Made by a program: the position numbers and the translations under genes. From contig JACRAL010000005.1 of assembly GCA_016213435.1 (NCBI GenBank), forward strand, positions 1 through 39,815: a stretch of 39,815 bases of DNA, read 5' to 3'. Of the stretch, positions 1-39,815 are shown one piece after another. The number at the start of each line of letters is the position of its first letter. Position 1 is the stretch's first letter. Below the pieces are notes generated by a model. The model searched no databases and was not told the origin of the DNA. It saw nothing but the letters and a program-made list of their open reading frames with translations. This stretch comes from Bacteroidota bacterium. GTDB lineage: Bacteria; Bacteroidota; Bacteroidia; Palsa-948.

Positions 1-1
1 A

Positions 2-1123
2 AACTGGCTCACAAAAATAACAAATGCCGATGCCCTGCCCAGCGATGAAACCGTGGAAGATGAACTCATGCAGCTCAGCGCCACAGTGGAGGAAAAGATG
101 GAACTCTGCCGGCACAAATTTCAGGGCGCAAAGTTTTTTATTGAAAAAACTTTTCCGGACAACTTTGCGGTGCAGAACGAATTCGGATACGATGATTATG
201 AAGGAGCCCGCCAGAACCAGGCAAAGATGATTGGCTTTATGGAAAACTTTTACCGCGTGGCGAAAAAATACAAAGTAAAGCTCATCGCCAAAAATTACAC
301 CATGCCGATGATTGATGAAATAGGCACCCTGCGCGATGCGCTACGCACGGCAGATAACGATCAGGAAGCATTCAAATCGGGGCGGCCCGTGCTCACGCAG
401 GATCGTATTATTATACTCAATGCCTGCTGGATAGAAACATTAAAAGTATGCTCTGCCGGAAAAATTATTTTTCACAATAACCTTGCAAAGTATAACCAAT
501 ACCTGCTGCCCGATTCAGGAGGCACTGTTCCAACTCCTCCGCCTGCACTGGCCCTCATCACACTGACCACCGATCAAACCATTCTGCAGGCAATCATCCT
601 CAAAATAGCGGGCAATGCTTTGGCAACAGGCACCGAGCAATTCAAAATTGCTTTTGGCGATGGCAATGAAACTATTGGCACTTTAGCAAACGGAATTCTT
701 GCAAGCTATCCGCACGATTATAACATACCCGGTGCCGATGCATCGGGCATTTACACCATAACAATAACTCCCGTTACTGCCGGTGCTTTCGCCCTCATGG
801 GTATTTTGCAATTTGATAACTGCAAACTCATGGGCATAGTTACTATCCCGGCTGCGGTGCAGGCATCGGGCATTCAGACTCCAAATAATCATATAACAAA
901 TTTCAATATGCAGCCTGCTTCTTACAGCAAGCTCACTTCGCTTGTTCTTTTTAATAATGATATGACTGCAAGTAACGTAAACTTTAATATGATTGGTTTA
1001 GATGACAATGGCTTGCCTAATGGCTTTGCCAATTTTGGCGGTGGAAATGCTGCTCCCACAGGGGCAGGGATAACAGCTAAGAATAATTTAATTGCAAAAG
1101 GATGGACGGTAATAACGAATTAA
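2..1123 (+). CDS. hypothetical protein, 5' end outside window
   Basis: The frame is open to the left window edge (the track's start is only a GTG at 53), so the gene is probably truncated by the window. The N-terminal part (about 150 residues) is charged and mixed helical, with no family I recognise. After a Pro-rich hinge (PTPPPAL) the rest is Thr/Ala/Asn-rich and looks beta-structured and repetitive. The end, with LTSLVLFNNDMT and a final KGWTVITN, resembles the tail of Bacteroidota leucine-rich-repeat-like surface proteins. No signal peptide can be judged. It is followed by a large palindromic repeat and then by a T9SS-exported protein on the same strand, so a surface or export-related role is possible but unproven. 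Confidence 0.55.
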   Translation, partial: NWLTKITNADALPSDETVEDELMQLSATVEEKMELCRHKFQGAKFFIEKTFPDNFAVQNEFGYDDYEGARQNQAKMIGFMENFYRVAKKYKVKLIAKNYTMPMIDEIGTLRDALRTADNDQEAFKSGRPVLTQDRIIILNACWIETLKVCSAGKIIFHNNLAKYNQYLLPDSGGTVPTPPPALALITLTTDQTILQAIILKIAGNALATGTEQFKIAFGDGNETIGTLANGILASYPHDYNIPGADASGIYTITITPVTAGAFALMGILQFDNCKLMGIVTIPAAVQASGIQTPNNHITNFNMQPASYSKLTSLVLFNNDMTASNVNFNMIGLDDNGLPNGFANFGGGNAAPTGAGITAKNNLIAKGWTVITN

Positions 1124-1124
1124 A

Positions 1125-1203
1125 AGCCCCACCCCAACCCTCCCCATTGGGGAGGGAGCAAGTAATACAAGTCCTCCCTAACGGGGAGGATTTAGGAGGG
1201 GCT
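1125..1203. repeat. composite palindromic repeat, family A copy 1
   Basis: Two hairpins in a row (CCTCCCCATTGGGGAGG and CCTCCCTAACGGGGAGG) are bounded by outer arms AGCCCC and GGGGCT. It starts right after the stop of the upstream gene and fills the intergenic space. It is the largest intergenic double copy of the repeat found throughout this window. Confidence 0.85.
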
Positions 1204-1221
1204 AAATAATAACTACACATC

Positions 1222-4200
1222 ATGAAAAACAAAATCTTTACCCTTGCTCTACGCTCAATCTCCTCCCCTTTGGACAACCGTAGGTTGCGAGCGAAGCTCA
1301 CTGGGGTGGGGCTCCTCCTCCTCTGCCAATTTTGTTTTTGGCAACAGGCATTTGCTCAACCAAATACTGCAACGATAGCAACAACAACTATTGTAGCTGC
1401 GGCTGATATTTGTGCGGGTTCTACAAAGGTTCCTATTCATGCTTTCAGTATAACAACATCGGGTGGTACTCCCGGTAATGCATTTTTTCGGGGATTTAAT
1501 TATACAACTACCGGAACTTACCTTGCCATTGATATAAATAATTTTAAACTTTGGGTTAACACCGTAAATAATTTAAGCACGGCTACATTATGCCCAGGAG
1601 TGCCGGGAGGAACAAATACTAGTCCTGCCGGTCCGGGTACGCAATATTTTTCATATACCAATCTGGCGTTAATTGCTTACAATACAACCCGATATTTTTG
1701 GATAACGATGGATGTTGCTGCCTCCGCTATTGAAGGAAGCACCATTGCAGTGAATGCATCAGTAGCTACAGACATGTCTGTTTTACTTAATATAACCACC
1801 TTCCTTGGTACAGCTTCTGCAAGCGGAACACAAACGTTAAAAGCTCAACCGGCCATCACAGCTCAACCCGTTGCTCAGGCAACATGTGATGCCTATACTA
1901 CTGCTTTTAGCGTTACCGCTGCAGGTAGCGGATTAACTTATCAATGGAAGGAAAACGGAGTATCTATTACCGATGGAGGAATTTACAACGGAGCCACCAC
2001 GGCAACCTTAACGCTTACCGGAGTAACTACAGGCATGACCGGCTATCTATATACTTGCGTAATAACCAATGCCGCAGCTTGCCCGGTAACTTCCTCTTCT
2101 GCAGCGCTTACAGTTACTGCCATCCCTTTTGCTTATTCCGGCAGCAGTGTTACACAAAATAATACCTCGAATGTTTTACGCGGAACAAACTACAATGAGA
2201 TCATTGCTATTCCGATCGTTATGTCGGGAAACTGTACGCCATTCAATGCAACTTCTTTTTCTTTAAATACAACCGGAAGCACCGCACCAGCCACCGACAT
2301 TACCACTGCAAGTCTTTGGTACACGGGCGCTTCACCCTTGTTTGCAACCACCAGTCTTTTTGGCACGTTGGCATCTCCAAGCGGGGCGTTCACTATCACT
2401 GGAACTCAAAGTTTAGCTCCAGGCATCAATTATTTTTGGTTAACCTATGATGTTCCTGCTACCGCCACCGTTACCGATGTTCTGGACGGGGAATGTACTT
2501 CAGTAATTGTTGGCGGAACTGCTTATGCACCCACTGTTACTGCTCCGGCAGGAAGCAGATCCATAGTTGCCGTGAACAACTGGCTTTGGGCTAAGGGGGC
2601 CGTAGGCCCAGGAGGTGCTACAACATTGCATGATTTTTTTGACTGCGCCACCGATCCGTTGAACAATGTGTATGTTACAGGGGAGTTTATGGGTGTCATC
2701 ACTTTTGGATCTCTTCCCACATTGACATCTGCCGGAGTAACTAATACTGATGTTGTTGTTACTAAATATGATGCTTCGGGCAATGCCCTCTGGGCAAGAA
2801 AAGGAGGAAGCAATGGGAATAGAGCGGATAGGGGATGGCATGTGGCTACTGATGCTGCCGGCAATGTGTTTGTAACGGGAATAACAGGTTTTGGGGGTAC
2901 ATTTGGTTCTTTAACTTTTCAAGCCGGTATGTTTCTTGTAAAATACAATACTAACGGCACAGAGCAGTGGGTTAAAACTGGTACTACTGGTGATGATAGG
3001 AGTCAGGGGCTAAGTGTGGCAACAGATGCCTCTGGCAATATCTATGTAGCCGGGAATTTTTGGAGCCCTACCTTCACCATTGGCACATATACCCTTACCA
3101 ACAGTATGGGAGCTGCTAACCAGAGTGATGCCTTTGTGGTGAAATACGATGCATTGGGCACCGTGCTTTGGGTAAGAAAAGGAGCCAGTGGCAATGGAAG
3201 TACCTCTGCATATAGCGTTTCTGTTGACGGATCGGGCAATGTTTTTGTAGGGGGATACACCATACATAACACTTTCGTTTCCGGTGCATTCGGTGTTGCT
3301 TTTGGCGCATATTCTCTTGCTCAGGTTCAAACCGATGATTTTTTTCTTGTTAAGTATGATGCTAACGGAAATGAACAATGGTTAAAAGGTCCAACAGCAG
3401 GTGCAGGAGGCGGAGGCGGTGGGAATAGGAACCATATTTACGGTGTGAAAGCGGATGCTGCAGGCAATGTATATATAACAGGGGAGTTTGTAAGCAATTT
3501 AAAAATTGGAACAACAGCCCTCACCACTGCCGGGTTCGGAAACGTGGATATGTTTCTTGCCAAGTACGATGCCTCTGGCGCTGTTCAATGGGCTGTGAAA
3601 GGAGGAGGTACCAGCACCGACCGTGGTTACGACATAGACATAAACCCACTCAATGGCCACTTGTTTGTGGTTGGGGACGCGGGTGTATGGACAAGCACCA
3701 GCAACTTTACTTTCGGAGCGGTTACTGTAACCGGTGGGAACGAATCTTTGTTTATTGTGGAATACTTAGCAACTAACGGAACTGCGGTTTGCGGGAGTGC
3801 ATTACCAGGTGGGGCAGAAGATAAATCGGGTGTTGCTGCAGACAGTTGGGGCTACGCGTATGTAGGAGGAGATTTTGAGGCAATCGACCCCTTTGTTGTA
3901 GGTTCTACTAGTATAGCAAGTTCTGCCGGTGAAACAGGATATGTCGCCAAATGGTCCACGTGTGTTGCCATTCCTCTTCCTGTGGAGATGATGTCGTTCA
4001 CAGCAGTATGCAGCGATGGCAAAGCAAAACTGGCATGGAGCACCGCCAGCGAAAGCAACAATGATTACTTTACGGTAGAACGTAGCAAAGAAGCGGCAGG
4101 AGGCAGCAGCAGTTTGCAGTGGGAGCAAATCGGCACAGTAAAGGGTATAGGCAACAGCAGCACAACAACAGAGTATACATTTGTTGATGAGCAACTCCTC

Positions 4201-4569
4201 TCTCCTGTGGGAGAGGGGCAGGGGGTGAGGTATTATCGCCTCAAACAAACAGATTATAACGGCAGCAGTAATTATTCAAATATTGTGAGCTTCAATAAGA
4301 ATAATTGTTCCATGTCTGTTTATCCTAATCCATTTGATAAAACTATTTATGTGAGCAGCGGAACCGCTGTGAATGCATTGTTTAGAATCGTGAATGTACT
4401 GGGACAAGAGGTGTGTGCACGAAACATAATTATTCCCGGAGATGGTACAAGCCTTGCCATTGACTTGCCCTCATTAGCCAGCGGAATGTACATAGTACGA
4501 ATCAGTGATACAGATAATTCAACACTATTGATGAGCACGAAAGTGGTGAGGGCGGGAGTGGGAGATTAG
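1222..4569 (+). CDS. T9SS-exported beta-propeller (SBBP repeat) protein
   Basis: This 1115-residue secreted protein probably sits on the cell surface. The first 45 residues act as a signal peptide ending WQQAFAQ, but the n-region is encoded by a palindromic repeat (see the repeat at 1261). Residues about 215-300 look like an Ig-like domain (YQWKENGVSI, YTCVITNAA), flanked by paired modules ending YFWITMDV and YFWLTYDV. Residues about 450-900 hold roughly seven SBBP-type beta-propeller units of the pattern W..K.G / DA.GNVYVTG. Residues from about 910 form a fibronectin-like stalk (LAWSTASESNNDYFTVERS). The last 80 residues are a type A T9SS sorting domain (VYPNPF, GMYIVRISD). A second repeat copy sits in frame at 4195. 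The ligand or substrate is unknown. Confidence 0.88.
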   Translation: MKNKIFTLALRSISSPLDNRRLRAKLTGVGLLLLCQFCFWQQAFAQPNTATIATTTIVAAADICAGSTKVPIHAFSITTSGGTPGNAFFRGFNYTTTGTYLAIDINNFKLWVNTVNNLSTATLCPGVPGGTNTSPAGPGTQYFSYTNLALIAYNTTRYFWITMDVAASAIEGSTIAVNASVATDMSVLLNITTFLGTASASGTQTLKAQPAITAQPVAQATCDAYTTAFSVTAAGSGLTYQWKENGVSITDGGIYNGATTATLTLTGVTTGMTGYLYTCVITNAAACPVTSSSAALTVTAIPFAYSGSSVTQNNTSNVLRGTNYNEIIAIPIVMSGNCTPFNATSFSLNTTGSTAPATDITTASLWYTGASPLFATTSLFGTLASPSGAFTITGTQSLAPGINYFWLTYDVPATATVTDVLDGECTSVIVGGTAYAPTVTAPAGSRSIVAVNNWLWAKGAVGPGGATTLHDFFDCATDPLNNVYVTGEFMGVITFGSLPTLTSAGVTNTDVVVTKYDASGNALWARKGGSNGNRADRGWHVATDAAGNVFVTGITGFGGTFGSLTFQAGMFLVKYNTNGTEQWVKTGTTGDDRSQGLSVATDASGNIYVAGNFWSPTFTIGTYTLTNSMGAANQSDAFVVKYDALGTVLWVRKGASGNGSTSAYSVSVDGSGNVFVGGYTIHNTFVSGAFGVAFGAYSLAQVQTDDFFLVKYDANGNEQWLKGPTAGAGGGGGGNRNHIYGVKADAAGNVYITGEFVSNLKIGTTALTTAGFGNVDMFLAKYDASGAVQWAVKGGGTSTDRGYDIDINPLNGHLFVVGDAGVWTSTSNFTFGAVTVTGGNESLFIVEYLATNGTAVCGSALPGGAEDKSGVAADSWGYAYVGGDFEAIDPFVVGSTSIASSAGETGYVAKWSTCVAIPLPVEMMSFTAVCSDGKAKLAWSTASESNNDYFTVERSKEAAGGSSSLQWEQIGTVKGIGNSSTTTEYTFVDEQLLSPVGEGQGVRYYRLKQTDYNGSSNYSNIVSFNKNNCSMSVYPNPFDKTIYVSSGTAVNALFRIVNVLGQEVCARNIIIPGDGTSLAIDLPSLASGMYIVRISDTDNSTLLMSTKVVRAGVGD
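1261..1313. repeat. family A repeat, long form, inside signal peptide
   Basis: CCTCCCCTTT at the left and GGGGTGGGG at the right flank an inner module containing GAGCGAAGCTC. It is translated in frame as part of the n- and early h-region of the T9SS protein's signal peptide (SSPLDNRRLRAKLTGVG). Confidence 0.8.
4195..4231. repeat. family A repeat, in frame in T9SS protein
   Basis: The hairpin CTCTCCTGTGGGAGAG is followed by a GGGGGTGAGG tail. It encodes LLSPVGEGQGVR between two strands of the stalk domain (FVDEQ and YYRLKQTDY), where related proteins normally have a short turn. Confidence 0.82.
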
Positions 4570-4587
4570 CATAGAGGAAATTAGTTT

Positions 4588-5328
4588 CTAGCTCCCCGCT
4601 CCAATACTTTTTCCTCCATCCACATAAATTAGCTGCCCGGTAATGAACTGCGCTTTCTCGGAAGAGAGAAAAGCAACCACATTGGCAACGTCTTCCGGCT
4701 TGCCCATTGTTTTTGTGGGCTGCGCATCTATGAGCTGCTGCTGAACTTCGGGTTTCAGCGCTTGCGTCATGGGAGTTTCGATCAACCCCGGTGCAACGGT
4801 ATTGACCAGCACATTGAACTTGCCGAGTTCCAGTGCGAGCACACGCGTAAGGGCGTTAACACCGCCTTTGGAAGCGGAGTAATTGGATTGCCCGCGGTTG
4901 CCAAGCCATGCGCGCGAAGAAATATTTATTATCCTTCCCGATTTCTGTTCCTTCATGATCTTTGCTGCCTCCTTGCACATGAGCCATGTTCCTTTCAGAT
5001 TGACATTTATAACAGTGTCAAAATCCTCTTCGCTCATCTTCCAGATCATGCTGTCGCGTATGATGCCGGCATTGTTCACCACCACATCCACGCGCCCGTG
5101 CTGCTTCATCACCTCTGCGAACAGCGCAGTAACCGGTTCAGACTTGCCGATATGGCAAAGATGAGCGGATGATTTATCTTTTCCGATTTCATTTCGCAGG
5201 CTTTCGCATCCTGCAATATCCGTGCTTACTACCATGACCACGAAAAAACCATCAGCAGAAAGTTTTTGAGCGATGGCTCTTCCGATTCCGCGGGATGCTC
5301 CCGTTACAATTGCAATTCTTTTTTCCAT
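4588..5328 (-). CDS. SDR dehydrogenase, FabG/PhaB-like
   Basis: A classical short-chain dehydrogenase of 246 residues, the usual length. It has the NAD(P)-binding motif VTGASRGIGRA near the N-terminus, NNAG at about 87, and the Ser-Tyr-Lys catalytic set in INISSRAW and YSASKGG. FabG and PhaB relatives reduce or oxidise 3-oxo/3-hydroxyacyl thioesters. Its start overlaps the end of xdhC by 25 bases, so it is the last gene of a minus-strand operon. Because it lies beside a benzoyl-CoA cluster with a thiolase but no classical 3-hydroxyacyl-CoA dehydrogenase, oxidation of 3-hydroxypimelyl-CoA is a plausible role (inference). A house-keeping FabG paralogue is the alternative. Confidence 0.85.
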   Translation of the reverse strand: MEKRIAIVTGASRGIGRAIAQKLSADGFFVVMVVSTDIAGCESLRNEIGKDKSSAHLCHIGKSEPVTALFAEVMKQHGRVDVVVNNAGIIRDSMIWKMSEEDFDTVINVNLKGTWLMCKEAAKIMKEQKSGRIINISSRAWLGNRGQSNYSASKGGVNALTRVLALELGKFNVLVNTVAPGLIETPMTQALKPEVQQQLIDAQPTKTMGKPEDVANVVAFLSSEKAQFITGQLIYVDGGKSIGAGS

Positions 5329-6092
5329 AATGAGATTTTATTTTTAACAGCGATTAATTTTCCAAGAATGCTCAATGCGATTTCCTCCGGTCCCTCTGCG
5401 TCAATATCAATTCCCATCGGCATGTCAATTTTATCTAATTCCTCTTCAGAAATATTCAATCCTTCACTGAACATTTTTTTTGTTACCTCCACTTTGCGCT
5501 GGCTGCCGATCATTCCGAGATAAGCAAAAGGTTTTTTTACGCAGAAAGCGAGAATGTCCCTGTCAACAGGGTGGCTGTAGGTCATGATGCAGATGTAGGT
5601 TTGCTCATCGAAGGGAAGTAATTTCAGCGCCTCGCCAAAAGGTAAATTCATTTTGTTTATCTCCTTTGATTTGCAATCGTCTACGTATTCCTTTCGGTCA
5701 TCTATCAGTACTGTTTCAAAGTCGAAATCTTTCGCAAGTTTTGCAAGCGATTGTCCAGTATGCCCCGCTCCAAAAATGTAAAGTTTGTTTTTCTTCATGA
5801 TGGGTTCAATGTAAATTTCAACAGTGCCACCGCAGCACATGCTATGCTGGTGCAGCAGGTCATGACGAAATAATTTCGGCTGTTTTGTTTCGAAGAGATT
5901 AACTGCATTTTCAATTACTGTTTTTTCAAGGTCACCTCCGCCAATTGTTCCGAATATTTTTCCGTCAGCATATACGATCATTTTTGCACCCACTTTGCGC
6001 GGTGTGCTTCCTTTTGTATTTACAATGGTGCAGATAACCGCTTCCTTACCGCCTTTCTGAATCTCTATTATTTTTTCAAAAATATTTTTCAC
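5304..6092 (-). CDS. XdhC/CoxI family molybdenum-enzyme maturation factor
   Basis: A 262-residue protein with both XdhC halves. The N-terminal domain contains GSTPRKVGAKM and the GTIGGGDLE motif. The C-terminal Rossmann-like domain has LYIFGAGHTGQSLAKLAKD, then IMTYSHPVDRDIL and AYLGMIGSQRK. XdhC proteins bind molybdenum cofactor and help sulfurate and insert it into xanthine dehydrogenase-type hydroxylases. It overlaps the upstream nucleotidyltransferase by 4 bases (translational coupling) and the SDR gene by 25. No molybdenum hydroxylase is in the window. A 4-hydroxybenzoyl-CoA reductase elsewhere would be a fitting client, but that is inference. Confidence 0.87.
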   Translation of the reverse strand: MKNIFEKIIEIQKGGKEAVICTIVNTKGSTPRKVGAKMIVYADGKIFGTIGGGDLEKTVIENAVNLFETKQPKLFRHDLLHQHSMCCGGTVEIYIEPIMKKNKLYIFGAGHTGQSLAKLAKDFDFETVLIDDRKEYVDDCKSKEINKMNLPFGEALKLLPFDEQTYICIMTYSHPVDRDILAFCVKKPFAYLGMIGSQRKVEVTKKMFSEGLNISEEELDKIDMPMGIDIDAEGPEEIALSILGKLIAVKNKISLWKKELQL

Positions 6093-6679
6093 GATTTTAT
6101 TGCAACAAATTTCTCATACTCTTCAAGGGTGTTTATATTCATCAGAACAGAATCATTTCCCATCTCCGCAGTCTTTATACTGAACGACCAGTAAAAGTCT
6201 TTCAAATGCTGTTTTGTGTCCTCTGTCAATGATATTTTTTCAATAACATTTTTTGAAACTAAAATTGGATGCCCGCCTTTCCCATTATGCATAGGAACGG
6301 TGATTCCATTCGGGTTTTTATTCTTCATGAGTGAGTTCAAAGTAAATGAACTTACAAAAGGATTGTCCACATTCTGAATAAAGCAATATTCACTGGTAAT
6401 TTTTTTTACTCCAAGTTGTAATGAATAAAACTTTCCTTTTTCGCTGTGATGATTCAATACAATTTTGCATTCGGTATCAATAGTATCTGAAAAGTTTTTC
6501 CATTTCTCTTGCGAAAGTTCATCGTTAAGCACCACTACAATTTCCGAAAGCATCTCCTTGTATATGTCAATTAGTTTTTTCAGAAAGGTGACTCCATCGA
6601 TTTCTAGAAATGCTTTTGGATAATTCATGCGTTCTGATTTCCCGCCTGAAAGAATAATTGCTCCAAAAGTATTTTTCAT
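6089..6679 (-). CDS. MobA/MocA-like molybdenum cofactor nucleotidyltransferase
   Basis: A 196-residue NTP-transferase-fold protein. The N-terminal nucleotide signature reads AIILSGGKSERMNYPKAFL, followed by QNVDNPFVS (metal-binding Asp) and NGKGGHPILVSK. This pattern is typical of MocA, which makes the cytosine dinucleotide form of molybdopterin, and of related MobA proteins. It is the first gene of the operon with xdhC, a pairing known from molybdenum hydroxylase maturation. It diverges from bcrC with only about 110 bases between the starts. The assignment to cytidylyl versus guanylyl transfer cannot be made by eye. Confidence 0.82.
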   Translation of the reverse strand: MKNTFGAIILSGGKSERMNYPKAFLEIDGVTFLKKLIDIYKEMLSEIVVVLNDELSQEKWKNFSDTIDTECKIVLNHHSEKGKFYSLQLGVKKITSEYCFIQNVDNPFVSSFTLNSLMKNKNPNGITVPMHNGKGGHPILVSKNVIEKISLTEDTKQHLKDFYWSFSIKTAEMGNDSVLMNINTLEEYEKFVAIKS

Positions 6680-6763
6680 TTGCTGATAATTTCAAAACGA
6701 AAGTACTCTCCTTGCCTTTTTGAAATCATGATGAATATCATAGAATTATCTTGCACATAAAAG

Positions 6764-6771
6764 TTACTTTG
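6764..6771 (+). promoter_or_regulatory. weak candidate -7 box ahead of bcrC
   Basis: TTACTTTG matches the Bacteroidota -7 consensus TAnnTTTG at seven of eight positions, 17 bases before the bcrC start in the 109-base divergent region. No well-spaced -33 TTG partner is seen, so this is tentative. Confidence 0.22.
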
Positions 6772-6788
6772 CTCAAAATAATTAAGAA

Positions 6789-7952
6789 ATGAAATCTCTT
6801 GATATCATCCTGAAAGAATGTGAAATCTTGGCTTTTGATTTAACTTTTTCAAAGGCAAAAAAATGGAAAGCAGAAGACAAAAAAAGAATTCTTGTCGGTT
6901 ACCTTCCTATTTATGTTCCACGCGAAATCATTCATGCGGCAAATGGATTGCCTGTGGGAATAATGGGAGCGGGGGATAGAAAGCAAATTATTAAAGGAGA
7001 TGCGTATTACCAATCCTACATCTGCCATCTTCCTCGCGGAATAATAGAAATGGCACTCGATAAAAATTTAGATGACTTTGACGGATTTATGTTCCCTGCC
7101 ATTTGCGATTGCGTACGAAATCTTTCCGGAATGTTCAAGCTTTCAAAGAAAGGAAAATTTCAGCGCTACTTTGATTATCCTCAAAACTTTGATGCGCTCA
7201 TTGGCGGTACTTTTTACATCCAGGAAATGGAGAAGATATTGGAAGATATGCATGCGATCAATGGCGTGAAAGTTACAGCAGAAGCGATCAACAAAGCCAT
7301 AAAGCTTTACAATGTTAACCGTAAGTTGATTGAAGAGATATATAGCATCCGCCAACAATATCCATGGAGATTATCCGCAGTGGAAACCTATCACATTCTG
7401 CGTGCGGGAATTACTATTCCTGTTGAAGAACACAATGAAATGTTGAAGCAAGTGGTTGATCATATTCAGAAAGAACGTGGTGAGCCCATGGATAATATCC
7501 GCGTGGTAGTCACCGGTTCGTTCTGCGAACAACCTCCCATCGGCCTGATCAAATCCATTGAGATGGCAGGGTGTTATATTGTAGAGGATGATTTCATGCT
7601 GGGTTCAAGGCAGATACAGGGAGAGATAAAGGATAATAGCAAGAATCCGCTAGAGGCGCTTGCAGATGCTTACATCCATCAAAGCACATTTACTTCCTGT
7701 TTTTACGATGTTGAAAACCCAAGAGGAAAAAGGTTGGTTAAACTTGCGAAAGAAAGAAATGCAGATGGAATCATTTTCTCCGCAGCAAGTTTCTGCGATC
7801 CTGCGTTGCTGGATCGTCCGCAAATGCAGCAGGAATGCGATGCAGTCGGAATTCCGCACATTAATTTCCAGTATCACGAAAACACCGGGCAGTTCAAAGT
7901 CATTAAAGAACAGGCCGGAACTTTTTCCGATTCAATAAAATTGTGGGCGTAA
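6789..7952 (+). CDS. bcrC: benzoyl-CoA reductase subunit C (class I, ATP-dependent)
   Basis: A 387-residue member of the 2-hydroxyacyl-CoA dehydratase D-component family, about the length of BcrC/BzdN. With BcrB it forms the cytoplasmic module that binds benzoyl-CoA and carries a [4Fe-4S] cluster for two-electron ring reduction. Candidate cluster ligands lie in SYICHLPRG, PAICDCVRN and SAASFCDPAL; a further Cys lies in GSFCEQPPIG. The gene starts the C-B-A-D order seen in known bcr and bzd operons. Class I assignment follows from the two ASKHA ATPase subunits downstream, and the benzoyl-CoA substrate from the co-located dch, had and oah genes. A 3-methylbenzoyl-CoA-type reductase cannot be excluded. 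Confidence 0.88.
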   Translation: MKSLDIILKECEILAFDLTFSKAKKWKAEDKKRILVGYLPIYVPREIIHAANGLPVGIMGAGDRKQIIKGDAYYQSYICHLPRGIIEMALDKNLDDFDGFMFPAICDCVRNLSGMFKLSKKGKFQRYFDYPQNFDALIGGTFYIQEMEKILEDMHAINGVKVTAEAINKAIKLYNVNRKLIEEIYSIRQQYPWRLSAVETYHILRAGITIPVEEHNEMLKQVVDHIQKERGEPMDNIRVVVTGSFCEQPPIGLIKSIEMAGCYIVEDDFMLGSRQIQGEIKDNSKNPLEALADAYIHQSTFTSCFYDVENPRGKRLVKLAKERNADGIIFSAASFCDPALLDRPQMQQECDAVGIPHINFQYHENTGQFKVIKEQAGTFSDSIKLWA

Positions 7953-7956
7953 GAAA

Positions 7957-7984
7957 CAGTAGACAATTGGCAGTAGGCAAAAAA
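7957..7984. repeat. heptanucleotide tandem repeat (bcrC-bcrB gap)
   Basis: Degenerate 7-base units ACAGTAG, ACAATTG, GCAGTAG, GCAAAAA run in phase in the 70-base gap between bcrC and bcrB. The rest of the gap is A/T-rich (AAATAAATAATAAATAG). Confidence 0.55.
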
Positions 7985-8022
7985 ATAAATAATAAATAGT
8001 AAATCTAAAATTGTAATTCCCC

Positions 8023-9324
8023 ATGGCAGATCCAAAAGAAGCAATTAAAGAAAAGAGCATGGTCATTCAGAAGGATATGCTCGCAAAACAATTTCATGAT
8101 CTCAGCAAAGCAAAGGAGCTTGGAAAAAAAGTAGTGTACACTTTTGTTCCCGGAAACCTGACGGAACTTATTCTTTCCTTCGATATGCTGCCGGTGTATC
8201 CTGAAATCAATGCGCTGCAATCCGGCATGCGGAAAAAATCGGCTGCATATATTCGTGAAGCCGAAAAGATGGGGCACTCCGAAGATGTTTGTACCTATGT
8301 GAAGTGCGATATCGGAATGATGCTCAACGGAAATATTGGGCCCACCGGAGAACAACTTCCAAAACCTGATCTGTTGTTGTTGAGTTATACCGGCTGTTTC
8401 ACTTTCTTGAAATGGTTTGAAAACCTGGAGCGTTTGTATCCCGGAGTTCCTGTTGCGATGCTTCATACTCCTTACCAGGAAGATGGCAAGATTACAAAAG
8501 ACCAAGTAGATTACATGGTGAAGCAGCTGAATGAAGAAGTGATTCCAAAGATGGAAAAAGTTACAGGTAAAAAATTTGATTCGGCTAAACTTTCAAAACT
8601 GATGGAGAACTCTGCAAAGGCAGAAGACCTGTTGGTGAAGATATTGGAAAGCGCAAAAAGAAAACCATCGCCTATCGATGCGTATTTCGCAGGTGTTTAT
8701 TACATCGGTCCGATTTTTACCGCTTTCCGCGGAACAGATTCTGCAGTTGAATATTACACAGAGCTCTGGAGTGAAGTTCAGGAAAGAATTAAATTGGGTC
8801 TTGGTCCTGTAACTCCTGAAGGAGAATTGAAAGAAGAAAAATACCGTTTGGTAATGGAAGGTCCTCCAAACTGGACAAACTTCCGTGAGTTCTGGAAGAT
8901 ATTTTATGACATGGGTGCGGTGATCGTTGCTTCTACTTATACAAAAGTAGGTGGAGTGTATGACACCGGATTCCGTCATGATCCTAAAAATCCGCTGGAG
9001 AGTTTATCGAAATATTGTATGGGAGTTTATACCAATCTGAATCTTCCTCAGCGAGTAGATCTGATCGAGAATTATGTAAAAGAATATAAGGCGGACGGAT
9101 TCCTGATCAATTCTATCAAGAGTTGCAATTCGTTTTCAGCAGGACAATTGATGATCATGCGCCAGATCGAACAGCGCACAGGTGTTCCGGTTGGATTTAT
9201 AGAAAGTGATCTGGTGGATCCGCGTTATTTCTCTTATGCGAACATTAAGAACCGTTTGGAATCTTATTTCCAGATGTTGGAGCAAAGAAAAATTATTCTC
9301 AAACAGGAAGGAGTAGAAGCATAA
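8023..9324 (+). CDS. bcrB: benzoyl-CoA reductase subunit B (class I)
   Basis: A 433-residue partner of BcrC, the usual length for BcrB/BzdO. It belongs to the same HgdB/BcrB fold family and contributes to the second [4Fe-4S] site and the substrate pocket. The expected Cys positions are seen in EDVCTYVKCDIGMM, LSYTGCFTFLKW and NSIKSCNSFSAGQ. The start is the ATG preceded by an A/T-rich gap of 70 bases after bcrC, without a clear Shine-Dalgarno sequence. It is followed 33 bases later by bcrA, so the reductase genes are very likely co-transcribed. Confidence 0.9.
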   Translation: MADPKEAIKEKSMVIQKDMLAKQFHDLSKAKELGKKVVYTFVPGNLTELILSFDMLPVYPEINALQSGMRKKSAAYIREAEKMGHSEDVCTYVKCDIGMMLNGNIGPTGEQLPKPDLLLLSYTGCFTFLKWFENLERLYPGVPVAMLHTPYQEDGKITKDQVDYMVKQLNEEVIPKMEKVTGKKFDSAKLSKLMENSAKAEDLLVKILESAKRKPSPIDAYFAGVYYIGPIFTAFRGTDSAVEYYTELWSEVQERIKLGLGPVTPEGELKEEKYRLVMEGPPNWTNFREFWKIFYDMGAVIVASTYTKVGGVYDTGFRHDPKNPLESLSKYCMGVYTNLNLPQRVDLIENYVKEYKADGFLINSIKSCNSFSAGQLMIMRQIEQRTGVPVGFIESDLVDPRYFSYANIKNRLESYFQMLEQRKIILKQEGVEA

Positions 9325-9357
9325 AGTTTAAACACGAATAAAAAAGAATATATCCCA

Positions 9358-10779
9358 ATGAACAAATACTATCTCGGAGTTGATCTTGGTTCAACCACAT
9401 CCAAAGCGGTGATCATAAATGAGGATGATGAAATTATCGGTCGTGGCATCACCAACACGCGTTCCAATTATTCTGTTGCTGCGGATATTGCGCGAGATGA
9501 AGCAATTTACAATGCCCGCTTTTCCATCCTTCAAAAAAAAATGGGAGAAGAGATGAAAGCGAAACCCGAGTACAAAAGATACATCATTGATCTGGAAAGT
9601 GTTTTTCAATACGAACAGTTCAAGGTTCGTTTGGATAAATTAGGAGAAGAACTGGTAAAAACCTGCAATGCATTTTTTAAAGATGAAAAAAAGCGGGATG
9701 AAATTCTTGGGCATTTGAGAAGCATTCGCAAAGTATTCAAGCCGGTGATCAAGCATGATTATCTGTACAACAACCTTGGATCAAAAAATCAGTTCTTCCG
9801 TGATATTGTTTCTGAAAAGTATAATGAAGAGGTGAACAAACTCGACATGTCACTCTTTGAACCGCTTATGACCGTGTGGGACAAGAGCATCAGCCCTGCC
9901 GAAAATGAACGTGTTACTTTTAATTTCAAAGAACTGGTTCATAAAGCGATGGATGAACTGAGGGATAAATACAAAAACCTTCCTGAAACTTCTGCCGATA
10001 ATAAAAGCGTGAACTTTGATGCTGAAATGAATCTGCTGAAAGGAAATTTCGATCATGTTTCGGAAACCCTGCGTCAGCATATTGACGAAATTGCAGATAT
10101 TGAATTTCATATTGAGAATATGACCGGCACCGGTTATGGTCGTGCGTTGCTGCCTTTCCCTCAGGATTGCATCCGCTCTGAAATTTTATGTCATGCGTTT
10201 GGCGCTCACGCAATTTTTCCTGAAACAAGAACAGTGCTTGACATTGGCGGACAGGATACCAAAGCAATTCAAGTGGATAAATACGGATTGGTAACCAGTT
10301 TCCAGATGAACGATCGCTGCGCTGCAGGTTGCGGACGTTACCTCGGTTACATTGCCGATGAAATGAGTATTTCACTCAATGAACTCGGTCCCATGGCAAT
10401 GAAGGCGGATAAAGAAGTTGTCATTTGTTCCACTTGTACCGTGTTTGCAGGAGCGGAACTTCGTGAGCTCACCAACTTAGGTGAAAAGCGCGAAGATATT
10501 TTAGGTGGATTGCACAAAGCCATCATCATGCGTGCCATGTCACTCATTGCACGTTCGGGCGGTGTGTTCAATGAATTTACTTTCACAGGCGGTGTTGCAC
10601 GTAATCCTGCCGTGATAAAATATCTTACTCAATTGGTGAAAGAGAATTACGGAGATAGCATCAAAATAAATATTCACACCGATTCTATTTTCATGGGTGC
10701 GCTTGGTGGTGCCATGTTTGCCCGCAGAAATATTCAGGCGGAACTTCCTTCTGCGAAGAAAGGGAAGCAGGTGGCATAG
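9358..10779 (+). CDS. bcrA: benzoyl-CoA reductase subunit A (ATP-hydrolysing activator)
   Basis: An ASKHA-fold ATPase of the BadF/BadG/BcrA/BcrD family, 473 residues. Together with BcrD it couples ATP hydrolysis to low-potential electron transfer from ferredoxin to the BcrBC module. Phosphate 1 is YYLGVDLGSTTSKAV at the N-terminus; phosphate 2 is VLDIGGQDTKAIQVD. The two Cys that hold the bridging [4Fe-4S] cluster are in NDRCAAGCGR and CSTCTVFAGAELRE. A charged insert of roughly 200 residues between phosphate 1 and the core, as in BcrA/BzdP, distinguishes it from the shorter D subunit. Separated from bcrD by a 335-base region with two palindromic repeats. Confidence 0.92.
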   Translation: MNKYYLGVDLGSTTSKAVIINEDDEIIGRGITNTRSNYSVAADIARDEAIYNARFSILQKKMGEEMKAKPEYKRYIIDLESVFQYEQFKVRLDKLGEELVKTCNAFFKDEKKRDEILGHLRSIRKVFKPVIKHDYLYNNLGSKNQFFRDIVSEKYNEEVNKLDMSLFEPLMTVWDKSISPAENERVTFNFKELVHKAMDELRDKYKNLPETSADNKSVNFDAEMNLLKGNFDHVSETLRQHIDEIADIEFHIENMTGTGYGRALLPFPQDCIRSEILCHAFGAHAIFPETRTVLDIGGQDTKAIQVDKYGLVTSFQMNDRCAAGCGRYLGYIADEMSISLNELGPMAMKADKEVVICSTCTVFAGAELRELTNLGEKREDILGGLHKAIIMRAMSLIARSGGVFNEFTFTGGVARNPAVIKYLTQLVKENYGDSIKINIHTDSIFMGALGGAMFARRNIQAELPSAKKGKQVA

Positions 10780-10789
10780 TTTTATTCTA

Positions 10790-10873
10790 GCCCTCATCCT
10801 CAATCCTTCTCCCACAGTGAGAAGGAAGTTCACGGTTATTTCCCTCTCCTGTGGGGGAGGGTAGGGTGAGGGT
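10790..10873. repeat. family A repeat, double copy (bcrA-bcrD gap)
   Basis: CCCTCATCCTCAATCC at the left pairs imperfectly with GGGTAGGGTGAGGG at the right, with inner hairpins CTTCTCCCACAGTGAGAAG and CCCTCTCCTGTGGGGGAGGG. The hairpins could also affect mRNA stability between bcrA and bcrD. Confidence 0.8.
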
Positions 10874-11114
10874 TATGCTTCTCATTTTCTCTCTTTAAAC
10901 ATGACTGTTGTCATAGTATGAAATGAGGAATGGTGTTTACTTTGTTGCAACAAAACCCCCATTGTAATGAATATAGTATTTGGTTACTCCTTCCCCCTTG
11001 CAAAGGCAAACGTAGTCCCGATATCTATCGGGAGCGAGCGTAGCTCATACACGCAGTGGCGGGGAATTTTTCTCTTCAAATTTCATAAAACAATTACTGA
11101 ATAAAATAAATTCT
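10874..11114. other. bcrA-bcrD intergenic remainder
   Basis: The 335-base gap between bcrA and bcrD holds repeat copies at 10790-10873 and 10988-11066. In the rest, A/T-rich sequence, I see no ORF of note, no clear TAnnTTTG box and no T-tract terminator. Confidence 0.5.
10988..11066. repeat. family A long-form repeat with nested CCCGAT hairpin
   Basis: CTCCTTCCCCCTTGCAAAGG at the left, an inner GAGCGTAGCTC-like module and a GGCGGGGAA right end mark a long-form copy. Nested in it is the perfect-arm hairpin TCCCGATATCTATCGGGA (11016-11033), a second palindrome type that recurs at 22790. Confidence 0.75.
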
Positions 11115-11954
11115 ATGGATAAATCATTTAACACTATGGGAATTGATGTCGGTAGCAACTTCATCAAACTGGTTTTAATGGATTATTCTGACAAGCCAAA
11201 ACTATTAGATAAGCAAACGGAAAAGATCCGCAAAAGAAATCCTACTCAGGTTGCCGATGAAATGATTCAAACCATGCTTACCAAGCATAAGTTGAAATAC
11301 GAAGACATTGCCTACCTCGCTTCTACAGGTGAAGGAGACCTGGTAAAACGCAAACGCGGACATTTTTACGGCATGACTACGCACGCAAAAGGCGCTCACT
11401 TCTTTTTCCCCGATGCAAGAACTGTGGTGGATATGGGAGCACTGTATGTGCGCGCGGTAAAAATTTCAGGTGATGCTCGCGTGGAGGATTATAAAATGAC
11501 AGGACAGTGCGCATCGGGTTCCGGACAGTTTGTTGAAAATATTTCCCGTTACCTTGGATTATCCATTGAAGAAGTAGGCGAAGTTTCTTTATCGGCAAAA
11601 AATCCTGAAATATCATCCGGCATTTGTGCGGTGCTTGCCGAAACAGATGTCATCAATATGGTATCGCGCGGAATTTCTACGCCCGATATTATTAAAGGAA
11701 TTCATCTTTCCATTGCAAACAGAATTATCAAGCTTATGAGTTCGCTGAAAGGAGAATCGCCAATTATTCTCACAGGAGGAATGGCTTTGAACAAAGGAAT
11801 GCTTCAGGCGATCGAAGAGCAATTGAAAGAAACAGGAAAGAAATTTGAAATAAAAACTCATCCAGATGCTGGATATGCCGGAGCGATTGGTGCAGCATTG
11901 TGGGGAGGGTTTCGTCATATTAAGTTGAAAGAGAAAAAAGCAGTAGCAGCGTAA
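11115..11954 (+). CDS. bcrD: benzoyl-CoA reductase subunit D (ATP-hydrolysing activator)
   Basis: A 279-residue ASKHA ATPase, the usual size for BcrD/BzdQ. Phosphate 1 reads MGIDVGSNFIKLVLMD. The next nucleotide-binding stretch is TVVDMGALYVRAVKIS, less canonical than the IGGQD of BcrA, a difference also expected for D subunits. Cluster-bridging Cys are in TGQCASGSGQFVEN and SGICAVLAETDVIN. The adenosine-side motif is PIILTGGMALNKGML. It forms the AD heterodimer with BcrA. It is the last reductase gene; a hairpin at 12095 and a new long gap follow it. Confidence 0.9.
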   Translation: MDKSFNTMGIDVGSNFIKLVLMDYSDKPKLLDKQTEKIRKRNPTQVADEMIQTMLTKHKLKYEDIAYLASTGEGDLVKRKRGHFYGMTTHAKGAHFFFPDARTVVDMGALYVRAVKISGDARVEDYKMTGQCASGSGQFVENISRYLGLSIEEVGEVSLSAKNPEISSGICAVLAETDVINMVSRGISTPDIIKGIHLSIANRIIKLMSSLKGESPIILTGGMALNKGMLQAIEEQLKETGKKFEIKTHPDAGYAGAIGAALWGGFRHIKLKEKKAVAA

Positions 11955-11964
11955 AAATTATTTC

Positions 11965-12078
11965 ATGTCAGATAAAAATTATTCGCTGAATTTTGATGCC
12001 AGAGAGAATGCAAGATGTTTGATCCTGTGCGACTTAGGGACTATGGGGGTTCCCATGCGCGTGCATTTCACTCATTGA
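11965..12078 (+). CDS. possible small ORF, 37 codons
   Basis: An ATG-started frame of 37 codons lies 10 bases after bcrD (MSDKNYSLNFDAREN...). It is too short for the ORF track and matches no family I recognise. Thauera-type bcr operons carry a ferredoxin gene near this place, but this peptide has only two Cys and no CxxCxxC motif. It may be a chance ORF or a gene remnant. Confidence 0.2.
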   Translation: MSDKNYSLNFDARENARCLILCDLGTMGVPMRVHFTH

Positions 12079-12094
12079 CAAGTTCTCTTGCAAA

Positions 12095-12116
12095 GGGCAG
12101 GCAGCAATGCCTGCCC
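12095..12116. repeat. perfect-arm hairpin GGGCAGGC/GCCTGCCC
   Basis: Eight-base arms GGGCAGGC and GCCTGCCC surround the loop AGCAAT between bcrD and the acyl-CoA synthetase gene. No T-run follows, so it is not a standard intrinsic terminator. It may be another dispersed palindrome or a transcript-processing or attenuation structure. Confidence 0.6.
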
Positions 12117-12164
12117 GAGCATCATCTCTTCGGTGAAATTCCAGAATAATAAAAATAGTTTATT

Positions 12165-14354
12165 ATGAATTATCCCGAAGCCAAAGAAAAAAAATCCACT
12201 TCAAAAATTGTTCATGAACTGGATTCACTTTTTAAACCAAAGTCCATTGCCATCATTGGCGCCTCTTCCAAAGAACTTTCTATCGGGAATGTTATTCTGA
12301 AAAATCTTGTTCACTTTGGTTACACAGGAAAAATATATCCCATCAATCCCAAGGAACCTGAAGTAAGAGGAATAAAAGCATATCCAACCATCTTTGATGT
12401 TCCGGATAATATTGATCTTGCTCACGTAATTATTCCCAGCAAATTTGTTCCGCAGATAATTGAAGATTGTGGCAAGAAAGGAATTAAATCCGTTATCATC
12501 AATTCGGCTGGCTTCAGCGAAATGGGAGAAGAAGGCAAAGCGCTTCAAAAAGCATTTTTAGCAAAAGCAAAAGAATATGGAGTACGAATATTCGGTCCTA
12601 ATTGCCAGGGAATTATCAATTGTGATCCTGAATACAATGCGTATTGTGATTTCACTTTTACTTTTCCGAAACCCGGTTCTATTTCCATTGTTGCATTGAG
12701 CGGTGGAGTAGGGGCATTCATCATGCAAAGTTTGTTCGATCTTGAGATCGGCATGCGCATGTACGCATCCAACGGAAATGCCTGCGATATTTCTATTTCG
12801 GATGTGGTGAATTATTACGGAGAGGACGAAGGAACAAAAGCCATCATTTTATATACCGAAGGATTTCACAATCCAAAAGAGTTTCTGGAAGTTGCAAAAG
12901 TTGTTGCAAAGAAAAAACCGATTCTTGCCATGAAAGCAGGACGTACCGAAGCAGGCGCGCAAGCTGCCGCTTCTCATACAGGTTCACTTGCAGGAGTTGA
13001 TATTGCAACAGAATTAATTTTTGAAAAAGCAGGAATACTTGCTTTTAATAATGAAGAGGAAATGTGCCAGGTGGCGATGGCATTTTCCACGCAGCCCATT
13101 CCGAAAGGAAACCGTGTGGGAATCATTACAAACACCGGAGGACCTGCTGTTATTGCAACCGATGAACTGGTGAGTGCGGGATTAGTACTTCCTCCGCTTT
13201 CAGACAAAGCAAAAAATATTCTAAAAACAACTTTACTTCCGGAAGCTACTATTGGAAATCCCATTGATGTGGTGGCAACAGGTGGAGGAACACATTTCCG
13301 CAGCGCTCTGGATGTGTTGATGAATGAGGAAACGATAGATTCCATCTACATAAATTTTGTTACCGCTCCTTTCACTGATACGGATGAAGTAGCCAGACAA
13401 ATCGTGGAAGTGAACAAGATGAAGAAGAAACCCATCGTTTGCAATTTCATGACCAACCTGAGTATGGAACGATATCAGGTTACTACTAAGATAATGAAAG
13501 AAGGTGGTGTTCCTTGCTACGCATTTCCAACCACCGCAGCAAAAGCACTTGGTGCTTTGTATAAATACCACAAAGTGCGCTCAAGGAATATTGGAGAAGC
13601 AAAAGTATTTAAAGAAGTAGATAAAGAAAAGGCTAAAAAAATTATTCAATCAGGTTCCTCCCCTTCGGGGAGGTCAGGTTGGGTCTTCCTCTCCTCTGAT
13701 AAAGTGTACACCTTGCTTTCCGCCTACGGGATTCCCGTTGCAGATTGGAGATTAGTTGACGATGTCGAAAAAACAGTTAAAGCAGCTACCGAAATCGGTT
13801 TCCCCGTTGTGATAAAGGCAGATGCAGAATCATTGGTACATAAAAGTGATCTCGGTGGAGTGGCTGTAAATATTAAGAATGCGGATGAAGTACGGGCAGT
13901 TGTTGAGAATATGAAAAGAAAGTTCGGACCATCCTCTGGCTCCTCCCCTTCGGGGAGGTCGGGTGGGGTGGCTGATCTGAAATTCTTCGTCCAGAAATTT
14001 CTTCCCGGTGGAAAGGAGCTTGTGGCAGGAGTAAGTGCACAGCGCGGATTGGAGCCACTTGTCATGTTTGGGCTCGGTGGAATATATGTGGAGGTGCTGA
14101 AAGATGTTGTTTTCAAAATAGCACCTGTAACAGAACTGGAAGCAAAAGAAATGCTTTCCTCCATCAAAGCTTCTAAGCTATTGGATGGCGTGCGTGGCGA
14201 GAAAGGAATTCACAAAGAAAGCGTTATAGAGATTATTCAGCGTCTTTCCCAATTGGTAATTGACTTCCCCGAAATTCAAGAAATGGATCTGAATCCCATC
14301 ATGGCTTTTGTGGATAAGGCGTTTGTGGTGGATGCAAGAATAAAAGTTCAATAA
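12165..14354 (+). CDS. acyl-CoA synthetase (ADP-forming), fused alpha-beta
   Basis: A 729-residue NDP-forming acyl-CoA ligase. Residues about 25-150 form the CoA-binding domain (SIAIIGASSKELSIGN, FGPNCQGIINCDP), then succinyl-CoA-ligase-like domains with the likely phospho-His near 271 in ASHTGSLAG, then a C-terminal ATP-grasp (VVIKADAESLVHKSDLGG, MDLNPIMAF). Such enzymes make ATP from acyl-CoA or activate acids, including aryl acids in archaeal examples. Lying inside the benzoyl-CoA cluster, it may activate benzoate or recover ATP from acetyl-CoA (inference). Two palindromic repeats are inserted in frame, one at about residue 497 at the alpha-beta junction and one at about 593 in the ATP-grasp part, both probably in loops. 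Confidence 0.87.
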   Translation: MNYPEAKEKKSTSKIVHELDSLFKPKSIAIIGASSKELSIGNVILKNLVHFGYTGKIYPINPKEPEVRGIKAYPTIFDVPDNIDLAHVIIPSKFVPQIIEDCGKKGIKSVIINSAGFSEMGEEGKALQKAFLAKAKEYGVRIFGPNCQGIINCDPEYNAYCDFTFTFPKPGSISIVALSGGVGAFIMQSLFDLEIGMRMYASNGNACDISISDVVNYYGEDEGTKAIILYTEGFHNPKEFLEVAKVVAKKKPILAMKAGRTEAGAQAAASHTGSLAGVDIATELIFEKAGILAFNNEEEMCQVAMAFSTQPIPKGNRVGIITNTGGPAVIATDELVSAGLVLPPLSDKAKNILKTTLLPEATIGNPIDVVATGGGTHFRSALDVLMNEETIDSIYINFVTAPFTDTDEVARQIVEVNKMKKKPIVCNFMTNLSMERYQVTTKIMKEGGVPCYAFPTTAAKALGALYKYHKVRSRNIGEAKVFKEVDKEKAKKIIQSGSSPSGRSGWVFLSSDKVYTLLSAYGIPVADWRLVDDVEKTVKAATEIGFPVVIKADAESLVHKSDLGGVAVNIKNADEVRAVVENMKRKFGPSSGSSPSGRSGGVADLKFFVQKFLPGGKELVAGVSAQRGLEPLVMFGLGGIYVEVLKDVVFKIAPVTELEAKEMLSSIKASKLLDGVRGEKGIHKESVIEIIQRLSQLVIDFPEIQEMDLNPIMAFVDKAFVVDARIKVQ
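13656..13684. repeat. family A repeat in acyl-CoA synthetase (first)
   Basis: The hairpin CCTCCCCTTCGGGGAGG plus a GTTGGGT tail encodes SSPSGRSGWV in frame, in the linker between the CoA-ligase part and the ATP-grasp domain. Confidence 0.85.
13941..13971. repeat. family A repeat in acyl-CoA synthetase (second)
   Basis: CCTCCCCTTCGGGGAGG plus GTGGGGTGG, nearly identical to the copy about 285 bases upstream. It is read in the same frame (SSPSGRSGGV) and falls between a helix ending KRKFGP and the strand FFVQKFLPG. Confidence 0.86.
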
Positions 14355-14408
14355 GTACATTCATTTGCCGCTTTCTTATTTGAATGCCAAACGATATAAC
14401 AGACTTAA

Positions 14409-14981
14409 ATGCAACAATCAGTATTCGCTAAATATGTTCTTCCTTTTTTTCAATGGTATGCATTGATGATCGTACTGGCAATTATCATTGACTATTTTCT
14501 TCATCGTTATCATCTCATTGTTGTCGGTCGTTATCTTGGTTATCTGGGAACTTTCGTTGTGATCTTATCCTTTATTTATTCCTTACGCAAGCGGCAGTTA
14601 ATAAGATCGGGCTCGCCAAAAGAACTTTTGCTTCTGCATGAATACATGGCATGGGTTGGCTCTGTCATGATCCTTGTTCACGCAGGCATTCATTTCAACG
14701 CAATATTGCCATGGCTTGCCATCCTGATGCTGCTGATTGCCGTAGCAAGCGGACTGATCGGCAAATTTCTTTTAAAAAAATCTCATGATGCTTTGAAAGA
14801 GAAAAAGCAGGATTTGATGAATAAAGGAATCACCGAAGCAGAAGCAGAAAAAAATCTTTTTTTAGATTCCATTACAGTTGATCTGATGAGGAAATGGAGA
14901 GCCGTTCATCTTCCCATCACATTGCTGTTAGGCGTTTTGGTATTGATTCATATAATCACCATCGTAATGTTCAGCAAATGA
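14409..14981 (+). CDS. membrane protein, candidate b-type cytochrome
   Basis: A 190-residue integral membrane protein with about five hydrophobic segments (near residues 9-30, 41-60, 76-95, 97-120 and 165-187). His residues face the right places for heme b: HEYMAWVGSVMILVHAGIHF contains three in one helix region, and HLPITLLLGVLVLIH has a pair framing the last helix. This resembles cytochrome b561/ferric-reductase-like quinol-interacting anchors. It overlaps the decaheme cytochrome gene by 4 bases (ATGA), strongly suggesting that the two proteins form one electron-transfer module from the quinone pool to periplasmic hemes. Heme binding is inferred. Confidence 0.6.
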   Translation: MQQSVFAKYVLPFFQWYALMIVLAIIIDYFLHRYHLIVVGRYLGYLGTFVVILSFIYSLRKRQLIRSGSPKELLLLHEYMAWVGSVMILVHAGIHFNAILPWLAILMLLIAVASGLIGKFLLKKSHDALKEKKQDLMNKGITEAEAEKNLFLDSITVDLMRKWRAVHLPITLLLGVLVLIHIITIVMFSK

Positions 14982-15865
14982 AAAGAATAGTTGTTTTAGT
15001 GATCGTTGCCTTATGCGCATGTATGGTATACCTGTTTCCTCAGGAGATGATCAATCCCGGAGATCTGGTAGCAGGACATCAGCACCTGAAAGACAAATGC
15101 CTCGCATGTCATCATCCCTTTTGGGGAATAGCTTCCGAAAAATGTATCAGCTGCCATAAACTCTCCGATATCGGTAAGGATACACTCATGTCAAATGATT
15201 CGACTTCAAACAAGAGCAAAACATCTTTTCATCTTAATTTTTCAAATCAGGAATGTACCGGCTGTCATACCGATCATAAAGGACTCAAGCCCGGTATTTC
15301 TTTAAGCAGATTTGATCATAAATTTTTATCGGGAGCGGAGAATGCGCAATGCATCAGCTGTCACAGCAAACCTACAGATGATGTTCATGCGCAATTATCT
15401 ACTGCCTGCAACAACTGCCATAACACGCAAGGATGGAGATCTTTTGTATCCTTTGATCATGCCATGATACAGGGCGCAGATAAAAACAATTGCATTACCT
15501 GTCATCAGCAGCCAAAAGCAACTTATCATAATCAATTCAATACCGATTGCGCAAAATGCCACATCACCAGCAAATGGCGGCCCTCTTCTTTTGATCATTC
15601 ATCGTATTTTATACTCGACCAAAACCATAATGCCAATTGCATTACCTGCCACTCCGATAATAACTTCAGCGCATACACCTGTTATGGCTGCCACGAACAT
15701 TCGCAGGGAAAAATGGAGAGCAAACATTACGAGGAAGGAATTACAAATATTATTAATTGTGTAAGATGCCATAAAAGCGGCAATGAACATGAAACCGAAG
15801 GCGGCTCGCGCTCAAATGAAGGAGGAGAGGGACACGGAAAACACGAAGATCATGATGATGATTAA
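14978..15865 (+). CDS. decaheme c-type cytochrome
   Basis: The ORF track starts this at 14894, but the ATG at 14978, overlapping the previous stop as ATGA, gives a clean N-terminal signal or anchor (MKRIVVLVIVALCACMVYLF). The mature part has ten CxxCH heme motifs (CLACH, CISCH, CTGCH, CISCH, CNNCH, CITCH, CAKCH, CITCH, CYGCH, CVRCH) and many extra His for bis-His ligation, including repeated FDH and H..C spacings like cytochrome c3/doubled-CXXCH families. The C-terminus is His/Asp/Glu-rich (GKHEDHDDD), a possible metal-binding tail. It is probably periplasmic and accepts electrons from the membrane partner encoded upstream. Confidence 0.88.
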   Translation: MKRIVVLVIVALCACMVYLFPQEMINPGDLVAGHQHLKDKCLACHHPFWGIASEKCISCHKLSDIGKDTLMSNDSTSNKSKTSFHLNFSNQECTGCHTDHKGLKPGISLSRFDHKFLSGAENAQCISCHSKPTDDVHAQLSTACNNCHNTQGWRSFVSFDHAMIQGADKNNCITCHQQPKATYHNQFNTDCAKCHITSKWRPSSFDHSSYFILDQNHNANCITCHSDNNFSAYTCYGCHEHSQGKMESKHYEEGITNIINCVRCHKSGNEHETEGGSRSNEGGEGHGKHEDHDDD

Positions 15866-15889
15866 ACTATGATTACAACAGCTGTCAAA

Positions 15890-16055
15890 TACAAAAATCC
15901 CATATTCTTCATCGTAAAGGACATATTGTCCATCGTAAAGCCAATATCCTCTATCGTAAAGGACATATTGTCTATCGTAAAGCCAATATCCTTTGCTATA
16001 ACTCCAATATCCTCCGCTATAACTCCAATATCCTCTGCTATAACTCCTCAGTACG
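15890..16055. repeat. 21-base tandem repeat array
   Basis: About seven 21-base units in two alternating types: ATCGTAAAGGACATATTGTC, then ATCGTAAAGCCAATATCCTC, then GCTATAACTCCAATATCCTC. The period is a multiple of seven, like the heptad repeats elsewhere in the window. The track's 67-residue ORF here (SIVKPISSIVKDILSIVK...) is simply its translation. The array marks the left edge of a short segment with different codon use. Confidence 0.8.
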
Positions 16056-16116
16056 CGCTAAGCTCTGCTTAGTGCGCGCATAAGTAAAGTTAGTAGCAAT
16101 GCTTAAAAAAAACACT

Positions 16117-16329
16117 ATGAAAACAATAGCCCTCTTATTTACAGTCGCAACAGTATTTCTTGCGGCAACTTCCTGCAACAAGAACAGACCCGATTGTTTT
16201 GACAAAAAACTTTACCGACAGCACAAAAATGACCTCTGCACAGACGATTGTCCTGGCGTGGTAGGTTGTGATGGAAAATTGTATTGCAACGAGTGTTACG
16301 CAACAAGACAAGGTATACATGTTAAATAG
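16117..16329 (+). CDS. small lipoprotein with Kazal-like domain
   Basis: About 70 residues from the ATG at 16117 (the track begins 18 bases earlier). A lipoprotein signal ends FLAATSCNK. The rest contains a Kazal-like cysteine pattern (CTDDCPGVVGCDGKLYCNEC) with the typical GxDGKxYxNEC core. Kazal domains usually inhibit serine proteases or serve as small folded surface modules; the bacterial role is unknown. Codons favour GAC over GAT more than neighbouring genes, hinting at acquisition together with the next gene. Confidence 0.6.
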   Translation: MKTIALLFTVATVFLAATSCNKNRPDCFDKKLYRQHKNDLCTDDCPGVVGCDGKLYCNECYATRQGIHVK

Positions 16330-16342
16330 AAACACAACGATA

Positions 16343-16930
16343 ATGACTACAAGACAAACACAACTTTTGACGGTTGCAATTGTAACACTTTCGTTCTTCG
16401 TGACGACTTGCAGTAAAGATGTATGTGATAATTATACGGAGTTGACAGACCATAACCACTTAGTCGACCTCAGCCCTTTAAATGGAGCGCATGAACTTCT
16501 TGATACCTTGACAAAGTATCCGCAGTTACAAGTTTACAGAGTGCTCAACAACCAATACTGTTATGGAATGCAGTGTAATGTTTTTTATAAGGGATTTAAA
16601 GTTTTCACCGACTACTACGCTCTTTATAAGAGTAAATCTGACAACAATATCTACACTGCCGACCCTGCAATCGTTGACACAATAAATATTTCGCTGACCG
16701 CATCCATACAATTCGACAAAGCAATCAGTATTGCAAGACAAAATATGAATTATAGCAACACTTGTATTTCATACCGACTTGGAATTTACAACTTAAATGC
16801 GGGGACATCAAACCAGACAAAAAATTACAAATTGATTTGGAAAATTCAGGGTGAAAATGGTTATCCGGTTGTAGACCTTGACGCAAACAGCGGACAAGTT
16901 TATTATGCGTTCGATGGGAAAGAACAATAA
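16343..16930 (+). CDS. lipoprotein, unknown function, PepSY-like C-terminus
   Basis: I chose the ATG at 16343, 13 bases after the previous stop; the track start at 16268 would overlap the Kazal gene. A lipoprotein signal ends LSFFVTTCSK. The C-terminal third (LIWKIQGENGYPVVDLD, SGQVYYAFDG) resembles a PepSY-type module; the central part (VYRVLNNQYCYGMQCNVFYKG) is unfamiliar. Codon choice (GAC, ACA, AAC) differs from the flanking catabolic genes. No functional link to the benzoyl-CoA pathway can be seen, and it may have been inserted with its neighbour. Confidence 0.6.
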   Translation: MTTRQTQLLTVAIVTLSFFVTTCSKDVCDNYTELTDHNHLVDLSPLNGAHELLDTLTKYPQLQVYRVLNNQYCYGMQCNVFYKGFKVFTDYYALYKSKSDNNIYTADPAIVDTINISLTASIQFDKAISIARQNMNYSNTCISYRLGIYNLNAGTSNQTKNYKLIWKIQGENGYPVVDLDANSGQVYYAFDGKEQ

Positions 16931-16993
16931 ATATAAATACGTAAGCTAAGCTTGAAAGACAACAATAAAATCAACAAACAAAAAACCATAGTT

Positions 16994-18268
16994 ATGTATA
17001 AAATTCAATCAGCAAAATTGTTAAAGGAAGTAATGGGAAATTATTTCCTTGGGTTTAAGGATCCTGACGCTTCTGGTCAGGATGCTGACCGTAAGCGTCA
17101 GCACACAACCAAAAAGATCGCATGGTGCACCAGCGTAGGTCCCGCTGAATTGCTGCGTTCTTTTGGCTTTGATGTTCATTTTCCCGAAAACCATGGAGCA
17201 TTGCTCGGAGCCACCCGCACTGCCGGAGATTTTATTCCCGAAAGCACCAAGCTTGGCTACAACAACGATATTTGTTCCTACCTCACTGCCGACATAGGTT
17301 CCTATTTAAAAAAGCAAACTCCCTTGCAGGAGCATTATGGTTTGCAAGGACCTCCCAAACCCGATTTGATAGTGTATAACACCAATCAATGCCGTGAAGT
17401 GCAGGATTGGATGAATTATTTTGCCAAGGAAATGAATTGTCCAATTTTCGGAATCACTCCTCCGCGTCACATGGACGAAGTAAGCGAAGCGCATATTCTG
17501 GATGTGAGCGCACAGTTTAAAGCCATGATCCCCGCTTGTGAAAAAGCCAGCGGAAAGAAATTTGACATTGATCGTTTCCGCGAAGTGTTAAAGCTGAGCA
17601 AAGAAGCTACCGATCTCTGGAAAAAAGTATTGTGGACAGCAACTTCTTCTCCTTCTCCCATAAGTTTTTTCGATGCCACCATTCACATGGGTCCGATAGT
17701 GGTTTTGCGCGGCACACAAGTAGCAAAAGATTATTATGCCGCATTGTTAAAAGAATTAGAAGGCAATGTTTCTAAAAAGATCGGATTCCTTGCCGAAGAA
17801 AGCAGCCGCATCTATTGGGATGGAATGCCCGTCTGGGGAAAGCTACGACCGATGTCGGAATTATTTATCGAGAACAAAGCGGCAGTGGTGGCTTCCACGT
17901 ATTGCAACAGCTGGGTGTTCGATGCCTTTGATGAAAAAAATCCTTTCGAATCATCTGCAAAAGCATACACCGAGATTTTTATCAATAGAAGCGAAGACGC
18001 AAAAGAAAAAATATTATCAAGATTAGTAAAAGACTTCCGTATTGACGGAATGATTTTTCATGATGCAAAGACCTGCGCCAATAATTCCAATTCACGTTTT
18101 GGAATGCCGCAAAGGATTTCGGAAAAACTTGGCATTCCGACTTTGGTGATCGAAGCCGACTTGTGCGATCTGAGATTTTATTCTGAAGGACAAAGCACCA
18201 CAAAGATCGAAACGTTTCTTGAGCAGATAGAGAGTTCAAAAGGAATACGAAAAACAGCAATGGTATAA
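16994..18268 (+). CDS. second BcrB/HgdB-like reductase or dehydratase subunit
   Basis: The ATG at 16994 (MYKIQSAKLL) is preferred to the track's TTG at 16952. It is a 424-residue paralogue of BcrB in the 2-hydroxyacyl-CoA dehydratase D-component family. The three Cys that align with BcrB's cluster ligands are kept: NDICSYLTADIG, NTNQCREVQDW and DAKTCANNSNSRFG. It also shares the pattern around SSPSPISFFDATIHMGPI with BcrB. No second BcrC-like partner is adjacent, so it may pair with BcrC or act in a single-subunit complex, activated by the fused ATPase at 23122. A different palindrome type is inserted at residues about 23-37. The substrate is unknown. Confidence 0.8.
   Translation: MYKIQSAKLLKEVMGNYFLGFKDPDASGQDADRKRQHTTKKIAWCTSVGPAELLRSFGFDVHFPENHGALLGATRTAGDFIPESTKLGYNNDICSYLTADIGSYLKKQTPLQEHYGLQGPPKPDLIVYNTNQCREVQDWMNYFAKEMNCPIFGITPPRHMDEVSEAHILDVSAQFKAMIPACEKASGKKFDIDRFREVLKLSKEATDLWKKVLWTATSSPSPISFFDATIHMGPIVVLRGTQVAKDYYAALLKELEGNVSKKIGFLAEESSRIYWDGMPVWGKLRPMSELFIENKAAVVASTYCNSWVFDAFDEKNPFESSAKAYTEIFINRSEDAKEKILSRLVKDFRIDGMIFHDAKTCANNSNSRFGMPQRISEKLGIPTLVIEADLCDLRFYSEGQSTTKIETFLEQIESSKGIRKTAMV
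17060..17104. repeat. family C double hairpin inside BcrB-like gene
   Basis: Two hairpins in tandem, CCTGACGCTTCTGGTCAGG and GCTGACCGTAAGCGTCAGC, are read in frame as DPDASGQDADRKRQH near the N-terminus, between GNYFLGFK and TTKKIAWCTS. The sequence differs from the CCTCCCC family but behaves the same way. Confidence 0.82.
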
Positions 18269-18278
18269 CTAAAAATTA

Positions 18279-18357
18279 TCTCGCAAAGATGCAAAGCCGC
18301 TAAGAAAACACTAAAAATAATAGATGTATAACTTGGCGTCTTAGCGTCTTTGCGAGA
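18279..18357. repeat. family D inverted repeat (TCTCGCAAAGA)
   Basis: TCTCGCAAAGATGC...GCTAAGA at the left is inverted as TCTTAGCGTCTTTGCGAGA at the right, with a spacer of about 25 bases. It occupies the gap between the BcrB-like gene and the next gene. The CTTAGCGTCTTTGCGAG core is, from memory, a widespread intergenic repeat in Bacteroidota genomes. Confidence 0.75.
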
Positions 18358-18373
18358 AAAAAATTAAATCACC

Positions 18374-18817
18374 ATGAGCGAGAAAACATCTTTAGAAGGC
18401 CGCATATTCAAACTTTCCACCGGAGAAAAGATCGCCCCTGCTGATCTTGAAAAACTAATCGGGGAGGTATGTCATTACATTAAATATGTTGCTGTCAGCG
18501 AGGATGAAAAAGAAAATCCTGTCGCCTTGATCTTTCCGAATAAAAAATTACTGGATCAGCCCGATTATAAATTAACTCCGGAGGAAGGTTGTTTTTGTCC
18601 GCGCAGTCTCGATGAACTTGGCCGGTGTCTGACAGGTTGTTTGAAACTGGTGAATCGTCAGATAGCAGATGATTCCTTAAAATTAAAATCAGCAGCAATA
18701 ATTAATAATGAAAATTATTCTGCCGATATTGTGAATAAATATAAAGCATTGCTAAGGGAAAAACACGGGGACAAAGTTCCTGCCGATGAAGAGATTTATT
18801 TTATAAAGAATGTTTGA
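18374..18817 (+). CDS. orphan AMP-binding C-terminal domain-like protein
   Basis: A 147-residue soluble protein. Its start (GRIFKLSTGEKIAPADLEKL) and following VAVSEDEKENPVALIFPN resemble the C-terminal lid domain of long-chain AMP-forming acyl-CoA synthetases, where GRxxxxxKLSNGxxxxPxxIE is followed by xxVVVxGDxxxxLxALIxP. The later KLVNRQIADDSLKLKSAAI matches the xxVNxxLxxxxxIKxxxI stretch. The large N-terminal adenylating domain is absent and there is no sign of it upstream. It may be a free-standing acyl-CoA-handling or regulatory domain. The match is by eye, so moderate confidence only. It overlaps no other gene and precedes the cytochrome block. Confidence 0.5.
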   Translation: MSEKTSLEGRIFKLSTGEKIAPADLEKLIGEVCHYIKYVAVSEDEKENPVALIFPNKKLLDQPDYKLTPEEGCFCPRSLDELGRCLTGCLKLVNRQIADDSLKLKSAAIINNENYSADIVNKYKALLREKHGDKVPADEEIYFIKNV

Positions 18818-18825
18818 GGGATAAG

Positions 18826-20370
18826 ATGAACCAGATGCCCTACTTAAATGAGCTTCGCTCGCAAGCTCCGCTTGTCCAAAGGGGAGGACTTTCGCGCGTA
18901 ACTCTCCCCCTTTGGGGGAGTTGGAGGGGGCTACCCAAGAAGCCGATACTATATCTCTCATTAGCATGTATCGCTTTTCTTGTCATTACTTGCCGGAAGG
19001 ATGAACAAGGTTCTGATTACAAAGGTTATCCGCTTGAAGTAGGAAAAATAATTCTTACTAAATGTGCCATTGCCGGCTGCCATACGGATAAAAGCAAGGA
19101 AGCCAGCAATGGTTTGTCTTTGGAAAGCTGGAGCAGTTTATTTAACGGAAGCCGTTACGGAAACACGGCTGTAATTCCTTACCGTTCGGATATTAGTTTC
19201 CTTTCCTATTTTATAAATACTTATAGTGATCTGGGTATTTCCATTCCTCCCGCCATGCCTCCGGGGAAAGACCCTCTGACGAGAGAAGAAGTAATTACCG
19301 TTCGCGACTGGATTAACTTAGGCGCACCGGCACGCAACGGACTGATCCCTTTTTCCGACATGGCACACAGAAGAAGAATGTTTGTTGTGAATCAGGGCTG
19401 CGATAATGTTTTCATCATCGATGCCGCAACCGGTTTGATCATGCGTAGTGTTGATATAGGTGTCAGCCCTTCCATCGAATCTCCTCATTTTATTGAAATA
19501 TCGCCTGACGAAGAATATTTCTATACATGTTTTTTTGCCGGCAGTGTATTTCAAAAGTTTAACATCAATGACGGTACTTTGGCAGGGGAAGCAAACATTG
19601 GTTCGGGGCAATGGAGCGTTTTCGAAATCACTCCCGATGGGAAACGCGCTTTTGTGGTTGACTGGAGTGCAAATGGTTCCATTGCGGTGATGGATTTGGA
19701 AACCATGACTCTGCTGGTAAAATGGCAGGGCAACGGATTGCTGCAATATCCTCATGGTACAGGCATGAAAGGAAATAATCTTTATGTAACATCCCAGCCC
19801 GGAAATTTTTTCTATAAGATTGATTTTACGGATATCTATAATCCAAATATCTCGCAAATCCCATTGCAGGCAAATGCAAACTCACATGAAATTCATTTCT
19901 CGCAGGATGGAAGCGAATATGCTGTTAGTTGTGTTGGATTAAATGAGATATGGTTCTTCAATGCTTCGAACGATGCATTGATTGCCAAAGTTGCTACCGG
20001 AAAAGGTCCTGAAGAGCCGCACTATGCAGGAGATACTTTGTTTGTTACCTGTCCGAATGATGATGTTACATTTCCCGGAAAAATTGGTGCTGTATCCATC
20101 ATTAATGGAAAAACCCATACATTAATTAAAAATATATATACCGGATGGGAGCCGCACGGCATTGTGCCCGATGTACAGGGAAGAAAAGTTTGGATCCTGC
20201 ACCGCAATATTGCAGGCGGAGGACCGCCACCGCATCATTCTTCTTCTTGCTCCGGAAGAAACGGCTACATGACCGCGATTGATTTGAATACATTGGACTT
20301 GATACCAAATCTAAAACCTGAATTATCTGTTGATCCGTATTTTGGGGCAATTGTTGGACATCATCATTAA
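18826..20370 (+). CDS. lipoprotein with c-heme site and YVTN-type beta-propeller
   Basis: The ATG at 18826 is the first plausible start. The first 35-odd residues are encoded by a palindromic repeat, followed by a normal lipoprotein signal (LYLSLACIAFLVITCRKD). Residues about 80-175 look like a cytochrome-type domain with an unusual heme site, KCAIAGCHTD (C-x4-CH), and a possible distal Met in PPAMPPGKD. From about 180 to the end is a seven-bladed YVTN/NHL-type propeller (MFVVNQGCDNVFIIDAATG, RAFVVDWSANGSIAVMDLE). The C-terminus is His-rich (PPPHHSSSC, VGHHH). It is probably anchored to a membrane facing the periplasm or outside, in the electron-transfer block. Confidence 0.75.
   Translation: MNQMPYLNELRSQAPLVQRGGLSRVTLPLWGSWRGLPKKPILYLSLACIAFLVITCRKDEQGSDYKGYPLEVGKIILTKCAIAGCHTDKSKEASNGLSLESWSSLFNGSRYGNTAVIPYRSDISFLSYFINTYSDLGISIPPAMPPGKDPLTREEVITVRDWINLGAPARNGLIPFSDMAHRRRMFVVNQGCDNVFIIDAATGLIMRSVDIGVSPSIESPHFIEISPDEEYFYTCFFAGSVFQKFNINDGTLAGEANIGSGQWSVFEITPDGKRAFVVDWSANGSIAVMDLETMTLLVKWQGNGLLQYPHGTGMKGNNLYVTSQPGNFFYKIDFTDIYNPNISQIPLQANANSHEIHFSQDGSEYAVSCVGLNEIWFFNASNDALIAKVATGKGPEEPHYAGDTLFVTCPNDDVTFPGKIGAVSIINGKTHTLIKNIYTGWEPHGIVPDVQGRKVWILHRNIAGGGPPPHHSSSCSGRNGYMTAIDLNTLDLIPNLKPELSVDPYFGAIVGHHH
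18850..18932. repeat. family A long-form repeat at 5' end of propeller cytochrome
   Basis: An inner module AGCTTCGCTCGCAAGCT precedes the hairpin CTCCCCCTTTGGGGGAG and a TTGGAGGGGGCTA end. Translated in frame upstream of the lipoprotein signal, it makes an atypically long n-region (LNELRSQAPLVQRGG...). Confidence 0.85.
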
Positions 20371-20385
20371 AACTACACATCACGA

Positions 20386-20805
20386 ATGAAACTCTGCCAA
20401 ATGTCAACTGCTAACTGCCAACTGGTTTTTTTGCTTTTTGTTTTTTGCTTTTTATTTATTTCCTGCCACAAAGCAGGAACAGGCGGCAATGCCTCATTGA
20501 TGGTTTATCCACAGCATCACGATGTTCCAATCATCAATCATGTCGGATATCCTGACACAGTGTTTCTGAAATTTAATGTGGATGAACTTTCCGGCACAAG
20601 ACCTTCGGATTACGATGTGTTTTATGTGGGTACACCGAGAGAAGATTTTATTCATTGTGATGGGTTGAAAGCAGGAAAATATTTTGTGTATGCCGTGGGA
20701 TATGACAGTTTTTATATGCAACGGGTTTCAGGTGGAATACCTTTAAAAATAAAATATTCACAGCGAAAAGAAATGATCATGGTAACTGTTCCGGTTGTAG
20801 AATAA
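20386..20805 (+). CDS. small lipoprotein of the cytochrome block
   Basis: A 139-residue lipoprotein with signal ending FLFISCHKAG. The mature part looks like a single beta-sandwich (DTVFLKFNVDELSG, DYDVFYVGTPRED, GKYFVYAVGYDSFY) of a kind often seen in Bacteroidota outer-membrane lipoproteins. No heme motif is present. It lies 15 bases after the propeller cytochrome and 5 bases before the cytochrome-barrel gene, so it is almost certainly co-transcribed and could be an assembly or docking partner of the barrel. Its signal peptide is partly encoded by a heptanucleotide repeat. Confidence 0.65.
   Translation: MKLCQMSTANCQLVFLLFVFCFLFISCHKAGTGGNASLMVYPQHHDVPIINHVGYPDTVFLKFNVDELSGTRPSDYDVFYVGTPREDFIHCDGLKAGKYFVYAVGYDSFYMQRVSGGIPLKIKYSQRKEMIMVTVPVVE
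20403..20425. repeat. heptanucleotide repeat in lipoprotein signal peptide
   Basis: Three 7-base units GTCAACT, GCTAACT, GCCAACT are read as STANCQL in the n-region of the small lipoprotein's signal peptide. Confidence 0.65.
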
Positions 20806-20810
20806 ACACT

Positions 20811-22739
20811 ATGAAAAAGGAGATAAATAGTATCAGGTATCAGGTATTAAGTATCGCATTCATTATTTTTTACTTTTTATTTTTTACTTGTGCATCCCAG
20901 CCATGGTTGGTTCCGCAAGGATGGTCTGTTAAAAGAAATCCAACCCCTTTAGGCAGTGTATCCGTTCAGGCGGGAAAAAATATTTATCGTGCCAACTGTA
21001 TTATCTGCCATGGTGAAGGAGGAAAAGGAAATGGAACATTGGCTCTGAGTTTAAATCCCCGTCCTGCAGATCATACAAGCAAAAAATTTCAGCAGCAGAA
21101 AGATGGAGAACTGTTTTATAAAATCATCACGGGCAGGAACGCAATGCCGTCTTTCAAACAAGTGCTTTCTGAAAATGAGATATGGAGCGTTATTAATTTT
21201 ATTCGCACACTGGAAGTGAAAGCAAAACCAGTTTCACCTAAATCTACTGCTACTGCTACTGCTACTGTCGCTGCCTCTGTTCAATCTAATCAGCAAAAGA
21301 ATATTTTTAAAGATACTTCATCGGAAAAGCAAGCTGCCTCAGTTGTAAAAAGGCTTGATACACTTTCAATTCATCAGGAAAATATCTCGCAAACAGTAAT
21401 TCTTCAAAAAAGAATAGCCGATACTTCATCTTTTGTTTCTGCTATTGCTTCCGATACTATTGCCATTGATAGTCTGACTCTAAATAATCCAAACGAAGAT
21501 TCGAAAGAAGAAAGACGAAAATTTCTTCTCAGCGGTTCTGCCAACTTGGATATTAATATTGACGGAAGAAAATTCAACTCTGCCGGTATTGCGGTTGGGT
21601 TCATGCCCGTTATTCTCTGGAAGCCATCCAAAAATTTATTCTTTGAATCTCATTTTCATATTATGGCCGGCTCAGGCACATCACAAAGCAACACATCTTC
21701 GTCCTCCGGAAGTATGTCGGGGATGTTGATGCGTATTGGAACTCCTCCTCCTACGGTCCAACATAGCGGGATGAATTCAACACCCGCAGTAACTTCATCC
21801 ACTTCTACTTCGTCAACAATATCCATGGCAAGTATTATGTTGGCGTATGCCGATTTGGTTTATTTCATTAATCCTTATGTAACGCTTACCGGTGGAATAT
21901 TTCTCTCTCCTTTCGGTTTGTATCCCGAGCGCCTGCACGCGCCCTGGTTAAACCGTTTGCCCGATGCTCCTGCAGGAATGGGTAATGAACAAGTTCTTCC
22001 TGAAACTGAATTGGGTGTTCAGTTCAGAGGAGGAATCCCCATTGGAAAAACAAAACTGGTTTATGCCACGTATATTTCTAACGGACCTTTTTTAGTTGAC
22101 GACACAAGCGGAAATGCCGGCAAACTTTCTTTCAATAATCTGGTTGACAATAACAAGAATAAAGCGCTTGGAGGGAGAATCGGTTTTTTCCCGTTGCCGA
22201 ATAACCGTTCTCTGGAAATAGGATTTTTTGGACAACGCGCTCGGGTTGGGCAGGATGCAACACCGCATGCGGGTGTGCAGGCTTTGCTTTATGGTTCCGA
22301 CATTTCCTTTCATCATTATTTCAGGTTCATTAAAGGAACAATCGATATGAAAGGACAGCACTGCAAAGTATCATTGGATAAAGTTTATTATAAAGCCAAT
22401 CCCATGGAGGTGATTAATGTTCCGGCAGAAGATGTAAATCTTAAAGATTCTACTTATCGGTTTAATAACGTAACGGAATTATATTTTATAATGATGTCAT
22501 ATCGACCCACTGCTTCTGAACATTTTTTGAAGAACGTAGAATATAATTTCAGGTATGATTATTTAAAAGAGCCTGCCTTCGCAAGGTGGAATATAAGTGC
22601 ATCGCGTTTAACGATGGGAATTACTTATTGGCTGGAAAGCCGCTCTGCAATGAAACTGGCGTATCAGATCAGTATGCCCCAAAATATATTTTCTAAAAAT
22701 CAGAATATGTTAATGCTCCAATGGGTAATAGGCTTATAA
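20811..22739 (+). CDS. cytochrome c fused to outer-membrane beta-barrel
   Basis: A 642-residue protein. The signal peptide ends FYFLFFTCASQ, possibly a lipobox. Residues about 45-145 form a class I cytochrome c domain with CIICHGEGGKGNG at about 63 and a distal Met in GRNAMPSFKQVLSENE. A Thr/Ser/Ala-rich linker (about 145-235) follows. From about 240 to the end, alternating polar/aromatic strands separated by Gly- and Asn-rich turns (FNSAGIAVGFMPVILW, VTLTGGIFLSPFGLYPE, VQFRGGIPIGKTKLVYATY, MLMLQWVIGL) look like a porin-type barrel. Such a protein could put a heme at or in an outer-membrane pore, comparable in layout to Cyc2 but with a full-length cytochrome domain. Barrel topology is inferred. 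Confidence 0.7.
   Translation: MKKEINSIRYQVLSIAFIIFYFLFFTCASQPWLVPQGWSVKRNPTPLGSVSVQAGKNIYRANCIICHGEGGKGNGTLALSLNPRPADHTSKKFQQQKDGELFYKIITGRNAMPSFKQVLSENEIWSVINFIRTLEVKAKPVSPKSTATATATVAASVQSNQQKNIFKDTSSEKQAASVVKRLDTLSIHQENISQTVILQKRIADTSSFVSAIASDTIAIDSLTLNNPNEDSKEERRKFLLSGSANLDINIDGRKFNSAGIAVGFMPVILWKPSKNLFFESHFHIMAGSGTSQSNTSSSSGSMSGMLMRIGTPPPTVQHSGMNSTPAVTSSTSTSSTISMASIMLAYADLVYFINPYVTLTGGIFLSPFGLYPERLHAPWLNRLPDAPAGMGNEQVLPETELGVQFRGGIPIGKTKLVYATYISNGPFLVDDTSGNAGKLSFNNLVDNNKNKALGGRIGFFPLPNNRSLEIGFFGQRARVGQDATPHAGVQALLYGSDISFHHYFRFIKGTIDMKGQHCKVSLDKVYYKANPMEVINVPAEDVNLKDSTYRFNNVTELYFIMMSYRPTASEHFLKNVEYNFRYDYLKEPAFARWNISASRLTMGITYWLESRSAMKLAYQISMPQNIFSKNQNMLMLQWVIGL
20829..20856. repeat. heptanucleotide repeat in signal peptide of cytochrome-barrel
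   Basis: Four in-phase 7-base units (AGTATCA, GGTATCA, GGTATTA, AGTATCG) encode SIRYQVLSI at the start of the signal peptide. Confidence 0.75.
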
Positions 22740-22777
22740 TATATATTATGAAACTAAGAGAGAAGTCAGTAATTGTT

Positions 22778-23074
22778 ATGAAAAAATGCCTTAATTTCCC
22801 GATAGTTTTCGGGATTAAGTTTTTTGTGATCCTGATGGTGATTTTGGTTGCGGGTTGTACGCTGACTAAAGAAGCAAAAGATAGAAAAGAACACATAAGC
22901 AATTCGGGGCAGAAATTATGGGAGCAAAATTGTTCTCGCTGTCACAACAGTCCTTCTCCTGCTTCTTTCAGCGATGCGGAATGGGATGTGGTTGGATCAC
23001 ATATGCGTGTGCGCGCTTATCTCACAGGAAAAGAAGCAGATGCAATAATTAAATTTTTGAAATCAATCAATTAA
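22778..23074 (+). CDS. monoheme cytochrome c lipoprotein
   Basis: The ATG at 22778 gives a standard lipoprotein signal (FFVILMVILVAGCTLTK); the track start at 22721 lies inside the previous gene. The mature part is about 75 residues with one heme site, NCSRCHNSPSPASF, and candidate axial Met in VGSHMRVRAYLTG. It ends with the class I cytochrome helix DAIIKFLKSIN. It follows the cytochrome-barrel gene by about 40 bases and is the last gene of the electron-transfer block, probably a small shuttle. A palindrome (22790-22819) encodes part of the signal peptide. Confidence 0.8.
   Translation: MKKCLNFPIVFGIKFFVILMVILVAGCTLTKEAKDRKEHISNSGQKLWEQNCSRCHNSPSPASFSDAEWDVVGSHMRVRAYLTGKEADAIIKFLKSIN
22790..22819. 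repeat. family B hairpin (CCCGAT) in lipoprotein signal peptide
   Basis: CTTAAT and TTCCCGA at the left pair with TCGGG and ATTAAG at the right. The palindrome encodes LNFPIVFGIK in the signal peptide of the monoheme lipoprotein. The same core is nested in the repeat at 10988. Confidence 0.72.
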
Positions 23075-23121
23075 AAAAGAAATCATCATTCGCCAATAAT
23101 AATCAGTGTAAATTTTTAACC

Positions 23122-24963
23122 ATGAAAGATATAGTTTCAGGAAATAAAAAGAAAAAAGTTGCCGTCATCGGCATTGGTCCTGTAGGAATGATCCTCGCAG
23201 TTCATTTGCAGGAAGCCGGTTGTGAGGTTGCAGTTTGCGACCTTGATAAAATGAAGATTAACCTTGTAAAAAAAGATGGTGTGGAGCTGACAGGTGAGAT
23301 CAAAAAGAGAACGGTTTTCAAAAATGTTTTTAGTTCCATTGCAGATATCGAACAATTCAATCCTGATCTGCTGGTGGTTTGCTTGAAAACCACTCACCTT
23401 CCTTCTGCTATGAAAGAGATTGAAAAATTAAGCAACTCTTCCATGGGGGTTATCTGCGCAATGAATGGAATTGATGTGGAGAAGATGGTCTCAAAAGTGA
23501 TCGGAGAAAGCCGATCGTTCCGGATGGTAATAAATTATGCAGGAAATCTTACCGCTCCAAACATAACTAAAGTGACTTTTTTCACTCCTCCGAATTACTT
23601 GGCTTCCGTCAATGATTCAAGAATGGCAGAAGTGGAAGAAATTTGTTCTCTGCTGAAAAAAGTTTCGCTTGAAACAAAAGCCATTACCTCATTTGAATTG
23701 CTCAAAGCTACCTGGGAGAAAACAATTCTGAATTCCTCGCTGAGCGCTTTATGCGGAGTGGGAAGAATGACCATGTCAGAAGCAATGAGCAATTCCGATA
23801 CGGTTGAACTTGTGGAGCAGATTATTGAAGAAGCGGTGGAAGTTGCCGCAGCCGAAAAAATAAAGTTTGAAGATGATTTTGTTCGCAAATGTCTGCGATA
23901 TTTGGGTAAAGCAGGAAATCACTTTCCTTCACTGGCGGTGGATCTGTTGAACAATCGTCCTACAGAAATTGATTGGCTCAATGGTAAAATTGTGGAGTAC
24001 GGTCGCAAGCATTACATCCGCACTTCGCTCAATCTTACTTTCACAAACATGGTGAAAGCGATGTCGGATAAAAATTTTTCATCCTCTGTTCAAACTGCAA
24101 AGGTAGCTATCGCTCAGAATTTAATGGCTAAAGAAAAGCCTTCGAAGAACGGAAGTTCAAAATCGCATACTTATTATTTAGGAGTTGATCTGGGTTCAGC
24201 ATACACGAAGTTTTCCGTTATTGATGAAAATGAAAAAATAGTTTTTCAAACTGCGCTCAAAACTCTGAACCGTGATAAAATTTCTGTTCGTCACGTGATC
24301 GAAGCGGTGAAAAAGGAATATCCAATATCTCATACGTGTGCTACCGGCTACGGACGAAAACATTTTCCGGATGCAGATGTTGTTAAAACCGAATTGAATT
24401 GCGCTGCACTTGGAGTTTCAAAATATTTTCCGGGAGAAAAAAACATCATTGACATTGGCGGAGAAGATATTAAAGTAATCAAATGCAAAGCGGATAACAA
24501 CATTGAAAATTTTTACCTGAACGATAAATGCGCTTCAGGTACAGGTTCTTTTATTACAGAAGTAGCGGAACGAGCAGACATTCGAATTACCGATATGAGC
24601 GACCTCGCAGGAAAATCAACCTTCCGCAAGGAACTGAACAGTTTTTGCACGGTGTTCGCAAAAACTGAGATCATGAGCTGGATGTTTGAAGGACTTCCGA
24701 TCGAAGACATTGCAAAAGGAATTTATATTTCCATCGTCAATCGCATAACGAAACTGAGAATAGATCCCAATGCACCGATTTATATGATAGGAGGAGTGAT
24801 TGCGCACCATCCTGCTCTAAAAGGTTTATTGCAGGAACGTTACAAAAAAGACGTTGGCGTGGTAGAAAAATCCCAGTTTGTTGTTTCGCTTGGCGCTGCA
24901 TTATATGCTAAAGAGTACACCCCGACCCTAAAGGGAGAAAGACAAATAGAAACCCTGCCTTAA
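23122..24963 (+). CDS. fusion: ketopantoate-reductase-like dehydrogenase + BcrA/D-type ATPase
   Basis: A 613-residue two-domain protein. Residues about 11-320 are an ApbA/PanE-type dehydrogenase: NAD(P) motif VAVIGIGPVGMILAVHL, VVCLKTTHLPSA, and the conserved Lys/Asn segment LLKATWEKTILNSSLSALCG. After a hinge (AKEKPSKNGSSKS), residues about 352-605 are an ASKHA activator ATPase of the BcrA/D-HgdC family: YLGVDLGSAYTKFSV, NIIDIGGEDIKVIK, and both cluster-bridging Cys in NDKCASGTGSF and NSFCTVFAKTE. All expected motifs are present in both halves. I know no described protein of this architecture. It may couple a redox step to activation of the BcrB-like protein at 16994 (inference). The last residues come from a repeat. 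Confidence 0.85.
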   Translation: MKDIVSGNKKKKVAVIGIGPVGMILAVHLQEAGCEVAVCDLDKMKINLVKKDGVELTGEIKKRTVFKNVFSSIADIEQFNPDLLVVCLKTTHLPSAMKEIEKLSNSSMGVICAMNGIDVEKMVSKVIGESRSFRMVINYAGNLTAPNITKVTFFTPPNYLASVNDSRMAEVEEICSLLKKVSLETKAITSFELLKATWEKTILNSSLSALCGVGRMTMSEAMSNSDTVELVEQIIEEAVEVAAAEKIKFEDDFVRKCLRYLGKAGNHFPSLAVDLLNNRPTEIDWLNGKIVEYGRKHYIRTSLNLTFTNMVKAMSDKNFSSSVQTAKVAIAQNLMAKEKPSKNGSSKSHTYYLGVDLGSAYTKFSVIDENEKIVFQTALKTLNRDKISVRHVIEAVKKEYPISHTCATGYGRKHFPDADVVKTELNCAALGVSKYFPGEKNIIDIGGEDIKVIKCKADNNIENFYLNDKCASGTGSFITEVAERADIRITDMSDLAGKSTFRKELNSFCTVFAKTEIMSWMFEGLPIEDIAKGIYISIVNRITKLRIDPNAPIYMIGGVIAHHPALKGLLQERYKKDVGVVEKSQFVVSLGAALYAKEYTPTLKGERQIETLP

Positions 24964-25042
24964 AAGGGGAAAAGAAAATGACAAATACAAATAATGCATT
25001 AATAACTACAATCAACACATCCTCTCCCTTTAGGGTAGGGGT
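24920..25042. repeat. family A inverted pair spanning a stop codon
   Basis: CCCCGACCCTAAAGGGAGA (24920-24938) is inverted as TCTCCCTTTAGGGTAGGGG (25024-25042). The left copy encodes the last residues of the fusion protein (YTPTLKGERQ); the right copy lies just before the thiolase start. Confidence 0.82.
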
Positions 25043-25054
25043 AAAACTATTATT

Positions 25055-26317
25055 ATGAAAGGATTTCACAACAAAGAAAAAGGTATCGGTATTTTGTATG
25101 ATGATATCTATCTGGTAAACGGAATGCGTACGCCATTCGGAAAATTATGCGGCACCATCGGACAAGTTTCTCCTACTGATCTTGGAATTTATGCTGCTAA
25201 AGCTGCAATGGAAAAATCAGAAATAAAACCAACAGATATTGATCAGATTTTTGTCGCCAACATCGGGCAGAGCTCACCTGACACTTATTTTCTTCCGCGT
25301 CATATCGGTTTGTATGCCGGAATTCCGTTTGGTATTCCATCGGTAATGCTTCAGCGCATTTGTGGTTCAGGATTTGAAACGATCATTGCAGGTGCAGAAC
25401 AAATTTCATTGGGAAAAGCAGGCATTTCACTTTGCGGTGGTACGGAAAATATGTCGCTTTCGCCAACAGCAGCTTTCGGAAACAGAATGGGATATGCACT
25501 CGGAAAACCCGGATTTGTGGATATGCTTTGGGAAGCGCTGAACGATACGGCTGCAGTTCCGATGGGATGCACGGCAGAAAATGTTGCTAAGAAACATAAC
25601 ATCACAAAGAACGATGCGAATGAATTTGCGAAACTTTCGGTTGACCGTGCTATGGCTGCTATAGAAAGCGGATTTTATAAAGAGGAGATTCTCCCAATGA
25701 ACACCACCGTTTTTGAAGCGGAAGGTTTGAAGCCAAGAAAAGTTTTTCTTCCGAGAGGCGTAAAAGATTTTGCGAAGGATGAACACATTCGCGCTTCCAC
25801 AATGGAAGAGATGGCAAAACTTCCTCCCGTATTTATGAAAGACGGAGTGCAAAATGCTGCTAACTCCAGCGGAATAGTGGATGGTTCTGCCATGGTGGTG
25901 GTTGCGCATAAAAATTCTGTGAAAGAAAAAAATATGAAGCCGCTTACCAAAGTGGTCGCTTCGGCAACCAGCGCTCTGGATCCGAGTGTGATGGGACTGG
26001 GACCAGTTCCTGCAATAAAATTAATTCTTGAGATGACGGGATTAAAAGTTTCGGATATAGGATTGGTGGAGATCAATGAAGCTTTCGCAGCTCAGTTCAT
26101 AGGATGTGAAAGAGAATTGGGTCTTGACAGAAATAAATGCAATGTGAACGGTGGTGCGATTGCGATCGGTCATCCGCTCGCTGCAACAGGAGCACGTTTG
26201 TCGCTCACCATTTCAAGAGAAATGAATTTAAGAAAAGTGAAATACGGAATTGCTTCGGCTTGCATTGGCGGAGGACAAGGAACTGCAATCTTATTTGAAA
26301 ATGTGACCCATCCCTAA
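25055..26317 (+). CDS. thiolase (acetyl-CoA acyltransferase family)
   Basis: A 420-residue thiolase. The nucleophilic Cys is in LQRICGSGFETI; the C-terminal catalytic motifs are NEAFAAQFIGCE, GGAIAIGHPLAATGAR and IASACIGGGQGTA. It would cleave a 3-oxoacyl-CoA, most likely 3-oxopimelyl-CoA to glutaryl-CoA plus acetyl-CoA, given that had, oah and dch follow immediately. The N-terminus is somewhat extended (MKGFHNKEKGIGILYDD) before the usual thiolase start (IYLVNGMRTPFGK). A repeat supplies the last residues (THP) and the stop codon. Confidence 0.9.
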   Translation: MKGFHNKEKGIGILYDDIYLVNGMRTPFGKLCGTIGQVSPTDLGIYAAKAAMEKSEIKPTDIDQIFVANIGQSSPDTYFLPRHIGLYAGIPFGIPSVMLQRICGSGFETIIAGAEQISLGKAGISLCGGTENMSLSPTAAFGNRMGYALGKPGFVDMLWEALNDTAAVPMGCTAENVAKKHNITKNDANEFAKLSVDRAMAAIESGFYKEEILPMNTTVFEAEGLKPRKVFLPRGVKDFAKDEHIRASTMEEMAKLPPVFMKDGVQNAANSSGIVDGSAMVVVAHKNSVKEKNMKPLTKVVASATSALDPSVMGLGPVPAIKLILEMTGLKVSDIGLVEINEAFAAQFIGCERELGLDRNKCNVNGGAIAIGHPLAATGARLSLTISREMNLRKVKYGIASACIGGGQGTAILFENVTHP

Positions 26318-26338
26318 CCCTTCACGAAGGGAAGGGAA
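26306..26338. repeat. family A repeat at thiolase stop codon
   Basis: ACCCATCCCTAACCCTTC faces GAAGGGAAGGGA. The repeat gives the thiolase its last codons and TAA stop, so it probably replaced the original 3' end. Confidence 0.78.
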
Positions 26339-26368
26339 TATTGAAAAATTTAACAAATAATAAAAATT

Positions 26369-27484
26369 ATGGAAAAGACAAAAAATGAAACACACACAGT
26401 TTCCTCCCCTTCGGGGAGGAGTAAGGTGGGGATCCTATATCAATGGCAAATGACGGAACCTGATAAGGAGTTCAAGCTGACGGAAATTAATTTTCCTGAT
26501 CTGAAAGAAGGAGAAGTATTGGTGAAAGTTGCCGGCTGCGGAGTATGTCATACCGACATAAGTTTCTGGCACCACGGTGTGCAAACAAAACATGCGCTTC
26601 CGCTTACGCTGGGGCATGAGATCAGCGGAGTGGTGGTTGGCGGAGATGCAAAATGGCTGAATAAACCTGTGATCATTCCGGCTGTTCTTCCCTGCGGAGA
26701 ATGCGAGCTTTGCAAAAAAGGAAGAAGCAACATCTGCAGAAACCAACTCATGCCGGGTAATGATTTTCACGGAGGATTTGCTTCGCATATAAAAGTGTCT
26801 TCAAAATTTTTGTGTGCGGTGCCTGATGCTGTGTTGAAAAAATATCCGCTCGAGAATTTATCTGTGATTGCCGATGCGATTTCAACGCCTTATCAAGTAG
26901 TGAAAAAATCCGAACTGGAAGCAGGCGATCTGGCAATCATCATCGGAGTGGGCGGGGTAGGAGTGTACGGTGCGCTCATCGCGAAGATTTTCGGAGCAAA
27001 AGTGATCGCGCTCGATATCAACGATGAAAAATTAAACATTGCAAAAGCAAACGGAGTTGATGCGGTTCTGAATATAAAAGGACTGGATGCAAAAGCCATC
27101 AAAGACAAAGTGAAAGAACTTGCCAAAGAAATCAAAGCTCCGAAAACCGGCTGGAAAATTTTTGAGATCAGCGGCACAAAATCCGGACAGGATATGGCAT
27201 TCAATCTTGTCACATTCACCTCCACGCTTTCCATTGTTGGATTCACGATGGATAAAGTGGAAGTTCGTTTGAGCAACCTAATGGCATTTGATGCGAAACT
27301 CATAGGAACCTGGGGCTGCCGTGCAGAATTATATCCCGAAGTATTGGAACTTGTCGCTAACGGAAAACTGAAGATCGAGCAATTTGTGCAAACTTTCCCT
27401 ATGTCAAAAATAAATGAAGTGTTTAAAAATACATTGGAATACAAATACACAAAGCGTTCGGTGATGGTGCCGGATTTTAATTAA
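26369..27484 (+). CDS. had: 6-hydroxycyclohex-1-ene-1-carbonyl-CoA dehydrogenase
   Basis: A 371-residue zinc-dependent medium-chain alcohol dehydrogenase. Catalytic zinc site: CGVCHTDISFWHHG and LTLGHEISG. Structural zinc site: CGECELCKKGRSNICR. NAD-binding: IIGVGGVGVYGALIAKIFGA. In the benzoyl-CoA pathway Had oxidises the Dch product to the 6-oxo compound used by Oah. The identification rests on the family plus the had-oah-dch gene order. A palindromic repeat is inserted in frame after about 11 codons (SSPSGRSKVG), lengthening the N-terminus ahead of YQWQMTEPDK. Confidence 0.88.
   Translation: MEKTKNETHTVSSPSGRSKVGILYQWQMTEPDKEFKLTEINFPDLKEGEVLVKVAGCGVCHTDISFWHHGVQTKHALPLTLGHEISGVVVGGDAKWLNKPVIIPAVLPCGECELCKKGRSNICRNQLMPGNDFHGGFASHIKVSSKFLCAVPDAVLKKYPLENLSVIADAISTPYQVVKKSELEAGDLAIIIGVGGVGVYGALIAKIFGAKVIALDINDEKLNIAKANGVDAVLNIKGLDAKAIKDKVKELAKEIKAPKTGWKIFEISGTKSGQDMAFNLVTFTSTLSIVGFTMDKVEVRLSNLMAFDAKLIGTWGCRAELYPEVLELVANGKLKIEQFVQTFPMSKINEVFKNTLEYKYTKRSVMVPDFN
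26402..26432. repeat. family A repeat in had N-terminus
   Basis: CCTCCCCTTCGGGGAGG followed by AGTAAGGTGGGGA is in frame (SSPSGRSKVG). The core is identical to the two copies in the acyl-CoA synthetase. Confidence 0.87.
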
Positions 27485-27502
27485 TTAATAATATTTATAA
27501 AA

Positions 27503-28600
27503 ATGGAAACAAAAAATCATAACATCGTAGAACACAGTTTCAAAGAGATTCTCTTTGAAAAACGTCCTTGTTTAAATCATGACGGCACGCCCGTAAAAGA
27601 TTTATACAATGCGTGGATTATTCTGAATAATCCCAAGCAATTTAATTCTTACACCACTGCTGCAGTAAAAGAGATTATTCTTGCTTTTGCCGAAGCATCG
27701 AACGACCGCAGCGTAGTTGCAGTTGTTTTCACCGCAGTGGGTGATAAAGCATTTTGCACCGGAGGAAATACAAAAGAGTATGCAGAATATTATGCGGGAA
27801 ATCCTCAGGAATATTCTCAGTATATGCGTTTATTTAATGATATGGTAAGCGCAATTTTAAAATGCGAAAAGCCTGTTGTCTGCCGTGTGAACGGAATGCG
27901 TATCGGTGGTGGACAGGAGATCGGCATGGCTTGCGATTTCACTATTGCACAAGACATGGCTCGTTTCGGTCAGGCAGGACCGAAGCACGGAAGCGCTGCG
28001 ATTGGCGGTGCAACGGATTTTCTACATCTCTATGTTGGAATTGAAAGAGCCATGATGTCGCTCACGCTTTGTGAACCTTGGACTGCGCATCAGGCATATA
28101 ATTTCGGAATGATAACCGATATTGTTCCTGCGTTGAAAGTGGATGGAAAGTTTGTAGCGAACCCTTTGGTTGTGATAGATAAACAAACGGATGAATTCGG
28201 AAAGCTTATTTTCGGCACTATGAAAACAGGAGAAGAACTTAAGAAAGGAAAAGAAGTGTTGGTAAAAGGTGTTGTTGATCTTTCATTATTGGATGAAGCG
28301 GTGAATAAACTGATTGCAAAACTGCTGCACACCTTCCCCAATTGCACTTCAAAAACTTTATCGGAAGTGCGCAAGAAAAAACTGGAGCATTGGGATAAGA
28401 ATAAAGAAAGCAGCCGCGAATGGCTTGCGCTCAACATGATGACCGAAGCGAAAGCAGGTTTCCGTGCGTTCAACGAAGGGCCGAAAGATAATCGCGAAGC
28501 GGATTTCATCAAGCTTCGCCAGCTGCTTGCTCAAGGTCACGAATGGAACGATGAGCTTCATAAAATAATTTCTCCTCAATTTCAAAAAGCTAAAGTCTGA
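27503..28600 (+). CDS. oah: 6-oxocyclohex-1-ene-1-carbonyl-CoA hydrolase
   Basis: A 365-residue crotonase-superfamily protein, longer than ordinary enoyl-CoA hydratases (about 260) and close to known Oah lengths. The oxyanion-hole regions are DKAFCTGGNTKEYAEYY and RVNGMRIGGGQEIGMACDF; the following FGQAGPKHGSAAIGGATDF is characteristic of the Oah group. Oah adds water and hydrolytically opens the ring to 3-hydroxypimelyl-CoA. It starts 18 bases after had and ends 3 bases before dch, so it is tightly coupled. The C-terminal extension (VRKKKLEHWDKNKESSREW) is also typical of this family. Confidence 0.92.
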   Translation: METKNHNIVEHSFKEILFEKRPCLNHDGTPVKDLYNAWIILNNPKQFNSYTTAAVKEIILAFAEASNDRSVVAVVFTAVGDKAFCTGGNTKEYAEYYAGNPQEYSQYMRLFNDMVSAILKCEKPVVCRVNGMRIGGGQEIGMACDFTIAQDMARFGQAGPKHGSAAIGGATDFLHLYVGIERAMMSLTLCEPWTAHQAYNFGMITDIVPALKVDGKFVANPLVVIDKQTDEFGKLIFGTMKTGEELKKGKEVLVKGVVDLSLLDEAVNKLIAKLLHTFPNCTSKTLSEVRKKKLEHWDKNKESSREWLALNMMTEAKAGFRAFNEGPKDNREADFIKLRQLLAQGHEWNDELHKIISPQFQKAKV

Positions 28601-28603
28601 ACT

Positions 28604-29377
28604 ATGCAAAAAGTAAAAACTACTTACACCCACGATAATTCCGTTGCAAGAATAGTTCTTGACGATGGAAAAGGAAATGTGCTTGACCATGTAATGATGG
28701 AAGAGTTGCAGGAATTGTTTAATTCTTTCTCGAAGAATAACAATCTGAAACTTCTTGTGTTTGAAGGAGCAGGGAAACATTTTTCTTTCGGTGCGAGTGT
28801 GGAAGAGCACAAAAAGGATTCTGCCACTGCCATGCTTCGTGGATTTCACCAATTGTTCTATTCTCTGCGCGATCTTTCCATTCCAACGGTGGCAAAGATC
28901 AGCGGACAATGTCTCGGTGGAGGATTGGAACTTGCATTGATGTGCAATGTCCTATACGCGGATAAAACCGCCAAGCTAGGCCAGCCCGAAATTGTGCTGG
29001 GCGTATTTCCTCCGCCTGCTTCTATTTTGCTGCCTGAAAAAATTGGTTTTGCGCGTGCGGAAGAATTGCTCATCACCGGAAGAACTATTTCTGCCGATGA
29101 GGCAAAAGCGCTCGGACTGGTGAATGAATTATTTGCTGATAAAGAAACTATGGAAGCCGAAATTGCAAAGTGGATAGAACTGAACATTGTTCCTAAGAGT
29201 GCTTCCTCATTGCGCTTTGCAGTAAAAGCATCCCGTGCAAAATTAAATCATGTTATTTCTAATTTCTTACCGCAGTTGGAAGCTTTGTATGTAAAACACC
29301 TCATGGAAACACACGATGCGAATGAGGGAATAAATGCTTTTCTTGAAAAGAGGAAGCCTATTTGGAAAAACAATTAA
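28604..29377 (+). CDS. dch: cyclohexa-1,5-diene-1-carbonyl-CoA hydratase
   Basis: A 257-residue crotonase-superfamily hydratase, the expected length for Dch. Substrate and oxyanion motifs: GAGKHFSFGASVEEHK and KISGQCLGGGLELALMCN, followed by AKLGQPEIVLGVFPPPAS, where the VFPPPAS stretch fits the dienoyl-CoA hydratase group. It adds water to the product of benzoyl-CoA reductase. It is the last gene of the pathway cluster; 48 bases later the ruvB gene ends on the opposite strand. Confidence 0.9.
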   Translation: MQKVKTTYTHDNSVARIVLDDGKGNVLDHVMMEELQELFNSFSKNNNLKLLVFEGAGKHFSFGASVEEHKKDSATAMLRGFHQLFYSLRDLSIPTVAKISGQCLGGGLELALMCNVLYADKTAKLGQPEIVLGVFPPPASILLPEKIGFARAEELLITGRTISADEAKALGLVNELFADKETMEAEIAKWIELNIVPKSASSLRFAVKASRAKLNHVISNFLPQLEALYVKHLMETHDANEGINAFLEKRKPIWKNN

Positions 29378-29425
29378 ATTGAGTTGAGAAAAATCGTGGG
29401 GCTAAAAAAATGAAAACAATAGCTG

Positions 29426-30448
29426 CTAGAACAAATCTCCTGTCTTTGAATTCGGAGTTTTCCCAAGATGCTTGTAAGCAAGTTCAGTAGCTTCTCTTCC
29501 GCGGGGAGTGCGCTTGAGGTAACCTTCCTTTATAAGAAAGGGTTCGTACACTTCTTCAATGGTTCCGGATTCTTCGCCCACCGCGGTGGCAATGGTGGTG
29601 ATGCCCACCGGTCCTCCCTGGAATTTTTCAATGATAGTGCTGAGGATCTTATTATCCATTTCGTCTAATCCGTGCTTATCTACATTCAGCGCGTTGAGGG
29701 CGTACTCGGCAATTTTCAGATCAATGTTTCCGTCTCCTTTAATTTGTGCAAAGTCACGCACACGCCTGAGCAATGCGTTTGCAATACGCGGAGTGCCGCG
29801 GCTTCTGCGTGCAATTTCATCGGCCGCTTTATCGTCAATGGAAATATTTAAAATGGAAGAAGAGCGCAAAAGAATTTTTTTGATCAGCGCGGCATCGTAA
29901 TAATCCAACCGCAGATTAATGCTGAAGCGCGAACGCAAAGGTGAAGTGAGTAATCCTGCACGCGTGGTTGCACCTACGAGCGTGAATGGATTTAATTTTA
30001 TCTGAACGCTTCGTGCATTGGGTCCGCTGTCGAGCATAATGTCGATGCGGTAATCTTCCATGGCAGAATATAAATATTCTTCCACGGTAGTATTAAGGCG
30101 GTGAATCTCGTCAATGAATAAAACATCGTTGGGTTCAAGGTTGGTGAGCAATCCGGCAAGGTCGCCCGGTTTTTCAAGTACAGGACCGGAAGTGGTGCGT
30201 ACGCTTACGCCCAATTCGTTCGCAATTATATAAGAGAGCGTTGTTTTTCCAAGTCCCGGAGGCCCGTGCAGCAACACGTGATCGAGCGATTCACCCCGTT
30301 GCTTGGCGGCTCTTACAAATATTTTCAGGTTCTCAACAACTTTATCCTGCCCCGTAAAATCGCTGAACTCACTCGGACGCAGAACTTTCTCCAGCTCTTT
30401 ATCTGCTGCGCTCAGGTCTTCGGAATCGGGAGTGAGGTTTGGATTCAT
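29426..30448 (-). CDS. ruvB: Holliday junction branch migration helicase RuvB
   Basis: A 340-residue AAA+ ATPase at the normal RuvB length. Walker A is [13 protein letters not shown], Walker [11 protein letters not shown], sensor [10 protein letters not shown], and the arginine-finger/sensor II region [13 protein letters not shown]. The C-terminal winged helix ends [16 protein letters not shown]. RuvB drives RuvA-bound junction migration. It converges on dch and marks the end of the catabolic cluster. A perfect TAnnTTTG box in the minus direction (TACTTTTG) lies 10 bases before its start, which would give an almost leaderless transcript. Confidence 0.97.
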
Positions 30449-30458
30449 TTCTAAAAAT

Positions 30459-30466
30459 CAAAAGTA
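30459..30466 (-). promoter_or_regulatory. candidate -7 box for ruvB
   Basis: TACTTTTG (minus strand) fits TAnnTTTG exactly, ending 10 bases before the ruvB start codon. No well-spaced -33 TTG was found. Confidence 0.3.
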
Positions 30467-30496
30467 ATACAAATGGCGATGTGAAAATAATTTTTT

Positions 30497-30530
30497 GACA
30501 ATATTCGTTAGTTGCCTAACTAACATTGTC
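30497..30530. promoter_or_regulatory. palindromic operator candidate between ruvB and exbB
   Basis: Inner arms GTTAGTT and AACTAAC around GCCT are extended by outer arms GACAAT and ATTGTC. The symmetry and size suit a dimeric regulator, and the TTAGTTGCCTAACTAA core looks like a MarR-type site (inference). It lies upstream of both divergent genes. Confidence 0.5.
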
Positions 30531-30578
30531 ATGTGAATAAGTCAGAATTCCCGTATTTTTTTCTGGTATTAATAAAAG

Positions 30579-30586
30579 TAAATTTG
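30579..30586 (+). promoter_or_regulatory. candidate -7 promoter box for exbB operon
   Basis: TAAATTTG fits TAnnTTTG exactly, 68 bases before the exbB start and upstream of an intergenic palindromic repeat that would lie in the 5' leader. No clear -33 TTG is visible. Confidence 0.4.
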
Positions 30587-30611
30587 GACAAACCAAAAAA
30601 TCGTTCTACAA

Positions 30612-30643
30612 GTCCTCCCATTTAGGGAGGATTTAGGTGGGGC
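30612..30643. repeat. family A repeat in exbB leader
   Basis: CCTCCCATTTAGGGAGG followed by ATTTAGGTGGGGC, ending 10 bases before the exbB start codon. Confidence 0.82.
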
Positions 30644-30653
30644 ACTTTTAACT

Positions 30654-31382
30654 ATGTTCAACTCCATTCTTCTTCAGATAGTAACATCTCCCGCAGGAGA
30701 TTCAGCAAGCAAAGCAACAGCAGGGGTTGCAAACGCAATGCCGGTAGCGGGACCTGTACAGGATACACTTTCTCTCCTTGATCTGCTGATGAAAGGCGGA
30801 CCCATGATGATACCAATAGGAATCCTTTTTCTCATGGCAATTTATTTTTTCGTGGAGCGGCTTCTTACCATTTCGCGCACGGGAAAAGCGGATGATAACT
30901 TCATCAACAATCTGAAAGACTCGCTCAGTACCGGAAATATTGAAAGCGCAAAAATGCTTTGCAAGCAAACCAAGGGTCCTCAGGGAAGGATCGTAGAAAA
31001 AGGAATGTCACGCCTGGGGAAACCCATTAAAGAAATTGAAGAAGCGATGCAAGGTGTTGCGCAACAGGAATTATACAAGTTGGAAAAAAATGTTCCCATC
31101 CTCAGCATTGTGGGTCGCGTAGCGCCAATGATCGGATTCATTGGAACCATCATCGGAGTTATATACATCTTTTACGAAATTTCATTATCCAAAACGGTGG
31201 AAATAGACGTGATCTCAAAAGGATTGTACCAAAAAATGGTGAGCAGCGGTTCGGGACTATTTGTCGGAATTCTTGCTTTTGTGTTTTATTACATTTTGCA
31301 GATGATGGTGGACAAAAGAGTTCATGCCATGGAAAGAACGAGTATGGATTTTATGGATATACTGCAGGAGCCGAATAAATAA
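30654..31382 (+). CDS. exbB: MotA/TolQ/ExbB proton channel protein
   Basis: A 242-residue inner-membrane protein. The first hydrophobic segment is GPMMIPIGILFLMAIYFFVE at about residue 50; two more are PMIGFIGTIIGVIYIFYEI and SGSGLFVGILAFVFYYILQ. The GTIIGVIYIF region is the TolQ/ExbB signature. With ExbD it forms the proton-driven motor that powers TonB. It is the first gene of a three-gene operon with exbD and tonB. Confidence 0.9.
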   Translation: MFNSILLQIVTSPAGDSASKATAGVANAMPVAGPVQDTLSLLDLLMKGGPMMIPIGILFLMAIYFFVERLLTISRTGKADDNFINNLKDSLSTGNIESAKMLCKQTKGPQGRIVEKGMSRLGKPIKEIEEAMQGVAQQELYKLEKNVPILSIVGRVAPMIGFIGTIIGVIYIFYEISLSKTVEIDVISKGLYQKMVSSGSGLFVGILAFVFYYILQMMVDKRVHAMERTSMDFMDILQEPNK

Positions 31383-31384
31383 CC

Positions 31385-31418
31385 ACCTCACCCTGGCCCT
31401 CTTCCAAGGGAGAGGGAG
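31385..31418. repeat. family A repeat between exbB and exbD
   Basis: CCTCACCCTGGCCCTCTTCC faces AAGGGAGAGGGAG in the 53-base gap between the two genes. Confidence 0.78.
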
Positions 31419-31435
31419 AAATACAAAATAGAATT

Positions 31436-31840
31436 ATGAAAATCAGCAGACGACACAGAGAAGGAGCCGAAGTGAGCACAGATTCGCTTAGCGATATCAT
31501 GTTCTTTCTTTTGATATTCTTTCTCATACTTTCCACACTGGTGAATCCCAGCGTGATAAAAATTAATCTGCCATCGTCAAAAGCAAATCAGCAGATCGAT
31601 ACAAAACCCATAGCGCTAGTGGTGACAAAAGATATGCAATACTACCTGAACAACAAACTCGTTGATGCAATGAATCTTGAAAACGAACTGGTAGTAGCAA
31701 TGAGCCAGATGAAAGAACCCACTGTAATTCTGAAGGTGGATAATTCGCTTACCGTACAAGATCTGGTAAATGTAATGCAAATAGGAGCAAAGTTGAAAGT
31801 TAAGATGGTGCTTGGCACCAAACCTCCAAACGCAGGATGA
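31436..31840 (+). CDS. exbD: ExbD/TolR biopolymer transport protein
   Basis: A 134-residue protein with a short basic N-terminus, then one membrane helix (SDIMFFLLIFFLILSTLV) with the motor Asp at its start, and a periplasmic domain ending KVKMVLGTKPPNAG. This is the standard ExbD/TolR plan. It works with the ExbB encoded upstream; the downstream tonB start lies 35 bases after its stop. Confidence 0.92.
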   Translation: MKISRRHREGAEVSTDSLSDIMFFLLIFFLILSTLVNPSVIKINLPSSKANQQIDTKPIALVVTKDMQYYLNNKLVDAMNLENELVVAMSQMKEPTVILKVDNSLTVQDLVNVMQIGAKLKVKMVLGTKPPNAG

Positions 31841-31875
31841 TATGGAAAGTCGTCAACCTTTGCATCTGAAATAAC

Positions 31876-32652
31876 ATGGAAGCATCATTCGAAAGAAATA
31901 ACCGTTTAATTTCAATGGGAATAACCACTCTCGTTGCGATTTTACTGTTATTGATTTTCCTGTACATAAAATTCATCACACCCATTCCTCCGTTCGAAGC
32001 AAGTACGATTGGAGGATTGGAAGTTAATTTTGGTTTTGATGCGGCAGGGATGGGAGAGAATAATTCTCTTCAGCCGGCTACGGAAGATCAAAAGAATAGA
32101 ACAGAAGCAAGTCAACCAGCAAGTAATTCTCCATCTGATATGATCTCCAGCGCAGAAGCAAGTGTTGTGGTTGCACCTCCGGTGAAAAAAGTTAAAAATA
32201 ATGAGGTAAAAGTGGAAGAACCAAGACCAGATCAGAATTTAGTAAATGCATCTGATAAACTTTCAAGTAAACCATCCTTAAACACAGGAGATGGAGATGA
32301 CAAGACTCCAGGCAATAAGGGCAGTATTGAAGGTACATTAAATTCAAATGTCTATAGTGATTTTGGCGGGCGCGGAACAAAAGGAAGAATTAAAGGGGTT
32401 GGCAGAAAAATGATCGGTGATGTAGCTATTTACGATGACTCGCAGGAAACGGGGATTGTCGCGGTAGAGATTCTAGTTGATAGAATGGGAAAAATCACTA
32501 AAGCAGAACCTGTGCTGATGGGATCAACCACTACCAGTTCTCTTCTCTGGAAAAAAGCAAAAGAAGGATTGATCAATAAAGTTCTTTTTAATCAAAGTGC
32601 AATCGGAGAAGAAGCTCGAGGAACTATTTACATTAATTTTACGGTGAGATAA
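31876..32652 (+). CDS. tonB: TonB-like energy transducer
   Basis: A 258-residue protein with one N-terminal membrane helix (TTLVAILLLLIFLYIKFI), a long flexible Ser/Asn/Glu/Lys-rich periplasmic linker instead of a Pro-rich one, and a C-terminal domain of TonB type (TGIVAVEILVDRMGKITKA, ending GTIYINFTVR). Its place after exbB and exbD supports the call. It would energise outer-membrane TonB-dependent transporters, none of which is in this window. Confidence 0.82.
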   Translation: MEASFERNNRLISMGITTLVAILLLLIFLYIKFITPIPPFEASTIGGLEVNFGFDAAGMGENNSLQPATEDQKNRTEASQPASNSPSDMISSAEASVVVAPPVKKVKNNEVKVEEPRPDQNLVNASDKLSSKPSLNTGDGDDKTPGNKGSIEGTLNSNVYSDFGGRGTKGRIKGVGRKMIGDVAIYDDSQETGIVAVEILVDRMGKITKAEPVLMGSTTTSSLLWKKAKEGLINKVLFNQSAIGEEARGTIYINFTVR

Positions 32653-32660
32653 AGCGACTT

Positions 32661-32858
32661 TTACTTCCGAAGCTTATATCTTCTCTCCTGAACTTTTCTG
32701 TCAACGTCATGAGCAATATCCCTAAGTTGATCGTCAGAACATTTTGTCAGATGTTTCTCCTGATAAACGTCATCTTTCCGTTTTATAAAATCAATAAGCT
32801 GCTGTCGCGTGAGTGCATAAATAAGTATTGACCTTATTCCATTTGATTTTTTAGACAT
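32661..32858 (-). CDS. small hypothetical protein, 65 residues
   Basis: A small basic protein rich in Lys, Arg and Asp (RQQLIDFIKRKDDVYQEKH, DDQLRDIAHDVDRKVQERR), predicted helical, with no signal or membrane segment. It ends 8 bases after tonB on the opposite strand. Base composition is in keeping with a real gene but there is no recognisable family and no obvious ribosome-binding site. Confidence 0.45.
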   Translation of the reverse strand: MSKKSNGIRSILIYALTRQQLIDFIKRKDDVYQEKHLTKCSDDQLRDIAHDVDRKVQERRYKLRK

Positions 32859-32962
32859 ATTGAAGTAGGATATATAAATTAATATTTTGTTTCTGTTTCG
32901 TTTTTATTGAAGAATATGATGCGGATACAAATGTATGATAAAATCTTAAAGTGTGCATTAAA

Positions 32963-32982
32963 ATATCACACAATGTGAATAT
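32963..32982. promoter_or_regulatory. palindrome upstream of XRE gene, candidate operator
   Basis: TCACA and TGTGA arms around CAA, extended by ATA/TAT, lie about 55 bases before the XRE start. Position and symmetry suit autoregulation, but this is inference. Confidence 0.35.
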
Positions 32983-33035
32983 ATGCATCTCACATTTATG
33001 ATTTGATTACTCTCATAACTCAACAACTTTGTGTT

Positions 33036-33407
33036 ATGAAAATGCACATAGGAAAAAAAATAAAAGAAGCAGTGAAACGAAGCGGAATGTCAGTCACCGA
33101 GTTTGCTGCAAAAATTAATTACTCCCGCAGAAATATCTATTCTATTTTTGAAAAAGAAAGTGTTGATACTTCGCTGCTGACCAAAATAAGTGATGTGTTG
33201 GGACAGGATTTTTTCGTTCACTATAGTTCGGACTCTAAAAAATACGCTGCTCAACATGGTCGGGTAGAGGAACCATCGGGAGCATCGGAATACAGCGAAA
33301 ATAGAATCAGGGAACTCCTTAAAGAAGTGGAGTATCTAAAGGAAATAAATTCCCTTTTAAAAATTCAGATAGAGAAGTTGTCAAAGAGAAAAGAAAGCAA
33401 GAAGTAA
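33036..33407 (+). CDS. XRE-family HTH protein with C-terminal coiled coil
   Basis: The ATG at 33036 (or the one two codons later) is preferred to the track's TTG. Residues about 5-60 form a lambda-repressor-like helix-turn-helix (MSVTEFAAKINYSRRNIYSIFEKES followed by LLTKISDVLGQDFF). The C-terminal 40 residues form a heptad-patterned coiled coil (IRELLKEVEYLKEINSLLKIQIEKL), probably for dimerisation. It lies alone between the tonB operon and recJ, in an A/T-rich region. Confidence 0.78.
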   Translation: MKMHIGKKIKEAVKRSGMSVTEFAAKINYSRRNIYSIFEKESVDTSLLTKISDVLGQDFFVHYSSDSKKYAAQHGRVEEPSGASEYSENRIRELLKEVEYLKEINSLLKIQIEKLSKRKESKK

Positions 33408-33418
33408 TATTCAACAAG

Positions 33419-35671
33419 TCATTGTGCTTTTTTGAGGTCTTTCACTTGTAATTGTAAATATGATTTTCCTTCCCATTCCTGTTCGTTAATGTGGTAACAA
33501 ATCGTGAAAGGATTTTTCTTCGCCACAAACTCATAATACTGATCCATCCCAAAACCAATTGCAGGTATAGAAACTCCCCTCTCCTTTGACAATCGAACCG
33601 AAGGCGAAGGTTGGGAGCGTAGCTCGGGGACTGGGGGTGAGGTCTGAAGCAACTCCATCTTCAAATGATTTTTCCCTACAATACTAGCATATCCTTTATC
33701 GGAAACATTTTTTGTCATAAAGTTAGGATTCATATTTCCGGGACCGAAAGGCGAGAATTGTTTCAGGATATTGTAAAATCCGGGAGTAACATCGCTAAGA
33801 TTTATTTCAGCATCAATTTCAATTTCAGGAACAAGCATTTCATCGGTAATTGTTGAAGAAACCACTTTCTCAAATTTTTCCTGAAATGCTTTCACATTTT
33901 CCGGCAACATGGTCAATCCTGCTGCAAATTTATGTCCGCCAAATTGAATGAGCAGATCGCTGCAGGCACTTATGGCCTCATATACATCAAAATCTTTTAC
34001 CGAACGCGCAGAACCCGAGACAACACCATTAGATTGCGTGAGCATAATTGTTGGGCGGTAATACGACTCGGTTAATCGCGATGCCACAATTCCAATAACG
34101 CCTTTGTGCCAGTTGGGATCAAAAAGCACAGTGGTTTTTTTTGTTTGAAGAATTGAACTATCGGCTACCATCTGCAACGCTTGCTGTGTTGTATAAATGT
34201 CCAGATCTCGTCTGTCAGAATTATTTTTGTCGAGATAATTCCCTGCTTCAACCGCATGTTCTGCCGTAGCTGAAATAAGCATTTCCACCGCCTTCTTTCC
34301 GCTTTCCATTCTTCCGGCAGCATTAATTCTCGGACCGATCACAAAAACAATATCAGTGATGGTGAGTTCTTTTTTCATTTTGGTAAGCTCCAGCATAGCA
34401 CGTATTCCGGCACGGGGGGAATTGTTAAGGTGTTTGAGTCCGTAATGAGCCAGTATACGGTTTTCTCCTGTGATGGGAACAATATCTGCCGCAATGCTGA
34501 TGGCGGTAAGATCAAGATATTGTTCAAGATTTTCAATTGGAATATTATTTTTCTGTGCAAAGGCTTGAATCAATTTAAATCCAATTCCACATCCTGAAAG
34601 TTCTTTATACGGATACGGACAATCCTTCCTTTTAGGATCAAGTACTGCTACGGCATTAGGAATTTTTTCTCCCGGCAAGTGGTGATCGCAAATAATGAAA
34701 TCAATATTTTTCTGATTTGCGTATTCTATTTTGTCAACTGCTTTGATGCCGCAGTCCAGCGCGATGATGAGAGAAAAATTATTTGCTGCAGCGAAATCAA
34801 TTCCTGCCGTGGATATTCCGTAGCCCTCTTTGTAACGATCAGGGATGTAGTAATCAATAAGACCAGACCAGACCCCCTCTCTTATCTCCCCCAAAGGGGG
34901 AGAAGATTGGGCGTGTAATGGATTACTTGAAGGAAGAGAATGAAGTTTGTTGGAAATTTGTTTTAGTACATTGTCTGTATTTCCAATCACTTCTTCGTTT
35001 TTAAATCGAATGACTGTGAATCCATTTCGATTCAGAAAATCTGTGCGATCTTCATCTTCTTGTTTTTGATAATCGTGTATATCGCCATCAACCTCAATAA
35101 TCAAAGATTTTTCTAAACAAACAAAATCTACAATAAACCTATCAATTAAATGCTGCCTTCTAAAATGAAAATCCACTCCATGTTTTCTAAGCAACTGCCA
35201 CATTATATTTTCAGCAGGAGTTGGATTATTCCTCATCTCAACAGCTTTGCTGTGCAACAACTTCCACATTTGCTTATCTGTAGTATGATAACTTGGAATG
35301 TTTCCTTCACGCCCAAACTCTCCCCCTTTGGGGGAGCTGGAGGGGGTTTGGTGTTGATTTTTAAAGAATGAATAAACCAAAGCGACCGAAGTTGTTCCAT
35401 CCACATCGTAATCGCCATAAATCAAAATCTTTTCATTGTTTTTAATTGCGCTCTCAATACGTTCAATGGCTTTGTCCATGTCCTTCATCAGGAAGGGATC
35501 ATGAAGCTGAGCTAACTGAGGACGGAAAAACAATTTTGCTTCATCGTAAGTTGTTATTCCGCGATGCCAGAGAAGATTGGCAATGACAGAACTTACATTG
35601 ATGTCTTTTGCAAGGCGCTCAACAATTTCTGCAGGTGCAGAGTCTTTTATTTTCCAACGTTTCTTAACCAC
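33419..35671 (-). CDS. recJ: RecJ exonuclease with inserted DUF559 domain
   Basis: A 750-residue ORF whose RecJ parts alone total roughly 560, the normal size. DHH motifs: IYGDYDVDGTTS at about 85, LDCGIKAVDKIEYA, CDHHLPGE; DHHA1-type and OB parts follow (GPRINAAGRMESG, QFGGHKFAAGLTM). RecJ is a 5'-3' single-strand DNA exonuclease for recombination and repair. Residues about 106-270, between motif I and the strand IDYYIPDRYKEGYG, are an inserted DUF559-type nuclease domain flanked by palindromic repeats. A third repeat, long form, is inserted at about residues 675-700 in the OB region. The frame stays open throughout, so the gene may still work. Confidence 0.92.
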   Translation of the reverse strand: MVKKRWKIKDSAPAEIVERLAKDINVSSVIANLLWHRGITTYDEAKLFFRPQLAQLHDPFLMKDMDKAIERIESAIKNNEKILIYGDYDVDGTTSVALVYSFFKNQHQTPSSSPKGGEFGREGNIPSYHTTDKQMWKLLHSKAVEMRNNPTPAENIMWQLLRKHGVDFHFRRQHLIDRFIVDFVCLEKSLIIEVDGDIHDYQKQEDEDRTDFLNRNGFTVIRFKNEEVIGNTDNVLKQISNKLHSLPSSNPLHAQSSPPLGEIREGVWSGLIDYYIPDRYKEGYGISTAGIDFAAANNFSLIIALDCGIKAVDKIEYANQKNIDFIICDHHLPGEKIPNAVAVLDPKRKDCPYPYKELSGCGIGFKLIQAFAQKNNIPIENLEQYLDLTAISIAADIVPITGENRILAHYGLKHLNNSPRAGIRAMLELTKMKKELTITDIVFVIGPRINAAGRMESGKKAVEMLISATAEHAVEAGNYLDKNNSDRRDLDIYTTQQALQMVADSSILQTKKTTVLFDPNWHKGVIGIVASRLTESYYRPTIMLTQSNGVVSGSARSVKDFDVYEAISACSDLLIQFGGHKFAAGLTMLPENVKAFQEKFEKVVSSTITDEMLVPEIEIDAEINLSDVTPGFYNILKQFSPFGPGNMNPNFMTKNVSDKGYASIVGKNHLKMELLQTSPPVPELRSQPSPSVRLSKERGVSIPAIGFGMDQYYEFVAKKNPFTICYHINEQEWEGKSYLQLQVKDLKKAQ
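33573..33646. repeat. family A long-form repeat in 3' part of recJ
   Basis: CCCCTCTCCTTTG at one end and GACTGGGGGTGAGG at the other flank a module with GGGAGCGTAGCTC. It is in frame in recJ (translated on the minus strand as PVPELRSQPSPSVRLSKERG). Confidence 0.82.
34871..34912. repeat. family A repeat, C-terminal edge of DUF559 cassette
   Basis: CTCCCCCAAAGGGGGAGA with ACCCCCTCT to the left; translated on the minus strand as SSPPLGEIREGVW. It forms the boundary where recJ sequence (LIDYYIPDRY) resumes. Confidence 0.86.
35314..35352. repeat. family A repeat, N-terminal edge of DUF559 cassette
   Basis: CTCCCCCTTTGGGGGAG followed by CTGGAGGGGGTTTGG; translated on the minus strand as TPSSSPKGGEFG, directly after the RecJ segment VALVYSFFKN. 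Confidence 0.86.
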
Positions 35672-35748
35672 AGATTACGCAGATTAACTCAGATGAATTA
35701 CAATATTACGAAAAAGTGAAATCCTAATTCTTAAATCCTAAATCTAAA
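35669..35748. repeat. recJ-hflX gap: AGATTA-type and heptanucleotide repeats
   Basis: CCACAGATTACGCAGATTA at the recJ start side is a degenerate 9-base repeat that also provides the region around the recJ start codon. At 35721-35748 four 7-base units (ATCCTAA, TTCTTAA, ATCCTAA, ATCTAAA) run into the 3' end of hflX. Confidence 0.6.
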
Positions 35749-36985
35749 ACGGAAGTTGATGGGGATATCTTTCCGTATGAAGTTCTTTTACAGTTGAGAA
35801 TAGTAATTGCTTAAGTTCGTTCATGTTTTCTTTTGTGACAGCAGAAATGAAAACACATGGATCAAATAATTTTGCGATCCAGCTTTTTTTCAGATCCTCC
35901 AGGGAAATAGGTTTCAGCTCTTCCACGTCATCTGTGGTTTCATCGCCACGCAGAGTTTCTGTTTCACTTTTCAGGATGCGATGGATTTCGTGCTCCCCGC
36001 TTCGCACGGCATCAATTTTATTGAATACAGTGATGATGTATTTATCTCCCACGCCAATTTCAAGCAGTGTCTTTTTTACTTCTTTCATCTGCTCTTCAAA
36101 ACCCGGATGAGAAATATCCACCACATGAATGAGAATATCCGCTTCGCGCAGTTCATCTAGCGTGGATTTAAAACTATCTACTAATTGGTGCGGTAGTTTT
36201 CGGATAAAACCAACTGTGTCGGAAAGAAGAAAGGGCACTCTGTCGATTACCACTTTTCGAACTGTTGTATCCAGAGTTGCAAATAATTTATTTTCAGCAA
36301 ACACATCTGATTTTGCCAGCAGATTCATCAGCGTGGACTTTCCAACATTTGTATATCCAACCAGCGCAACGCGGATCATGTCTCCACGATTTCTGCGCTG
36401 TGTAGCCATCTGCCTGTCTATCTCAACTAACTTCTCTTTCAGTAAATGAATTTTCTTTCGCACGATACGTCTGTCAGTCTCGATCTCTTTTTCTCCTGCA
36501 CCGCCTCGTGTTCCTGTGCCTCCGCGCTGGCGTTCCAGGTGAGTCCACATTCCCATCAGGCGAGGATATAAATATTCGTGCTGTGCAAGTTCCACCTGAG
36601 TTTTTGCGTAAGAAGTTTTCGCGCGCTGGGCGAAAATTTCAAGGATCAACCCGGTTCGGTCTAATACTTTCCTTTCTAAGAGAATTTCCAAATTGCGTTG
36701 TTGGGAAGGAGAAATCTCATCGTCAAAAATTACGAGATCAATCTTGTTTGCATCCACAAACAATTTTACTTCATCCACTTTTCCCTTGCCGATGAAAGTT
36801 CCGGAATCGGGTCGTGATAATTGCTGGGTAAATCGTTTTACGGGTGTTGATCCCGCAGTTTCCGCAAGGAAAGCAAGCTCATCCAAAAACTCTTTGATCT
36901 TAACTTCGTTCTGTTTTTGATTGATGATTCCAATCAAAATTGATCGCTTCAGTATTTTTCCTTTTTCCTTTTTGCTTCCTAACAT
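35744..36985 (-). CDS. hflX: ribosome-associated GTPase HflX
   Basis: A 413-residue GTPase. The N-terminal HflX domain includes PDSGTFIGKGKVDEVK and a Gly-rich linker (RGGTGTRGGAGEKEIETDRR) with the conserved helical arm. The GTPase domain has G1 VGYTNVGKSTLMNL, G3 SDTVGFIRKLPHQLV and G4 FNKID. HflX splits stalled ribosomes under stress. It starts 12 bases after the upstream membrane-protein gene on the same strand, so the two are likely co-transcribed. Confidence 0.95.
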   Translation of the reverse strand: MLGSKKEKGKILKRSILIGIINQKQNEVKIKEFLDELAFLAETAGSTPVKRFTQQLSRPDSGTFIGKGKVDEVKLFVDANKIDLVIFDDEISPSQQRNLEILLERKVLDRTGLILEIFAQRAKTSYAKTQVELAQHEYLYPRLMGMWTHLERQRGGTGTRGGAGEKEIETDRRIVRKKIHLLKEKLVEIDRQMATQRRNRGDMIRVALVGYTNVGKSTLMNLLAKSDVFAENKLFATLDTTVRKVVIDRVPFLLSDTVGFIRKLPHQLVDSFKSTLDELREADILIHVVDISHPGFEEQMKEVKKTLLEIGVGDKYIITVFNKIDAVRSGEHEIHRILKSETETLRGDETTDDVEELKPISLEDLKKSWIAKLFDPCVFISAVTKENMNELKQLLFSTVKELHTERYPHQLPF

Positions 36986-36997
36986 TTCATAGAAGAT

Positions 36998-37456
36998 TTA
37001 CATGCCGGGCAGCCATCCTCGCGCTACTTTTGCCCAAGGCCATGGAATAGCAAGAAAGATCACAAGAAGTGCAAGTAAGTAAAAAATCGCAGTGCGCATG
37101 TGTTTTCCTTTATCTGTTTTTGCGCGCTTTGTGAGCATGTAGCCGAGTGTGATTAAAATAATTGCGAGAACCATCATGAAAACATGTTCTATGGTCCAAA
37201 AGCGTGCAATAGGATCTTTCATGGCCGTGCCCATATCTGCTTTGCTTGCCACATTCGGGCTGATGAAATATAATAACAGCCCGAGAATTAATTGTGTGTG
37301 CGCGGATATAAATGTGAAAAGCGAAACTTTTTTATCTCCGGGCAAATAGTTTTTTTTGCCAAACCATCCGCTGAATGATTTGAAAATAGTAACGAGTAAA
37401 AGCACAAGAATAATGTAGCGGAGAAGAGAGTGGAAGAGAAGGAGTCCTGTAAGCAT
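36998..37456 (-). CDS. four-helix membrane protein, unknown function
   Basis: A 152-residue protein with about four membrane segments (LLFHSLLRYIILVLLLVTIF, FISAHTQLILGLLLYFISP, TIEHVFMMVLAIILITLGYML, FYLLALLVIFLAIPWPW). His residues occur near helix ends (HSLLRY, SAHTQL, IEHVF), so heme binding is conceivable. Proteins of this plan are common in Bacteroidota but I know no assigned function. It lies directly upstream of hflX. Confidence 0.7.
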   Translation of the reverse strand: MLTGLLLFHSLLRYIILVLLLVTIFKSFSGWFGKKNYLPGDKKVSLFTFISAHTQLILGLLLYFISPNVASKADMGTAMKDPIARFWTIEHVFMMVLAIILITLGYMLTKRAKTDKGKHMRTAIFYLLALLVIFLAIPWPWAKVARGWLPGM

Positions 37457-37484
37457 GTGAATCAGTTTAGGGGGGTTAATGTTT

Positions 37485-37505
37485 AAGGTTGCAAGTTCAA
37501 AGTTA
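37485..37505. repeat. heptanucleotide repeat (hflX operon-thiH divergent region)
   Basis: AAGGTTG, CAAGTTC, AAAGTTA in phase. The last unit contains TAACTTTG on the minus strand, which fits the TAnnTTTG promoter box for the gene at 37456, so the repeat may carry or overlap a promoter. Confidence 0.5.
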
Positions 37506-37549
37506 TAAAAAATTGCTTCTTGTATTTAAAACACACATCTTACAATTCT

Positions 37550-37557
37550 TATATTTG
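37550..37557 (+). promoter_or_regulatory. candidate -7 promoter box for thiH
   Basis: TATATTTG fits TAnnTTTG exactly and lies 7 bases before the thiH start at 37565, implying a nearly leaderless mRNA. A TTG at 37520 is somewhat too far away to be a standard -33 element. Confidence 0.42.
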
Positions 37558-37564
37558 TCATACT

Positions 37565-38734
37565 ATGACATTTGAAAAGGTATTTGATAAGTTTGATTGG
37601 GAAGAAGTAAAGGAAAGCATTTATTCCAAAACTTCTTTGGATGTGGAAATTGCACTTCGTAAAAAAGGGAAGCACACACTCGAAGATTTCAAAGCGCTTA
37701 TATCTCCTGGTGCATCTGAATATTTGGAGGAAATGGCACAGTTAAGTCATAGCATTACGCAAAAGCGTTTTGGGAAAACAGTTCAGCTTTATATTCCGCT
37801 TTATCTTTCGAATGAGTGTCAGAACATCTGTACCTATTGCGGTTTTAGTTTCGACAATAAAATTGCAAGGCGAACGCTTTCGAATGAGGAGATTTTAAAA
37901 GAAGTTGCTGAAATAAAAAAACTTGGATTCGAGCACGTTCTATTAGTTACCGGTGAAGCGAATAAAACTGTTGGCCTAGATTATCTGAAAAATGCCATAC
38001 AGTTGATTCGTCCTTTTTTTTCAAATATTTCCATTGAAGTTCAGCCGCTGGATACAAATGAATATGCAGAATTGATTGCACTTGGGCTCTATTCCGTACT
38101 TGTTTACCAGGAAACCTATTACCGAAAAAATTATTCCCTGCATCACACAAAAGGAAAAAAATCAAATTTCTCCTACAGAATTGAAACTCCCGAGCGGCTT
38201 GGAAATGCCGGAGTTCATAAAATTGGGATTGGGATTTTAATTGGACTCGAAGACTGGCGCACGGATAGTTTCTTTACTGCCATGCATTTGGATTATCTTG
38301 AAAAAAAATTCTGGCAGACAAAATATTCCATTTCATTTCCGCGTCTTCGTCCGCATGCGAACGAACATCCCTCTCCCGAGGGAGAGGGGGTGAGGGCTAT
38401 GTCGGACAAAGAACTCACTCAACTCATTTGCGCTTACAGGATTTTTGACGAAGAAGTGGAGCTTTCTCTTTCTACTCGCGAAAGTCCAAGATTCCGGGAT
38501 AATATTATTAAACTCGGAATCACTTCTGTCAGCGCAGGCTCAAAAACAAATCCGGGTGGATATTCGGTCGCCACTGAATCTCTTGAACAATTTGAGGTTC
38601 ACGATGACCGCTCTCCTCGGGAAATTGCTTCTATGATTCGCACAAAAGGATATGAGGCGGTTTGGAAAGATTGGGATAAAGGGTTTACTGTTTCGGGTTT
38701 GCAGTTTCCGGTTCAAATACAAAATACAGAATGA
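37565..38734 (+). CDS. thiH: 2-iminoacetate synthase ThiH (tyrosine lyase)
   Basis: A radical SAM enzyme of about 389 residues from the ATG at 37565; the track's TTG start is not needed. The CxxxCxxC motif is SNECQNICTYCGFSFDNKI. Further family regions are LLVTGEANKTVG, SIEVQPLDTNEYAEL, YQETYYRKNYSLHH and ISVSAGSKTNPGGYS. ThiH cleaves tyrosine to dehydroglycine for thiazole synthesis in thiamine biosynthesis. A palindromic repeat is inserted in frame (HPSPEGEGVRAM) between FPRLRPH and SDKELTQL, a loop. The last residues come from a heptanucleotide repeat. It overlaps the next gene by 4 bases. Confidence 0.93.
   Translation: MTFEKVFDKFDWEEVKESIYSKTSLDVEIALRKKGKHTLEDFKALISPGASEYLEEMAQLSHSITQKRFGKTVQLYIPLYLSNECQNICTYCGFSFDNKIARRTLSNEEILKEVAEIKKLGFEHVLLVTGEANKTVGLDYLKNAIQLIRPFFSNISIEVQPLDTNEYAELIALGLYSVLVYQETYYRKNYSLHHTKGKKSNFSYRIETPERLGNAGVHKIGIGILIGLEDWRTDSFFTAMHLDYLEKKFWQTKYSISFPRLRPHANEHPSPEGEGVRAMSDKELTQLICAYRIFDEEVELSLSTRESPRFRDNIIKLGITSVSAGSKTNPGGYSVATESLEQFEVHDDRSPREIASMIRTKGYEAVWKDWDKGFTVSGLQFPVQIQNTE
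38368..38397. repeat. family A repeat in thiH
   Basis: CCCTCTCCCGAGGGAGAGGG followed by GGTGAGGGCT; in frame as PSPEGEGVRA. Confidence 0.87.
38690..38717. repeat. heptanucleotide repeat at thiH 3' end
   Basis: Four in-phase 7-base units (GTTTCGG, GTTTGCA, GTTTCCG, GTTCAAA) encode the last residues of ThiH (VSGLQFPVQ), just before the overlap with the next gene. Confidence 0.72.
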
Positions 38735-39489
38735 GTGTGTACCAACTTCCGGTTTTGCTTTATCATCGCATTGTCCATTCAAAAAAAGAAGTTGGCAGGC
38801 ATAAAATTTATGTTTTTAAAGACAAGTTTGAAGCACAATTAAAATTTCTGAAAGAGAATGGGTATGAAACTTTGACTTTTCAAGATTTAAAGTCTCCACT
38901 GCTCCCCTCTCCCGTGGGAGAGGGGTTGGGGGTGAGGTCAAAAATAATCCTCACATTCGATGACGGCTACGAAGACAATTACACTATTCTTTTTCCTCTT
39001 CTAAAAAAATACGGATTCAAAGCGGTAATCTATTTAGTTACACAAAAGAAAGATAATAGCTGGGGAGTTCAGGAAGGCGAACCGGTTTTTAAGATGATGA
39101 ATGAAAAACAAATTCGTGAGATGAGCGATTATGGAATTGAATTTGGCGGGCACACGCAGAACCATCCTGATCTGACAAAAATATCCATTGAAGAAGCGAA
39201 AAAAGAAATTGAAGGATGTAAAAAAGATGTGGAAGCGATCACCGGAAAACCTGCTCTGAGTTTTGCTTATCCTTTCGGTGCGCTGAATGAAAAAGTAAAA
39301 TCAGCAGTAAAAGATGCAGGATACAATTTTGGAATTGCGACTACCTCAGGCGCCAATTCATTTTCGGATGATAGGTTTCAAATCCGAAGAATAGAAATAC
39401 GTCCGCAAAATGGATTAGCAAGATTTAAATATAAAGCAAGCGGGTATTATTTTCAGAAATCTTTACTGAGTTCATTCTTTGCGAAATAG
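38731..39489 (+). CDS. polysaccharide deacetylase family protein
   Basis: A 252-residue NodB-homology (carbohydrate esterase 4) protein. Metal and catalytic motifs are LTFDDGYEDNY (motif 1), FGGHTQNHPDL (motif 2) and FAYPFGALNEK (motif 3). No signal peptide is seen (PVLLYHRIVHSK at the start), so it is cytoplasmic or membrane-associated. A palindromic repeat is inserted in frame (LLPSPVGEGLGVRS) right before the first catalytic motif. It is translationally coupled to thiH through ATGA, though no shared function is evident. Confidence 0.88.
   Translation: MSVYQLPVLLYHRIVHSKKEVGRHKIYVFKDKFEAQLKFLKENGYETLTFQDLKSPLLPSPVGEGLGVRSKIILTFDDGYEDNYTILFPLLKKYGFKAVIYLVTQKKDNSWGVQEGEPVFKMMNEKQIREMSDYGIEFGGHTQNHPDLTKISIEEAKKEIEGCKKDVEAITGKPALSFAYPFGALNEKVKSAVKDAGYNFGIATTSGANSFSDDRFQIRRIEIRPQNGLARFKYKASGYYFQKSLLSSFFAK
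38900..38939. repeat. family A repeat in deacetylase
   Basis: CTCCCCTCTCCCGTGGGAGA followed by GGGGTTGGGGGTGAGG; in frame as PSPVGEGLGVR between DLKSPL and SKIILTFDDG. Confidence 0.87.
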
Positions 39490-39500
39490 TTTCTTCCAAT

Positions 39501-39779
39501 TTAACGTTTGTATTGCTTTAACGCGTTGGAATACAGTTTCAAAATTTCTTTCTTAAGTTTTGGAGGTGAAATGACTTTTAACATTTCTCCGTAGGAGAGC
39601 AGTTCCATAAGAAAATCAAAAGTGATACAAAGTTTGAGCCTGACACGAACTTCATCATCATCATTTATTAGTTGCCAAGGCAATCGGGTTAAACGGCATT
39701 GATTTCTATTAACATAGGAGTGATGAAAAAAAGAGAAGGGCGGCAAAATAAATAATTGTAACAAGTAGGTTCTTAGCAT
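39501..39779 (-). pseudogene. C-terminal fragment of a WYL-domain regulator (possibly broken)
   Basis: The last 50 residues (EVRVRLKLCITFDFLMELLS, YGEMLKVISPPKLKKEI) match the C-terminal WCX extension of WYL-domain transcriptional regulators. Upstream there is a short FHHS-like motif, but no WYL core or DNA-binding domain in this frame before the ORF begins at 39779, about 36 bases from the window edge. The gene is therefore either truncated or frame-shifted, or the full reading frame continues outside the window in another frame. I cannot distinguish these. Confidence 0.45.
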
Positions 39780-39815
39780 AAAAATTAAAATGCTATGAAT
39801 CCACTAACAACCTCT

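Follow-up and report, generated by a model that had tools for sequence, protein, structure and literature searches.

The window, by which we mean the whole 39,815-nucleotide stretch of DNA that was analyzed, comes from an uncultured Bacteroidota bacterium and carries at positions 20811 to 22739 a gene that encodes a cytochrome c fused to a predicted porin (642 aa from an ATG start, uninterrupted by stop codons; this gene and the annotated features described below are on the forward strand). Its first 32 residues (20811 to 20906) are a putative signal sequence, assigned by eye as the hydrophobic stretch ahead of the conserved W.(V/A)P motif with which the cytochrome domain opens. Residues 33 to 137 (20907 to 21221) are a class I monoheme cytochrome c domain, based on Pfam, a PDB match, alignment, and structure prediction. 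Pfam detects Cytochrome_CBB3 (9e-14) and Cytochrom_C (7e-9) over residues 52 to 134, and the nearest solved chains in the PDB search are cytochrome c552 (9vr0 and 7o9u, 3e-16). The heme motif is CIICH at residues 63 to 67 (20997 to 21011), and the distal ligand, Met112 (21144 to 21146), is conserved in 22 of 22 aligned paired sequences; in the paired alignment (A5), neighboring in-frame cytochrome and barrel ORFs were translated through the intergenic stop(s) as an alignment aid only. With a CXXCH motif, a downstream Met ligand, and an above-cutoff profile match, the fused protein passes as a class I cytochrome c, and it differs from others of this class in that its heme domain is joined to a barrel.

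The cytochrome domain is followed by a linker of 97 aa, residues 138 to 234 (21222 to 21512), in which Ser, Thr, and Ala make up 38% of the residues, more than in the cytochrome domain (17%) or the barrel (22%). In the AlphaFold2 model of the full 642-aa protein (pTM of 0.58), the linker has a pLDDT of <50 and is predicted to be disordered, in agreement with the Ser/Thr/Ala-rich linker of ~90 residues described in the initial annotation. Residues 235 to 642 (21513 to 22736) are predicted to be a 16-strand porin-type barrel. AlphaFold2 modeling of this domain with 68 aligned sequences gave 16 strands with a pLDDT of 86.3 and a pTM of 0.83, and a Foldseek search with the barrel model returned the 16-strand general porins OmpC, OmpF, and OmpK36 (E of ~1e-11, query TM of ~0.55). 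Based on the strand count and these matches, the barrel is probably closed. The layout first read for positions 20811 to 22739, a class I cytochrome, a linker, and a probable outer-membrane barrel, is therefore borne out by Pfam, AlphaFold2, and Foldseek.

A Pfam search of the fused protein gave no match for the window barrel, and a PDB profile search with the barrel was likewise negative. For Porin_O_P (PF07396; curated cutoff, 20.9 bits), there is no match in the window, while one relative (L017) scores 20.1 bits and an Alteromonas homologue scores 23.8 bits. The barrel family has conserved loop-3 and loop-4 motifs (PFG...ERLHP.WIN and DNN.NKA.GGR), and charged strand residues are conserved as well. 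The window member also has a Ser/Thr/Met/His-rich insertion (21672 to 21824), a segment of 58 residues compared with a family median of 9. Since both barrel termini are taken as periplasmic, this segment is predicted to be extracellular loop 2.

Immediately downstream is a gene for a second small cytochrome, which we call the mini-cytochrome (22778 to 23074), with the lipobox VAGC, the heme motif CSRCH (22931 to 22945), and a conserved His-Met. A start at 22778 is likelier than the listed start at 22721 because it clears the upstream stop. Across the mini-cytochrome alignment, C-x-R-C-H, a Trp, and the His-Met are invariant, and the lipobox is present in Bacteroidota members; a PDB search with the mini-cytochrome gave nothing significant. 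On the other side of the fused gene are a small lipoprotein-like protein (20386 to 20805), which is conserved with the propeller and the barrel, and the propeller itself, a lipoprotein-like YVTN beta-propeller (18814 to 20370) that is a candidate surface cytochrome. The CX4CH motif of the propeller, CAIAGCH (19063 to 19083), is conserved in five genomes, and propeller relatives with this unusual heme-type motif were also seen at L152:9912-11369 and L146:4524-5966. Farther upstream, a multiheme c-type cytochrome (Cytochrom_CIII-like; 14894 to 15865), a possible electron partner, adjoins a membrane protein without a family match (14409 to 14981).

The wider surroundings contain benzoyl-CoA reductase-like genes (6789 to 11954; subunits C and B score above the NCBIfam cutoff, and A and D score below it) and Had-, Oah-, and Dch-like benzoyl-CoA pathway genes (26369 to 29377; Had and Oah above the cutoff, Dch below). 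Taken together, the genes at positions 6789 to 14354 and 23122 to 29377 make up a near-complete cluster for ATP-dependent (Bcr-type) benzoyl-CoA degradation, here in a member of the Bacteroidota, and a cytochrome-rich block occupies the middle of the cluster. An ORF at 23122 to 24963 joins a ketopantoate-reductase-like domain to a BadF/BcrA-type ATPase domain, a fusion that is also present in three other genomes (G002, G004, and G006). A 147-aa stub at 18374 to 18817 matches only the C-terminal AMP-binding domain; a 617-aa ORF in G002 ends in the same way, and the stub may be the remnant of a CoA ligase. Short inserts (SSPSGRSG and PSPxGEGxGVRS-like) recur in the translations of 12165 to 14354, 26369 to 27484, 33419 to 35671, 37520 to 38734, and 38731 to 39489 and are probably interspersed repeats inside coding genes. 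By eye, the RecJ-like ORF at 33419 has an inserted stretch that resembles a DUF559-type domain. ORFs of 85 to 185 aa lie antisense to coding genes (22092 to 22361 and similar) and show no sign of being genes, and an Rfam search of the window gave no match. Elsewhere in the same genome there is no other strong member of the barrel family; there are a cytochrome-assembly gene (PF01578) and NrfD genes, one of them close to an isolated cytochrome c from the family of the window domain.

A scan of the genome collection yielded 80 loci, from which 77 full-length barrels were counted. Judged by record titles, the loci include Bacteroidota, Calditrichota, Chlorobiota/Ignavibacteriota, Neomarinimicrobiota, Fibrobacteria, and Planctomycetota, so that a search for the family outside the lineage of the window, which the initial annotation had called for, finds it in several phyla. 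Homologues from the same genus are barrels of ~410 to 440 aa, mostly with a separate cytochrome c gene of ~145 aa upstream. Counting only CXXCH genes that encode <350 aa and lie immediately upstream on the same strand, such a gene, of ~140 aa, accompanies 71 of the 77 full-length barrels, compared with 8 of 507 (1.6%) other genes of the same loci, a comparison of related rows from which no probability is to be read, at loci picked by the barrel alone. A mini-cytochrome of ~90 aa is the next gene after the barrel in 67 of 77 cases. The window has all three parts in this order, the fused gene at 20811 followed by the mini-cytochrome. The barrel is thus normally the product of a separate gene, and the window ORF is a fused member of its family. 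A same-family cytochrome c at another locus (L002:128-1108, G000:C145) appears, by eye, to share one ORF with a SnoaL/NTF2-like domain.

The cytochrome ORF and the barrel ORF are in one frame at 23 loci, with only stop codons and a short spacer between them, which would make fusion easy. The neighbors of the unit differ from locus to locus. NrfD-like genes are carried by 12 loci, mostly with a 4Fe-4S partner, and many loci have heavy-metal neighbors (CusA/CusB-type, HMBD, P-type ATPase, DUF302, and CopC/CopD); a Pfam tally of neighboring genes shows mixed contexts with no single partner. Cultured carriers of the split form in the scan are Marivirga sericea, Roseivirga seohaensis, Fulvivirga kasyanovii, and Hydrotalea flava, which makes the unit open to testing.

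The cytochrome-barrel fusion is present in at least three Bacteroidota genomes: that of the window, G004, and G031, the last of which belongs to another family. An uninterrupted ORF for this fusion occurs in both G004 and G031, which rules out an assembly artifact as its source. The window and G004 proteins are 78% identical in the barrel, 70% in the cytochrome, and 42% in the linker, and the linker is 97 aa in the window, ~105 aa in G004, and ~32 aa in G031. In G031, genes for a molybdopterin oxidoreductase and a 4Fe-4S protein precede the fusion. In all three genomes, a separate mini-cytochrome adjoins the fusion. A plasmid search turned up gammaproteobacterial members of the barrel family with other combinations of the same parts. 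A Legionella anisa plasmid protein (L158:6528-8804) has three cytochrome c domains joined to the same barrel, and its gene is followed by one for a protein that combines a mini-cytochrome with a cytochrome c. On Alteromonas and Glaciecola plasmids, the barrel is followed by a mini-cytochrome-cytochrome c fusion, and a NiFe hydrogenase adjoins the Alteromonas unit. The recurrence of these parts both as neighbors and as fusions in differing combinations is a strong hint as to which proteins touch and, as an argument from gene arrangement, strongly suggests that the barrel, cytochrome c, and mini-cytochrome form one physical complex.

In the barrel tree, the three fused barrels and three propeller-associated barrels without a cytochrome form one clade (100/99) that is nested among split ones. 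Within it, the G031 fusion stands apart from the window/G004 pair, with the cytochrome-less barrels in between. A single clade of fused barrels is not rejected by the AU test (p = 0.18), and the three fused domains group in the cytochrome-domain tree (80/67). Either one fusion and two losses or two fusions would fit the history in Bacteroidota. G002 and G006 have the barrel at the equivalent operon position without a cytochrome domain, and no mini-cytochrome was found beside it as far as the contigs reach.

Based on the gene order, the fusions, and the predicted structures, we propose, with a probability of roughly 55%, that the window protein represents, in fused form, a conserved outer-membrane redox module with three components and that electrons probably cross the membrane through it. 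We infer the single complex, the placement of the hemes, the direction, the substrate, and indeed the passage of electrons across the membrane at all. The components would be a periplasmic class I cytochrome c, in the window tethered by a flexible linker of ~97 residues; a 16-strand porin-type barrel; and a mini-cytochrome of ~60 residues that is encoded next door and has a lipobox in Bacteroidota. Cytochrome maturation and BAM insertion put the heme domain in the periplasm, where the linker would let it reach the mouth of the barrel or a partner. At the periplasmic mouth, the tethered cytochrome might receive electrons from the quinone pool, through NrfD/FeS modules in many relatives and perhaps through the multiheme cytochrome at 14894 in the window. 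The next carrier would be the mini-cytochrome, located either within the barrel or on it, from which the electrons would go to an external acceptor or to the candidate surface cytochrome at 18814, the propeller. The opposite direction would be equally possible.

The idea that the heme domain could reach the pore holds in part: the linker has the length needed to reach the mouth, but on geometric grounds a full class I cytochrome of ~100 residues and ~30 Å should not enter a 16-strand barrel, which has a backbone radius of ~17 Å. Since it is too wide, it would remain at the periplasmic mouth, about the thickness of the membrane from the outside, and the remaining distance would have to be bridged by the mini-cytochrome or the surface propeller cytochrome. 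By the same geometry, the mini-cytochrome of ~60 residues might fit the pore at least partly. The invariance of the heme ligands in aligned members of both the cytochrome and the mini-cytochrome points to a module of this kind. Against it, the barrel can exist alone, as in G002 and G006, and the heavy-metal efflux neighbors suggest other roles. A broader proposal, which we put forward tentatively and think somewhat less likely to be right than wrong, is a trans-outer-membrane conduit built from monoheme cytochromes only, in which a barrel plugged by the mini-cytochrome is fed by the tethered class I cytochrome. Such a conduit would occur in Bacteroidota, Chlorobiota/Ignavibacteriota, Calditrichota, Fibrobacterota, and gammaproteobacterial plasmids, with single chains assembled more than once.

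The heavy-metal genes that adjoin many loci would also fit a porin for a redox-active metal (copper or iron) or small molecule that the cytochromes oxidize or reduce at the periplasmic exit, with no electrons crossing the outer membrane. The general-porin fold and weak Porin_O_P matches, the conserved charged strand residues and loop-3 and loop-4 motifs, and the Met/His-rich outer loop of the fused clade are all consistent with such a porin. However, the NrfD, molybdoenzyme, and hydrogenase neighbors indicate respiratory electron flow, strict pairing with two different cytochromes exceeds what a simple porin would need, and the window belongs to a cluster for aromatic degradation rather than to a metal island. 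On balance, we consider a metal or solute porin unlikely, if a serious competitor.

The position of the gene between benzoyl-CoA genes, together with the cytochrome-less barrel of the equivalent operon in G002 and G006, would suit an aromatic-acid uptake porin with a leftover cytochrome domain. This is improbable given that both the window and G004 have intact heme ligands and an intact mini-cytochrome and that the cytochrome domain has kept 70% identity compared with 42% in the linker, which indicates constraint on the cytochrome and argues against a leftover. Moreover, the propeller, small lipoprotein, and barrel set is also found in G031 away from benzoyl-CoA genes. Still less credible is a conduit made of one protein, as the initial annotation suggested, in which the fused heme in or below the pore is sufficient by itself. 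The domain order is that of Cyc2, the 16 strands are those predicted for Cyc2, and the long linker would allow the heme domain to reach the pore; in contrast, the relatives are mostly split genes, with the barrel in the middle of a three-gene unit, all three Bacteroidota fusions retain the separate mini-cytochrome, and the full class I heme domain is too wide for the pore. The window fusion is real and uncommon and is best seen as one state of the three-part module.

Cyc2 combines a single N-terminal heme domain with a 16-strand porin and is marked by the motifs AXPXFAR[Q/K][T/Y] and PXL (PMC8406198). A regular-expression search of the whole fused protein found no AXPXFAR[Q/K][T/Y] upstream of CXXCH, and PXL is absent 4 aa downstream of CXXCH, where the protein has GEGGKGNGTLALS. 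The absence of both diagnostic heme-flanking motifs rules out membership in Cyc2 and agrees with the suggestion in the initial annotation that the protein may be an independent solution. It resembles Cyc2 and Cyt572 in having an N-terminal monoheme c-type domain and a C-terminal 16-strand porin in one polypeptide (PMC8406198, PMC10654088), and by this analogy it may work like Cyc2. In contrast to the short domain of Cyc2/Cyt572, however, it has a full class I cytochrome, along with a linker of ~97 aa, a separate mini-cytochrome partner, and a barrel family that is mostly unfused. From Porin_O_P and the general porins OmpC and OmpF, which it resembles in barrel fold and, for some relatives, in weak Porin_O_P profile matches, the family differs in its strict pairing with cytochromes, and the window barrel differs in having no Pfam match.

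The porin-cytochrome c complexes MtrCAB/MtoAB/PioAB, OmbB-OmaB-OmcB, PCC3, and PCC4 are encoded by adjacent barrel and periplasmic cytochrome genes and are proposed to provide a path for electrons across the outer membrane (PMC5566968). The family described here shares their architecture of a barrel gene beside a c-type cytochrome gene (71 of 77 homologues, and fused in the window), to which those complexes often add a further outer cytochrome. Their cytochromes are multiheme, with sheath porins of 26 to 28 strands in the Mtr type, whereas the Bacteroidota core unit combines single-heme cytochromes with a 16-strand barrel; in the window, both dedicated cytochromes have a single CXXCH, and there is no multiheme cytochrome within the barrel. 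A study that relied on multiheme cytochromes or on similarity to Cyc2 has reported both Cyc2 homologues and candidate new porin-cytochrome clusters from Bacteroidetes (PMC6344600), and as far as that text shows, these clusters differ from the three-part unit. We found no published description of the unit in a partial coverage of the literature, in which an earlier description could have been missed. The module is apparently widespread and probably undescribed, and it is easily overlooked because its barrel has no Pfam family and its cytochromes are generically named. To our knowledge, the outer-membrane electron conduits described so far either have multiheme cytochromes as wires within large barrels or consist of Cyc2. 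A small module that pairs a porin with two cytochromes of one heme each would add a third design, in phyla in which outer-membrane electron transfer is poorly understood.
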